Positions 1 to 53,482 of a DNA stretch of 53,482 nucleotides are shown piece by piece (position 1 is the first letter of the stretch; each line of letters opens with the position of its first letter). Origin of the DNA: an uncultured Lachnospiraceae bacterium (GTDB lineage Bacteria; Bacillota; Clostridia; Lachnospirales; Lachnospiraceae); contig CATOOV010000018.1 of assembly GCA_951801955.1 (NCBI GenBank), positions 1-53,482 of the forward strand, written 5' to 3'. The position numbers were made by a program, and so were the translations under genes. The notes below the pieces were generated by a model. The model made no database searches. It was given only the letters and a program-made list of their open reading frames with translations, and had not been told where the DNA came from.

Positions 1-235
1 GCGTCTGGATGACAATGGATTCTGTGGCGTCAAGCAAATCATAATAAGTGCTTCCATACAGACGGGCGGCGTTGTCAGGGTCTTTCTCATCATCTTCAGG
101 ACTGGTAAGCGTAATGTCCTGTTCCTCCAGAACATTCTCAAAGTTCTCAACAATTTGCGCCGCAATGTCACGCGTATAGACCTGTTTTTCTGGGGTATCT
201 GCCCCTACAGTTGGCAATTCAGATTTTTCCATCAT
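1..235 (-). CDS. Partial CDS, hypothetical protein of a probable mobile element
   Basis: An open frame runs off the left edge, so only the first 78 residues are visible. It begins with two consecutive ATG codons; a GGAG ribosome site lies about 12 bases ahead of the first. The N-terminus is acidic and polar, with no signal peptide or membrane segment. I do not recognise the family. Its neighbours (a small DUF-like protein, a type I toxin and a recombinase remnant) suggest it belongs to an integrated element continuing to the left; that is inference. Confidence 0.6.
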   Translation of the reverse strand, partial: MMEKSELPTVGADTPEKQVYTRDIAAQIVENFENVLEEQDITLTSPEDDEKDPDNAARLYGSTYYDLLDATESIVIQT

Positions 236-277
236 ATTTCGTTGCACTCCTTTCGGTATGGTTGGTTTTTGGACAGC

Positions 278-304
278 AAAAAAGAGCCTGTTTACGGCTG
301 GCTC
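278..304 (-). terminator. Rho-independent terminator after the 101-aa gene
   Basis: On the minus strand a GAGCC/GGCTC stem with an 11-base loop is followed by six T. It lies 36 bases after the stop at 340 and ahead of the next gene at 235, so it probably separates the two transcripts. Confidence 0.55.
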
Positions 305-339
305 CAAAGCCGTTTTTAAGGGGAGTATGATGATTTATA

Positions 340-645
340 TCATTCATCAGCTTCAACGCTTTTAATCAGCCCCAGGGAAACAAGTATGCTGACGGTATCC
401 CTGACACCGCACATATATGAAATGTCGGCATAGCGATGATTGGATGTTAAGATACATGCCACATAATCATTTATGACCTTTCTCTGCTCGTTAGTTAAAT
501 CAAGGCCTTCATACCGCCGTTCTAGTTCCTTTTCATCCCTGCGGTCATTCAGATAAGTTTCATCTGCCCACGCTAATGCATCCCGGCTCCGGTCCATGAA
601 GTTCCCCATGCCTTTCTTAATTAATTCTTCAATCAGCTTATTCAT
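340..645 (-). CDS. Small helical protein, possibly DUF6809-like
   Basis: A 101-residue, charged, mostly helical soluble protein. I chose the ATG at 645 because an AGGAG site lies just upstream (sequence AGGAGAGGCAAATG); the frame is open 10 codons further but without a ribosome site. The N-terminal MNKLIEELIKKG and the C-terminal CGVRDTVSILVSLGLI recall the short Firmicutes proteins grouped as DUF6809, found in phages and integrative elements. That assignment is from memory and tentative. Function unknown. It stands alone, with its own terminator downstream. Confidence 0.6.
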   Translation of the reverse strand: MNKLIEELIKKGMGNFMDRSRDALAWADETYLNDRRDEKELERRYEGLDLTNEQRKVINDYVACILTSNHRYADISYMCGVRDTVSILVSLGLIKSVEADE

Positions 646-754
646 TTGCCTCTCCTTTGGGTGGTTATATTTCACAAATGCACCCGTGTTCTTTTTTACT
701 GTTGTTCATGTGGAAAAATATTTACGGAGAAATCCAAAGAGTGGAAAAAGCAGA

Positions 755-783
755 TTGCCGAATGGGATAAGGTATGCTATAAT
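755..783 (+). promoter_or_regulatory. Promoter of the holin-like toxin gene
   Basis: TTGCCG at 755-760 and a perfect TATAAT at 778-783 are separated by exactly 17 bases. The predicted transcript starts near 790, giving a leader of about 60 bases before the toxin ATG at 853. Confidence 0.75.
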
Positions 784-806
784 TTGTTCCAGAGCAGTCG
801 CGTTAC

Positions 807-1016
807 AAGGTGGTAGCCTCCCTAACTTCACAAAAGAAGGGAGGTGACGCGTATGAATACATACCAGATTTTAAGCCTGTTGTTTTTGGGCGGTAATTTT
901 CTTATTGCGTTGCTTTCCTATATTGATAGGAATAACAAGCGAAAATAAATAAGCCTACCTTGCTAACTTGGCCGGTTACAGGTAGGCTTATTGCCAACTT
1001 TGGAGGCTAACCACTT
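807..1016. repeat. Inverted repeats flanking the toxin gene
   Basis: The leader segment AAGGTGGTAGCCTCC (807-821) is complementary, with a small bulge, to GGAGGCTAACCACTT (1002-1016) beyond the gene. A second, perfect 13-base pair (948-960 and 980-992) forms a terminator-like hairpin right after the stop codon. Pairing of mRNA ends and an overlapping antisense RNA are typical of type I toxin modules. I see the repeats; the regulatory role is inferred. Confidence 0.6.
853..948 (+). CDS. Putative holin-like toxin (type I toxin-antitoxin family)
   Basis: A 31-residue peptide with an N-terminal hydrophobic helix (residues about 4-24) followed by a polar, basic tail ending YIDRNNKRK. The very strong ribosome site AGGGAGGTGA sits 6 bases before the ATG. 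Size, single helix and tail match the 'putative holin-like toxin' (Hol-Tox) peptides of Firmicutes, membrane-active and normally silenced by an antisense RNA. The promoter, hairpin after the stop and flanking complementary repeats support this. The antisense RNA is not demonstrated; a minus-strand start near 1040 is possible. Confidence 0.8.
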   Translation: MNTYQILSLLFLGGNFLIALLSYIDRNNKRK

Positions 1017-1176
1017 TGTGGGCGGCTACTCCTTTTCTATAATATAACATTTCTGAATCTGGAAATCAACATTTTTTTGAAATCATGGAAGATTATACAG
1101 CTTGCAAAACCCATACTATATTCAAAGATGATTCCTTACAGGTTCAAAACATAACTGCCATCAGTAAAGGTATTTA

Positions 1177-1587
1177 TCAAAATCCATCATTTCTTTTTAA
1201 ACAGGTAATGACACTTGCCTGTATATATTCTGCATTGATGAACAAACACTTTCCCCTAGCTTCCTGTCGCTCATTCTTTGCCTTATAATCGTATATAAAG
1301 ATAGGAAACACTGTCGGTAAGATGCTCGAATTAGAGACCTGTTCACCATTGAATGGGTCAAATATGTTGTTTGATACAATAAAAATAATCTTAACGCCAC
1401 ACTCCCTGCATATGGTCTGCAAATAGCCGTCTACCTCTGTTGAACGACACAGTCTGCTCTCGTCTTTCGCAATGATATATTGGATATCCCCCTGCAATAC
1501 TCTTTCAATCATTACACTGAACTCAGGGCACCTGTTCGTTGCACCGCTGATACCGTTGTTTACATATTTTCCCTGTCGGGCAATCAT
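1177..1587 (-). pseudogene. Remnant of a serine recombinase catalytic domain
   Basis: The open frame of about 136 codons contains the middle of a resolvase/invertase catalytic domain: NNGISG, then PEFSVMIERVLQGDIQYIIAKDESRLCRS, here described by its key parts GISG, DESRL and the following R, then an ECGVKIIFI strand. The N-terminal segment with the catalytic serine (normally YxRxSxxxQ) is missing, and there is no DNA-binding domain. No convincing ribosome site precedes it. I read it as a decayed integrase of the element on the left side of the window. Confidence 0.6.
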
Positions 1588-1646
1588 AATGTTGAAATGA
1601 TAAAAACATGGAAAATTCTATTATTTCTCACATATATATCCTATCA

Positions 1647-2480
1647 CTAAAGTCTCAAAGATTCTCTATTTATTCCTTTATCATTTAAAATTCTTAAAAT
1701 TTCCTCTTTATCCTGATACGGAATAACAATCTTATCAATAAATCTCGATGTGGATATCGTTAGTGGAATATCAGCCAATTCATTTGTAATAGTCACTAAA
1801 GGGATATTTCTACTCATAGCACGAGTATCTCTCCCCACTGTTTTATTGCCTTGAACAAAAAACACCCCCTCCTGGCTATACATACGCAAATTCGACTCTC
1901 TTAAATTTTCCATTTCTTCTTTTGTTGGTGCAATCATAAAACCATGTTCTGCCCATGATAATATCCTTAGAGCCAATTTTTCACATTCCACTGAAGTATA
2001 CTCATGATATTTGCCTAAAAATGAATTTACAAATTCATCTACTTTCATTGCTTTCTCAAGTTTTGCTATTTCCATTATAAGCTTAACATCACAAATATCA
2101 CAACGTCTCCCGAAATATGAACAACAATAAACCACTCCATCTTCATTCATGTGCTTTTCGCTTGCGCAAGCGAAATACAAAGCCACATCTTTGCTGGTGG
2201 TAAAGTCTAATAATCTGGTAGGTTTTCCATAATGCTGCATGTATGCAATATTTTCAAATACCGAATAATTTTCATTCCAAACTGCATTCTTTAAAAATAT
2301 ATCATTATCATTTATCTTTTTTACTCCGTTTTCCTTCTCCTTTTCTATTTCTCGCTGAAGCGTTGATTTCAAAGCCCAGTTACTTGATTGACCTCTATAA
2401 AACACATCAAGATTATGATTTGCTGCTTTCGCTTCCCTATAGTATTGATTGCATCTCTCAATAATACTTTTATATTCCAT
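1647..2480 (-). CDS. FRG-domain protein
   Basis: A 277-residue soluble protein whose ATG follows a GGAGATG ribosome site. It carries the FRG signature: FYRGQ at residues 27-31, MQHYGKPTRLLDFT at 81-94, then ALYFACA around 100-106. FRG domains occur alone or in larger proteins in bacteria and phages; their activity is poorly known and they often sit in accessory or defence-rich regions. The rest has no recognisable domain. Genes on both sides are unrelated, so it is probably transcribed alone. It marks the right end of the accessory block. Confidence 0.8.
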   Translation of the reverse strand: MEYKSIIERCNQYYREAKAANHNLDVFYRGQSSNWALKSTLQREIEKEKENGVKKINDNDIFLKNAVWNENYSVFENIAYMQHYGKPTRLLDFTTSKDVALYFACASEKHMNEDGVVYCCSYFGRRCDICDVKLIMEIAKLEKAMKVDEFVNSFLGKYHEYTSVECEKLALRILSWAEHGFMIAPTKEEMENLRESNLRMYSQEGVFFVQGNKTVGRDTRAMSRNIPLVTITNELADIPLTISTSRFIDKIVIPYQDKEEILRILNDKGINRESLRL

Positions 2481-2612
2481 TTTTCATCTCCGTTTTTTAC
2501 AATCTCTTAATGTATTATACACATCAATTATAAAGCTTTTTAGTTTTCATATCCAACTTATTTACTAATTTAACACACATTCACATATGTTGAAAACACC
2601 AAATCTGTCAGA

Positions 2613-2957
2613 TTATATCATATTAAAATGCCTAAATGCCTTCATAATCGCTTTTTCTTTCTCCGGCGGGCATTTCGGCACACGGCTTTTATCTTCGCCC
2701 ATATTATAATTCAGACGCTTCTCCAAACCACATTTGTCTTTTATTTGTGCCACATACAGAGACGATACCTTTAGCCCATACTCTGATTTTATCCACTCTT
2801 TGATTTCCGTATAGGTTGCAAAACCCTTTACATCTTTCAAAAATTCGTTATCTTTCGGCTCATAATCGTCGTAAGCATACACGATATTTTTTGTGTTACT
2901 ATTTCCTACCCAAAAGGACGCATGTCTCCACATGTACTGTGTGAGGGAACATGTCAA
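2613..2957 (-). pseudogene. Out-of-frame C-terminal tail normally attached to RlmD
   Basis: This frame overlaps the last 59 bases of rlmD in the +1 frame and continues about 95 codons beyond its stop. The distal part contains ATYTEIKEWI, YGLKVSSLYVAQIKDKCGL and CPPEKEKAIMKAFRHFNMI; I recognise this as the extension fused to RlmD and some other methyltransferases in clostridia. There is no ribosome site for independent translation. Either the tail was split off by a single-base frameshift near the rlmD stop (AAA TAG), or a +1 ribosomal shift joins them. The tail coding is otherwise intact, which suggests recent loss or real use. Confidence 0.6.
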
Positions 2958-4395
2958 CTGCCTGAATCTGTTTTATCTCATACTCCTTCTCACACAGATA
3001 TTTCAAATCCCTTGCAAGTGTCGCCGAATCACAACTTATGTACACTACCCTATCTGGTCTCATTTTAAGAATCGTTTCCAAGCATTTTTCATCACAGCCC
3101 TTTCTGGGCGGATCTACCACAATTACATCTGGATGCCTCATTTCCGTTAAATTCAATTGCCCTTTGGAAATAGCTGCGCCTTTTTCCAGACAATTTGAAG
3201 CCTTCAGCTCTTTCTCCAGCTGCCTGAAGTTATCTGTATCTGCGTCAATTTCTGCATTGTAGAATTGTGGCAGTACCTCTTCTGCTTTCCCCACAAAAAA
3301 TTGTACGTTTTCTATCTTGTTTAATTTCGCATTCTTCCTGGCGTCCCAAACAGCAGGTTCTACAATTTCCACACCATAAACGCACTTTGCTTTCTGTGCC
3401 AGAAACAATGAAATTGTCCCAATTCCGCAGTAAAGATCCCAGACAGTTTCTTTTCCTGCCAGCCCCGCATAGTCTAAAGCTGTCTCATATAATTTTTTTG
3501 TTTGAATGGGATTTACCTGGTAAAAGGATAAGGGTGAAATCTGGTATTTGATATCCCCAATATAATCTGAAATATAATCCTGCCCCCAAAGGCAAACCAC
3601 TTCATTTCCCAAAATCACATTGGTATCCTTTTCATTGATATTCAACATGATACTGGTCATGCCCCCAATGGTTCGAAGCATTTCTACCAATTTCCCTGCC
3701 TTGGGCAGCGTATGGCTGTTCAATACCAGGCAAACCATAATTTCCCCTGTCAGAAATCCCTTTCGTATCAGCACATGCCGTACCAAACCTTTTCCTGTCT
3801 CCTCATGATAAGCTGGTATATGGTACTTTTCCATAAAAGAAATCACCAGTTCAAGTATTTTTTCATTCTCCTCTGCACCCAAATAACATTTGCGGCTGGG
3901 AATAATGTTGTGGCTCCTTACCGCATAAAATCCAGTCACAATTTTCCCATCCTTATCCACCCCTATGGGAAACTGTGCCTTATTCCGATAGAAAAAAGGC
4001 TCCTCCATGCCAATAATCGGATGGAAGAGTATACCTTGTTTCCCGTTTTCTGTTTTATGGTTAATTTGAAAACCCCCAATTCGTTCTAAATTATCTATGA
4101 CTTTTTTCTCTTTGTACTCCAACTGCCGTTTATATTCCAGTGTCTGGATCTGACAGCCGCCGCACTGGCGATAATGGTCGCACAAAGGCTGGACACGATG
4201 TGCAGAAGGCTGAATCACCTTCAGCAACCTGGCATACCCATACCGCTTTTTCATTTTCATAACCTTTACCAGTACATGGTCCCCTATCACTGCATCCTTT
4301 ACAAAAAATGCCACTCCTTCTGCCTTCCCAATGCCTTCGCCATTTACACCCATATCTTCAATTAATAATTCAAGTTCCATATTTTTTTGAAACAT
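2899..4395 (-). CDS. rlmD: 23S rRNA (uracil-5-)-methyltransferase RlmD/RumA
   Basis: 498 residues. A TRAM RNA-binding domain (about 5-62) is followed by an iron-sulfur cysteine set (C72, C78, C81 in CDHYRQCGGC plus a later Cys), the SAM-binding motif DLYCGIGTISL, DPPRKGC and the nucleophile region YISCDSATLARDL. This is the TrmA/RumA family, which makes 5-methyluridine in 23S rRNA; the exact target position is not provable here. The start at 4395 follows GAGG and lies one base after the yhaM stop, so the genes are translationally coupled. The frame stops at VETCVLLGRK, before the tail present in relatives. Confidence 0.9.
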   Translation of the reverse strand: MFQKNMELELLIEDMGVNGEGIGKAEGVAFFVKDAVIGDHVLVKVMKMKKRYGYARLLKVIQPSAHRVQPLCDHYRQCGGCQIQTLEYKRQLEYKEKKVIDNLERIGGFQINHKTENGKQGILFHPIIGMEEPFFYRNKAQFPIGVDKDGKIVTGFYAVRSHNIIPSRKCYLGAEENEKILELVISFMEKYHIPAYHEETGKGLVRHVLIRKGFLTGEIMVCLVLNSHTLPKAGKLVEMLRTIGGMTSIMLNINEKDTNVILGNEVVCLWGQDYISDYIGDIKYQISPLSFYQVNPIQTKKLYETALDYAGLAGKETVWDLYCGIGTISLFLAQKAKCVYGVEIVEPAVWDARKNAKLNKIENVQFFVGKAEEVLPQFYNAEIDADTDNFRQLEKELKASNCLEKGAAISKGQLNLTEMRHPDVIVVDPPRKGCDEKCLETILKMRPDRVVYISCDSATLARDLKYLCEKEYEIKQIQAVDMFPHTVHVETCVLLGRK

Positions 4396-4396
4396 A

Positions 4397-5344
4397 CTAT
4401 TCCTCACTTGTCTTTCGAATATTTGATTCAAATAACCGGTTATATCCCAGCCAGCCTGTATTGCCATTCCCCCCGGCAAGCGCCTCTTTCATAGTCTGCA
4501 TCTTTGCATCTGTATTATCTGCAAAACTTAGGGCGACCGCTTCGGCAAGTGCTGGTTTTTTCGGTGAACCATATTCCAATTCTCCATGATGTGAAAGGAT
4601 GCAATGCTTTAATTCATTGGCAAGCTTTACTGGAAAATTGGGAATAGTACGAATCCGTGCCCCTACCATCTCTGCGCCGATCATAATATGCCCCAAAAGC
4701 TGTCCTGCATCTGTATAATCATTTTCTGGAAATACAGATAGCTCCTCCAACTTCCCAATATCATGGAACATTGCTGCAGCCAGCAGCAAGTCTCTTTGCA
4801 GGATCGGATACATTTTTGTATAAAACTCACATAACTTTACAACGCTCAACGTATGCTCCAACAGACCTCCAACAAAGCCATGATGAACATTCTTTGCTGC
4901 ACTGTGGAACTTAAAGCGCCGCTCAAAATCCTGATCCTCCAAGAAAAATCCTGAACATAATTTTTTTAAATATGGATTTTTCATTTCCTGAATAAACTTG
5001 GTAAGTTCAAGATACATTTGATCAATATCTTTTTCACTGACTGGAAGATAATCTTTTGGGTCATATTCTCCTTCACGCACTTTGCGGATCCGTTTCACAT
5101 TTAGCTGCAAGGCACCCTGAAAACTAGTTACATCTCCAACTACATCAATATAATCCAACATGTCGAACTCATCAATTCCCTGAGAATTGGGATCCCAAAC
5201 TTTAGCATCTATGATACCTGTTTTATCCTGCAGGATCAGTGATTCATATGGTTTCCCAGCCTTAGTCAAAGCGCTCTGTTTGCTTTTACAAAGATAAATT
5301 TCTCCAACACGTTCCCCTTCCCGCAAAGTTTCAATATATTTCAT
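4397..5344 (-). CDS. yhaM: 3'-5' exoribonuclease YhaM family
   Basis: 315 residues, the normal length. The N-terminal 90 residues form an OB-fold nucleic-acid-binding domain. The catalytic HD domain has HHGFVGGLLEHT (154-165) and the metal-binding pair MFHDIGK (H194-D195). YhaM degrades RNA and DNA from the 3' end in Firmicutes. It is the middle gene of an operon with the HtrA-like gene (30 bases upstream) and rlmD (1 base downstream). The C-terminus ends normally in a charged tail. Confidence 0.9.
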   Translation of the reverse strand: MKYIETLREGERVGEIYLCKSKQSALTKAGKPYESLILQDKTGIIDAKVWDPNSQGIDEFDMLDYIDVVGDVTSFQGALQLNVKRIRKVREGEYDPKDYLPVSEKDIDQMYLELTKFIQEMKNPYLKKLCSGFFLEDQDFERRFKFHSAAKNVHHGFVGGLLEHTLSVVKLCEFYTKMYPILQRDLLLAAAMFHDIGKLEELSVFPENDYTDAGQLLGHIMIGAEMVGARIRTIPNFPVKLANELKHCILSHHGELEYGSPKKPALAEAVALSFADNTDAKMQTMKEALAGGNGNTGWLGYNRLFESNIRKTSEE

Positions 5345-5374
5345 ACTCTTACTCCTTTAAATACTTTCCATCCG

Positions 5375-6709
5375 CTACTGCAGCACACCAACTGTTACAA
5401 GACACTCTAAATCCACATATCCTTCCCCATTTTGACGCTTTATAGATACATTTAAAACATCTTCTGGTTCCTTCTCATATACTTTTTGGTAATACTGTTC
5501 CATCGAAGTTACTTCTTTTCCATTAATTGCTGTGATTACATCTGCTTCCTGAATCCCTGCTTTCATAGCAGGTGAATCTAATTCTACCGACTTTATATAT
5601 ACGCCTTTTGGAATTCCATATTTACTTGCAATATCATCAGTCACTGTACTAATCCGAAGACCCACATAAGAAATATCCTTATTATTGGACAAATCCTGAA
5701 TGACCTGTTTTAATTCAGAAATCGACAATGCCGTGATTGTATTCCGGTCATTCTGGCTGCTGTAATCCTGCAGCACCAGCCCGACAATTTTCCCTTCTAA
5801 ATTAATCAATACGCCGCTGCCATTCCCACTTCCCACAATATCCGTAGTAAAGATTGTATAATTCGTATCTATGGCAGAAACTTTATTTTGCGTAGATGTT
5901 ATGGTACCGCACAAAATGGAATAACTGGCTCCTAAAGGGCTGCCAATGGCAATGACTGTGGTCCCCTGTGTAATTGTATAAGAATTACCCAATACTGCAA
6001 CCTCAACCTGCTTCATGGTATCCTGTGGGATCTCTGTCAGAGGAACTCCTATTATAGCAATTCCCGTGTTTCCATCATATTTTTTTAACGAAGCTGAAAC
6101 TTCTGTCTTGTCAATAAAAGAAATATTGATGGTTTTGGCATCCGCTATAATTTTCTTCTCAGTCAAAATAAAAAGCTCCTCACCATTATTTCCAATTATA
6201 ATCCCTGCCGAACGGTTTTCATTCTCATAAGGCGTATCAAACCAATCCATTCCACTGGTTACCCCTGTAACTGTCACAACAGATCGGTTTGCCCGTTTTC
6301 CAACCTCATAAAGCTTATTCTGCAATTCTTGATAATCTTCCAGTTCTAGTTGTTCTTGGACCACAACCGTCTCCTTCTCTGGGGGCTGCGGCACCTCTTC
6401 TGCTTCCTGTTTTTTTTCTTCTTTCTCTGATTCCTGCCCTTCTTCTTTTTTCTCCTCTTTCTTGTCTGGTTCCTCTTCAGGAAAATCATCTCTGGGAATA
6501 CTGATGGCAGATTCTTTTTCAGGGTACAGCCAGTCCTCCATATAAGGCTTGAGCAATACAAATACAAAACAGGCTGCTGCCCCAAACATCACAGCGTATA
6601 GAAGATTATAGCATATGCGGAGTAATATCCGCCGTCTATTAATTGGTTTATCTTTTATTTTTTCCTTAATAAAAGCAAATTCCTGTTCACCCTGCTCTGG
6701 TTGCTTCAT
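5375..6709 (-). CDS. HtrA/DegP-like membrane protein, predicted inactive protease with PDZ domain
   Basis: 444 residues: cytoplasmic N-terminus, one membrane helix (about 28-53), a Lys/Glu-rich linker (62-118), a trypsin-like domain (about 135-340) and a PDZ domain (341-435). The catalytic residues are missing. The His motif TNNHVV reads TEKKII (K186), the Asp position in DGNTGIAI is G216, and the serine motif GNSGGPL reads GNGSGVL (G297 with S298 shifted one place). It therefore looks like an extracellular scaffold or peptide-binding pseudoprotease. The start follows AGGAGGGCAGTT. A good promoter lies at 6911-6939, giving a leader of about 195 bases. It is first in an operon with yhaM and rlmD. 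Confidence 0.85.
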   Translation of the reverse strand: MKQPEQGEQEFAFIKEKIKDKPINRRRILLRICYNLLYAVMFGAAACFVFVLLKPYMEDWLYPEKESAISIPRDDFPEEEPDKKEEKKEEGQESEKEEKKQEAEEVPQPPEKETVVVQEQLELEDYQELQNKLYEVGKRANRSVVTVTGVTSGMDWFDTPYENENRSAGIIIGNNGEELFILTEKKIIADAKTINISFIDKTEVSASLKKYDGNTGIAIIGVPLTEIPQDTMKQVEVAVLGNSYTITQGTTVIAIGSPLGASYSILCGTITSTQNKVSAIDTNYTIFTTDIVGSGNGSGVLINLEGKIVGLVLQDYSSQNDRNTITALSISELKQVIQDLSNNKDISYVGLRISTVTDDIASKYGIPKGVYIKSVELDSPAMKAGIQEADVITAINGKEVTSMEQYYQKVYEKEPEDVLNVSIKRQNGEGYVDLECLVTVGVLQ

Positions 6710-6910
6710 AACTGCCCTCCTGATATGTATGATAATAGATGAGGCGCCTAAAATACTGTATCATTTTATGCCTCGTGATAAATATCCTGTATGGTTTTAT
6801 TTAATATCAGCAAAATATGGCACTAAAATCTTTATATCTTTCGTGATAATCACTCACCAAAATCCCCTTCATTGATTGTCAAGGGAATAATCACACAGTA
6901 TCCACCTCTT

Positions 6911-6939
6911 ATTATACGTTTTTCCTACTATTGTTGCAA
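6911..6939 (-). promoter_or_regulatory. Promoter of the htrA-like/yhaM/rlmD operon
   Basis: On the minus strand TTGCAA (6939-6934) and TATAAT (6916-6911) have a 17-base spacer. The TTGCAA hexamer is its own reverse complement and is also the -35 of the divergent mutS2 promoter, so only one of the two can bind RNA polymerase at a time. Confidence 0.75.
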
Positions 6940-6962
6940 GATTTTTATTTATAAGGTATAAT
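6934..6962 (+). promoter_or_regulatory. Promoter of mutS2
   Basis: TTGCAA at 6934-6939 and TATAAT at 6957-6962 have a 17-base spacer. The transcript would begin near 6969 and have a leader of about 180 bases. The -35 is shared with the opposite promoter. Confidence 0.7.
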
Positions 6963-6980
6963 GTCGTCAGACATTATACC
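6955..6980. promoter_or_regulatory. Perfect palindrome over the mutS2 -10 and start site
   Basis: GGTATAATGTC and GACATTATACC are perfect inverted copies around a 4-base centre (GTCA). The left arm contains the -10 hexamer, and the right arm falls on the first transcribed bases. The position is that of an operator; a repressor bound here would block mutS2. No candidate regulator is identified. Confidence 0.5.
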
Positions 6981-7151
6981 GCCCACTGCCAAGCGGCATA
7001 GGGTACCATTCCAGGGGGTGGTTATGGTATCATATCACCAAATATAACAATCTCCCGATGAAAGATCAATCATGGTATCATATTCTCAGACATAATTCCC
7101 CTGAAAATGCACATGATAAAACAAACAATTTAAAATATAAGGAATCACATT

Positions 7152-9530
7152 ATGAATCAAAAAGTATTACGCACCTTAGAATATTATAAAATTATTGACC
7201 TGCTCTGCGAACATGCAACCTCCGCTTCCGGCAAAGAACTTTGCAGAAATTTAACTCCTCGTTCTGACCTGGAGTGGATTCAGCTTGCCCAACAGCAAAC
7301 TGCCGATGCACTGACAAGGATTTATCAAAAAGGTTCCCTGTCCTTTTCTGGAACCCATAATATCAATGCTTCTCTGAAACGGCTGGAAATCGGCGGCGTA
7401 CTTGGCATGGAAGAGCTGCTTCGGATTGCTTCCCAGTTAGAGACAGCGAAACGTGCAAAAACATATTCCCGCAGTGATAGAGAGGATATCAAACCAGATT
7501 CATTGGAAGAATTGTTTTCCCAGATTGAACCTTTGACCCCGCTGCTGGAAGAAATCCGAAGATGTATCGTGTCAGAAGATGAAGTTGCTGACGACGCATC
7601 GGCAAACTTAAAACATATCCGCCGTTCCATATCAAATATCAATGACAAAATCCGCAGCCAAATGAATACCATGCTCAACAGCGCGGATACCCGCACACAT
7701 TTACAAGATACCGTAGTTACCATGCGCAATGGACGTTACTGCCTGCCAGTCAAGGCAGAGGCAAAAGGACGGGTTCCAGGCATGATCCATGACCAGTCCT
7801 CCACAGGCTCTACGCTGTTTATTGAACCAATTGCCGTGGTAAAATTAAATAACGACCTAAAAGAACTTTATCTGAAAGAGCAGGAAGAAATTGAGGTTAT
7901 TCTTGCGAATTTAAGCAGTTTTGCCGCCGAACATATTTTTGCTTTGGAGAACAACTATAAAGTATTGTCAATGTTGGATTTTATTTTTGCCAAAGGTTCT
8001 CTGGCAAAAACTTATAATGGTACTGCGCCTGTATTTAATACAGAAAAACGTATCCGTATTCGAAAAGGGCGCCACCCTCTGTTAGACAAACATAACGTTG
8101 TACCGATTGATATTCATTTGGGGGACACTTTCGACCTTTTGATTGTCACAGGTCCCAATACAGGCGGAAAAACAGTCTCTTTAAAAACGGTAGGACTCTT
8201 TACCCTGATGGGGCAAGCTGGACTGCACATCCCGGCAAATGACCGCTCAGAGCTCTCTGTATTTGAAGAGGTGTTTGCAGATATTGGTGATGAACAGAGT
8301 ATTGAACAGAGCCTTAGTACGTTTTCCTCCCATATGACAAATATTATATCCATACTGAAGCATGCAAACCAAGACTCTTTGGTATTATTTGATGAATTAT
8401 GCGCCGGCACGGATCCCACAGAAGGCGCTGCACTTGCCATTTCTATTTTGTCAAGACTTCACAATTATGGCATCCGTACCATGGCAACCACCCATTACAG
8501 TGAACTTAAAGTTTTTGCCCTTTCCACATCCGGCGTGGAAAACGCCTGCTGTGAGTTTTCTGTGGAAACCCTCAGCCCTACCTATCGGCTTTTAATTGGC
8601 ATTCCAGGTAAAAGTAATGCTTTTGCCATTTCTGGGAAATTAGGTCTGCCCAAAGATATCATTGAGGATGCAAGAAACCGCATGACTGAACAGGATGAAA
8701 ACTTTGAAGACTTGATTTCCAACCTAGAAACAAGCCGTATTACCATTGAAAAAGAACGTCTGGAAGCAGAACAATACAAACAGGAAACACAAGCCTTAAA
8801 ACAAAAACTTCTGGAAAAACAAGAACGACTGGACAGCCAACGGGAAAAAATTCTCCGCCAAGCAAATGAGGAAGCACACAATATATTGCGGGAGGCCAAA
8901 GAAGTCGCTGACCAGACAATCAAAAATTTCCATAAATACGGCACTTCCAACATCAATGTGAAAGAGATGGAGCAGGAACGCAGCAAAGTCCGCAGCAAAA
9001 TGAACAACTTGGAAAAGAATATGTCCTTGAAAACAAAGGAAGCATCCACTGGACATAAAATTCCGAAAAACCTGCGAATCGGAGATTCGGTAAAGGTGCT
9101 GAGCATGAATCTCAAAGGCACTGTGCACACGCTTCCCAATGAAAAGGGGGATTTGTATGTACAAATGGGCATTCTGCGTTCCCTTGTAAACATCCAGGAT
9201 TTAGTGCTGCTGGAAGATACGCCTGCCCTGGGCAATAAGAAAAAATCAACTGGAGCTGGGAAACTAAAAATATCAAAATCTTCCTCTGTTTCTACAGAAA
9301 TTAACCTGATCGGCAAGACAACGGATGAAGCAATTGCCCTTTTGGACAAATATTTGGATGACGCTTATCTGGCTCATCTTCCCTCTGTAAGAATTGTTCA
9401 TGGCAAGGGAACAGGCGCTTTGCGAAAAGCCGTACAAAACCATTTAAAACGCTTAAAATATGTGAAATCCTTCCGTTTAGGGGAATTTGGAGAAGGAGAT
9501 TCCGGCGTCACCATTGCAGAGTTTAAATAA
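7152..9530 (+). CDS. mutS2: MutS2 (endonuclease / ribosome-rescue ATPase)
   Basis: 792 residues, full length. The MutS-type core lacks the mismatch-recognition domain; the Walker A motif GPNTGGKT is at 334-341 and the Walker B/signature region follows (LFDELCAGTDPTEGAAL). A long coiled coil covers about 515-630, and the C-terminal Smr nuclease domain has HGKGTG at 750-755. Known roles of the family are suppression of homologous recombination and, in Bacillus, splitting of collided ribosomes. The ATG follows a weak AAGGAATCAC site. The two-component pair follows 12 bases after its stop, so they may be co-transcribed. Confidence 0.95.
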   Translation: MNQKVLRTLEYYKIIDLLCEHATSASGKELCRNLTPRSDLEWIQLAQQQTADALTRIYQKGSLSFSGTHNINASLKRLEIGGVLGMEELLRIASQLETAKRAKTYSRSDREDIKPDSLEELFSQIEPLTPLLEEIRRCIVSEDEVADDASANLKHIRRSISNINDKIRSQMNTMLNSADTRTHLQDTVVTMRNGRYCLPVKAEAKGRVPGMIHDQSSTGSTLFIEPIAVVKLNNDLKELYLKEQEEIEVILANLSSFAAEHIFALENNYKVLSMLDFIFAKGSLAKTYNGTAPVFNTEKRIRIRKGRHPLLDKHNVVPIDIHLGDTFDLLIVTGPNTGGKTVSLKTVGLFTLMGQAGLHIPANDRSELSVFEEVFADIGDEQSIEQSLSTFSSHMTNIISILKHANQDSLVLFDELCAGTDPTEGAALAISILSRLHNYGIRTMATTHYSELKVFALSTSGVENACCEFSVETLSPTYRLLIGIPGKSNAFAISGKLGLPKDIIEDARNRMTEQDENFEDLISNLETSRITIEKERLEAEQYKQETQALKQKLLEKQERLDSQREKILRQANEEAHNILREAKEVADQTIKNFHKYGTSNINVKEMEQERSKVRSKMNNLEKNMSLKTKEASTGHKIPKNLRIGDSVKVLSMNLKGTVHTLPNEKGDLYVQMGILRSLVNIQDLVLLEDTPALGNKKKSTGAGKLKISKSSSVSTEINLIGKTTDEAIALLDKYLDDAYLAHLPSVRIVHGKGTGALRKAVQNHLKRLKYVKSFRLGEFGEGDSGVTIAEFK

Positions 9531-9542
9531 AAGGAGGTACCC

Positions 9543-10244
9543 ATGGCAGCAAAACAGAAAATTCTTATCGTAGATGATGATATAAATATTGCAGGACTGA
9601 TCTCCCTCTATCTCACCAAAGAGTGTTATGACACTCGGATGGTACACGATGGCGAGGAAGCACTTCAGATATATGAACAATACCAGCCAAACCTGATCTT
9701 GCTTGACCTGATGCTTCCTGGCATCGATGGTTACCAGGTCTGCAGGGAAATCCGAACCAAATCCAATGTTCCAATTATTATGCTGTCCGCCAAAGGAGAG
9801 ATATTTGACAAAGTACTTGGATTAGAACTTGGCGCCGACGACTATATGATCAAACCTTTTGATTCCAAGGAACTTGTAGCGCGCGTAAAAGCAGTACTGC
9901 GCCGTTATCAGCCTGCAAAACAGGAACCTGCCGCTACTGACATCAAATGCGTGGAATATCCCGACCTGATAATTAATCAAAGCAACTATTCTGTACTCTA
10001 CTATGGCAGACCAATTGATATGCCCCCCAAGGAACTGGAGCTTTTGTATTTTCTTGCCTCTTCCCCTAACCAAGTATTTACCAGGGAGCAGCTTTTGGAC
10101 CATATCTGGGGCTATGAATATATTGGAGATACCCGGACCGTAGACGTCCATGTAAAACGGCTTCGGGAAAAAGTTAAAGATCATAAATCTTGGAGCCTTT
10201 CCACCGTCTGGGGTATCGGATATAAATTTGAGGTGAAATCGTGA
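9543..10244 (+). CDS. OmpR/PhoB-family response regulator
   Basis: 233 residues. The receiver domain has the acidic pair D11-D12, phosphoacceptor D55 (LILLDLMLPG) and K104 (YMIKPF). A winged-helix DNA-binding domain covers about 135-230 (TREQLLDHIWGYEY, RTVDVHVKRLREK). A strong AGGAGG site precedes the ATG. Its last four bases overlap the GTG start of the kinase gene, so the two proteins form a cognate pair. All key residues are canonical, unlike the two receivers at 39.5 and 41.5 kb. The signal it answers to is unknown. Confidence 0.95.
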   Translation: MAAKQKILIVDDDINIAGLISLYLTKECYDTRMVHDGEEALQIYEQYQPNLILLDLMLPGIDGYQVCREIRTKSNVPIIMLSAKGEIFDKVLGLELGADDYMIKPFDSKELVARVKAVLRRYQPAKQEPAATDIKCVEYPDLIINQSNYSVLYYGRPIDMPPKELELLYFLASSPNQVFTREQLLDHIWGYEYIGDTRTVDVHVKRLREKVKDHKSWSLSTVWGIGYKFEVKS

Positions 10245-11659
10245 AACGGACCCTATATCTAAAGCTTTTGATCGGATATGCCATATTTGGAATTTTGGGA
10301 TTTCTAGTGATTACCATTTTTACCTCCCAGGTTACTTTGCGCTGTTTAGAAAAAGACGCAATATCCAACCTTTACCGGGAATCCAACCTCCTTGCCGGAA
10401 GCTATGCTTATAATTATTATCAGGGTACTATAACTTTGGAAGATATGGAATCACATTTTCATTCCGTTGGCACTTACCTGGATGCTGAAATCTGGGTGAT
10501 CACAAAAGATGGCACTATTCTTATCAATACTGATGAGGAAACTGTCCCCGATAAAGTAATTCAGAACTTTGATATTTCAACTTTTGGCACCAAATACTAT
10601 CAAACTGGTACATTTTTTAATACATTTTCTGAAAAAACCTTAACCGTTTTTTCCCCCGTCACCATTAATTACAAAATACAAAGTTATTTGCTTATACATA
10701 AACCTGCATCTGACCTAGTTTTTCTGAAAGATAAACTTTTAAACATTGCTTATATAACACTTGCAATCATATTCCTCTTCGGCTTCTTGGTACTTGGACT
10801 ATTTACTTATACCATCTATATGCCTATCCGCAAGATTACCAAAGCTGCAACAGAGTATACAGAGGGAAACTTTGACACTAAAATTAATATTCATTCCAAT
10901 GATGAAATTGGCTACCTTGCCGGTTCTCTCAACTATATGGCAACACAACTATCCACTTTAGAGGAAGCGCAGCGAAAATTTATTGCAAACGTCTCCCACG
11001 ATTTCCGCTCCCCCCTTACCTCCATCAAAGGCTACATTGAGGCAATTATGGATGGAACCATCCCACATGAAATGCAAGATAAATATCTAAATATTATTTT
11101 ATTTGAAACGGAACGTCTGAATAAACTGACAGAAAGTATGCTGGAACTCAACAAATATGGTGCCAAAGGCTCTATGCTGGATATTACTAGTTTTGATATC
11201 AACTATACCATTAAAATGGTAATACAATCCTTTGAAGGCACCTGCAAGAAGAAAAAAATCTCCTTTGAGCTAATTTTGACTGGACAAAAATCCTTTGTCT
11301 CTGCCGATATGAGTAAAATCCAGCAAGTACTCTATAACCTTATAGACAATGCCATCAAATTCAGCCATACGGATTCTTCCATTACGATAGAAACTACAGA
11401 AAAAAATGATAAAGTTTTTATCTCAGTAAAAGACACTGGCATTGGAATACCAAAAGACAGCATTAAGCTTATCTGGGACCGCTTTTATAAGACAGATCTT
11501 TCCAGGGGAAAAGACAAACGGGGCACCGGGTTAGGGCTTGCGATTGTCAAGGAAATCATTTCTGCCCATAACGAAAACATCAATGTCATCAGTACAGAAG
11601 GAGTTGGAACAGAATTTATCTTTACCTTGCCCATGACACGAAAAGAAAAAGAGCTGTAA
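10241..11659 (+). CDS. Sensor histidine kinase
   Basis: 472 residues starting at GTG, overlapping the regulator stop (GTGA). Two membrane helices (about 9-30 and 170-192) flank an extracellular sensor domain of about 140 residues. HAMP, HisKA with phosphoacceptor H253 (SHDFRSPLTSIKGY), and HATPase with N box (NLIDNAIKF), DTGIGIP and GTGLGLAIVK follow. It phosphorylates the regulator just upstream. The sensor domain resembles the dCACHE/PAS-like folds of PhoR/WalK-type kinases only in general; the ligand cannot be read. Confidence 0.93.
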   Translation: MKRTLYLKLLIGYAIFGILGFLVITIFTSQVTLRCLEKDAISNLYRESNLLAGSYAYNYYQGTITLEDMESHFHSVGTYLDAEIWVITKDGTILINTDEETVPDKVIQNFDISTFGTKYYQTGTFFNTFSEKTLTVFSPVTINYKIQSYLLIHKPASDLVFLKDKLLNIAYITLAIIFLFGFLVLGLFTYTIYMPIRKITKAATEYTEGNFDTKINIHSNDEIGYLAGSLNYMATQLSTLEEAQRKFIANVSHDFRSPLTSIKGYIEAIMDGTIPHEMQDKYLNIILFETERLNKLTESMLELNKYGAKGSMLDITSFDINYTIKMVIQSFEGTCKKKKISFELILTGQKSFVSADMSKIQQVLYNLIDNAIKFSHTDSSITIETTEKNDKVFISVKDTGIGIPKDSIKLIWDRFYKTDLSRGKDKRGTGLGLAIVKEIISAHNENINVISTEGVGTEFIFTLPMTRKEKEL

Positions 11660-12024
11660 AAACACTTTTCGTTTCAGTCCATGCTTCACATGCGCCACTG
11701 GCGCATAGCGCCGTCAGATTTCCATGGAAACATGGCTATTTTCCTTAGTGCCCTTTGGCTGCATCGCTCACGGGGTTCAAAACGCCATCGGTGTTCTTGC
11801 TGTTGGGTGTTGGAAGGCTTCCCTAAGAAAAAAGTGTCTTCGACACTTCAGCCCCCTTACCCCATTCTTGTGGAAGGGGGCTGCACATTTTGCCGTGCAT
11901 ACAATTTCGCGTCAAATTAGAAACGATGGGCTTTTGATACACATAGATTTGTTCATGTATCTGTCAGGAAAGCCGACTTGAGTCGAATACCAAGATTCAC
12001 AAACACATCTTGAAGAAACCAGCT
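11660..12024. other. 365-base gap with GC-rich hairpins
   Basis: No supported gene. It contains small palindromes (ATGCGCCACTGGCGCAT near 11690, GTGTCTTCGACAC at 11834-11846) and a perfect 10-bp stem, CAGCCCCCTT/AAGGGGGCTG at 11849-11883. These probably end the histidine kinase transcript, but no clear T-run follows. Confidence 0.5.
11849..11883 (+). terminator. Strong hairpin downstream of the two-component pair
   Basis: CAGCCCCCTT (11849-11858) pairs perfectly with AAGGGGGCTG (11874-11883) across a 15-base loop. It lies between convergent genes. The following CACATTTTG gives only a short T-run, so termination is probable, not certain. Confidence 0.45.
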
Positions 12025-12897
12025 TTATACCGTCACATCCACCACCGCGGCTGCTTCCATTCCTGCACTATCAGACATTGCCATATCCCCTGCAGATGCC
12101 AATGACAAATCAGGTGATACACTTGTCATGCCAAGTTCAGCCTGAATTATCATTTCTACTTGTTGTTCTATTTGTTCTTCGTTCAGTCCTAAAGCCGCGT
12201 CACTAAGTTCCATCTCTACCCCCTCTATGGGCAGATATACCATATTATAATTTGCAGCAGAACTATTTTCTCCACAATCACGCCCCATATTATTTTTATA
12301 TTCCCGATCTGCCTCATCCATTTTCCCTTGTTCTTTCAGTCGATTCATCCTCCGCCTTCTGATCACTTCCTGTTCATGCATTTTTTGTTTATGGGCTTTT
12401 TGGATCTTCTCCATCTTCTCTTTCTGCTCTATGACACGTTTTTTTTGTTGTATCTTGTGCTTCCTCTCAATTTTTTGCTGCTGCTCCTCCCGCTCTTCCC
12501 GTTTGGCATAACGTTTCTGTAATTCTTCTTCTTTCTTCAAATTACGGCTTTTCATTTGTGCACACTGAACCATCCTCCTGGCATGTACAATTGCGTTGGA
12601 AAGCTCTGTCTCATTAAATTGTCCGCTCCCTTTCCATTTCATTAATGAACTCAGTTTTCCCTTTGCCTGAACCAAAACCCTTCCTGCACTTTGTGATTTT
12701 GAGGCAAGCATAAGGGCATTGCGAATTTCTCTCGGATTATAATTTAACTTTTTCTTGGGAAGTTTATTTTTATTATTTGCTTTGACACTGTTTGTATTTT
12801 TCTTGTTGTTACGTGATACATTTATGTTCGCTATTCCTTTAGCAGATGATCCTGCACCACCTGACAATCCTCCAAATTGATAAGATGTTGCTTTCAT
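12025..12897 (-). CDS. Coiled-coil protein of unknown function, Lachnospiraceae type
   Basis: 290 residues, start ATG after AAGGAGGAAAC. The N-terminus is Gly/Asn/Lys-rich. A conserved-looking core (about 48-120) contains KKKLNYNPREI, ASKSQSAGRVLVQAKGK and NAIVHARRM. A long basic/acidic coiled coil (120-205) and an acidic, Ala/Ser-rich C-terminus follow. There is no signal peptide or membrane helix. I do not know a function. I recall similar proteins across Lachnospiraceae, with the same style as the helical proteins at 34-41 kb, so they may belong together. It sits just downstream of the ribosomal superoperon terminator and has its own possible promoter. Confidence 0.7.
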   Translation of the reverse strand: MKATSYQFGGLSGGAGSSAKGIANINVSRNNKKNTNSVKANNKNKLPKKKLNYNPREIRNALMLASKSQSAGRVLVQAKGKLSSLMKWKGSGQFNETELSNAIVHARRMVQCAQMKSRNLKKEEELQKRYAKREEREEQQQKIERKHKIQQKKRVIEQKEKMEKIQKAHKQKMHEQEVIRRRRMNRLKEQGKMDEADREYKNNMGRDCGENSSAANYNMVYLPIEGVEMELSDAALGLNEEQIEQQVEMIIQAELGMTSVSPDLSLASAGDMAMSDSAGMEAAAVVDVTV

Positions 12898-12949
12898 TTT
12901 GTTTCCTCCTTGAAACTAAAACATTTAAAATCTGTGCATACTTTACGAG

Positions 12950-12978
12950 GCTATAATAATTACATCGTCACATAACAA
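12950..12978 (-). promoter_or_regulatory. Possible promoter of the 290-aa coiled-coil gene
   Basis: On the minus strand TTGTTA and TATAGC are 17 bases apart, about 50 bases before the ATG. The match is moderate. Confidence 0.4.
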
Positions 12979-12980
12979 CA

Positions 12981-13029
12981 AAAAATAAACCATGGAAAAG
13001 AATACATTTCAACTATTCTTTCCCATGGT
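12981..13029 (-). terminator. Terminator of the S10-spc-alpha superoperon
   Basis: A 16-bp stem with one wobble pair (12989-13004 with 13014-13029) and a 9-base loop is followed on the minus strand by TTTATTTTTTG. It lies 38 bases after the rplQ stop and closes a transcript of about 18 kb. Confidence 0.85.
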
Positions 13030-13067
13030 CCTATGTTTTACCTGTGGCACAGCCACATTTCCGATTC

Positions 13068-13604
13068 TTATACTAATTCAAGAAGAACTTCTAAAGCGCC
13101 GTCACCTTTACGCTGACCGATTTTAACAATCCTGGTATAACCACCATTACGATCTGCATACTTTGGAGCAATTTCGTCAAAAATCTTGGTTGCAACGTCA
13201 ATTTTCTTGGTGTTTCTCTTCTTTCCTGCATTCTCAGTTGGAACAGATGTCACAGAATACAATACTTTGTTCATCTGGCGTCTAGCATGTAAACGAGAAG
13301 GAAGGTCTTTTTTAATCTTCTTTTCTACTTCATCATATATGGTAACTCTTTTTCCATCCACAACTTCTTTCACTCTCTTGCCATCCTTATCTTTGCGGGC
13401 AACTTTTGCAGTTACGGTTACTTCCTCAAAGTTGTCTTTTTCTCTTACCGCCATGGCAATCAATCCTTCCGCAACCTTGCGGATTTCTTTTGCCTTTGCT
13501 TCTGTTGTGACAATCTTACCATTATACAGTAAAGCCGTTACCTGGTTTCTAATCAGAGCCTTTCTCTGATCTGAAGTTCTGCCTAACTTTCTATACTTTG
13601 CCAT
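13068..13604 (-). CDS. rplQ: 50S ribosomal protein L17
   Basis: 178 residues; start [16 protein letters not shown] after TGGAGG. It is about 50 residues longer than E. coli L17 because of a charged insert (about 70-105, [16 protein letters not shown]), as is usual in Clostridia. It binds 23S rRNA near the peptide exit. Last gene of the superoperon, separated from rpoA by an unusual 239-base gap. Confidence 0.97.
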
Positions 13605-13799
13605 TTTATAATCCTCCATTTGTGGAATATCCGGCAATGCCTTTTGGTCTTATTTACCGAATACTATTTCTTGTATTATGCCACTCATTGAGGCAATATT
13701 TTCATTTTAGAAAATATACAGGGCTTCGCCTTTTGGTCTTACAAACCCTGCCATCTATGAGTTTCAATCGGACTACTCCTCTCCTGATCCTGGCGGAAC

Positions 13800-13826
13800 C
13801 CAAACGAACAATAGCAGTTCGTTTGG
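13800..13826 (-). repeat. Hairpin in the rpoA-rplQ gap
   Basis: CCAAACGAAC and GTTCGTTTGG form a perfect 10-bp stem with a 7-base loop, 17 bases after the rpoA stop. The motif GAGGAGTAGTCC occurs on both sides of it (the end of rpoA and again near 13770-13785), so the hairpin may have arrived with a short duplication. CCTTTTGGTCTTA also occurs twice in the gap. Possibly an mRNA stabiliser or attenuator between rpoA and rplQ. Confidence 0.45.
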
Positions 13827-13843
13827 TATCACCCATGCTTGGA

Positions 13844-14803
13844 CTACTCCTCACCTGGGTTTAACTGCAGTCCTAATTCTTTTAATTTTGCTAATACTTC
13901 TTCCAGAGATTTTCTTCCAAGATTACGAACCTTCATCATATCTTCCGGCGTTCTATTGGTCAACTCTTCAACCGTGTTAATACCTGCACGTTTCAGGCAG
14001 TTGTATGACCGAACAGACAATTCCAGTTCGTCAATGTTCATCTCAAGAACTTTTTCTTTTGCATTATCTTCTTTCTCAATCATGACTTCTGCTGTCCTAG
14101 CATTTTCAGATAAGTCAATGAAAAGATTTAAATGCTCACTTAATACTTTTGCGGCAAGACTTACCGCCTCGTCTGGTTCCAAAGTACCATTTGTATACAC
14201 ATCCAGAGTAAGCTTATCATAATCTGTAATCTGCCCTACACGTGTATTTTCAATCGTAAGATTTACACGTTCGATTGGTGTATAAATGGAATCAATTGCA
14301 ATCACGCCAATCGGCACATCTTCACTCTTGTTCTTATCAGCGCTTACGTAACCTCTTCCCCTGGTAATGGTCAGCTCCATATAAAGCCTGGAATCTGCCC
14401 CGCCATTTAAATGGGCAATTACCAAATCTGGGTTCAATACCTGAATATCCGGGTCAACCTGGATATCCGCTGCTGTAACTACGCCTTCGCCTTCAAATTC
14501 AATGTAAGCAACTTTAGACTCGTTTGTTGGGCTGGTGTTTTTTAATGCCAGATTCTTGATGTTCATAATAATTTCAGTTACATCTTCCTTGACGCCTGGA
14601 ATAGAACTGAATTCATGCAAAACACCTTCGATTTTTACCTGGCTGACTGCTGCGCCTGGCAGAGAAGAAAGCATAATCCTTCTCAATGAATTGCCAAGTG
14701 TAGTACCATAGCCTCTTTCAAGTGGTTCTACGACAAATCGGCCGTACTTTTTGTCTTCTGAAATTTGAGCAATTTCAATTTTCGGTTTTTCAAAATCGAA
14801 CAC
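13844..14803 (-). CDS. rpoA: RNA polymerase alpha subunit
   Basis: 319 residues. N-terminal dimerisation domain (RYGTT-type motif [21 protein letters not shown] at about 32-52, abbreviated by its key GNSLRRIML) and the C-terminal DNA/activator-binding domain ([29 protein letters not shown]). Essential transcription subunit. A GGAGG site precedes the ATG. It follows rpsD by 41 bases, as in most Firmicutes. Confidence 0.98.
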
Positions 14804-14844
14804 TACAAAGTCCCTCCTTTTCGGGTATCGTTGCTTGTCACTTA

Positions 14845-15438
14845 TTATTTAGAATATAACTCGACGATAAGCATTTCATCAACAGGAACATCAATAGCTT
14901 CTCTGTTCGGTAACTCCTTTACTGTACCTTTCAAATTCTCCTGGTCAGCGTCTAACCATTCTGGTACTAATCTTCCAGCAGTAACCTCAAGGATATCCTT
15001 GTATCTCTGGGAACCTTTGCACTTTTCCTTGATTTCGATGGTATCACCAGCTTTTACCAAATAAGATGGAATATTTACCTGTTTACCATTTACCAATACA
15101 TGCTTATGGTCAACAATCTGTCTCGCTTCTTTTCTGGTTCTTGCCAAACCTAAACGAAATACAACATTATCCAATCTGCTTTCCAGAATAATCATCAGGT
15201 TTTCACCTGTCATCCCTTTCATTCTGTCTGCTTTCAAATAATAGTTATGGAAAGGTTTTTCCAATACGCCATAAATAAATTTTGCTTTCTGCTTTTCTCT
15301 TAACTGCAGACCGTACTCAGATACCTTTCTGTTTGCTCTCTTTAACTGTCTGTTGGATTTTTTATCTATTCCCAAATATATGGGATCTAAACCAAGAGAT
15401 CTGCATCTCTTAAGAACTGGAACTCTATTTACTGCCAT
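14845..15438 (-). CDS. rpsD: 30S ribosomal protein S4
   Basis: 197 residues; starts [16 protein letters not shown] and has the S4 RNA-binding fold at about 88-150 ([20 protein letters not shown]). Primary binder of 16S rRNA and, in many bacteria, feedback regulator of its operon. It starts 20 bases after rpsK. Unlike rpsD in Bacillus subtilis, which is elsewhere, it lies inside the alpha operon here. No zinc-binding cysteines at the N-terminus, so a zinc-free form. Confidence 0.97.
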
Positions 15439-15458
15439 CTTAACCTATCCCTCCTCAA

Positions 15459-15854
15459 TTAGACTCTTCTGCGTTTTGGTGGACGACAACCGTTGTGAGG
15501 CACTGGAGTAACGTCTTTGATACTAGTTACTTCAAGACCACATGCCTGAAGCGCACGAATTGCTGCTTCACGTCCTGAACCTGGACCTTTTACCATAACG
15601 TCTACTGTTTTTAAACCATGAATAAGAGCTGCCTTTGTAGCAGTTTCTGCTGCCATCTGTGCAGCATAGGGAGTAGATTTCCTTGAACCTCTAAAACCAA
15701 GACCGCCTGCACTTGCCCATGATAAGGCATTTCCTTCAGCATCTGTAATAGTTACGATTGTATTGTTAAAAGATGACTGAATGTGCGCCTGTCCCCGTTC
15801 AACGTTTTTCTTTACGCGCTTTTTTGTCACTTTTTTTGCAGTGTTTTTCGCCAT
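15459..15854 (-). CDS. rpsK: 30S ribosomal protein S11
   Basis: 131 residues, with the basic N-terminal tail ([17 protein letters not shown]) and the core [29 protein letters not shown] and C-terminal [11 protein letters not shown]. It sits on the 30S platform. The 121-base gap to rpsM includes a short segment resembling the 121-bp repeat found upstream of rpsH. Confidence 0.97.
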
Positions 15855-15975
15855 TTCTAAACTAACCTACTTTCTTCTTATTTATCAATTATCTTGTTAC
15901 GATGTTATTATCCTATATAGTTATTCTGTTCACCAACCTCAAGCTACGCTTGACAGCTTGCTTTCGCTAAGTGCT

Positions 15976-16344
15976 CTACTTTTTCTTATTAGCAACCGTT
16001 CTCTTCGGACCTTTTCTAGTTCTTGCGTTTGTCTTTGTCTTCTGTCCGCGAACCGGAAGCCCTTTTCTATGGCGGATTCCGCGATAACATCCAATTTCTT
16101 GTAATCTTTTAATGTTCAGAGCGATTTCTCTTCGCAAATCGCCTTCTACCGTTTGTGTCTCATCAATCACTTCACTGATTCTCTTTACTTCTTCGTCTGT
16201 TAAATCTCTTACACGAGTATCAGGATTTACTTTTGCTTCCTTCAAAATACGGTTGGAACTTACTCTGCCGATACCGTAAATATAAGTCAGTCCTATCTCT
16301 ACACGTTTTTCTCTTGGTAAATCTACACCTGCAATACGAGCCAT
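15976..16344 (-). CDS. rpsM: 30S ribosomal protein S13
   Basis: 122 residues. The ATG at 16344 ([20 protein letters not shown]) follows GGAGGTGT; the frame is open further upstream but without homology. The Lys/Arg-rich tail ([15 protein letters not shown]) contacts tRNA. It is preceded by an unusually long 402-base untranslated gap after rpmJ. Confidence 0.97.
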
Positions 16345-16746
16345 GTGTGTTGTACACCTCCATAAAATTTTTGTTCCCACTGGCAACCACCAAAACAGGG
16401 GGTAAGCTCAAGCTCTTCCAGCCCTTGTTGTGTTACAAGTTTTTACCCCACTGCTTATTGCGGGGCTTTTTCCAGAATAGAAATTACTTCTATACTGATC
16501 AGATCCTAAAATCTTGTTAGCAGAATCTGCAACGGAATCCGCCAGACTCGTCGACCATATACAGCTACGGTTGCTCGTCCTGAAATGTGTGTATACTGTC
16601 ATACTCGCCTTCTCTGCACTGTTCTATCCCTGTTCCCTCGGTATCAAAAAACAGGCATACCGCCGTACACGCTGGTTATTATGAATAGCAAGAACAACTC
16701 TGCCGAGCGTCTCACTACAGCCGCACATAAAAATCTCACAAACAGC
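16345..16746 (-). other. 402-base non-coding gap between rpmJ and rpsM
   Basis: Relatives usually have much less here. I see no gene: short open frames lack ribosome sites and any family resemblance. On the minus strand it has GC-rich segments (AAAAGCCCCGC...GTGGGGTAAAAAC) and may fold. Its position directly before rpsM, with rpsD in the same operon, makes an S4-responsive leader possible. That is speculation; no known leader motif was recognised. Confidence 0.4.
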
Positions 16747-16860
16747 TTAGCCTTGTCTCTGTTTGTGCTTCGGATTCTCACAGATTACTCTGATACTGCC
16801 TTTTCTCTTAATAATCTTGCATTTCTCACAAATAGGTTTTACTGATGATCTTACCTTCAC
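16747..16860 (-). CDS. rpmJ: 50S ribosomal protein L36
   Basis: 37 residues starting at GTG after GAAAGGAGGG. The sequence reads [18 protein letters not shown] and continues to [11 protein letters not shown], with the Cys-Cys-Cys-His zinc ribbon intact, i.e. the C+ form. First gene of the distal transcript, which has its own promoter at 16959-16987. Confidence 0.96.
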
Positions 16861-16928
16861 AGCAATCCCTCCTTTCTGTTGCCCATAGGCACTTCCTAAG
16901 CCTGATTTTACGCAGATAACCACGTAAA

Positions 16929-16950
16929 AACGCTATGCTCCAAAAGCGTT
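16929..16950 (-). promoter_or_regulatory. Leader hairpin of rpmJ
   Basis: AACGCT and AGCGTT pair across a 10-base loop in the first bases of the transcript from the rpmJ promoter. Probably a 5' stabilising or regulatory stem; function not shown. Confidence 0.4.
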
Positions 16951-16958
16951 CAGCCCAC

Positions 16959-16987
16959 ATTATAGCACACCTTGTTCATTATTTCAA
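16959..16987 (-). promoter_or_regulatory. Promoter of rpmJ-rpsM-rpsK-rpsD-rpoA-rplQ
   Basis: On the minus strand TTGAAA and a perfect TATAAT are 17 bases apart, starting transcription near 16952. It lies directly downstream of the sigma-factor gene and restores expression of the alpha genes independently of it. Confidence 0.82.
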
Positions 16988-17020
16988 GCATTTCCTATAT
17001 TAATTATTTGAGTGATACAA

Positions 17021-17569
17021 TTATTCAAAATATCCGTATTCCTCTAACATACTTTGCAGTTTCCTCTTGGCTCTCATAGATATATGCCTGACATTGTCTG
17101 GTGTCTTGCTCAAGATTTCTGCAATTTCCATTACATCCAGTTCGTGATAGTATTGTAAGAGCAGCACATCCTGATAAGGCTTGCGCATCTGTTTTAACAA
17201 TTTCAGCAGCAATTCCCTCTGCTCGATTTTCGCCATCCTGACATCCAACTCTTCCACAAATATTTGATTCTGTTCTGATCTTCTCAACCCTTTTTCAGCT
17301 TCCAGTTTTTTCTTTTTATAGAGATTATAAGATTTATTTTTTACAATAGTAAGAATATAGTTCCAATTTTTATGAGGTGGGTTGTCCATCATTTTATCTA
17401 GATTTTCGGTCAGTGTCAAAAATGTTTCATGGACGATATCTTCTGCATCCGAACTGTTTTTCAATATTTTATAAGACGCATAGTACATTTCATGCCGATA
17501 ACGATTATATATTTTCTCAAAAAATTCCTTTTCCTTGTCTGTATTCAGTAACAGCAGATATTGATACAC
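17021..17569 (-). CDS. Sigma-70 family (ECF-type) sigma factor inside the ribosomal superoperon
   Basis: 182 residues. The best start is GTG at 17569, 8 bases after GGAGG; a TTG five codons earlier overlaps that site. Region 2 has KNSSDAEDIVHETFLTLTENL; region 4 has PYQDVLLLQYYHELDVMEIA and NVRHISMRAKRKLQSML. There is no region 3 or C-terminal extension, so it is a minimal two-domain ECF-type factor. No anti-sigma gene is next to it. It lies between infA and rpmJ, which are normally adjacent. It has a possible promoter and a hairpin upstream, and the rpmJ promoter downstream. Target genes unknown. Confidence 0.85.
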   Translation of the reverse strand: MYQYLLLLNTDKEKEFFEKIYNRYRHEMYYASYKILKNSSDAEDIVHETFLTLTENLDKMMDNPPHKNWNYILTIVKNKSYNLYKKKKLEAEKGLRRSEQNQIFVEELDVRMAKIEQRELLLKLLKQMRKPYQDVLLLQYYHELDVMEIAEILSKTPDNVRHISMRAKRKLQSMLEEYGYFE

Positions 17570-17592
17570 TTTTAATACCTCCAAGAAAAGCA

Positions 17593-17634
17593 GGGTATAA
17601 AAAATTCCAGCCGTCCCTTGAATCTTTTATACCC
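17593..17634 (-). terminator. 15-bp hairpin between infA and the sigma gene
   Basis: GGGTATAAAAGATTC pairs with GAATTTTTTATACCC (one wobble) across a 12-base loop, followed by TGCTTTTC. The upstream arm contains the -10 of the possible sigma promoter, so only read-through RNA from infA can form the stem; RNA started locally cannot. It may act as an attenuator separating the ribosomal transcript from the sigma gene. Confidence 0.5.
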
Positions 17635-17655
17635 TATTTATCTTTCGTAATACAA
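17626..17655 (-). promoter_or_regulatory. Possible promoter of the sigma gene
   Basis: On the minus strand TTGTAT and TATAAA are 18 bases apart. It would start about 50 bases before the GTG start codon. Confidence 0.45.
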
Positions 17656-17681
17656 TACTCTATTTTTTACTTACATTCTTC

Positions 17682-17900
17682 CTATTTATCTCTCCAAATG
17701 ATTCTTCCTTTGGTCAGGTCATAGGGAGACATTTCAATGGTTACTTTATCCCCTGGCAGGATACGGATAAAATTCATTCGAAGCTTACCGCTGATATGTG
17801 CCAGGATTTGATGACCGTTCTCCAGTTCCACCTGGAACATGGCATTCGGTAACTTTTCCACTACAGTTCCTTCTACTTCAATTACATCTGCTTTTGACAT
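17682..17900 (-). CDS. infA: Translation initiation factor IF-1
   Basis: 72 residues, a single S1/OB-fold domain ([20 protein letters not shown] at the start, [17 protein letters not shown] near the end). It binds the 30S A site during initiation. A GGAGG site precedes the ATG. It follows the KOW gene by 100 bases that contain GC-rich hairpins. Confidence 0.97.
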
Positions 17901-17942
17901 TTTGTTTCCTCCTGATTATTCATACCCTCAGTGCATCCTGTC

Positions 17943-18004
17943 ATGCTATTCGGCATTTCAAAAGGCAGCCCTTGGGCACCTTATGATGCCATTCGGCGTA
18001 TCAT
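17943..18004. repeat. Cluster of three short GC-rich hairpins before infA
   Basis: ATGCTATTCGGCAT (17943-17956), GGCAGCCCTTGGGCACC (17964-17980) and the imperfect palindrome from 17981 to 18006 follow each other. The middle one matches the pattern of hairpins in other gaps of this superoperon (near 18283, 19875, 27892, 29763 and 29809). Confidence 0.5.
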
Positions 18005-18258
18005 AAGATATGGTTTTGATAAAGTTTAATGACTCTTTTTACTTCTTCATTCCGAAAATTCTCCTGCTTAAAGACTTCTGTAATTTCTTTCGGAAGCTTT
18101 TTTATAACTTGAATATGCTTTTTATTTTTTCTTTTTGGCTTTTCCAGGGGTTTGTATTTACCATCCGCCAGATAAACCATATTGGCTTCTTCTTTCACAA
18201 TTACATAAATGCTGTCTTTGTCGTGACCTGCTCTGGAAACTGCTAATTTCATATCCAT
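18001..18258 (-). CDS. KOW-domain RNA-binding protein (L14e/L27e-like)
   Basis: 85 residues if translation starts at MDMKLAVSRAG (18258), 7 bases after AAAGG; a start five codons earlier (18273) is possible. The N-terminal half has a KOW/SH3-like fold (VSRAGHDKDSIYVIV, YLADGKYKPLEKPKRKNKKH). Small KOW proteins like this are commonly found between map and infA in Firmicutes and are presumed to bind ribosomal RNA. The C-terminal half is helical and basic. Confidence 0.85.
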   Translation of the reverse strand: MDMKLAVSRAGHDKDSIYVIVKEEANMVYLADGKYKPLEKPKRKNKKHIQVIKKLPKEITEVFKQENFRNEEVKRVIKLYQNHIL

Positions 18259-18371
18259 TTCTATACCTTTCATTTATAATGGCGCCCGCCAAGCAGGCAT
18301 GGATGTATCGAAATTCTTTCCTCCAACTTTTTTACTAATACTAAGCCCATAAATCCCTTGGTGCAAAAATA

Positions 18372-19148
18372 TTACAAGCTGTTATCAATTTCACTGGGGG
18401 TGAGGGTTAAGATTTCCGGTTCCCCAGTTGTCACTAAAATTGTATTTTCGTAATGAGCAGATAAGGAGTGATCCTGGGTCACTACCGTCCAGTTATCCTC
18501 CTGCCATAATACATCAAAACGCCCTGCATTAATCATAGGCTCAACTGCCAATGTCATGCCTGCTTTCAGACGAACGCCTCTGCTCTTCTGAGTAAAATTC
18601 GGTATCTGGGGGTCTTCGTGCAGATGGGTTCCAATTCCATGACCTACCAGATCCCGCACGACTCCATAGCCAAAACTCTCCGCATACGCACCAACCGCAT
18701 TGGAGATCTCATGCAGATGATTTCCTTCTTTTGCATACTTTATGCCTTCAAAAAAACTCTGCCGGGTTCTTTCGATTAATAATGCCGCCTCTTTGGAGAT
18801 TTCACCGATGCCATGGGTCCTCGCCGCATCGGAATGATACCCTTTATAAATCACTCCGATATCAAGGCTTACAATATCGCCTTCCTGAAGATGCCGCTTC
18901 TTCGTAGGAATCCCATGAACCACTTCATCATTTACCGACACACAGACAGATGCCGGGTAACCATTATAATTTTTAAAGGAAGGAATACAACCAAAACTTC
19001 GGATGATCTCCTCTCCTAGACGGTCTATATCCAATGTGGACATTCCTGCTTTCAGTTCCTTCTCCAAATTTTCATGAACTTTTGCCAAGATTTTTCCTGC
19101 TGCCCTCATTAGTTCAATCTCCCTGGCAGATTTAATTGATACTGACAT
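18372..19148 (-). CDS. map: Methionine aminopeptidase type I
   Basis: 258 residues. Pita-bread fold with the substrate His in DEVVHGIPTKK, metal ligands in SLDIGVIYKGYHSDAART (two Asp), GHGIGTHLHEDPQIPNF, MTLAVEPMI and TQDHSLSAHYENTILV. Removes the initiator Met from nascent proteins. Its ATG is 3 bases after the adk stop, so it is coupled to adk. There is no N-terminal zinc-finger extension. Confidence 0.97.
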   Translation of the reverse strand: MSVSIKSAREIELMRAAGKILAKVHENLEKELKAGMSTLDIDRLGEEIIRSFGCIPSFKNYNGYPASVCVSVNDEVVHGIPTKKRHLQEGDIVSLDIGVIYKGYHSDAARTHGIGEISKEAALLIERTRQSFFEGIKYAKEGNHLHEISNAVGAYAESFGYGVVRDLVGHGIGTHLHEDPQIPNFTQKSRGVRLKAGMTLAVEPMINAGRFDVLWQEDNWTVVTQDHSLSAHYENTILVTTGEPEILTLTPSEIDNSL

Positions 19149-19151
19149 ATA

Positions 19152-19796
19152 TTACGCTCCTAAAATTTCCACAATGGCGTCAAACACTTTTTCCATTGGC
19201 TGTGTTCCATCTACAGTTTTTAAAATATCTTGCTTTTTATAGTAATCAATCAAGGGCTGGGTTTGCGCATGATATACTTCCAGACGCTTCTTTACTGTTT
19301 CTGGCTGATCGTCATCTCTCAATACTACTGCATTGCCGCAGCGGTCACATACGCCTTCAACCTTAGTAGGGATGGAAACAATATGATAGGTTGCACCACA
19401 GTTTAAGCAGGCACGTCTACCAGACATACGATTGATAATATTCTCATCTGGAACATCAACGTCAATGGCATAATCCATTTTCTGCCCAATCTTTGCAAGT
19501 GCGGTATCCAGTGCTTCTGCCTGGGGAATGGTTCTTGGAAAACCATCCAGCACAAATCCATTCTTACAGTCTTCCTGGCTGATGCGGTCCATAACCAGAT
19601 CACAAGTCAATTCATCTGGTACCAAAAGCCCCTGGTCCATGTACTCTTTTGCCTTCTTGCCCAGCTCTGTCCCTTGTTTCAGGTTAGCACGGAAAATATC
19701 CCCTGTGGAAATATGGGGAATTCCATATTTGTCTGCAATCTGCTTTGCCTGTGTTCCCTTTCCTGCTCCGGGTGCGCCCAACATAATAATTTTCAT
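19152..19796 (-). CDS. adk: Adenylate kinase
   Basis: 214 residues. P-loop [10 protein letters not shown] near the N-terminus, NMP-binding region, [13 protein letters not shown], and a long LID (about 125-160) with a four-cysteine zinc site ([14 protein letters not shown]) typical of Gram-positive enzymes. Interconverts AMP, ADP and ATP. It follows secY after a 110-base gap holding two hairpins. Confidence 0.97.
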
Positions 19797-19874
19797 AAAA
19801 CTACCTCCATTCTCTGCCTTTGGCAGAATAGCTTATATTGTATATATTCCCATAAATGACTTTAGTGCACCATA

Positions 19875-19896
19875 GGAGGCGCCCTGCGGCACCTCC
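19875..19896. repeat. GC-rich hairpin in the secY-adk gap
   Basis: GGAGGCGCC and GGCACCTCC pair (one wobble) around CTGC. A second small hairpin lies close by (TTCTCTGCC/GGCAGAAT near 19811-19830). Member of the recurrent hairpin family in this superoperon. Confidence 0.5.
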
Positions 19897-19906
19897 CAGG
19901 CACACA

Positions 19907-21226
19907 TTAATCATTTAAAAATCCCTTATAATAACGTACCAGCATCTGAGATTCGATCTGTTTTAAAGTTTCAATGACAACACCTACAATAATGATAATA
20001 GATGTTCCACCAAAGGATACATTTGCATTGAATATTCCATTAAAGAAAATTGGAATAACAGCCACAATCGTAAGACCTACAGCTCCAATGAATACGATAT
20101 AATTTAAGATCTTTGTCAAATAGTCACTGGTAGGCTTTCCAGGTCTGATACCTGGAATAAATCCGCCCTGGCGTTTCATATTATTTGCAATTTCCAACGG
20201 GTTGAAGGTAATCGACGTATAGAAATATGCAAATGCAATGACTAATATAATATATATCAACAAACCAATACTATAAATTGGCTGTTCAGGATTACACCAA
20301 TAAGACTGGGACAACCCATGCAAAATCTTACTTCCAATCCCATTGCCGTTTCCTTTTCCCATAATAGTTGCGATCACTACTGGGAACTGCATAATCGACT
20401 GGGCAAAAATAATTGGAATAACGCCTGCCGTGTTTACTTTCAGAGGAATATGTGAAGATTGACCGCCTACCTGCCGTCTCCCCTGAATTTTCTTGCTGTA
20501 TTGTACAGGAATTCTGCGCTGTCCATCTTGAAGTATGATGACAAATACAACCGTTACCAAAATAACTGCAATTATTACAAGAGCCGCAATCACAGCATTA
20601 CCCACATTCGGCGCATTTTCAATAAACTGCTTATAAAGAGTCATCAAATCTTCTGGGATACGAGAAATAATATTGATCGTCAATACAATAGAAATACCAT
20701 TTCCCACACCTTTTTCTGTAATTCGCTCACCAATCCACATCAGAACTGCAGAACCTGCAGTCAAGCTTGTTACCATCATAATTACATGCAATGCATCAAA
20801 TTTATCAAGATAATTGCTTCGTCCAAATCCAATTGCCATAGCAATCGACTGCACCAAGGCAAGTACAATTGTCACATAACGAGTAATTTCAGCAATCTTC
20901 TTTCTTCCATCTTCCCCATCCTTCTGCATCTCTTCCAGCTTCGGAATCGCAATGGTAAGAAGCTGCATGATAATAGAAGATGTAATATATGGAGTGATGT
21001 TTAATGCAAATACTGACATCTGCTCAAAGGAACCACCCGTAATGGCATTAAAAAAGTTTAAGCCATCTGTTCCCTGACTAGCAAACCAGTTCGCTATCAC
21101 TTCACCGTTCACACCAGGAAGAGGCAGTTGGGAACCTATCCTGATGACGATTAACATTAAAAAAGTATAAAAAATCCGATTTCTTATATCTTCAATTTTA
21201 AATGCTTTACGGAGTGTCTCCAGCAT
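19907..21226 (-). CDS. secY: Protein translocase subunit SecY
   Basis: 439 residues with ten predicted membrane helices. The N-terminus ([18 protein letters not shown]), plug-domain region GVNGEVIANWF, the conserved loop QDGQRRIPVQYSKKIQGRR and C-terminal ESQMLVRYYKGFLND are all normal. Forms the protein-conducting channel with SecE/SecG and works with the SRP whose RNA is encoded at 52.8 kb. Its ATG shares one base with the rplO stop (TAATG). Confidence 0.98.
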   Translation of the reverse strand: MLETLRKAFKIEDIRNRIFYTFLMLIVIRIGSQLPLPGVNGEVIANWFASQGTDGLNFFNAITGGSFEQMSVFALNITPYITSSIIMQLLTIAIPKLEEMQKDGEDGRKKIAEITRYVTIVLALVQSIAMAIGFGRSNYLDKFDALHVIMMVTSLTAGSAVLMWIGERITEKGVGNGISIVLTINIISRIPEDLMTLYKQFIENAPNVGNAVIAALVIIAVILVTVVFVIILQDGQRRIPVQYSKKIQGRRQVGGQSSHIPLKVNTAGVIPIIFAQSIMQFPVVIATIMGKGNGNGIGSKILHGLSQSYWCNPEQPIYSIGLLIYIILVIAFAYFYTSITFNPLEIANNMKRQGGFIPGIRPGKPTSDYLTKILNYIVFIGAVGLTIVAVIPIFFNGIFNANVSFGGTSIIIIVGVVIETLKQIESQMLVRYYKGFLND

Positions 21227-21666
21227 TAGATCACCTCTGCTTTTCCGCCAAGAGCCTCAATCTTTTCCTTTGCGCTTGCACTGAAGGCATTTACCTGTAC
21301 TGTAAGCTTCTTAGTCAGTTCACCGTTTCCAAGGATCTTTACACCGTCTTTCGGGTTCTTTACAATTCCCTTTTCCATCAATGCCTCTACTGTAACAACC
21401 GCATCATTTTCAAATACTTCCAAGGTATTTACATTGATTCCAACAATTGTCTTGGAATTTCTATTCGTAAACCCTCGTTTGGGAATTCTTCTGTATAATG
21501 GCATCTGACCGCCTTCAAACCCAGGTCTTGGAGCCCCGGAACGAGCCTTCTGTCCTTTGTGTCCTTTGCCTGCCGTCTTACCATTTCCTGAACCGTGTCC
21601 GCGTCCTCTTCTAAAATTATCACCGTGTTTTGAACCTACTGCCGGTTTTAAATTTGATAAGTCCAT
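21226..21666 (-). CDS. rplO: 50S ribosomal protein L15
   Basis: 146 residues; N-terminus [15 protein letters not shown], Gly/Arg-rich loop ([20 protein letters not shown] region at about 20-40), and [19 protein letters not shown]. Late assembly protein of the 50S subunit. Overlaps secY by one base. Confidence 0.97.
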
Positions 21667-21689
21667 TCTGGCACCTCCTTACTTTCTAT

Positions 21690-21872
21690 TTAGATTTCTT
21701 CTACCTTCACCAAATGCCTTACTTTCTGAATCATACCTCTGACAGCCGCATTGTCTGGCATTTCTACGGAATGGTGTAATTTTCTCAATCCCAATGATTC
21801 CACTGTTTTACGATTTTTCGGAACAGCGCCAATTGTAGACTTTACAAGAGTAATTTTTAATTTATCTGCCAT
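21690..21872 (-). CDS. rpmD: 50S ribosomal protein L30
   Basis: 60 residues, [20 protein letters not shown] to [10 protein letters not shown], normal length. Follows rpsE by 14 bases and precedes rplO, the classical spc order. Confidence 0.97.
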
Positions 21873-21886
21873 TTTTCATATCCTCC

Positions 21887-22396
21887 TTAACCGAGTATCT
21901 CTTCTACAGATTTACCGCGGAGTTTTGCTACTTCTTCTGGAGACTTCAATTGACTCAAAGCATCAATTGTAGCAAGCACAACATTCTGTTTATTGTTGGA
22001 ACCCAAGGATTTTGTACGGATATTCTTGATCCCGGCAAGTTCGCACACATTACGTGCAGGACCGCCCGCAATTACACCAGTACCTTCTGGAGCCCTTTTC
22101 AGCAATACAGACGCCCCGGTATGCTTGCCAGAAATATCATGTGTAATACTGTTATTATCATCTAATTTTACAGTAATCAATTTTTTCATTGCGTCTTCTT
22201 TTCCTTTGCGGATTGCTTCGGGAATTTCAGTCGCTTTACCTAAACCTGCACCTACATGACCATTGCCGTCACCTACAACGACCAAAGCTGTAAAACGCAT
22301 ATTACGTCCGCCTTTAACAACTTTTGTTACACGTTTAATTGATACCACTTTTTCTGTTAATTCTAATTGACTAGCATCAATGATTGTACGTTTCAT
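21887..22396 (-). CDS. rpsE: 30S ribosomal protein S5
   Basis: 169 residues. Double-stranded RNA-binding N-terminal domain ([19 protein letters not shown]), then the S5 C-terminal fold ([17 protein letters not shown]). It acts in decoding accuracy and contacts the mRNA entry site. The ATG follows AGGAGGAGACAA. Confidence 0.97.
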
Positions 22397-22413
22397 GTAT
22401 TTGTCTCCTCCTA

Positions 22414-22782
22414 TTAAAAGTCTAATCCAGCTTCTCTTGCTGCATCAGCTAAAGCTTTGATTTTTCCCTGATAAATATAGCCGCCTCTGTCAAAGACAAC
22501 CGTACGGATACCTTTTTCTAACGCTTTTTTTGCAATCACAGTTCCCAGATGTGCTGCTGCATCCACATTATTGGTTTTTTCCAGCTCAGCTTTCACATCT
22601 TTCTGAAGTGTAGACGCGGAAACAAGTGTATTTCCAACTGTATCGTCAATAATCTGTACATACATATGATTATTGCTTCTAAACACAGCCAAACGTGGTC
22701 TTTCTGCTGTACCGGAGAAACGATTACGCATTCTTCTGTGTTTTTTCATACGAACTTCTGATCTTGATTTTTTACTAACCAT
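22414..22782 (-). CDS. rplR: 50S ribosomal protein L18
   Basis: 122 residues; basic N-terminal tail ([18 protein letters not shown]), then [19 protein letters not shown] and the C-terminal [20 protein letters not shown]. Binds 5S rRNA with L5. Starts 17 bases after rplF. Confidence 0.97.
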
Positions 22783-22799
22783 TTTTTGTTCCTCCTATC

Positions 22800-23339
22800 T
22801 TATTTTTTACCAGTCTTACCAACTTTACGTCTAATAACTTCATCAACATACTTGATACCTTTTCCTTTATAGGGTTCAGGTCTTCTCTTATCTCTGATTT
22901 CTGCTGCATACTGGCCAACTTTTTCTTTATCAATACCGGAAACAATAATCTTATTTCCCTCAACCTTAGACTCCAGCCCTTCCGGATCCGTCATAACAAC
23001 TGGATGGGAGTAACCTAGATTTAAAGTCAAATCTTTTCCAGATTTCGATGCCCTGTATCCAACACCATTTACTTCCAACTCCTTGGTATAACCATTTGTT
23101 ACACCAATCACCATATTGTTAATCAGTGTTCTTGTAAGACCATGCAGCGATTTCATTCTCTTTAAATCGTTTGGTCTTGTTACAGTTACTTCTGAACCTT
23201 CTAATTTGATTTCCATTTCTGTTGGAAGGGTTCTCTCCAGAGTTCCCTTCGGACCTTTTACAGTCACATGATTATTTTCTGCAATATCAACAGTTACACC
23301 TGCTGGCACTGCGATTGGCATTCTTCCGATTCGTGACAT
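22800..23339 (-). CDS. rplF: 50S ribosomal protein L6
   Basis: 179 residues. Start at [15 protein letters not shown] (23339); six further upstream codons are open but not part of the protein. Two L6 repeats and the C-terminal [20 protein letters not shown]. Contacts the translation-factor-binding site. Confidence 0.97.
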
Positions 23340-23350
23340 GCCCGTACCTC

Positions 23351-23752
23351 CTACCATACATAGGCGAGAACTTCACCGCCTACCGCTAATTTTCTTGCTT
23401 CTTTATCAGTTACAACCCCCTGGTTTGTGGAAAGAATAGCAATTCCCAGTCCGCCCAAAACCTTCGGAATCTCATTTTTGCCAGCATATACACGAAGTCC
23501 TGGCTTAGAAATTCGTTTCAGACCTGTAATGATTTTTTCATTTTTATCTTTGCCATATTTTAAAGTAATGCGAATTGTATTAAAGCTGCCATCCTCCACA
23601 ATGTCATATTTTACAATATATCCTTCATCTACAAGAATGTTGGCAATTGCAATTTTCATTTTGGAAGCTGGAACATCAACTGTATCATGTTTAGCAGTAT
23701 TTGCATTACGGATTCTTGTAAGCATATCTGCGATTGGATCACTTATTGTCAT
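23351..23752 (-). CDS. rpsH: 30S ribosomal protein S8
   Basis: 133 residues; [17 protein letters not shown] at the N-terminus and [20 protein letters not shown] at the C-terminus. Binds helix 21 of 16S rRNA and in some bacteria represses the spc operon. The tandem-repeat array lies just upstream (23785-24080), an unusual place. Confidence 0.97.
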
Positions 23753-23784
23753 GATATATTTTCCTCCTGTTTTCTCTTCATAAG

Positions 23785-24080
23785 GAACGACCTCGCACTA
23801 AGCTCAGCCTGCGCTAATCGCTTGACTTCGCTAAGTTGCCAAATCAAGGATGTTCTGTTCACTAAGTTCGGTCTTCGCCTTTGGCTCGCCCTTACTAATC
23901 TCACAGAACGACCTCGCACTAACCTCAGCCTGCGCTAATCGCTTGACTTCGCTAAGTTGCCAAATCAAGGATGTTCTGTTCACTAAGTTCGGTCTTCGCC
24001 TTTGGCTCGCCCTTATTAATCTCACAGAACGACCTCGCACTAACCTCAGCCTGCGCTAATCGCTTGACTTCGCTAAGTTG
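23785..24080. repeat. 121-bp tandem repeat, about 2.45 copies, between rpsN and rpsH
   Basis: The unit begins GAACGACCTCGCACTAA at 23785, 23906 and 24027, i.e. an exact 121-bp period. Copies one and two are nearly identical (single differences such as AAGCTCAG/AACCTCAG and TTACTAAT/TTATTAAT); the third stops after about 54 bases. The unit contains the small palindromic-like words CGCTTGACTTCGCTAAG and TTCGGTCTTCGCC. It fills a 336-base gap in an otherwise tight operon and would be transcribed. A partly similar segment lies in the rpsM-rpsK gap near 15937-15970. Confidence 0.9.
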
Positions 24081-24088
24081 CTTTCGGT

Positions 24089-24274
24089 CTACCAACTTGC
24101 CTTTTTCACACCCGGAATCTGTCCTTTGTATGCCAGTTCACGGAAACAAATTCTGCAAATTCCATATTTTCTTAAATATGCATGTGGACGTCCACAAATT
24201 CTGCAACGGCTATATTCCCTGGTAGAGAATTTCTGTTTGCGCTGTTGTTTTACTTTCATAGATGTTTTTGCCAT
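24089..24274 (-). CDS. rpsN: 30S ribosomal protein S14, zinc-binding type
   Basis: 61 residues starting [15 protein letters not shown]. The four zinc cysteines are in CRICGRPH and CRICFREL, so this is the short C+ (type Z) form. Start at 24274 follows GGAGGGAATTTC; the frame is open nine codons further. Ends ahead of the repeat array. Confidence 0.97.
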
Positions 24275-24287
24275 TGAAATTCCCTCC

Positions 24288-24833
24288 TTATTGTTTTGCA
24301 AATGGCATATTGAACTGTGTCAATAATTCACGGGCTTCTTCGTCTGTCTTTGCTGTAGTAACAAAAATTACATCCATACCACGAATCTTGTCAACTTTGT
24401 CATATTCAATTTCTGGGAAAATCAACTGTTCCTTGATTCCAAGGGCATAATTCCCTCTTCCGTCAAATGCATTCGGATTTACTCCTCTAAAGTCACGCAC
24501 ACGAGGCAATGCAAGATTGATCAGACGATCAACGAACTCATACATTTTGTCACCTCTCAGGGTAACTTTACATCCAATCGGCATACCTTCTCTGATCTTA
24601 AAGTTTGCCACGGAATTTTTTGCTCTGGTTATTACAGCCTTTTGTCCGGTAATCGTCTCCAAATCACTGACTGCTGCATCCAGAAGTTTTGCATTTTCTT
24701 TTGCTTCGCCGACACCCATGTTGATCACTACTTTATCAATCTTCGGCACCTGCATAATATTTTTATATCCGAACTTTTTCATCAGAGCATCTACAATCTC
24801 GTTCTGATAAGTTTCTTTTAATCTACTACTCAA
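24288..24833 (-). CDS. rplE: 50S ribosomal protein L5
   Basis: 181 residues. The start is a TTG ([10 protein letters not shown]) 9 bases after GGAGG, so its start codon is weak compared with its neighbours. Contains [20 protein letters not shown] and the RDFRGVN loop. Binds 5S rRNA and the P-site tRNA. Confidence 0.97.
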
Positions 24834-24856
24834 CTGAATGGACCTCCTCTCCTGAA

Positions 24857-25168
24857 TTAATCAATCACATCACCAGTGGATTTTGCAAAACGCACTTTTT
24901 TATCTCCGTCCATCTTAAAGCCTACACGGGTAGCCTTACCTTTATGGACATACATTACATTAGAAATATGGATGGGTCCTTCCTGATGGACAATACCGCC
25001 CTGCTGGTTTGCCATGCTGGGTTTTGTATGCTTTGTGAGCATATTAACGCCTTCTACCAGTACAGTATTCTTTTTTCTATTTACAGAAATTACCTTGCCT
25101 TCTTTGTCTTTGTCTTTTCCAGCAATAATCTTTACCAGATCACCTTTTTTAATCTTCATTGTTGCCAT
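24857..25168 (-). CDS. rplX: 50S ribosomal protein L24
   Basis: 103 residues with the N-terminal KOW motif ([20 protein letters not shown]) and [13 protein letters not shown] at the end. Assembly initiator of the 50S subunit. 11 bases after rplN. Confidence 0.97.
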
Positions 25169-25179
25169 CTTCGCACCTC

Positions 25180-25548
25180 CTATAATACTTCTGGAGCTAA
25201 GGAAACAATCTTCATAAACTGTTTATCACGAAGCTCTCTAGCAACTGGTCCAAAGATACGGGTTCCTCTTGGGGTTTTATCATCTTTAATAATGACAGCC
25301 GCATTTTCATCAAATTTAATATATGAACCGTCTTTACGACGAGCGCCTTTTTTTGTACGAACTACTACAGCTTTTACTACATCGCCTTTTTTTACAACGC
25401 CGCCTGGTGTTGCATCTTTAACCGTAGCAGTAATGACATCTCCGATATTTGCATATCTTCTTGTAGAACCGCCCATAACACGGATACACAGCAATTCCTT
25501 TGCACCTGTATTATCAGCTACTTTCAGTCTACTTTCCTGTTGAATCAT
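25180..25548 (-). CDS. rplN: 50S ribosomal protein L14
   Basis: 122 residues, [20 protein letters not shown] to [10 protein letters not shown], full length. Lies at the subunit interface. 15 bases after rpsQ. Confidence 0.98.
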
Positions 25549-25563
25549 GCTGGTAGCCTCCTT

Positions 25564-25821
25564 TTATTTCGCTCTCTCAATGATCTCTACAAGTCTCCAT
25601 CTCTTGTCCTTGGATAATGGTCTTGTCTCCATTACTCTGACGGTATCGCCAACCTTACATTCGTTGTTTTCGTCATGAGCCTTTAATTTATAGGTTTTCT
25701 TAACAATCTTGTTGTAAAGGGGATGTCTTACATTGTCCCTTACTGCAACAACAACGGTTTTATCCATTCTGTCACTTACAACAACACCAGTACGTGTTTT
25801 TCTAAGATTTCTTTCTTCCAC
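25564..25821 (-). CDS. rpsQ: 30S ribosomal protein S17
   Basis: 85 residues; [20 protein letters not shown], then [20 protein letters not shown] and [18 protein letters not shown]-fold primary binder of the 16S 5' domain. 53 bases after rpmC. Confidence 0.97.
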
Positions 25822-25874
25822 GATATTTCTCCTTTCCTAAAGGGTATTTCTTCATATATGGGAAATTCTTCTGA

Positions 25875-26081
25875 TTAAGCTTCTTTCGCCTTCTCAGTGA
25901 TAATCGTCTGAATTCTAGCGATATTCTTGCGAACCTCTTTAATCCTTGAAGTATTATCTAACTGATTGGTTGCATTCTGGAATCTTAAATTAAACAATTC
26001 TTTCTTAGCAGCTACTAACTGTTCCTGTAATGCTGCTACGGATTCTTCTCTTAATTCTTTTACATAATTACTAGTTTTCAT
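25875..26081 (-). CDS. rpmC: 50S ribosomal protein L29
   Basis: 68 residues from the ATG at 26081 ([18 protein letters not shown]), 7 bases after GGCGG; a GTG three codons earlier is in frame but overlaps that site. Two-helix protein at the tunnel exit. Its start lies inside the last codons of rplP (11-base overlap). Confidence 0.95.
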
Positions 26082-26508
26082 TTGATTCACCGCCTTCTAA
26101 GTCTGCACGTGAAACTACTTTACATTTACAAGGTAATTTGTGTGTAGCAAGACGTAATGCTTCACGGGCTGTTTCTTCTGGTACGCCAGAGATCTCAAAC
26201 ATTACGCGTCCCGGTTTTACTACAGCTACCCAATATTCCAATGTTCCTTTTCCGGAACCCATACGAGTTTCAGCTGGTTTTGCAGTTACTGGTTTGTCAG
26301 GGAAAATTTTAATCCAAACTTTACCGCCACGCTTAATATAACGTGTCATCGCAATACGTGCCGCTTCAATCTGGTTGGATTTAATCCAGCAGGGTTCCAA
26401 AGCAACAATACCGTATTCACCATTTGTAATTTTATTACCTCTTAACGCCTTACCTGCCATGGAACCACGGAACTGTTTACGGCGTTTTACTCTTTTTGGC
26501 ATTAACAT
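26071..26508 (-). CDS. rplP: 50S ribosomal protein L16
   Basis: 145 residues, [19 protein letters not shown], with [19 protein letters not shown] in the middle. Contacts A-site tRNA. Its ATG overlaps the rpsC stop by one base (TAATG) and its 3' end overlaps rpmC. Confidence 0.97.
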
Positions 26509-27164
26509 TATTTATCGCTCCCTTCCTTTGTTTCTTTTTTTGGAAGTACTTCGCCTTTGTAGATCCATACCTTTACGCCTACTTTTCCGTAGGTGGTATC
26601 TGCCTCGGCGAATCCATAATCGATATCTGCTCTTAATGTCTGAAGCGGGATCGTTCCTTCGCTGTAGAACTCTGTACGAGCCATATCAGCTCCTCCCAGA
26701 CGACCGGATACAGAACTCTTAATCCCAAGGGCTCCTGCTTTCATAGTTCTGCTCATACAGGATTTCATTGCACGACGGAAGGAAACACGGTTTTCTAACT
26801 GCAATGCAATATTCTCAGCAACCAACTGTGCATCCTTATCTGGTCTCTTAACTTCTTTAATATCCACTACTAACTTCTTATCTGTATATTTCTGAAGCTC
26901 TGCTTTTACCTTTTCAATCTCTGCTCCGCCTTTTCCAATTACCACACCTGGCTTTGCAGTATAAAGAATAACCTTTACACGGTCAGATGCCCGCTCAATC
27001 TCAATCTTTGAAACGCCTGACGCATATAATTTCTTTTTCAGGAATGTTCTAATATTGTAATCTTCTACTAAAAAGTCCGCAAAATCTGATTCTGCATACC
27101 ATTTAGAGTCCCAATCTTTGATAATTCCGACTCTCAAACCATGAGGATTCACTTTCTGTCCCAT
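26508..27164 (-). CDS. rpsC: 30S ribosomal protein S3
   Basis: 218 residues from [18 protein letters not shown]; ten more open codons upstream lack homology. KH domain around 40-110 ([20 protein letters not shown], with the GxxG loop) and the C-terminal S3 domain. Forms the mRNA entry helicase with S4 and S5. Confidence 0.97.
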
Positions 27165-27174
27165 GTCTGCCCTC

Positions 27175-27561
27175 CTATCTTTCATCCAGCACAACTGTAA
27201 TATGGCTCATTTTCTTTTCGATTCTATAAGCCCTGCCCTGTGCCCTCGGTCTAATTCTCTTCATTGTTGGTCCTTTGTTTGCATAACATTCTGCAACATA
27301 AAGATTCTCTGCACTTAATCCATTGTTGTTCTCTGCATTTGCAATTGCAGATTTTAATAATTTTTCTATCACGCTTGAAGCATATCTGGGATTGTAAGCC
27401 AAGATGGCAAGTGCTGTCTGCACATCTTTTCCACGAATTGCATCCAGAACGAAACAAGCTTTTTGAACCGACACTCTGGCATAAGATAACTTTGCGGAAG
27501 GTCTGGTATCTTTCTTCGCATTTCTTTCTCTCTTAATTTGACTTCTATGTCCTTTAGCCAT
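27175..27561 (-). CDS. rplV: 50S ribosomal protein L22
   Basis: 128 residues. N-terminal basic segment ([20 protein letters not shown]), core [20 protein letters not shown], and the tunnel-lining hairpin with [20 protein letters not shown]. 29 bases after rpsS. Confidence 0.97.
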
Positions 27562-27590
27562 GGATGAAACCTCCTTTCAGATTCTTTTGA

Positions 27591-27872
27591 TTAACGGACT
27601 TTTGATTTCTTTTCGTCTTTTCCATGTCCACGGTAAGTTCTGGTAGCGACAAACTCACCTAATTTATGTCCAACCATATCTTCTGTCACATATACTGGTA
27701 CGTGCTTTCTGCCGTCATGTACCGCAAAAGTATGACCTACAAACTGAGGGAAAATTGTAGAACGGCGAGACCATGTCTTGATCACGCTTTTTTCGCCTGT
27801 TGCATTCATAGCGTCTACTTTTTTCAATAAACTTGCATCAGCAAATGGTCCTTTTTTCAGTGAACGAGCCAT
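27591..27872 (-). CDS. rpsS: 30S ribosomal protein S19
   Basis: 93 residues, [20 protein letters not shown] to KSKVR. Contains [18 protein letters not shown]. Partner of S13 in the 30S head. It follows rplB after a 63-base gap holding a GC-rich hairpin. Confidence 0.97.
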
Positions 27873-27891
27873 AATTTAACCTCCTTGAATT

Positions 27892-27930
27892 GGTCCCGCT
27901 TGCCGGGCATAAATTGTGCCCGCGGGTACC
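27892..27930. repeat. GC-rich palindromic element in the rplB-rpsS gap
   Basis: GGTCCCGCTTGCCGGGC is followed after nine bases by TGCCCGCGGGTACC, giving nested inverted repeats. The right part matches the recurrent TGCCCGCGGG(T/C)(A/G)CC motif seen near 29770. Confidence 0.5.
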
Positions 27931-27935
27931 TCCTT

Positions 27936-28781
27936 TTATTTCAATGCCCTACCGTCTCTTCTTCTTACGATAAGCTTGTTAGATGCCTTATGTTTCTTTC
28001 TGGTCTTCAGACCCAGAGCAGGTTTGCCCCAAGGTGTACATGGTCCCGGACGTCCGATACCAGTCTTACCTTCTCCACCTCCATGTGGATGGTCGTTGGG
28101 GTTCATAACGGAACCACGCACTGTCGGGCGGATACCCATGTGACGTTTTCTTCCCGCTTTTCCAATCTTAATAAGGTTATGATCTGCATTTCCTACCACT
28201 CCAACCGTTGCGCGGCAGATAATAGGCACCATTCTCATTTCCCCGGATGGCAGTCTCAAGGTTGCGTATTTTCCCTCTTTCGCCATTAACTGTGCACTAT
28301 TTCCTGCTGAACGGACAAGCTGTCCTCCCTTGCCTGGATATAATTCAATATTGTGTACCTGGGTACCTACTGGAATATTTTCAAGGGGCAGGCAATTTCC
28401 TACTCTGACTTCCGCTTCTGGTCCGTTCATAACTTTCATGCCGTCTGTCAGCCCTTCTGGCGCAATGATATAAGCCTTCTGGCCATCGGCATAACAGATC
28501 AGGGCAATATTTGCCGTTCTGTTGGGATCGTATTCAATACCAATTACAGTTGCCGGAATTCCGTCCTTTTTATTTCTCTTAAAATCAATGATTCTATATT
28601 TTCTTCTGGAACCGCCTCCGCGGTGTCTTACAGTAATCTTACCCTGATTGTTACGACCGGATTTCTTCTGAAGGGAAACTAACAGAGATTTCTCTGGTGT
28701 TTTCTTTGTAATTTCAGAAAAATCAGAACCAGTCATATTTCTTCTTGAAGGTGTATATGGGTTATATGTCTTAATTCCCAT
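27936..28781 (-). CDS. rplB: 50S ribosomal protein L2
   Basis: 281 residues, [20 protein letters not shown] to [10 protein letters not shown]. Contains the peptidyl-transferase-proximal [19 protein letters not shown] (His of the conserved HPHGGGEG). Full length, 14 bases after rplW. Confidence 0.98.
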
Positions 28782-28795
28782 TGTGGTTCTCCTTT

Positions 28796-29095
28796 CTATA
28801 AGCCAGCAAATATCTCAATTTCTTTGCTTTCCTCTGTCAACTGAACAATTGCTTTCTTAGTCTTAGCAGTCTTCCCAACTACCATGCCTCTTCTTTTCTT
28901 CTTGCCGCCGATGTTCAGGGTATTTACACTCTTAACCTTGGTCCCCTCGAACATTTTCTCTATAGCCTCTTTGATCATCGTCTTGTTTGCTTCTGGATGT
29001 ACCAGAAACGTATATTTCTTTTCAGCCATTGCGTTCATGCTTTTCTCTGTAATGACTGGTTTGAGGATTACATCATAATATTGTACGTTTGCCAT
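28796..29095 (-). CDS. rplW: 50S ribosomal protein L23
   Basis: 99 residues, [20 protein letters not shown] to EIEIFAGL. Docking site for SRP and trigger factor at the exit tunnel. Its ATG overlaps the rplD stop by one base. Confidence 0.97.
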
Positions 29096-29715
29096 TATGC
29101 ATACACCTCCTCAATGGTAGCTACGGCATCCTTAGTTGCCACTACGGTGTCATATTTCAAAACATCATATACATTGATGGTATTGGTTAGAGCAGTCTTT
29201 ACTGCCGGAATATTTCTTGCAGACATTACTACGTTCTGGTCATTCTCGTTGATAATCACAAGAGCCTTGTTTACCTTCAAGTTCTTCAATACTTCCTGAA
29301 ATTTCTTTGTCTTGATCTCATCCATTTTCAAATCGTCAACAACAATAAATTTACTGTCATTTACCTTAGAAGTCAAAGCAGATTTCAGAGCTGCCCTCTT
29401 TTCTTTTTTATTCAGCTTAAAGGAATAATCTCTTGGCACTGGAGCAAACACAACTCCGCCGCCCCTCCACTGGGGTGCTCTGATGGAACCTTGTCTTGCA
29501 TGTCCTGTTCCTTTTTGTCTCCATGGTTTTCTTCCGCCGCCGCGAACCTCGGAACGCGTCTTAGCCTTCTGTGTTCCCTGGCGGTTGTTTGCAAGCTGTT
29601 GCACGACTGCCATGTGTACCAGATGTTCATTGATCTCAACACCGAACACTGCGTCATTCAGCTCAAGGCTTCCAACTTCATTGCCTTCCATATTATAAAT
29701 AGCTACATTAGCCAT
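29095..29715 (-). CDS. rplD: 50S ribosomal protein L4
   Basis: 206 residues. Tunnel loop [20 protein letters not shown] at about 40-65 and core [17 protein letters not shown]. In E. coli L4 also represses its own operon through the S10 leader; here the leader is different and such control is unproven. Starts after a 120-base gap with hairpins. Confidence 0.97.
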
Positions 29716-29762
29716 TGTTAAGTTCCTCCTTTCAATTTTCCAGCCATCTCTTTGGCATTAAA

Positions 29763-29827
29763 GGATGCCCGCGGGCGCCTCATCTCCTTACCTGCCTCTT
29801 GGCAGAAAGGGATGCCCAGGGCGTCCT
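29763..29827. repeat. Three hairpins in the rplC-rplD gap
   Basis: GGATGCCCGCGGGCGCCT (29763-29780), TGCCTCTTGGCA (29793-29804) and GGGATGCCCAGGGCGTCCT (29809-29827). The first and third are two copies of the same GC-rich palindromic element found in other gaps of this superoperon. Confidence 0.6.
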
Positions 29828-29835
29828 AACAGGGA

Positions 29836-30519
29836 CTATTTTCCTGCCTTTACAGTCTCTTTAATTGTTACCAAAGACTTCTTTGGTCCTGGTACAGACC
29901 CCTTTACCAAAAGCAGGTTGTTCTCAGCATCCACTCTGACAACTTCCAGATTCTGGACAGTAACCTTTACAGAACCCATGTGACCAGGCATTCCTTTTCC
30001 TTTAAACACTCTGCTGGGGCTGGAACATGCACCATTGGAACCCTGATGGCGATGGAATTTAGAACCGTGCGCCATTGGTCCCCTGTGCTGACCATGTCTC
30101 TTAATTGCGCCCTGGAATCCTTTTCCTTTAGAAATTGCAGTAGCGTCAATTTTGTCGCCTTCTGCAAAAATATCAGCTTTAATTTCATCTGCTAATTTAT
30201 AATCAGCAGCGTTCTCAAATTTAAATTCTCTAACAAATCTCTTTCCAGATACGCCAGCCTTTTTGAAATGCCCGTTTTCAGCTTTGGTCACTCCATGTCT
30301 GTGTCTGATTTCCTTCTTGCCGTTGGCATCTCTGTTCACAATCTTGTCTTTTTTATCAACAAAACCTACCTGGACAGCACTGTATCCATCATTCTCTACT
30401 GTTTTGACCTGTGTCACCACACACGGTCCAGCCTGCAATACTGTAACTGGTACTAATACGCCGTCTGTGTTGAAGATTTGAGTCATACCAACTTTGGTAG
30501 CTAAAATCGCTTTCTTCAT
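29836..30519 (-). CDS. rplC: 50S ribosomal protein L3
   Basis: 227 residues, [20 protein letters not shown]; the long loop has [20 protein letters not shown] and [20 protein letters not shown]. About 15 residues longer than typical, mostly at the C-terminus. First assembly protein of the 50S. The ATG follows AGGAGGTAAGAAA. Confidence 0.97.
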
Positions 30520-30730
30520 TTTCTTACCTCCTGTTTACTCTACAGCGGAACGCTTCATGCCCATCTCTGGGGTAGCGGAACCGTTCATCCTAGAACAGCC
30601 TACTATGAACACTTGGCGAGGTTCCCTTGCCTAGTGTGAATGTACACCCAGTCCACTTAGCAAAGTTTTTTCGAGCTTAGCGGCTGTGGCGTTACTATAT
30701 AGAAACCCTTCAGGATTGTCACCTTGATTT
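30520..30730 (-). other. 211-base gap between rpsJ and rplC
   Basis: No gene. It holds two imperfect copies of an AGCGGAAC(G/C)(C/G)TTCAT word (near 30545 and 30574) and an AGGCAAGG-type stem (TTGGCGAGGTTCCCTTGCCTAG near 30612-30633). Such a long gap between rpsJ and rplC is unusual; an attenuator or processing site is possible. Confidence 0.4.
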
Positions 30731-31048
30731 TTACTTATTTTTCATTTTAATATCAATATATACACCAGCAGGCATTTCCAATCTGGACAATGCATCCACC
30801 GTTTTCTGGGTTGGTGTAATAATATCAATCAGCCTTTTATGAGTTCTCTGCTCAAACTGTTCTCTGGAATCTTTATATTTGTGGACAGCTCTTAAGATGG
30901 TAACTACTTCCTTTTTTGTGGGAAGGGGCACCGGTCCGCTCACCTGTGATCCATTCTTCTTTACAGTTTCAATAATTTTCTTAGCAGATGCATCCACTAA
31001 CTGATGGTCGTATGCCTTCAGTGTGATTCTCATTACTTGACTTGCCAT
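30731..31048 (-). CDS. rpsJ: 30S ribosomal protein S10
   Basis: 105 residues from [20 protein letters not shown]; the ATG at 31048 follows AAGGAGGCGAC. Upstream in-frame codons belong to the leader. Contains [13 protein letters not shown] and the C-terminal [14 protein letters not shown]. First gene of the superoperon; also a partner of NusB in antitermination. Confidence 0.97.
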
Positions 31049-31085
31049 AAAAAAAGTCGCCTCCTTTTCGCACTTTACCTCAGTA

Positions 31086-31274
31086 CGACAAGCGGTGACT
31101 GTACACTTCTCCGTGTGTGTCATAAGTTCCACACGGAATTCCTCTGCTCTCTCGCAGATTTTTTATTGTGATACAGTGACTTGTCGCCAGTTTCCTAACT
31201 TGACATTCGCTCCACGGAAAACCTGCTCTTCACTTCGCAGCAACCTCACGCTTCATCGCTATCATGCCACAGCA
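31086..31274 (-). promoter_or_regulatory. Structured leader of the S10 operon
   Basis: The leader from the predicted start near 31274 to rpsJ is about 226 bases. It contains a perfect 8-bp stem, TCCGTGTG/CACACGGA at 31110-31137, enclosed by a longer-range pairing CGACAAG (31086-31092) with CTTGTCG near 31180. Ribosomal leaders often bind an r-protein; no known leader family was recognised. Confidence 0.45.
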
Positions 31275-31280
31275 GATATT

Positions 31281-31309
31281 AGTATAAAACATAACCGTTG
31301 AAATTGCAA
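31281..31309 (-). promoter_or_regulatory. Promoter of the S10-spc-alpha superoperon
   Basis: On the minus strand TTGCAA (31309-31304) and TATACT (31286-31281) are 17 bases apart; the start would be near 31274. It is the only strong promoter seen before rpsJ. Confidence 0.75.
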
Positions 31310-31542
31310 GTACTTTTTTTTAAATCATGCTTATTTCATAAAAATATTTTAAAACATGTCCCTGCTTCATTATTGAATAGAAACATAAGATCTTGAAGAG
31401 CACTACGTTATCTGTTAGAATATCAGTATTAATATATCATAAAGTAATTATAAATCTTTATCCTAAATATATTTTACTGTCTTTTGATGCCTGAATCTCA
31501 TAGTATAAAGTATAAAGAAAAAACAAAAGGGATGTATAACTT

Positions 31543-31858
31543 ATGGAAAAACAAAACTTGCAACTGCTATATTCCTTGATTATCTGTTAATTATGGTTTC
31601 TATCTTTTGCATCAGTTTCTTCCTATGGGGAAGTGCACATGCAACAGCATTAAATGGGAATGCGTGACACCTGTAAAAAATCAGAATCCCTTTGGCACCT
31701 GCTGAACATTTTCTGCTGCCGCTTGTGCAGAGAGTTCCATGGTTTTCCAAAAACTTTCCACATTTGAGGAGGCAGATTTGTCCGAGCGCCACATGGCATA
31801 TTTCTGTTACCATCTCCTCCTTATACCACGACCCAATGGTATCATGGGGCGCCCTTGG
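31543..31858 (+). pseudogene. Decayed secreted papain-family (C1A) cysteine peptidase
   Basis: A start with a ribosome site (AAAGGGATG, ATG at 31543) leads into a hydrophobic signal-like stretch in a second frame (MVSIFCISFFLWGSAHATAL from 31593), then a third frame reads VTPVKNQNPFGTC, stop, TFSAAACAESSMVFQKLSTF and EEADLSERHMAYF. The last parts match the active-site region of bacterial C1A peptidases, normally GTCW(S/T)F; the Trp codon is TGA at 31703-31705. Two frameshifts, one stop and a missing C-terminus make it a pseudogene. It ends about 40 bases before the fliB-like gene. Confidence 0.65.
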
Positions 31859-31897
31859 ATATAGATTAAAAAACAAGAGAGAAAGAGAGGGAGATTT

Positions 31898-33055
31898 TTG
31901 AAACAAATATTAATTTTAGAATGGGAAAACCAATTCCAGTGCGTTGGTGGAAAATGCCCGCTGACTTGCTGCGGAGGATGGAAAATTGAACTTTCAGACG
32001 AGGAGGTAAAATGTTATCAAAACTTATCTCATCCGTTTGGGAAAGAGATAGTAAACGCGATCGATGAGGAAAAGAAATGTATCAAACAGTCTGGCAACAA
32101 GTGCCCTCTTCTGACAAAAGATGGATGGTGCCGGATTGTTCAGGAATGCGGGGAAGATTATTTGTCATATACATGTGCAGTATTTCCAAGAAAAACGCAT
32201 ATATATGGCGATACCATTGAGACATATGTTGAAATTGTCTGCCCGGTTGTTGCCAGTTACCTGCTAAAACCCTCAAAAATCGTTTTTACTATAAATGAAT
32301 TAGATGATACGGCGGAACAGGATGCGGACTATCAGTTATATGATGCTTTATCTTTTGCGAGAACTTTTCTGATTGCATTATTCCAGACATATGACAGGTT
32401 ATACAATACGGGAAAATGTTACATATTGCTTAATATCATAAATGCAGTCAAACAATTATACCAAACAGGAGATTTAAATAAGGAAAATCTTATTTCCCAG
32501 TTACTTCCATATGACCGGGAAGAAAATTGTATGGAGATATTTCATGCCTGTGAACAGATCGCGTCAAATTTGGAGCTGAAATCAAAAAGGTTCCATATGG
32601 TTATTACCAAATTAGCAGAAAACAAGATGCTGGAAATGCTGCTTTTTTTTGTAAAATCTGAAGAACTTTATGAAAATTTTAATCATTGGTTAAAAGATTT
32701 CAGGCAGCTTCAAACAGATATACAGGCATTTATTCCTTATTTTAGAAAAAATTATGCTTGTCTGGTTGAAAATTATTTTGTATATGTATTATTTCTGGAC
32801 TGGATTCCTCAAAAACATAAAATGGAAGGATTCGGTGAAAACATAAAAATAAAAATTGTGGAATTTGGATTAATTCAATTATGTGCGATGTCGGTCTGGA
32901 AACAACATGGCAAAATCCAGGAGGAAGAATACAGCGTGATCATTTCTGGAATTGAACGGGTCGTGGCACATGACCCAGAAATGGCAGGGAAACTTATTAA
33001 TCTGTTGGAGGAAGAAGACAGTATTGCAAAGGTGTTGCTTTTATTGCTTTGTTAG
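31898..33055 (+). CDS. fliB: FliB-family flagellin lysine-N-methylase
   Basis: 385 residues, starting at TTG after GAGAGGGAG (no better start). The N-terminal third has the family's cysteine pattern: C15, C20, C24-C25 (FQCVGGKCPLTCCGGW), C69, C78, C84 and C93 (NKCPLL, GWCRI, ECGEDYLSYTCAVFPR), which likely hold an iron-sulfur centre. The C-terminal two thirds are helical and poorly conserved. FliB methylates surface lysines of flagellin in Salmonella. No flagellar core genes are visible, but FlgL/FliD-like proteins occur 8 kb away. Homologues also occur in non-motile Lachnospiraceae, so the substrate may not be flagellin. Confidence 0.85.
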   Translation: MKQILILEWENQFQCVGGKCPLTCCGGWKIELSDEEVKCYQNLSHPFGKEIVNAIDEEKKCIKQSGNKCPLLTKDGWCRIVQECGEDYLSYTCAVFPRKTHIYGDTIETYVEIVCPVVASYLLKPSKIVFTINELDDTAEQDADYQLYDALSFARTFLIALFQTYDRLYNTGKCYILLNIINAVKQLYQTGDLNKENLISQLLPYDREENCMEIFHACEQIASNLELKSKRFHMVITKLAENKMLEMLLFFVKSEELYENFNHWLKDFRQLQTDIQAFIPYFRKNYACLVENYFVYVLFLDWIPQKHKMEGFGENIKIKIVEFGLIQLCAMSVWKQHGKIQEEEYSVIISGIERVVAHDPEMAGKLINLLEEEDSIAKVLLLLLC

Positions 33056-33069
33056 TACTACAGCGAGTC

Positions 33070-33144
33070 AAATACCCCGCAGCAAGCTGACGGGGCATGT
33101 CTTAGCCTGTTTTTAGCAAATTTGCCCCAAAGGGTGGGGTATTT
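33070..33144. repeat. Nested inverted repeat after fliB
   Basis: AAATACCCC (33070-33078) is inverted as GGGGTATTT (33136-33144). Inside lies the hairpin CCCCG/CGGGG (33075-33095). It begins 15 bases after the fliB stop. Confidence 0.55.
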
Positions 33145-33169
33145 ACCCCTCGCGGCATTCGTCAAACAG

Positions 33170-33193
33170 CCATGTAAACATGGTCTTTTTTTC
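33170..33193 (+). terminator. Terminator downstream of fliB
   Basis: CCATG-TAAA-CATGG followed by TCTTTTTTTC on the plus strand. The stem is short (5 bp), but the T-run is good. Confidence 0.6.
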
Positions 33194-33254
33194 ATTGCTT
33201 GCAGGATTAGGTTTCCTTTAATAGTTTTGTATTAACCAGGTCTTTATTTGTCCA

Positions 33255-33308
33255 AGATTTGGGTATCAAAAGGTGGTTTTATAGAACCATCTTTTAACAC
33301 CCAAATCT
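33255..33308. repeat. 24-bp inverted repeat with a GGGTATCAAAAG core
   Basis: Arms of 24 bases (33255-33278 and 33285-33308) match at 21 positions around a 6-base loop. Each arm carries the word GGGT(A/G)T(C/T)AAAAG, shared with the elements at 33925-33989 and 43367-43416. No T-run follows on either strand, so it is not a standard terminator. Confidence 0.7.
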
Positions 33309-33592
33309 GTCCAATAAACCTCTCCCATATAAAACATTATTGGACACGCGTAATAATCATGCAGTCAAATTAAAAGCGTATGGACCTTGGTAGGAAATAA
33401 TTGTATTTTTGTACAAAGCCCATACTCTTAATACCAACATAGGTAGCCAAATACCCGTTCGCCATCAATCGTTGATCTGGAAGATTGGGAACCAGCCTAT
33501 CATCCCTTAACTCTCGCCCCTTCCTATTTCATGCACCATACAGGCTGCGGCTCTATGGCGCTCCAAAGCTTTCCCACATCTTGCAACCAGAG
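33309..33592. other. Non-coding stretch with probable gene debris
   Basis: No supported gene. On the minus strand a stretch reads without stops for about 35 codons (LMANGYLATYVGIKSMGF), but it has no start site and I do not recognise it. It may be debris like the esterase fragment beside it. Confidence 0.3.
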
Positions 33593-33829
33593 TTACCCAC
33601 ATATCTTATTGATCCAATCCACAAAGGTTCCTGTAGTAGTTCCTTCATTGCTGCCATGTCCCATTGCCCAGACAAGTGCATAATCGGATTCTAAGCCGAC
33701 CACCTGTGCAGCGAGGCAAATATTGTATGCTACTGAAAAAGACGTATGCTGGTCTGCTGTCCCATTACCATAACCAGCTACTGCTTGTCCACCTTCTTTG
33801 AGTTTAAAATTATAAATGGGCAATGTCAA
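33593..33829 (-). pseudogene. C-terminal fragment of a tannase-like alpha/beta hydrolase
   Basis: 78 codons. The segment DQHTSFSVAYNICLAAQVVG, then YALVWAMGHGSNEG and TGTFVDWINKICG, resembles the end of secreted tannase/feruloyl-esterase-type hydrolases, with the catalytic His in MGHG. The rest of the enzyme, including the nucleophile Ser, is absent upstream, and no ribosome site is seen. Assignment from memory of the family; a decayed remnant in any case. Confidence 0.5.
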
Positions 33830-33856
33830 TCCTAGTTTTTATGGATGGCAGACGAA

Positions 33857-33893
33857 AAGCCGGTTCCCATTACAAACGCAATGAAAACCGGCT
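33857..33893 (-). terminator. Hairpin with weak T-run before the esterase fragment
   Basis: AGCCGGTTTTCATT pairs with AATGGGAACCGGCT (two G-U pairs) on the minus strand, followed by TTTTCG. A probable second stop signal after the 213-aa gene. Confidence 0.5.
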
Positions 33894-33924
33894 GTATACC
33901 TCAAAATTCCTATTTTCCCCTATT

Positions 33925-33989
33925 GGATTAGGGTGTCAAAAGCTTCATTTCCCTTGCAGGCTAATTTAGACTTTTAGACACCCTAATCC
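33925..33989. repeat. Inverted repeat with GGGTGTCAAAAG core, downstream of the 213-aa gene
   Basis: GGATTAGGGTGTCAAAAG (33925-33942) is inverted, with one extra base, at 33971-33989 across 28 bases. It lies 10 bases after the stop of the 213-aa gene. Second member of the GTGTCAAAAG hairpin family. Confidence 0.7.
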
Positions 33990-33998
33990 GATTTGCAT

Positions 33999-34640
33999 TT
34001 ATCCTCTGCAGTCCAGCATGGACATCCATTCGTCCTTAAAAAACTGCTCCAACAATACCTGCTGGCTGTCCTTCCCTGAAAAATTTTGCTCCATTGGCAG
34101 AACATTCCCTTCCTGGGTTTTATCTGGCTGTGCCTGGGATTTGTCATTTCCAAGTTCTGTCTGGGAAGGTGCTTTTTTCTGTTTTTCCTGAACTGCCTCT
34201 TTCACTGCTTCCCCTAACAGCATTCCGAACTGTTCGTTTGTTTTGCTCACCTGCAATACCATCTGGTATGCCTGTTGAACAATATTCTGTTGTTCCTCTT
34301 TGGTCGAAGCTTGAGACAAAGCATGTTTGATGCGCTCCCCTTCCTGCCTCGCCATCTCTGCCATCTGTGCCAGCTGGGGATCCACTTCCATCAAAAACTT
34401 TTTTTCCTCTGGCGATACCGATGCTCCTCTTGCAATTTTTTTCGCAATTTCCAACGCTTTCTTTCTGTCCTTTTCTCCGTCTTCCACCTGTTTGGGCTCC
34501 AAAAGCTGCGAAAGGACAGATTTCTTCTCCCGCGTCTGCTCAACGCCAGTCACATTACGGATAACCTGTGACACATCTACAGATTTGCTCCTCATCTGTT
34601 TTTTGGTTTCATCTATCTCTACCGGCATAATAATATACAT
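33999..34640 (-). CDS. Helical protein of unknown function, last gene of the 34-42 kb cluster
   Basis: 213 residues; ATG 7 bases after GGGAGGG. Highly charged, no signal peptide or membrane helix. The central part (about 60-140) has KKALEIAKKIARGASVSPEE, KFLMEVDPQLAQMAEMARQE and ERIKHAL; the C-terminal third is Gln/Lys-rich and flexible. I recall related proteins in Lachnospiraceae but know no function. It follows lgt by 77 bases on the same strand and shares its helical, Gln/Lys-rich style with the proteins at 38.9-41.4 kb, so I place it tentatively in the same cluster. Confidence 0.7.
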   Translation of the reverse strand: MYIIMPVEIDETKKQMRSKSVDVSQVIRNVTGVEQTREKKSVLSQLLEPKQVEDGEKDRKKALEIAKKIARGASVSPEEKKFLMEVDPQLAQMAEMARQEGERIKHALSQASTKEEQQNIVQQAYQMVLQVSKTNEQFGMLLGEAVKEAVQEKQKKAPSQTELGNDKSQAQPDKTQEGNVLPMEQNFSGKDSQQVLLEQFFKDEWMSMLDCRG

Positions 34641-34717
34641 AACAAAACCCTCCCATCATGCGATTCTTCCTTTGAATTTTATATCGGCATGAAGGAATTA
34701 TCTATTAATATACTATT

Positions 34718-35464
34718 TTACTCTGAACGTTTTCCAGCAAGCACGAACATCCCAATTCCAAGTATTAAGATAAATATGGAAATGATCTGTGAGGTGGAGA
34801 GAATTCCCCATTCTCCCCGGTAATCATTTCGGAATATTTCTATTACAAAACGACCAATACTGTATAGAATGCAGTAGGAAGCCGCCACTTTTCCTTTGGC
34901 TGGTTTCCTCTTTGCGTATGCCATCAGCGCAAATGCCATCACGAAATCTCCAATGCTGGAATAAATTTGCGTTGGAATCAACTTTACTCCGTTTGGTGCA
35001 TACTCTGACTGCCAGTATTGAATATGAAGGATGGAATCCGTTTCCCTTCCATAACAGCATCCAGCAAAAAAACAGCCAATCCGCCCACAGCCTTGGGCAA
35101 ACGCCACCGCCGGGAGCACCAAATCCAGATATTGGACAAAATCTGCATGTTTATAACGGCAATACAATATACTTGTCAAAACACCTCCAATGATTCCGCC
35201 ATACACCACCCAGCCATTTTGAAAATTCCACAGGATAGAAGGATTTTTTAATATATCAGAAATATTCACAGTAAAATAGAGCAATTTGCTGCCCACGGCG
35301 CCCCCAATAACTGCACACCAAAAAATACCATATAAGATATCTGTGTCCATCCCCCTTTTTTTTGCACGTCTCTCACTAATTAAAAACGCGCTCAAATAAC
35401 CCACCGCAACCAAAATACCATATAAATGAAGCGTTATTGGTCCAATCTGTATATCATTGATCAT
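34718..35464 (-). CDS. lgt: Prolipoprotein diacylglyceryl transferase
   Basis: 248 residues with seven membrane helices; start MINDIQIGPITLHLYG (35464) after GGGAAGAG. Signature motifs HLYGILVAVGYL, GWVVYGGIIGG, GRIGCFFAGCCYG and RFVIEIFRNDYRGE are present. It transfers diacylglycerol from phosphatidylglycerol to the lipobox Cys of prelipoproteins. Such genes may be present in more than one copy in Lachnospiraceae. It lies between the DUF255 gene and the 213-aa gene on one strand, so it may serve the cluster, though no lipoprotein is seen in it. Confidence 0.92.
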   Translation of the reverse strand: MINDIQIGPITLHLYGILVAVGYLSAFLISERRAKKRGMDTDILYGIFWCAVIGGAVGSKLLYFTVNISDILKNPSILWNFQNGWVVYGGIIGGVLTSILYCRYKHADFVQYLDLVLPAVAFAQGCGRIGCFFAGCCYGRETDSILHIQYWQSEYAPNGVKLIPTQIYSSIGDFVMAFALMAYAKRKPAKGKVAASYCILYSIGRFVIEIFRNDYRGEWGILSTSQIISIFILILGIGMFVLAGKRSE

Positions 35465-35641
35465 TTTCTCTTCCCTTTCTACTCTTTTTGCCTGATTAAG
35501 ATTATACGAAATTCTCACTGGCATTGCAAGGGAAGTTGCATATTCGCATTTTCATTAATTTCCAATTAACATTGCGCCGATGACTAATATAGAAATGCCT
35601 ATTTTTCCATCCCCTTTGATTTCTTGTTTCCAGAGCAGTCC

Positions 35642-37570
35642 CTATAGATTTATTGGCGGGCTGCAAGTATTGTCTTTGCATATATAGAGCGTTGTTTTAT
35701 CATTTATCATGGGATATGCTGCATTGCCATTCTGGAGTACAAGAATATCCGCCCCGTCTCGTTTCTTTTGCTGCAATTGTTTTAAATCTTCCTCCTCCTT
35801 CCATACACAGACGACATGCTCTGGCGGGTCCTCCCAAACCAGTTCGGCAAGAAGAAAAAAACTCTGCCCCACAGGGTACCCCTGTGCAGCCCCTGCAAGG
35901 AAACCCATCTGGCGCTTTGCCAAAGTTTCCCATCCTGCTTCCCCTGTAATCTGCCAAAGTTTTACCAAATTATATGCCATTACAGAGTTTCCGCTTGGCA
36001 TTGCCCCATCATAAGTCTCTTTCGGTCTGCTTATCAGGGATTCATTTTCTGTCCCATACAGATAATATCCGCCATTTTTCTGATCTTCAAATAATGCATG
36101 ACCTTTGCGGCAATAACTCGCAGCTTTTTCCAAATATGATATTTTTAAAGTGGCACGATAGAGCTCCAACAAACCAAACGTAAAAAAAGCATAATCATCC
36201 AAAAAGCCCTTTCCCTGGATCCTGCCTTGGCGGACGCTTACAAAAAGCCCTTCTGGTTCTGCATATTTTTCAATACATGCACATGCACGCTCGGCAAGAA
36301 TTCGATAAGGCTCCTTGCCAAGCACACGGTACATCCCTGCAAACGCTCCAATCATCATTCCATTCCATGCCGTCAAAATTTTATCATCCAAATGAAGGCG
36401 GCTGCGCTTTTTCCGGTAATCATAGACTTTTTCTAGATGTTCTTTCGGAATCACACCCTCTGGTTTCTTTAACAAATTAGGAATATTTTTTCCTTCAAAA
36501 TTTCCCTCTGGCGTAATATTATAATATTTGTTAAAAGCTTTCCCAGATATCTCTCCCAAAACCTTTATCACCTCATTATAACCAAAGACATAATATCTGC
36601 CTTCGATTCCCTCGCTGTCTGCATCCTGGGCAGAATAAAAGCCGCCCTCTGGGGCGGTCATTTCTCTTTGAATGTATTGAGCCGTCTGTTCTGCAATATT
36701 CTGATAAACTTCCTTCCCAGTCACACAGAATGCCTGGGTATAACACATCAAAAGCAATGCGTTGTCATACAGCATTTTCTCAAAATGAGGAACCAAAAAA
36801 TATTCATCTGTAGAATATCTGGAAAATCCATACCCTATATGGTCAAACAATCCTCCCCGATACATCTGCATCAATGTCTTTTCCGCCATAACTAGGGCAT
36901 ATTTTTCTTGTCTTGCTTTGTAATATTCCAATAAAAACATCAAGTTGTGGGGAGAAGGAAATTTAGGTGCATTTCCAAACCCTCCATGAATCCTGTCAAA
37001 ACTGTGCTGGAACAGGGAAAATGCCTGATCTGCTAATTTTTCCCTGCCTTTGCGTCCATAAGACTGTTGTCCCTCCTTCTGAAGCTGTCTGGTAATTTCT
37101 TCTGCCGACTGGAACAAGCCGTCCCTGTCTTGCTGCCATTTCTCCCAAATCGCTTTTAACACCTCTAATAAACCTACGCTTTGATAAGAACTTCTTTTTG
37201 GAAAGTATGTGCCTGCAAAAAACGGTTTCTGGTCCGGCGTCATAAAAATACTGGCAGGCCATCCCCCGTTTCCTGTAAACAACAGGCATACAGACATATA
37301 CACACTGTCGATGTCTGGACGCTCCTCTTTATCCACTTTAATAGAGATAAAATGCTCATTCAGCTCCTGCGCTACTTCCTGGTCCTCAAAACTTTCATGC
37401 GCCATCACATGGCACCAGTGGCAGGTGCTGTAACCAATACTTAAAAATATCGGTTTCTCTTCCTGTTTTGCCTTTGCAAATGCTTCCTCACACCAAGGGT
37501 ACCAGTTTACCGGATTGTCTGCGTGCTGCAGTAAGTAAGGGCTGGTTTGATCTTTTAAATAATTTTTCAA
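35642..37570 (-). CDS. DUF255 thioredoxin-fold protein (YyaL/SSP411 family)
   Basis: About 642 residues. I prefer the TTG at 37570, 8 bases after GGCGAGG; a GTG three codons earlier overlaps that site. The N-terminal thioredoxin-like domain has NPVNWYPW, then [11 protein letters not shown] with its CxxC pair, and [20 protein letters not shown]. The rest is an (alpha/alpha)6 barrel similar to N-acylglucosamine epimerases ([26 protein letters not shown]). Function of the family is unknown in bacteria. Cytoplasmic. It lies 62 bases after the membrane-protein gene. Confidence 0.9.
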
Positions 37571-37632
37571 CTTTATCACCTCGCCCTTACTATTTACGTT
37601 TTTTCAGACAGATATTCCAAAAAACTACTTTT

Positions 37633-38817
37633 TTAATGATCCGGCTCTGTTTCGATCTCTTCTGACTTATTTTCAAATTCTGCCTGTACCATTTCCTGTT
37701 GGTTTGTCCCTGTGGTCTCCGAATCTATTTCTACTTCTTTTCTTTTCCCTGGTTGCTTTGTTCCTATGTATTCCGACTCTGTTTCTATAATCTCCTCCAG
37801 CGTCTCCCACCGATCTGTCCCTGTGACGATTGACCCTGTTTCTGTTACCTCCTCCAGCGTCTCCCCTTGCTCTGTACCTGTGATTCCTGACTCTGCTGCT
37901 GAGGCTTCCCCCATTATCTCTCCCTGCTCTGTACCTGTGATTCCTGGCTTTATTCCTGCTTCCCCTTTCTTGGTTTTTTTGTTTTTAAAATGGGCGAAAA
38001 ATGACGCTTTTCGCTTTGCGCGTACTTCTGATTTCCGTCTCTTTTTATTTTCCTTTTTCTCTGCTTTCTCCCTGATCTTTCGATTCCTTTTGATTTCCTT
38101 TCGTGCAGTCTTTTCAATTTCCCGAATTGTATCCCTCGCTTCCTCCACCACACGTTTGTCCCCCCGGTAAGGATTATAGAGAAAATAAGCGGCTGTGCCA
38201 ATCACCAGCACGCCAATACCAAAAATCGTAAATATCGGCAATAACAGCCCATATTCCGGGTAATTCAACTCATAACAAACAAAAATCACCATCATTAAGG
38301 GAAACATTAATAAATAAAGTGTCTTACAAAGCAGGTGAAACCATCGTTTCCGTTTCTTTTCCTGGGCGAGAAGCGCCCCTTGAATCCCAGAAAATGCCAA
38401 CATAAAGAGACAAATCTCCGACTGAAATCCATGAAGAATCCCACATAGCGCTACCAATACAATTGAAAGAAAAAATAAAGAAAACGCACACCCTTGATAG
38501 TATGCATTCCGATATTCTCTCATTCCCTGAAGTTTATCCTCCGTTATCCCATACATGGCGAATACCTGGGCATCCATATGTTGTTGAAATTCCTGATTAT
38601 ATTTTTTTGCCTCCTTGGTACACTCCATATTCTGATTGATAGACATTTTCAGGGCATCCAATACTTCCTGCTCTTGTTGAATTTGTACAAATAACGTGTC
38701 TTCTGCTTCCCGCTGCCTCTGAATCTGTTCCTGAATCCATTGCGTCTTGCGAATGCGCAAATTTTCCCTTTTCTGTTGTTCTTCTGATATATTTTGTAAT
38801 TGCTTCTTTTCTTCCAT
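37633..38817 (-). CDS. Four-helix membrane protein with coiled coil and C-terminal repeats
   Basis: 394 residues from the ATG at 38817, 6 bases after GGAGAAAGG's GGAG; the frame is open further, but that part contains an RNA hairpin (38837-38864) and no ribosome site. Residues 1-105 are coiled coil (Gln/Glu/Lys-rich). Four membrane helices lie at about 110-129, 134-150, 162-184 and 189-213. A very basic stretch (230-285) and about five degenerate 19-residue repeats (GITGTEQGE, TLEEVTETGS) end the protein. No family recognised. It may be the membrane anchor of the cluster; that is inference. Confidence 0.75.
   Translation of the reverse strand: MEEKKQLQNISEEQQKRENLRIRKTQWIQEQIQRQREAEDTLFVQIQQEQEVLDALKMSINQNMECTKEAKKYNQEFQQHMDAQVFAMYGITEDKLQGMREYRNAYYQGCAFSLFFLSIVLVALCGILHGFQSEICLFMLAFSGIQGALLAQEKKRKRWFHLLCKTLYLLMFPLMMVIFVCYELNYPEYGLLLPIFTIFGIGVLVIGTAAYFLYNPYRGDKRVVEEARDTIREIEKTARKEIKRNRKIREKAEKKENKKRRKSEVRAKRKASFFAHFKNKKTKKGEAGIKPGITGTEQGEIMGEASAAESGITGTEQGETLEEVTETGSIVTGTDRWETLEEIIETESEYIGTKQPGKRKEVEIDSETTGTNQQEMVQAEFENKSEEIETEPDH
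37666..37944 (-). repeat. 57-bp tandem repeats in the membrane-protein gene
   Basis: Five imperfect 18-19-codon units, each with a (I/V/T)TGT(E/D/N)(Q/R) core, e.g. GITGTEQGEIMG, GITGTEQGETLE, IVTGTDRWETLE. The first two are almost identical at DNA level; the later ones have diverged. Confidence 0.75.
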
Positions 38818-38836
38818 ACCTTTCTCCATATCTTCA

Positions 38837-38864
38837 AACAGCCCTGCCTTACGGCAGGGCTGTT
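38837..38864 (-). promoter_or_regulatory. Perfect 12-bp stem with GTAA tetraloop between two cluster genes
   Basis: AACAGCCCTGCC-GTAA-GGCAGGGCTGTT on the minus strand, in the space between the 139-aa gene and the membrane-protein gene. The loop is of GNRA type. Only TTT follows, so it may be an RNA-processing or stability element that sets different expression levels rather than a full terminator. Confidence 0.6.
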
Positions 38865-38945
38865 CGCGGCTCATTCGTTCCAAGACCTGTTCTTGTAAGT
38901 CTTGAATAAAATATACCAAAAAAAAACAATATTTTCAATACACAG

Positions 38946-39365
38946 TTACAGGCTGCAATTCCCCTTTCCTTTTTCCAACGCTTCTGCCAGTTCAAAATTG
39001 CACTCTGAAAAGCTTTCCATCTCAGTGTGGCTGTCATTCTGCATATCTGTGGCATCAGAAATTTTCAAACTTGTAGTAATCTCCATTCCTGCAGCCTTGA
39101 CGTTTACCAAGAGCACTCTGGAACCATCTGGCTTTACAATAATTTGCGTTTCCGTCTGTCCATCGTCTTTGGCTGTATCTTCTCTCTGTTTGGAAAGTTC
39201 CTGCTGGTTATCCTCTTTTCTCTTTAAATATTTCTCTTCCTCTGGCTGTCCTGTCTTGTCCTGGCGCCATATTTCGGAAAAACCCACGTTTGGAACTTGC
39301 ATGTTTCTCTGCTTTTTCGTCTCATATCCAGCCAGAGCATTCATATAGATTCCATTAATTGCCAT
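38946..39365 (-). CDS. 139-aa protein of unknown function in the cluster
   Basis: Start MAINGIYMNALAGYETKKQR after AGGAAGGAT. Soluble; the N-terminus is followed by a Gln/Lys/Glu-rich stretch (45-75) and a small predicted beta-rich part (about 78-105) with QIIVKPDGSRVLLVNVKAAG and EITTSLKISD, then an acidic tail. I do not recognise the family. The short N-terminus of the type MAIxG/MRVxx is similar in style to its neighbours, which suggests a common way of sorting or folding; that is inference. Confidence 0.65.
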   Translation of the reverse strand: MAINGIYMNALAGYETKKQRNMQVPNVGFSEIWRQDKTGQPEEEKYLKRKEDNQQELSKQREDTAKDDGQTETQIIVKPDGSRVLLVNVKAAGMEITTSLKISDATDMQNDSHTEMESFSECNFELAEALEKGKGNCSL

Positions 39366-39479
39366 AGTTTTATCCTTCCTGGTAGAAAATTACGCGTATT
39401 CTGCATCAAATCATTGATACCAGATAATTACAAATCCACAAGATTCTTCATTGGCACGCAATGATTAATTGTCCCATTC

Positions 39480-39563
39480 CTGAACTATTTATATCTATAT
39501 TTCTTCCTGGGATTTTCCGTACTGAACTATTTATATCTAAATCCTCTTCCTAAAATTTTTCGT
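39480..39563 (-). repeat. 42-bp imperfect duplication at the 3' end of the receiver gene
   Basis: CTGAACTATTTATATCTA occurs at 39480 and again at 39522, and the following bases also match imperfectly. The duplicated piece contains the last codons and stop of the receiver gene in the same frame, so a second 'RYK-stop' lies beyond the real one. Confidence 0.6.
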
Positions 39564-39910
39564 CTCTCCGCCTCCAGGACCGCCCGCTCAAAGACTTCTC
39601 CAAATGCCTTCTCTTCCACAGGCTTCCACAAGTAATGTACGGTCGCCATATCATCGTCAGATTCTTTCTTCCCTGTCAGGAAAACCAGTACCATATCCTT
39701 CTGCCGCTTTCTTAAGGTTCTTGCAGTCTTACGATTTTTCTTTTCAGCCAAACCATTCTCCATAAAAATGATATGGAAGGACTGCTTCGCTCTTAACAAC
39801 TCTTCCCCTGCCATACTGATAATTCGGCAGTCTGACCGCTGTTTTCCTATCAGGTTTATAATTTGTTCTCGAATAGATTCGTCCTTTTCTACAATTGCAA
39901 TATCAATCAT
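39527..39910 (-). CDS. Stand-alone LytR/AgrA-type receiver domain with Glu at the phosphorylation site
   Basis: 127 residues, receiver only, no output domain. The acidic cluster (VEKDE, residues 7-11), T79 (FLTGK) and K96 (LWKPV) are kept, but the phosphoacceptor position in HIIFMENGL is E51 instead of Asp. Glu often mimics the phosphorylated state, so it may be constitutively active or a binding partner. The start is preceded by GAGGTGAG. A 9-bp inverted repeat lies in its leader. It shares the Asp-to-Glu change with the LytTR regulator at 41.5 kb. Confidence 0.75.
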   Translation of the reverse strand: MIDIAIVEKDESIREQIINLIGKQRSDCRIISMAGEELLRAKQSFHIIFMENGLAEKKNRKTARTLRKRQKDMVLVFLTGKKESDDDMATVHYLWKPVEEKAFGEVFERAVLEAERRKILGRGFRYK

Positions 39911-39949
39911 AACTCACCTCAGAATATCCATAAGTTTCATGATATTTTA

Positions 39950-39975
39950 CCATATCTGCCTCATGAGATATGGTA
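39950..39975 (-). promoter_or_regulatory. Inverted repeat in the leader of the receiver gene
   Basis: ACCATATCT and AGATATGGT form a perfect 9-bp palindrome with an 8-base centre, about 40 bases before the start codon. It could be an operator or an RNA stem. Confidence 0.4.
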
Positions 39976-40019
39976 TGGCACCCTATATCACGTTGTATTA
40001 TTTTGGAATGTTGGACCAC

Positions 40020-40787
40020 TTACCAAACTTTTCCCAATACCTGCCGCCAATGAGTGCCAATAGACAAATTCAGGCTGTATTGGTGAAAGGAATTTACTTT
40101 GTGCCTCAGCCGTTCCAAGTTCTTTTCTGAAACAGCCTCCATACAGGCTTCTTTTGTCTTTTTCTCAATGTCTTCTGGTTTTTCTGAGAGTTTTTCTTTG
40201 CCGAAGGCCTCTTTTATCTGCGCCATGGCTTTTTTGGATGCCGCTAAGAATGTAGTGTGCAGGTCATAAGCATGATTCAGCTCTGCCAGCCTATCCTCCA
40301 CAGTTTCCTCTCTTTGCGCTTTGGTGACTTCATCAAATATATACGTTGTGTCCCTGTCATCTCTGGCAAATTCATCCACAATCCGGTCATGGACCACTTG
40401 ATATGCCTTTGCCATAAGCGTAAGGGAAGTATCAAAAGAATTTCCCTTACACTCACTTCCCCAAGCAGCACGCTCCTCATTCATTACCTGCTGCATTTCA
40501 CTTAAAAAATTATTGGTATAATCCATACTTTTTAAATGAAGCTGCTTATCTAACTCTTCCAAATTTGCCTTGAGATCTATCCTGTTGTTCAAACCCTTTT
40601 CATTCAGATAGCCCCTCATTTCTTTGGCATTCCTAAGCCCCTCTTGGGAGAATGTGACTTTATCTTTTACAAATTGCTGAACTTTTGGTTTTAGTTCCTC
40701 TTCTTTGGCTTTCGCAGCCATTTCCTCATAAGTTGGAATATGCTTGTTCACCTTGGGAATTTCTGTCCTGCCTGCATAAATTTTCAT
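40020..40787 (-). CDS. 255-aa helical protein of unknown function in the cluster
   Basis: Start MKIYAGRTEIPKVNKHIPTY after GTGAGGCG, 11 bases after the FliD-like gene. Almost entirely helical and charged, with no signal peptide or membrane segment. Residues about 43-58 (DKVTFSQEGLRNAKEM) resemble the DxVxLSxEG motif common in flagella-associated small proteins such as FlgM; the rest is not recognised. The tight spacing with the FliD-like gene suggests the two products act together, perhaps as chaperone or export partner; that is inference. Confidence 0.7.
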   Translation of the reverse strand: MKIYAGRTEIPKVNKHIPTYEEMAAKAKEEELKPKVQQFVKDKVTFSQEGLRNAKEMRGYLNEKGLNNRIDLKANLEELDKQLHLKSMDYTNNFLSEMQQVMNEERAAWGSECKGNSFDTSLTLMAKAYQVVHDRIVDEFARDDRDTTYIFDEVTKAQREETVEDRLAELNHAYDLHTTFLAASKKAMAQIKEAFGKEKLSEKPEDIEKKTKEACMEAVSEKNLERLRHKVNSFHQYSLNLSIGTHWRQVLGKVW

Positions 40788-40798
40788 ATACGCCTCAC

Positions 40799-41446
40799 CT
40801 ATCCCCAGAAATTAAACTTGTTTGCCTCTGTAAAATAACTGCTGCCCATGGAGTTATATTGGCTTACCACACCACCAGCATTGACTTTGGCATTATCTCC
40901 AATCCGGTCTGACAAAAAGGAGATTTTTGCCGAAAATTTACCTCCAAGAACTGCCTGCAAAGTGTCTGAATCTGCCGCTTTGAGCTTATCTTCATCTATG
41001 CTCAATGTGCCGTCTTTTCCCAAAGTAATTCCAATCCCCTTAAGTGCCTCTTTGTCTTCTGTTGGGACTTCTGACAGAGCCTCCTTATAATATTTATTCA
41101 AGGGAGACGTGGTATTTTTCAATGCTTTTACTGTATCATTATAGTATTCTACCAAACTTTTTGCCTGGCTGCAGATTGCCTGGTTGTCACCACTTTCTTT
41201 TGCCTCTTCATATAGTTTCTTAGAATTCAGTACATCTGCTGCCTTTTGTAAATCCTCTGCCGTATTCGTCAGCTTTTCATAATTCCTCTTTTGTATCTGG
41301 GATGCTGCATTGCTTTTATTCAATCTGCTCATCAGATTATTGCTTTGCGCACTGCCGCCGTTTAGATAATTCACCAATGACATATTGTTCGTGGACAACT
41401 TTGCCCTTCTCATGGATGCATTCAACATTTGTGTCGTAACTCTCAT
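40799..41446 (-). CDS. Small FlgL/FliD-like (flagellar axial-type) protein
   Basis: 215 residues, ATG after AAGGAGGAAG. The N-terminus MRVTTQMLNASMRRAKLST resembles the start of hook-associated protein FlgL, and a coiled coil follows (to about 75). The C-terminal part has GIGITLGKDGTLSIDEDKLK and then FLSDRIGDNAK, like the D0/D1 C-terminal region of FliD. It ends in YFTEANKFNFWG. No signal peptide, as expected for flagellar-type cargo. It is far shorter than FlgL or FliD. It lies 25 bases after the LytTR regulator. Confidence 0.65.
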   Translation of the reverse strand: MRVTTQMLNASMRRAKLSTNNMSLVNYLNGGSAQSNNLMSRLNKSNAASQIQKRNYEKLTNTAEDLQKAADVLNSKKLYEEAKESGDNQAICSQAKSLVEYYNDTVKALKNTTSPLNKYYKEALSEVPTEDKEALKGIGITLGKDGTLSIDEDKLKAADSDTLQAVLGGKFSAKISFLSDRIGDNAKVNAGGVVSQYNSMGSSYFTEANKFNFWG

Positions 41447-41471
41447 ATTTCTTCCTCCTTAAACCATTGCG

Positions 41472-42182
41472 CTACCCTTTTGCTGCCACATAATCCAAGT
41501 ATGCTTTTACAAATTCTCCATGCTTATATTTTGAAATAAGCAGCTTTTCCCCATTTGTAAGGGTGACAGCCGTTTTGTTGTAACCATTCACAAAAGAAAG
41601 ATTAATCAAATATCCTTTATGGATTCGGAAAAACTGCCCGCTCAGCTCTTTCTCCAGTACTCCAATTTGGGCGTAATACTCCAACCTTTCATCCTTAAGA
41701 TGAAGCACTACCTTGTGTCCCTGGCTTTCCACATAGTAAATGCTGTCTATGGAAACTGCCTTGCTCACCCCAGCACACTGAATGACGAGCGGCGGTTTCT
41801 GCGTTTTCATTTCAAATAAAATCTGCTTTGCCGCCCGCTGGAAAACCTTCGAAAATTTTCTTTCATCTACTGGTTTCAGCAGATACTGGAATGCTGTCAC
41901 ATCAAAAGCATCATAGACATATTTTTCATAAGCTGTCACAAAGATAATTAGGGGCTGCTTTCCCGTTTTCCTGCTTCGGATTTCCTCTGCCAATTTCAAG
42001 CCGTCGCCTGGAAACTGCAAATTCATTTCTAAAAACAGCAGGTCATATTCCCGATTTTCTGTCAGATATTCTTCACTGGATTGGTACTGTGCAATTTCGC
42101 ATTCCACATGTTCTTTTTTGACAAGCTCCGAAAGGTAGATCCGCATATTCTTTTCCTTATCACATATCGCAATTCTAATCAT
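41472..42182 (-). CDS. LytTR-family response regulator with Glu at the phosphorylation site
   Basis: 236 residues; ATG after AGAGGAG. Receiver (1-120) with D8, T83 (FVTAYE) and K103 (YLLKPV), but the acceptor in YDLLFLEMNL is E52 rather than Asp. The LytTR DNA-binding domain follows at about 138-233 (SIYYVESQGHKVVLHL, GQFFRIHKGYLINLSFVNGY). First gene of the minus-strand cluster. No histidine kinase is near. It is likely to act without phosphorylation or to mimic the active form, and to activate its own operon; targets are inferred. Confidence 0.85.
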   Translation of the reverse strand: MIRIAICDKEKNMRIYLSELVKKEHVECEIAQYQSSEEYLTENREYDLLFLEMNLQFPGDGLKLAEEIRSRKTGKQPLIIFVTAYEKYVYDAFDVTAFQYLLKPVDERKFSKVFQRAAKQILFEMKTQKPPLVIQCAGVSKAVSIDSIYYVESQGHKVVLHLKDERLEYYAQIGVLEKELSGQFFRIHKGYLINLSFVNGYNKTAVTLTNGEKLLISKYKHGEFVKAYLDYVAAKG

Positions 42183-42325
42183 ATTCTCCTCTGCTTTCCC
42201 TATGTTTATCGGAAAGCGGAAAATATTTTTTTAGGTTCTTGGCACAAATTGACGCTTTTCTGACATAAGTGGATAAAAGAGTAAAAACAATGGGAACCGA
42301 CACCATTTTTCATCCCATGGTTCAC

Positions 42326-42331
42326 ATTATA
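42326..42331 (-). promoter_or_regulatory. -10 element upstream of the LytTR operon
   Basis: A perfect minus-strand TATAAT about 145 bases before the regulator start, but without a good -35 at 16-18 bases (the nearest, CTGACA, is 21 bases away). This would suit a promoter that needs an activator such as the LytTR protein itself. Confidence 0.4.
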
Positions 42332-42411
42332 CCTCCATAAATAGAAAAATTTTGTCAGTTTTTGCTAAAAAATATTTCTATTTTTTTATTACAGACACTT
42401 TCTCAGACCAG

Positions 42412-42440
42412 TTGACGGTATTTTTTTCCTGTTTTATAAT
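42412..42440 (+). promoter_or_regulatory. Promoter of the SAM methyltransferase gene
   Basis: TTGACG at 42412-42417 and TATAAT at 42435-42440, 17-base spacer. Transcription would begin near 42447, which excludes the upstream GTG at 42444 as a start codon. Confidence 0.8.
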
Positions 42441-42506
42441 AGAGTGAACGATTTCAAGAAGATACTATGGTTGTCTCAAATTGGAATATATGGAAAGGAA
42501 TTATTT

Positions 42507-43367
42507 ATGTGGATTGCTGATAATTGGAAGGATTATGAAGTTATTGACTGCTCGAAAGGCGAAAAATTGGAACGATGGAACGATTATATTTTAGTCCGGC
42601 CAGACCCCCAGGTCATCTGGGATACCCCCAGAAAACATCCAGGGTGGAAACAGAAAAATGGTCATTATCACCGAAGCAGAAAAGGCGGCGGGGAATGGGA
42701 ATTTTTTGACCTTCCCGAACAATGGGATCTCCACTATCATTCTCTGACCTTTCACTTAAAGCCCTTCAGCTTTAAACATACTGGATTGTTCCCAGAACAA
42801 GCCGTAAACTGGGATTGGTTTGGAAATAAGATCCGCAAGGCAAATCATCCAGTTAAAATCTTAAACCTATTTGCCTATACTGGCGGCGCCACGCTTGCAG
42901 CGGCGGCAGCAGGAGCCAGCGTCACCCATGTGGACGCTTCCAAAGGAATGGTAAACTGGGCAAAAGAAAACGCTGTTTCCTCTGGGCTTGCCAATGCGCC
43001 GATCCGCTGGATTGTAGATGACTGTGTAAAATTCGTGGAACGGGAAATCCGCCGCGGCAACCACTATGACGCCATTATCATGGATCCCCCTTCCTATGGC
43101 AGAGGACCAAAAGGGGAAATTTGGAAAATCGAAGACGCAATTCATCCACTTGTAAAACTTTGTGCACAGCTTCTGTCAGACCGCCCCCTGTTCTTTTTGA
43201 TTAATTCTTATACTACTGGTTTACAGCCTGCCGTCCTTGCATATATGCTGGGCACAGAGCTAAAGAAGTTTAATGGGAATGTAGATGCCCAGGAAATTGG
43301 CCTGCCCGTTTCCTCCAATGGGCTGGTACTTCCCTGCGGAGCCAGCGGAAGATGGGAAGTATTTTAA
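42507..43367 (+). CDS. Class I SAM-dependent methyltransferase (RlmI/RlmK-like)
   Basis: 286 residues from the ATG at 42507, after GGAAAGGAA and inside the predicted transcript. Motif I ILNLFAYTGGATLAAAAAGA, the acidic residue in HVDASKGMVNWAKEN, and the catalytic-type DPPSYGRGPKGEIWKIED are typical of the RlmI-like family of rRNA cytosine or related methylases. There is no PUA domain, so the exact substrate is open. Single-gene transcript, ending in a hairpin shared with the convergent pyruvate-kinase-like gene. Confidence 0.88.
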   Translation: MWIADNWKDYEVIDCSKGEKLERWNDYILVRPDPQVIWDTPRKHPGWKQKNGHYHRSRKGGGEWEFFDLPEQWDLHYHSLTFHLKPFSFKHTGLFPEQAVNWDWFGNKIRKANHPVKILNLFAYTGGATLAAAAAGASVTHVDASKGMVNWAKENAVSSGLANAPIRWIVDDCVKFVEREIRRGNHYDAIIMDPPSYGRGPKGEIWKIEDAIHPLVKLCAQLLSDRPLFFLINSYTTGLQPAVLAYMLGTELKKFNGNVDAQEIGLPVSSNGLVLPCGASGRWEVF

Positions 43368-43416
43368 ATAAGGTGTCAAAAGGCGTTTTAATAACTCCGC
43401 CTTTTGGCACCTTATT
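43367..43416. terminator. Bidirectional hairpin with GGTGTCAAAAG core
   Basis: Two 19-base arms (43367-43385 and 43398-43416) with one wobble pair and a 12-base loop, between convergent genes and touching the methyltransferase stop codon. Third member of the GTGTCAAAAG family. A-rich on one side and T-rich on the other, so it probably stops transcription in both directions. Confidence 0.65.
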
Positions 43417-43430
43417 CTCAATATGTAAGC

Positions 43431-44516
43431 TTATATTTGTTTTCTTTCCCTATTCTGTCTTTCTTTTAAATATTCCTGGGCGCTCTGTACAGTTCGGCAA
43501 AGATATTTCATCGCTTCCACCGGATACCTGCCTGCCGCTGTCTCTCCTGTCACCATCACACTAAAGGCGCCTTCTGACACAGCTCGGAAAATATCCGATA
43601 CCTCAGCACGAGTGGGCACCTTATGGTCTTCCATAGATGCAAGCATCTGTGTTACCACCATAAAAGGCTTCTTTTCCTTCCGGCACACCTTTGCAATCTC
43701 AGCTTGTATTGACGGAAGCTCCCATAAGGGCATTCGATTCCCCAAATCCCCTCTTGCAATCACGATATGATCTGCATAAGGCAAAAGGTGTTTTAAATTA
43801 TGAAAGCCTTCTAAATTCTCAATTTTTGCAAATATTTCTAGTTCTGGCTCCTTCATTTCCAAAAGTTCCCGCTTTAGATTTTGCAGTTGATAAGCCTTAC
43901 TTACAAAAGGCAGCATAACCCCTGTGACGCCATGTTCCCTGGCTTGCCGAAGATTCTTTCGGTCACTCTCTGTTAAAGTCGGCAGATAAAGTTCTATCCC
44001 TTGCAAAGCAATACTTTTTTTGGAAGCTAATATCCCTCCGCGCGAGACTTGGCAGCAGGACCTTCCCTGTTCTGACGCCAACACAACCAACATTATTTTC
44101 CCATCATCCAAAAGTACCTGCTGCCCTGTCTCCATCCTTGCTATCACAGGTTCTGGCACAGAAATAGCGGTAGCACTTTGTCCATATTCCTGGCAGCCGA
44201 AAAGACCACAGTCCAATTCTTTTGACTTTGTTTCTTCCCGGTTTTGTGATTCCAATATGATCTGTTCTCCTTCTCTCAGCAATATTGGAGTTTCCAATTT
44301 TCCAATCCGAAGCTCTGGTCCTTGCAAGTCAATCAAAATCTTTGGCTTCACGCCGGCAGATTTTGCCGCCTGTTTTATTTTATCTGTCCATTCATGACAA
44401 TCTGACAATTCTGTATGGGAAAGATTCAGCCTCATTCCTGTCATACCAAGAAGAAACATCTCCTCTAAGAGTTTATCATCCAAACATGCTGGTCCAATGG
44501 TTCCATAAATATCCAT
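43431..44516 (-). CDS. Pyruvate-kinase-like protein lacking the C-terminal domain
   Basis: 361 residues against about 470 or more for pyruvate kinase. The barrel motifs TIGPA, MRLNLSH, FAKIENLEG (K231), IARGDLGN, VVTQMLASM and GETAAGRYPVEAM are kept. The usual DTKGPEIR is DLQGPELR, changing the K+ ligand Thr and the next Lys, and the C-terminal allosteric domain is missing. It could be a relaxed-specificity kinase, a regulator or a paralogue. The true pyruvate kinase is presumably elsewhere. Confidence 0.85.
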   Translation of the reverse strand: MDIYGTIGPACLDDKLLEEMFLLGMTGMRLNLSHTELSDCHEWTDKIKQAAKSAGVKPKILIDLQGPELRIGKLETPILLREGEQIILESQNREETKSKELDCGLFGCQEYGQSATAISVPEPVIARMETGQQVLLDDGKIMLVVLASEQGRSCCQVSRGGILASKKSIALQGIELYLPTLTESDRKNLRQAREHGVTGVMLPFVSKAYQLQNLKRELLEMKEPELEIFAKIENLEGFHNLKHLLPYADHIVIARGDLGNRMPLWELPSIQAEIAKVCRKEKKPFMVVTQMLASMEDHKVPTRAEVSDIFRAVSEGAFSVMVTGETAAGRYPVEAMKYLCRTVQSAQEYLKERQNRERKQI

Positions 44517-44559
44517 ATTTCAAGACTCCGCTTCTTTTTTATTCTTCTGCATCCTACTG

Positions 44560-46032
44560 TCACTCTGTTTCTTTTTTCTCTGGATCTACATAAGAATATG
44601 CATTTGAAATCTTAGCGTTTTCTGCCGTAAGTTCCACCTCTTCCCGGTAAAATGCAACCACCGGCGTTCCCACCTTAATACTCTTATATATTTTATCTGC
44701 TACCTCATAAGGCACATTAATACAGCCATGGGAACCGCTGGACTTATAAATTTCCCCGCCAAACTGCCCATTCCGCCAGGAGGCGTCGTGAATCCCTACA
44801 TTATAGGCAAAGGGCATAAAATACGTAACATCCGACTCATAATCCTCACCTTTCAGCACGGCGGGGCTGTCCTTATATACAATCTTAAATACCCCGTCTG
44901 GAGATCCATTGTTCCTGCTGATATTTCCTGAAACAAGGTCGCTTTCCACTACCAGTTCTCCATTCTCGTAATACCACAGGTGCTGTTTGGTATAATCAAT
45001 CTCCACATATGTATTTCCTATATCATCCTTACCTTCCACAAAAGGCCGCTGCAGGTAAGCAGGTTCGCGGTTCACTGGTTTACCGGCTTCTAAATCTGCT
45101 TTCAATTGCTCGAACTCTTTTGGCTTATCCACGATCCAGCCATAATCCCCGCCGCCAATCTCCACCGTATCTCCTGAAGAGGTCTTAAAAGAACGCACAT
45201 CCGCATAAGTATTATATTTGCTGGCAAGCGCCTGCACGTAGGCTTCAATTTTATCTTCCAACAGAGTGACTGTAAATCCATCTACCTGTAAGAATTCCCG
45301 AATCTGCTTCTTATCCAGTTTTTCCTCAAAATCCTTAATCTCGTAATTTATTTCAGCACTCTCATATTTATTTATCTGGTCCATAAGCCCTGTAATTTCT
45401 TCGCTTTCACTGGTGTATTCTGGATTGACATAATCTTCATCTGCCAGTTCGACAGAATCTTCCCCTGCCGTAACCGCATCCTCTACTTTGGCAAGGACAT
45501 TTTCCAAAATCATATGGTTTCCCATAATTTCTGGTTCTATGTAATAACCATCTTCCCCAAGTTCCACCCTGGCACTTTCAGGTTCTGTAATATTTTCCTT
45601 CTGAAAACATTCCATATTTGAGACAGCATCAGCAAGCAATTCTTTTTCATATTTCATGGTAATCGGAACCTCTCGATTACTTGGCTGAAAGCTCCCAACC
45701 AACCACTGATATGGATTTTGGCTTTCCAAAAAATCATGGACAGACCCCTCTGAAACATAGGTACATCCTATGTCCTTTCCATAAATGTGATACTTTTCCC
45801 CTTCCCGGTCGAACACTGTCAAAAGATAATCTTCCACACTATTTCCAACCTTTTCTTCTGCCTCTTTTAAGTCCATTCCTCCTACTTTCCACCCATTTAT
45901 TTTGGTACGGAAGAAAAAATGGCTACTAAAATAGAAAGACATTGCCAGATATGCAGCTGCCAAAACAAGAATTACTCCAACCGTACTTCCTATTATAATT
46001 CTCTGTTTTCTTCTGCGTTTTCTTTTTGTCAT
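44560..46032 (-). CDS. L,D-transpeptidase with peptidoglycan-binding domain
   Basis: About 490 residues. I prefer the ATG at 46032, 6 bases after AGAGGG; the ATG at 46038 is possible. One membrane helix near the N-terminus (IIIGSTVGVILVLAAAYLAM) leads to an extracellular part with putative peptidoglycan-binding repeats (PG_binding_4 type). The C-terminal YkuD domain has VGIHDASWRNGQFGG and the catalytic SHGCINVP (Cys about residue 437). It makes 3-3 cross-links or attaches proteins in the cell wall. It is preceded, after about 35 bases, by the PAS-like gene. Confidence 0.9.
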   Translation of the reverse strand: MTKRKRRRKQRIIIGSTVGVILVLAAAYLAMSFYFSSHFFFRTKINGWKVGGMDLKEAEEKVGNSVEDYLLTVFDREGEKYHIYGKDIGCTYVSEGSVHDFLESQNPYQWLVGSFQPSNREVPITMKYEKELLADAVSNMECFQKENITEPESARVELGEDGYYIEPEIMGNHMILENVLAKVEDAVTAGEDSVELADEDYVNPEYTSESEEITGLMDQINKYESAEINYEIKDFEEKLDKKQIREFLQVDGFTVTLLEDKIEAYVQALASKYNTYADVRSFKTSSGDTVEIGGGDYGWIVDKPKEFEQLKADLEAGKPVNREPAYLQRPFVEGKDDIGNTYVEIDYTKQHLWYYENGELVVESDLVSGNISRNNGSPDGVFKIVYKDSPAVLKGEDYESDVTYFMPFAYNVGIHDASWRNGQFGGEIYKSSGSHGCINVPYEVADKIYKSIKVGTPVVAFYREEVELTAENAKISNAYSYVDPEKKETE

Positions 46033-46066
46033 ATTCATCCCTCTTCCCAAAATAGTTTCCATATAT

Positions 46067-46462
46067 TTATCGCTGTATGAACACGTACATCATGAACTCC
46101 TCCAACTGCCCCTGGCTTCCAAATTTTCTTGGATAAACGGATGCCGTTACCATTTGCATATTTTCATCAATCCTTCGAAGATAGGAATAAGATATGTTTG
46201 CCGTCCCTTTTTGGAATTCTTCCTGCAAATGTTTTAACGAAAAAATATGGTAAAAATCACTCCAATAACTTTCCTCCACCACTTCCCTTACAACTAACTG
46301 AATCATTTTCTCATATCTGCTGATCTGATAATCATCCAAGAGAACTTCCACCAGCCTTTTCTCCTCCTCTGGACCTTTCAGTATCCGGCATCTGTCTGGA
46401 TTAAGACTCACCAATGTGACCTTATAATACTCTTTCTCCTGGAACCTTACCTTATAATCCAT
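46067..46462 (-). CDS. 131-aa PAS-like protein of unknown function
   Basis: The pattern SDFYHIFSLKHLQEEFQKGT followed by YSYLRRIDENMQMVTASVYP matches the second half of PAS domains in Lachnospiraceae signalling proteins, but without GGDEF or kinase output. No signal peptide. The ribosome site is weak (GAGGG at 11 bases). It precedes the L,D-transpeptidase gene and is likely co-transcribed with it. A small sensory partner is possible; that is inference. Confidence 0.6.
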   Translation of the reverse strand: MDYKVRFQEKEYYKVTLVSLNPDRCRILKGPEEEKRLVEVLLDDYQISRYEKMIQLVVREVVEESYWSDFYHIFSLKHLQEEFQKGTANISYSYLRRIDENMQMVTASVYPRKFGSQGQLEEFMMYVFIQR

Positions 46463-46556
46463 TTCTTATTTTCCCTCTTTAATTTTATCTTTTTTATCTT
46501 GCAATGTATATCTTCTTTTGCAAATATTTTCTTATTCTTTTCTTAAATCTTTCTTC

Positions 46557-47090
46557 TTAATTTACATTGGATCCTTCCAACAGACATACCTTATCCTGAC
46601 GGGTACTCTTTGGCACATCAATCAGCCTCTGATTCTCTGAACCTCGGAATAAAAGAGAAAGATTTTTCTTTTCCTGTACAAATTCCCCATCCACCAAAAC
46701 ATCAATTAGTGAAAGCATTTCATCTGTGACTTCACATCTGGCGCGGCTTTCCTTCCATAATTCCTGTTCCAAAATATATCCTGTATAACACCAGATATCC
46801 TTGTCAGGAAAATGGTTTTTGACTTTCTTTAGGAATGGAAGCAACACGCGCTGGTTGGATGGCTCAAAAGGTTCTCCGCCTAACACCGTCAACCCTGTAA
46901 TAAATCCTGGGCTTAACAACCTCAGTAGTTCTTCCTGCACTTCCTTTGAAAATATTTTGCCGTAATGAAAATCCCATGTCTCCTGGTTAAAACAACCCTT
47001 GCAGTGATGGGTGCAGCCAGACACAAACAGCGAAACCCTTACACCAGGACCATTTGCCACATCTGTTTTTTTGATTGCTCCATAATTCAT
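46557..47090 (-). CDS. nrdG: Anaerobic ribonucleotide reductase activating protein
   Basis: 177 residues. Radical-SAM protein with CTHHCKGC (C26, C30, C33), the CxxxCxxC form that holds a 4Fe-4S cluster, and LTVLGGEPFEP for SAM binding. It makes the glycyl radical on NrdD. Its ATG overlaps the nrdD stop by one base. Confidence 0.97.
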   Translation of the reverse strand: MNYGAIKKTDVANGPGVRVSLFVSGCTHHCKGCFNQETWDFHYGKIFSKEVQEELLRLLSPGFITGLTVLGGEPFEPSNQRVLLPFLKKVKNHFPDKDIWCYTGYILEQELWKESRARCEVTDEMLSLIDVLVDGEFVQEKKNLSLLFRGSENQRLIDVPKSTRQDKVCLLEGSNVN

Positions 47091-49252
47091 TATAAATGCA
47101 GCACCCTTTCTTGAATTTCCTGGGTTCTTCCCTGATTCCAGAACTGAGTCCCTATATAGCCGCAGGTCCTGCGCGCCACGTTCATCTTATCTTCATCCTG
47201 ATTCTGGCAGTTTGGACATTCCCAGACAAGTTTCCCATCTTGATCAGACACAATCTGAATCTCACCTTCATAGCCGCATACTTGGCAGTAATCGCTCTTT
47301 GTATTCAATTCCCCATACATAATATTTTCATAAATATACTGCATCACCGTCAGCACTGCGTCTATATTGCCTTGCATATTGGGTACTTCTACATAACTGA
47401 CTGCACCTCCTGGTGAAAGCTTTTGGAACTGTGCCTCAAAACTCAGCTTGCTGAACGCGTCGATTTCCTCTGTCACATGAATATGGTAGCTATTGGTAAT
47501 ATAATTCCTGTCTGTTACCCCCTCAATCACACCAAAACGCCGTTGTAAGCATTTTGCAAATTTATAAGTAGTGGATTCCAAAGGAGTTCCATAAAGGCTG
47601 AACGCGATATCTGTCTCTTTTTCCCAGCGCTTACATGCCTGATTCATATGCTCCATCACTTTCCTCGCAAAAGGAGTGGCATGTGGATCTGTATGGGATT
47701 TCCCTGTCATATACCGTGTACACTCGCAAAGCCCCGCATAACCAAGGGAAATCGTAGAATACCCATGGTATAAAAACTTGTCAATCACCTCTCCCTTTTT
47801 GAGACGTGCCAGGGCGCCATACTGCCATAGGATCGGCGCTACATCGGAAGGCGTGCCTTTGAGCCGCTCATGACGCAGCATCAACGCCTCTTTGCATAAT
47901 TCCAGACGCTTGTCGAAAATTTCCCAGAATTTATCCATATCCTTTCCAGAAGAGCAAGCGATATCCACTAGATTTAACGTTACCACGCCCTGATTAAACC
48001 TGCCATAAAATTTAGGATGGTTTTCCTCATCGTGATATACGGTGAGAAAAGAGCGGCATCCCATACAAGGATAACAATTACCCTCTTTATTTTCTTTCAT
48101 AACCTTCTCAGAAATATAATCTGGCACCATCCGTTTTGCAGTACATTTTGCCGCCAGTTTGGTCAGTTCCCAATAAGGGCTTCCTTCCCGGATATTATCC
48201 TCTTCCAGTACATAGATCAGCTTTGGAAACGCTGGTGTAATATAGACGCCCTTTTCATTTTTTACCCCCTGCATCCTCTGAAGAAGCATTTCCTTAATCA
48301 CCAATGCCAAGTCGTCCCTGGTACGTCCTTCTTCCACCTCATCCAGATACATAAACACTGTCACAAAAGGCGCCTGGCCATTGGTAGTCATCAGCGTGAT
48401 AACTTGATACTGTATCATTTGCACACCTCTGCGAATTTCCTCTTTCACCCGCATTTCTGCCACTTCATTTATCTTTTCTTCTGACAATGAAAGCCCTGCT
48501 GCAAGATACTCCCGGCGCACCATCTTTCTAAGTTTCTGCCGGCTCACTTCCACAAACGGCGCCAAGTGCGACAGCGTAATGCTTTGCCCTCCATACTGGG
48601 AACTGGCTATCTGTGCAATTGCCTGAGTTGCCACATTACATGCAGTGGAAAAACTTTTTGGCCGTTCAATCATAGTCTCACTGATGACAGTCCCATTTTG
48701 AAGCATATCCTCCAGATTTACCAGACAACAATTGTGCATATGCTGCGCAAAATAATCTGCATCATGGAAGTGAAGGATTCCTTCCTCATGTGCACGGACA
48801 ATTTTTTCTGGCAATAAAAATCTTCTGGTAATATCTTTGCTGACCTCCCCTGCCATATAATCCCGCTGTACACTGTTTACAATGGGATTTTTATTGGAAT
48901 TTTCCTGTTTAATCTCTTCATTATTACATTCAATCAGGCTTAAAATCTGCTGGTCTGTAGAATTTGATTTGCGCACAAGCGCACGTTTATAACGGTAAGT
49001 AATATATTTCCTTGCCACCTCGAATGCCTTGTAGGACATAATCTGATTTTCGACCATATCCTGGATCTCTTCCACATTATAGATTCGATCCATAACTGCA
49101 CAAATCTCTGTGATCCTCCTTGCTATCTGATGAACCTGCTCTTCTGTCAGCCTGTCGCTCTCTGCCACTTCCTGGTTTGCCTTTGCAACGGCATCCACAA
49201 TTTTACTTTTGTCAAATTCGGTTTCTTTGCCGCTTCTTTTAATGATTTTCAT
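47090..49252 (-). CDS. nrdD: Anaerobic ribonucleoside-triphosphate reductase
   Basis: 720 residues. N-terminal ATP-cone (MKIIKRSGKETEFDKSKIV), the large barrel with the NCCLVNLEDMLQNG region, a C-terminal zinc site (CQVCGYEG ... CPNC) and the radical motif RTCGYIG with Gly698. Reduces NTPs to dNTPs in the absence of oxygen. The ATG follows GGAGGTAGTGG. Two NrdR-like boxes lie about 55-100 bases upstream. Confidence 0.98.
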   Translation of the reverse strand: MKIIKRSGKETEFDKSKIVDAVAKANQEVAESDRLTEEQVHQIARRITEICAVMDRIYNVEEIQDMVENQIMSYKAFEVARKYITYRYKRALVRKSNSTDQQILSLIECNNEEIKQENSNKNPIVNSVQRDYMAGEVSKDITRRFLLPEKIVRAHEEGILHFHDADYFAQHMHNCCLVNLEDMLQNGTVISETMIERPKSFSTACNVATQAIAQIASSQYGGQSITLSHLAPFVEVSRQKLRKMVRREYLAAGLSLSEEKINEVAEMRVKEEIRRGVQMIQYQVITLMTTNGQAPFVTVFMYLDEVEEGRTRDDLALVIKEMLLQRMQGVKNEKGVYITPAFPKLIYVLEEDNIREGSPYWELTKLAAKCTAKRMVPDYISEKVMKENKEGNCYPCMGCRSFLTVYHDEENHPKFYGRFNQGVVTLNLVDIACSSGKDMDKFWEIFDKRLELCKEALMLRHERLKGTPSDVAPILWQYGALARLKKGEVIDKFLYHGYSTISLGYAGLCECTRYMTGKSHTDPHATPFARKVMEHMNQACKRWEKETDIAFSLYGTPLESTTYKFAKCLQRRFGVIEGVTDRNYITNSYHIHVTEEIDAFSKLSFEAQFQKLSPGGAVSYVEVPNMQGNIDAVLTVMQYIYENIMYGELNTKSDYCQVCGYEGEIQIVSDQDGKLVWECPNCQNQDEDKMNVARRTCGYIGTQFWNQGRTQEIQERVLHL

Positions 49253-49304
49253 TCCACTACCTCCAAATTTCAGTACACTAGTACAATCAATTTTATTGTG
49301 CTAA

Positions 49305-49351
49305 AGTACTAAATATAGTATCACTATGGCTTTTTGATACTATATATGTCT
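49305..49351 (-). promoter_or_regulatory. Two NrdR-like boxes upstream of nrdD
   Basis: TACTAAATATAGTA (49307-49320) and TACTATATATGTC (49338-49350) resemble the ACWATATATWGT-type NrdR box. Their centres are about 31 bases apart, close to three helical turns, as is usual for NrdR pairs. NrdR represses ribonucleotide reductase genes when dATP is high. Confidence 0.6.
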
Positions 49352-49568
49352 GTCTATTATATTATTATCTATCAGAAAAAGCAAGTCGAAAAATCTGGGT
49401 TTCCCTTGATTTGTTATACTCACTGTTTTTTGATGTGAATGCCATCTGCCATCTGTTTTTTCGACTCCCTGCATATCAAAAGCAGCGTGACCAATTAAAT
49501 TGTTTTACCCATCACTTATAGAAATGTAATCCTTCTTCAATGAGATAAAAAGATTCTGGAATTCCCTC

Positions 49569-49597
49569 TTGCATCTCTTAGAAAAAGATATTATTAT
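49569..49597 (+). promoter_or_regulatory. Promoter of the Ig-repeat surface protein
   Basis: TTGCAT and TATTAT, 17 bases apart. The transcript would begin about 35 bases before the start codon. Moderately good match. Confidence 0.5.
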
Positions 49598-49638
49598 AAG
49601 TATGAATCTTATTCTAAACCAAACAGGAGGTCTGTAAA

Positions 49639-52623
49639 ATGAAATGCCAAAAATTTGTCGCATTGTTGTTGAGCTGTCTGATGATACTAGAAACTCCGTT
49701 TGTTTCTCAGGCAGCCGGTTTTTTGTCCGATCCTAATGAAAAATCCGTCGAGAATTCTCCCTCTTCTTTCAATAATTCTGGTAATAATACCACCAAAGAT
49801 GCTCTCTCTTCTTTGGATAATTCCAATTATAATATAAACGAAGATAACACTCCTTCTTCCAGTAACTCCAATGCCGAAACTGGTGAAGATCCTCTTTCTT
49901 CTTCCAATGGCTCTAACCAGGATTCCGCTGAAGATCCTCTTTCTTCTTCCAATGATCCTGACCAGGATTCCGCTGAAGATCCTCTTTCTTCTTCCAATGG
50001 CTCTAACCAGGATTCCGCTGAAGATCCTCTTTCTTCTTCCAATGGCTCTAACCAGGATTCCGCTGAAGAAAATACGTCATCTCTGGATAACCTTAATAGT
50101 GAAGGCAGCAGGAATAACCTCCCTTCCCTGCCTGGTACTGGCGATGAAGCTTCCAAAGATAACCTCCCTTCTTCGGATGGTCCTGATAATGAAGGCAGCG
50201 AGGATGACCTTCCTTCTCTGCCGGATTCCAGTGATGAAATTTCCAAAGACAACGTTACACCATCTATAGACTCCATAGAAGACTTCTCTTCCGCAGAACA
50301 GAAGCTTGTAGCAGATCTCAGAGTACTCTTAAATCATGATACATACAAGCTGAATACAGAATCCAAACTTCAATTAACAGCAGCCGTCTTTGATGCAAAA
50401 AAGACAAAAATTCCATCTGATTCCGTTGAAGTTTATTGGGTTTCTGATTCTCCTGATGTCGCTTCCGTGTCAGATCAGGGTGTCGTAAAAACCCTGAAAG
50501 CAGGACATGCTGTAATTACTGTGACCGCAGCAGTCAAAACGGCAAAGGAAACCCATATTGGCACCGCTTCCTGTACTCTTACTGTAAAAAACAGAATTTT
50601 TCTCAATAAAAAGGCATTAACATTATACACTTCCCAGACAGAACAATTAAAAGCAACGGCATTCCCACAGAGTACCATTCGTTGGAAATCTTCTAACAAG
50701 AAGATTGCTACGGTAAACTCCAATGGAAAAATCACCGCCAAAAAGGCAGGCACTGTCACAATTAAGGCAACGGCAAACAATGCTTCTGCTGTCTGCAGGC
50801 TTAAAATCAAAGCCTCTTCACTTAAGCTAGGCTCCAATCCAACCGTATATTTAGATAATCCCATTACTTTAAAAGTATCTGCTGTTCCCAAAAACACTGT
50901 GACTTTTAAAACATCTAATAACAAAATTGCTACGGTGAATTCAGCAGGCAAGGTTACTCCTAAAAAAACAGGAACAGTAACCATCACAGCTTCCTGCAAT
51001 GGTATAAAAAAATCCTGCAAAATTACAGTAAAAAAACCTACCGTACAAATAAATAAAAAGTCTTTGGTCCTTTTTTCACAAAACAATTATGCTTTAAATG
51101 CCAAGGCACATCCGGCAAAGAAGCTTACTTACCGCTCCTCAAATCCAGAGATTGCTACCGTAGACGAAAATGGAAAAATTACAGGGAAAAAGAAAGGAAG
51201 TGTGACGATTACTGCTTCCGTACCCGGCGCCAAAACTTCCTGTAAAGTGAAAATCCTAAAAAATGAATACAAGCTCAGCCGTACCTCACAGACTCTGATG
51301 AAAGGCAAAAGTGCTACCATTTACCTGCGCAATGCCTCAAACCCTGTCTCTTTTAAATTAACTGACCAATCTGTGGCTGAACTTTCCTCTTCTGGAAACG
51401 GTTGCACGATCACAGCACGTAAACCCGGAACTGCAACTTTACACGCATACTACAAAGTTTACCATAACGATGAATGGGTAACCTGCAAACGTTCTTGCAC
51501 AATTAAGGTAATTGGATCTGGAGTGATTCAACAGCAGGCGGCGGTGGCAGTAAAGGCGACTCGAAAATTAACATTGAAAAATATAAAAAGATCTGGCGTC
51601 CACATTAAAAAAACCACCTGGAAATCTTCCAATCCCAAGATTGCCTCCGTAAACCGCAAAACAGGGGCTGTCACTGGCAAAAATACAGGAACTGCAAAAA
51701 TTACGGCAATGGTATACTACTCAGACGGTACTTCCAAAGAATATGATACCAGCATAAAAGTCTCCAATCCAAAGACAAAAAATAACTGCACTGTAATTTC
51801 CCTAGGGAAAACACGTAAGATTTCTCTTTCCGGGCTGACTTCATACAGTACTGTATCATGGACAAGCAAAGATAATTCTCTTGCCTCCATCAGCCCAAAT
51901 GGAACGATACAAGCTGGATATACTTCTGGTAAAACAACCATAAATATTCGTGTGGATGGCAAGACGATCAAACATACCGTACATATTACAAACCCTGCCT
52001 TGACCAAAACAAATGCTACGCTGTCTCCTGGAAAGAAAACAAAAATAAAATTATCCGGCGTATCCTCCAAAAGCCGAATTACTTACAAATCTCAAAAAAC
52101 TTCTATCGCGACGGTAAGTAAATCTGGAGTCGTCACCGGACGGGGCAGTGGAACCACCCGTATCACAGTCACAGCGGATGGAAACCATTTTACTTTTGAG
52201 GTATCTGTCATAGCCAAACGCGCCCTAAACGCCTGTAAAAAAGGCTACAATATCATGTACAGCTCCACCTATAGCCAAGCACGGCGGATGTCTCACGGAT
52301 TCTATGACTGCAGTTCCCTTGTATTCCGCTCTTATGGCTGTGATTCAGGGCTTCTAGGCGGCAGCCCTACCTGGGCGCCCACTGCCGCTGCCATGGCATC
52401 TCATCTGGAGAACACCGGAAAAGTTATTTCCTATCATGGTATCAGCGCAGACAAGCTGCTTCCAGGAGATCTGATTTTTTATAGTTCCCCCAGATCGAAT
52501 GGACGATATAAAAATATTTACCATGTTTCCATGTATTATGGAAATAACCACCGATTAGAAAAACCTCTGCGATATTATTATCCAGAAAGCAATATTGTAA
52601 TGATTGCAAGACCTCTGCGCTAA
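49639..52623 (+). CDS. Large secreted protein with Ser/Asp repeats, Ig-like (Big_2) domains and NlpC/P60-like hydrolase
   Basis: 994 residues; ATG after AGGAGGTCTGTAAA. Signal peptide 1-26 (cut after QAAG), an acidic Ser/Asn/Asp-rich region (30-210) with four 15-residue repeats (83-142), several bacterial Ig-like Big_2 domains (about 220-860; e.g. NNKIATVNSAGKVTPKKTGT) and a C-terminal NlpC/P60-type domain with C891 (FYDCSSLVFRSYG) and H962 (IYHVSMYYG). It likely cleaves peptidoglycan peptides or amides while held at the surface; there is no LPXTG or membrane anchor. Monocistronic, own promoter. Confidence 0.88.
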   Translation: MKCQKFVALLLSCLMILETPFVSQAAGFLSDPNEKSVENSPSSFNNSGNNTTKDALSSLDNSNYNINEDNTPSSSNSNAETGEDPLSSSNGSNQDSAEDPLSSSNDPDQDSAEDPLSSSNGSNQDSAEDPLSSSNGSNQDSAEENTSSLDNLNSEGSRNNLPSLPGTGDEASKDNLPSSDGPDNEGSEDDLPSLPDSSDEISKDNVTPSIDSIEDFSSAEQKLVADLRVLLNHDTYKLNTESKLQLTAAVFDAKKTKIPSDSVEVYWVSDSPDVASVSDQGVVKTLKAGHAVITVTAAVKTAKETHIGTASCTLTVKNRIFLNKKALTLYTSQTEQLKATAFPQSTIRWKSSNKKIATVNSNGKITAKKAGTVTIKATANNASAVCRLKIKASSLKLGSNPTVYLDNPITLKVSAVPKNTVTFKTSNNKIATVNSAGKVTPKKTGTVTITASCNGIKKSCKITVKKPTVQINKKSLVLFSQNNYALNAKAHPAKKLTYRSSNPEIATVDENGKITGKKKGSVTITASVPGAKTSCKVKILKNEYKLSRTSQTLMKGKSATIYLRNASNPVSFKLTDQSVAELSSSGNGCTITARKPGTATLHAYYKVYHNDEWVTCKRSCTIKVIGSGVIQQQAAVAVKATRKLTLKNIKRSGVHIKKTTWKSSNPKIASVNRKTGAVTGKNTGTAKITAMVYYSDGTSKEYDTSIKVSNPKTKNNCTVISLGKTRKISLSGLTSYSTVSWTSKDNSLASISPNGTIQAGYTSGKTTINIRVDGKTIKHTVHITNPALTKTNATLSPGKKTKIKLSGVSSKSRITYKSQKTSIATVSKSGVVTGRGSGTTRITVTADGNHFTFEVSVIAKRALNACKKGYNIMYSSTYSQARRMSHGFYDCSSLVFRSYGCDSGLLGGSPTWAPTAAAMASHLENTGKVISYHGISADKLLPGDLIFYSSPRSNGRYKNIYHVSMYYGNNHRLEKPLRYYYPESNIVMIARPLR
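49885..50064 (+). repeat. 45-bp tandem repeat, 4 copies, inside the surface-protein gene
   Basis: Each unit encodes EDPLSSSNGSNQDSA; the second copy reads NDPD instead of NGSN. Copies 1, 3 and 4 are nearly identical at DNA level, so the array can change length by slippage without shifting the frame. Confidence 0.9.
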
Positions 52624-52718
52624 TGCAATTCAAAATAGGGTGTTTGATTTTCTATCCCCTATCCGAATACATGTCGCTGTTTATTTATTAAAAACATATT
52701 AAATTTTTCTTGTACCAG

Positions 52719-52747
52719 TTGACTTTTTGTTCAAAACACGTTATACT
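52719..52747 (+). promoter_or_regulatory. Promoter of the SRP RNA gene
   Basis: TTGACT and TATACT with a 17-base spacer, placing the start near 52753. Confidence 0.75.
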
Positions 52748-52750
52748 TAA

Positions 52751-53020
52751 ATCTCCGAGCAGCCGGGGCGTTAGCGGTGCCCTATACCAACAACCCGCTA
52801 CAGTTGGGGTGATGCTCTGCCCCGGGTTTTTGCCTGTGGGGCTGCCTTTTATAAGTGGTGATGACGTTTGGGTCTTACGCAATGGAAATCTGTGAACCGT
52901 GTCAGGTTGGGAACAAAGCAGCACTAAGCAGAACCTTTCATGTGCCGTAAGGTAGCCTGGATCGAGCTAACTGTAAAAGTAACGTCCATGGTCAGGATTC
53001 AAAGCAGGGCGCTCGGATTG
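52751..53020 (+). ncRNA. ffs: Signal recognition particle RNA, large bacterial (Bacillus-type)
   Basis: About 270 bases. The conserved domain IV is present (GTGTCAGGTTGGGAACAAAG, then CAGCAC), with the GGAA tetraloop and the asymmetric A-rich loop. The 5' and 3' ends pair (CCGAGC near 52755 with GCTCGG at 53011-53016), and the length includes the Alu-like part found in Bacillus and Clostridia. Domain IV closes with TTG-GGAA-CAA rather than the common TCC-GGAA-GGA, a compensated change. Works with Ffh to target proteins to SecY. Confidence 0.93.
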
Positions 53021-53022
53021 AA

Positions 53023-53040
53023 AATGCTATCAGCGTTTTT
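53023..53040 (+). terminator. Terminator of the SRP RNA gene
   Basis: AATGCT-ATC-AGCGTT, a short stem followed by T residues, right after the closing stem of the RNA. Confidence 0.55.
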
Positions 53041-53084
53041 AAAAGAAAAGAACATTAAGAAGTTGATATAATAAGTCATAGCCG

Positions 53085-53122
53085 CCATATATAATAATTT
53101 TCAAGGAAATTATTATATATGG
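53085..53122 (+). terminator. Strong 16-bp hairpin with T-run
   Basis: A perfect AT-rich inverted repeat (53085-53100 with 53107-53122, loop TCAAGG) followed by TTTTTC. A second terminator after the SRP RNA gene; on the minus strand it is followed by CGGCTATG, so it works mainly on the plus strand. Confidence 0.75.
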
Positions 53123-53197
53123 TTTTTCTATTCTATAGGAAAGATCTTGTCACGCTAAAATACGAAAGCTTCCCCGCACCCTGCAATCGACCGGAGG

Positions 53198-53237
53198 ATT
53201 TGTCTCAGTCAGAGACCTAACTCTCACTGAGACAAAT
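53198..53237. repeat. 12-bp hairpin in the right-end intergenic region
   Basis: ATTTGTCTCAGT and ACTGAGACAAAT pair perfectly across 16 bases. TTGTTATACTTG follows. Purpose unknown; possibly an operator or part of an RNA leader. Confidence 0.5.
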
Positions 53238-53361
53238 TTGTTATACTTGCCATTGATAGAAGTGGGCGTCTTTTCCGATGAGAGAAAAATAACATGCGCT
53301 CTCAAGCAGACAAAAAAACATCCGATACATTATACAGGAACCTAAAATATTTATAAAATAG

Positions 53362-53471
53362 AGATGAGCAAAACTCATTGATTTAAAAGTAGGACTTGGC
53401 AGTCGGCTTCCGTAAATCGAAAAATAACGATTTTATGGCATAGCAAAGCTGACGTAAGTCCAAAACTTACG
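53362..53471 (+). ncRNA. Unidentified structured RNA with two alternative stems
   Basis: A nested hairpin is formed by GGACTT/AAGTCC (53392-53397, 53456-53461), GTCGGCTT/AAGCTGAC (53402-53409, 53446-53453) and CCGTAAATCG/CGATTTTATGG (53410-53419, 53428-53438). A second stem, CGTAAGT/ACTTACG (53453-53459, 53465-53471), uses the same 3' bases, so the two exclude each other. A small stem ATGAG/CTCAT lies at 53364-53378. It may be a switch-like leader of a gene beyond the window. I do not recognise it as a known riboswitch class. Confidence 0.4.
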
Positions 53472-53482
53472 AAATCATAAGA

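Follow-up and report, generated by a model that had tools for sequence, protein, structure and literature searches.

A predicted headless FliD paralogue beside a LytTR regulator in flagellated Lachnospiraceae

In an uncultured Lachnospiraceae bacterium and among its relatives, a FliD-like protein and the LytTR regulator encoded beside it form a genuine module that recurs from genome to genome. The protein, of 215 amino acids, is by its predicted model a FliD leg (the D1 fold) without the D2/D3 head, and it is confined almost only to genomes with flagellar export genes. Rather than forming a machine of its own, the module seems to be an accessory to the flagellum.

The DNA studied is a stretch of 53,482 nucleotides (denoted the window), which is contig C18 (GenBank CATOOV010000018.1) of a genome of 3.62 Mb in 164 contigs, 89% complete. 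All nine minus-strand open reading frames that an earlier, sequence-only reading had placed at 33999-42182 are present (Table 1), and the operon is flanked by the S10 ribosomal cluster and, on the opposite strand, by a methyltransferase-like gene (read by eye). The tight spacing described for the first genes is borne out, with gaps of 25 bp between the LytTR and 215-aa genes and 11 bp between the 215-aa and 255-aa genes; the later gaps are, in order, 109, 161, 26, 53, 117, and 77 bp. The 428-aa protein, read earlier as a four-helix membrane protein with repeats, has three to four hydrophobic segments by hydropathy and, by eye, a repetitive C-terminus. None of the other helical proteins reaches the cut-off of any Pfam or NCBIfam family.

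Table 1. Features discussed in the text and their positions in the window.
Feature	Position	Strand	Basis or remark
S10-Clostridia leader	31181-31264		in S10 ribosomal cluster bordering the operon
213-aa protein, separate member of likely sigma-28 regulon	33999-34640	-	
Sigma-28-like promoter of 213-aa gene, TAAT-N16-CCGATAT	34681..34707	-	one mismatch
lgt	34718-35524	-	over Pfam cut-off
DUF255 protein	35642-37579	-	over Pfam cut-off
428-aa repeat-bearing membrane protein, membership doubtful	37633-38919	-	hydropathy
139-aa protein, subclade	38946-39365	-	unmatched in Pfam, a single weak match in NCBIfam
Receiver-only protein, degenerate, subclade only	39527-39910	-	Pfam Response_reg below cut-off
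255-aa helical protein, putative partner	40020-40787	-	no known family or fold
215-aa predicted headless FliD, leg/D1 only	40799-41446	-	FliD_C near cut-off and predicted structure
LytTR response regulator, Glu at the phospho-Asp place	41472-42182	-	Pfam LytTR and Response_reg over cut-off
Sigma-28-type promoter, TAAA-N17-CCGATAA	42206..42233	-	matches Butyrivibrio consensus, recurs in relatives
LytTR-type operator, direct repeats TCCACTTAT (42273-42265) and TCAATTTGT (42252-42244)	42244..42273	-	

The genome is flagellated. It contains seven matches to Flagellin_N (one of them a flgL-like gene), one full-length copy of FlhA, and one FliA match above its cut-off (264 bits). An operon on contig C45 is read by eye as fliS, fliD, flaG, csrA, fliW, flgL, two flgK-like genes, flgN, and flgM, the FlgM assignment being supported by Pfam; the FliD encoded there is full-length (746 aa). 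The sequence-only reading had proposed a surface or export apparatus that is not a flagellum, given that no rod, hook, motor, or export gene was visible. That absence holds within the window and not genome-wide, and the premise of a non-flagellar apparatus therefore fails. The flagellar locus elsewhere in the genome that the same reading had foreseen as a possible refutation does exist, and the part of it examined, the contig C45 operon, lacks the genes of the 215-aa operon.

The FliD-like protein and its occurrence

FliD (HAP2), the filament cap, is described as having D0-D1 legs and a D2-D3 head (PMC7316729). The 215-aa protein scores 24.1 bits against Pfam FliD_C, slightly below the cut-off of 25.4; of 10 homologues scored, 3 pass it. 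Structure comparison of its predicted model matches the D1 fold of FliD and finds no D2/D3 head, the alignment jumping the FliD segment between the two D1 halves. Outside the best-aligned FliD-like core, where FliD has its long D0 helices, lie 51 N-terminal and 22 C-terminal residues, both ends of low confidence, and conservation among homologues runs along the whole length. The earlier description as a mini FlgL/FliD-like protein survives for FliD only; a FlgL-like identity is excluded by Pfam, which gives no match to the flagellin-type N- or C-terminal domains, and by profile comparison with the FlgL of the same genome (E 0.29). The C-terminal helix of FliD is longer than that of the 215-aa protein, and with so short a C-terminus the part of the leg that fits into the filament may be missing. 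No hydrophobic signal sequence is present, and neither the 215-aa nor the 255-aa protein bears a significant likeness to FlgM. The protein resembles FliD in its predicted leg fold, borderline FliD_C motif, flagellar co-occurrence, and late-gene promoter type. It differs in having no head, a conserved N-terminus of its own (MRITxQ-LN), and a short C-terminal end, and its gene differs in lying outside the contig C45 flagellar operon and, in part of the family, in having its own regulator.

Homologues are found in 56/145 relatives (E 0.001) and FlhA in 107/145. FlhA is present in 55 of the 56 homologue-bearing relatives, the exception being G010, which is 63% complete. Within the host family, FlhA occurs in 51/52 genomes with the homologue versus 12/38 without it (Fisher p 2e-12, from counts made by hand), and over all 145 relatives the association has a Fisher p of 1e-8, neither value being a true probability among related genomes. 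In a second set of 50 homologue-bearing genomes, FlhA is present in all, two of them repeating the first set (judged by contig and FlhA position, L125 is G006, and L163 is G050). This set represents 50 of 80 loci, 60 having been prepared and ten of these dropped; the 20 loci outside the 60 belong to genomes already counted or listed, including L150, which is G010 and lacks FlhA. The 80 loci with relatives are mostly from Lachnospiraceae, the others from Eubacterium, Roseburia, Acetatifactor, Butyrivibrio, Blautia, and similar genera. The homologue search extends down to E 1e-3; a few genomes have open frames of 434-499 aa that may represent further paralogues of FliD. Near-exclusive co-occurrence with FlhA (G010 excepted) and the absence of a hydrophobic signal sequence point to flagellar export of the 215-aa protein. 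The homologue is missing in 12 of the 63 FlhA-positive members of the host family, which means that the protein is not essential to flagella.

Gene neighbourhoods were compared at 23 loci, comprising 22 of the genus and G050, with the window excluded and G028, among others, not in the set. A LytTR gene lies near the 215-aa gene, on the same strand, in 20 of them; neighbours are thus partly conserved, which departs from the scatter of homologues that the sequence-only reading had set as a ground for rejecting its cluster. The 255-aa family is near the 215-aa gene in 9/23 loci, a 230-aa family in 7/23, the 139-aa protein in 3/23, and the receiver-only protein (G004, G027) and the 428-aa membrane protein in 2/23 each. 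DUF255 and lgt, which stand beside the 215-aa gene only in the window and in 2/23 loci (G004, G027), are rejected as members. A GHKL kinase sits between LytTR and the 215-aa gene in nine loci (confirmed by Pfam for G014), a count kept over the automated score of 11/23, which includes an artefact of overlap (80 aa) in G018 and, in G022, another system located downstream. The window type has no adjoining kinase, and Glu replaces Asp in its LytTR protein and its receiver-only protein. At G050, a LytTR DNA-binding domain precedes the 215-aa gene beside a chemoreceptor and che genes (by eye), and in distant lineages the 215-aa gene often stands alone.

Promoter, operator, and regulator

The sigma-28-type promoter ahead of the operon is separated from the LytTR start codon by 23 nt and has the form described for sigma-28 promoters of Butyrivibrio fibrisolvens, TAAA-N16/17-MCGATAa (PMC3720852). 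The motif is at the same place in G004, G027, G019, and G021; in G014, G015, and G022 it accompanies the LytTR gene, and its spacer is 18 nt long. G002 and G012 lack an upstream LytTR, and there it stands immediately ahead of the 215-aa gene. Exact matches occur in 11/178 upstream regions from 81 loci versus 6/732 control regions (Fisher p 5e-5, for promoters that are related and not independent); one of the 11 (L138) precedes a kinase gene and may be due to chance. Close reading of 28 selected loci gives 7 with the exact motif, 14 with one mismatch, 4 with two, and 3 with more. The -10 element alone is found within 170 nt of 24/36 LytTR genes, L129 and L141 being scored as lacking it owing to LytTR starts called too far upstream (L129 does have the motif). 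As a positive control, flgM carries the motif in 13/24 genes, including 11/11 of this genus, the 24 being those read out of 30 loci, with no open reading frame called in the other six.

Genome-wide, the strict sigma-28 pattern is not enriched (20 matches versus 25 in the reversed control), which rules it out as a genome-wide finder. Single matches therefore mean little, and it is position and recurrence that carry the promoter claim. Three flagellin genes have no near match within 300 nt upstream, and a fourth, on contig C45, has an exact motif ~143 nt upstream. The exact motif in the window, its recurrence in relatives, and the FliA gene of the genome point to an operon of the sigma-28 regulon, apparently switched on together with the late flagellar genes.

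Upstream of this promoter is the putative LytTR operator, two 9-bp direct repeats with a 12-bp spacer, 21 bp apart, and then 10 bp to the -35 element. Published LytTR operators of the LRS type have this geometry, with 9-12-9 repeats ~10 bp ahead of the -35 (PMC6193735). The window repeat taken alone has a p of 0.13, and the assignment comes from recurrence: a lag of 21 is the sole peak across 25 related promoters (those with a -10 anchor), and single-promoter p values are below 0.05 in 13/24 anchored promoters. Allowing up to 3 mismatches, 7/7 window-type and 9/12 kinase-type genomes have a single operator match each, always at this promoter; the kinase-type genomes G014, G018, and G025 have no match at all. 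At the same stringency, no second site is present in genomes having the operator, and none is found in reversed controls. The search patterns were built from the same promoters, which they find by construction; what the searches do tell is that, within 3 mismatches, further sites are lacking.

Both receivers of the window carry Glu in place of the phospho-accepting Asp (LFLEM and IFMEN, by eye), in keeping with the earlier description of the regulators as non-phosphorylatable, which does not extend to relatives in general. The 35 LytTR genes read at related loci comprise 29 with Asp, 1 with Glu, and 5 unreadable by pattern, and the Glu of the window is thus a local change. HMM score and position served to pick out 36 LytTR genes, some of which (e.g., L173 and L194) lie downstream of the 215-aa gene. 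By this test LytTR is absent from 45/81 loci, and the 215-aa protein family can therefore do without the regulator.

A possible accessory module and competing explanations

On balance, the operon is probably an accessory flagellar module, gated by sigma-28 and self-activated by LytTR, whose headless FliD is exported and acts at the filament. Sigma-28 would permit transcription only after hook completion, when the late genes run. The LytTR regulator, whose ancestors were presumably phosphorylated by an adjacent GHKL kinase and which carries Glu here, would activate its own promoter and amplify the operon. Headless FliD would then leave through the flagellar export channel and act on the filament, either by substituting for or supplementing the normal FliD cap or by interfering with it, with the 255-aa protein or another second-gene product as its putative partner. 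In Pseudomonas aeruginosa, the leg is the essential part of FliD, and FliD without D2 and D3 still yields working flagella (PMC8533109), which suggests that a headless form occurring in nature could function at the tip of the filament. The two share D1 without D2/D3; the P. aeruginosa form is a laboratory deletion replacing native FliD (PMC8533109), whereas the 215-aa protein is a natural paralogue in a genome that encodes full-length FliD as well. A more elaborate version, offered tentatively as rather unlikely, is a two-state switch in which sigma-28 opens the operon in flagellum-building cells alone, LytTR self-activation keeps it on in some of these, and their filaments are dressed or re-capped with headless FliD and a lineage-specific partner. 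Such a switch, if true, would alter how filaments grow, how their tips adhere, or what is presented to the host.

The short C-terminus may instead make headless FliD a competitor or a secreted protein. Export through the flagellum without assembly, giving a flagellar-type protein outside the cell, is a possibility held at about one chance in several; it would account for the short tail and low-confidence ends of the model and suits the many loci where the 215-aa gene stands alone, away from flagellar genes. A precedent is Campylobacter jejuni FlaC, an axial-type protein that is secreted and plays no part in motility (PMC4863622); like FlaC, the 215-aa protein may serve something other than filament building. 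FlaC is, however, flagellin-like and not FliD-like, the portions of that account drawn on here describe no LytTR control (PMC4863622), and export of the 215-aa protein is only predicted. It is improbable that the protein stays inside the cell as a regulator, namely a FliD derivative that inhibits the LytTR pair or FliD, or partners one of them in the manner of a chaperone, and whose export (as for FlgM) or binding sets the switch. The frequent proximity of LytTR and an operator that serves this operon alone at the stringency used speak for such a role, but the 215-aa and 255-aa proteins do not significantly resemble FlgM, and the 215-aa gene persists at many loci where LytTR is missing.

Two further explanations are very unlikely. 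A surface or export apparatus built of axial-type proteins and independent of the flagellum, as the sequence-only reading had it, fits the location of the genes in a ribosomal-protein neighbourhood outside the flagellar loci examined. It is largely refuted by the sigma-28-type promoter, the near-perfect co-occurrence with FlhA, and the flagellated genome, and no export system is seen within the window; what stands of that reading is an axial-type (FliD-like) protein forming a recurring module with LytTR. Equally doubtful is an LRS-type switch, made of LytTR and the 428-aa membrane protein as inhibitor, that merely drifted beside a FliD relic. LRS and AgrA-type regulators share the 9-12-9 repeats ~10 bp before the -35 of their own operon (PMC6193735), and a membrane protein does lie downstream. 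Compared with LRS (PMC6193735), the promoter here is of sigma-28 type, the regulator includes a receiver domain, and a GHKL kinase adjoins it in nine loci. The adjacent transmembrane inhibitor gene of LRS is absent, the gene next to LytTR being that of the 215-aa protein; the 428-aa gene is near it at only two of the 23 loci, several genes away, and the 215-aa protein is conserved over its full length.

In the open-access literature searched on LytTR with sigma-28, flagella, or motility, on FliD paralogues, and on flagellin-like secreted proteins, the module was not found described. One paper reportedly treats AgrA, a LytTR protein, in Clostridium difficile (PMC3754575). FliD is normally regarded as a structural cap with a head, and here a natural paralogue, headless by prediction, is kept across many motile Lachnospiraceae. 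Its place behind a flagellar-type promoter, often with a dedicated regulator and operator, would mean a switchable change of the tip or cap-like secretion in gut bacteria. The module is directly testable in cultured isolates; contigs of the cultured motile relatives Lachnospiraceae A2, Lachnospiraceae 3-1, and Petralouisia muris, which come from the mouse gut, carry it. It stands as the natural equivalent of a laboratory result, flagella built with no more of FliD than its leg (PMC8533109).

Other genes of the window and its relatives

The 213-aa gene is likely a separate member of the sigma-28 regulon, judging from its upstream sequence. GCCGATAT is found upstream of it in 15/20 orthologues, and the whole motif, with at most one mismatch, precedes it in 11/20 orthologues versus 2.2% of shuffles. 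Its orthologues in the genus are mostly at other places.

The sequence-only reading had named FliB and a 290-aa protein (12025-12897, minus strand) as possible functional partners. FliB, the flagellin lysine methylase (31898-33055, plus strand), is over its NCBIfam cut-off, is expected in a flagellated genome, and is set aside. The 290-aa protein occurs in 35/145 relatives, 34 of them FlhA-positive; it is dropped as a partner. No sigma-28-type match with at most one mismatch precedes its gene or 18 orthologues, while the two paralogues read have an exact sigma-28-type motif upstream. Behind such an exact motif stand a 266-aa helical protein at L076 (1622-2422), a paralogue of the 290-aa protein, and at L082 (1603-2586) a 327-aa helical protein of no known kind.

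Two paralogues of the 215-aa protein are found on contig C27 (L054), of 427 aa (12514-13797, plus strand) and 445 aa (2590-3927, minus strand). They adjoin ribosomal and rpoB-like genes and have one-mismatch sigma-28-like promoters at -91 and -98, respectively. The genome of the window also has a second LytTR gene (L093, contig C144 of G000), with 9-12-9 repeats and TAAA-N16-CCGATAT upstream; after it, at the contig end, a membrane protein begins that is probably a kinase (both by eye).

Elsewhere in the window, a plus-strand gene (49639-52623) encodes a likely surface protein of 994 aa with serine/asparagine-rich and Ig-like repeats and an NlpC/P60-like end. A 78-aa frame (33593-33829, minus strand) resembles the end of a broken hydrolase gene, and near the contig end (1177-2480, minus strand) lie a recombinase-like fragment and a possible FRG-domain protein, all three regions being read by eye.
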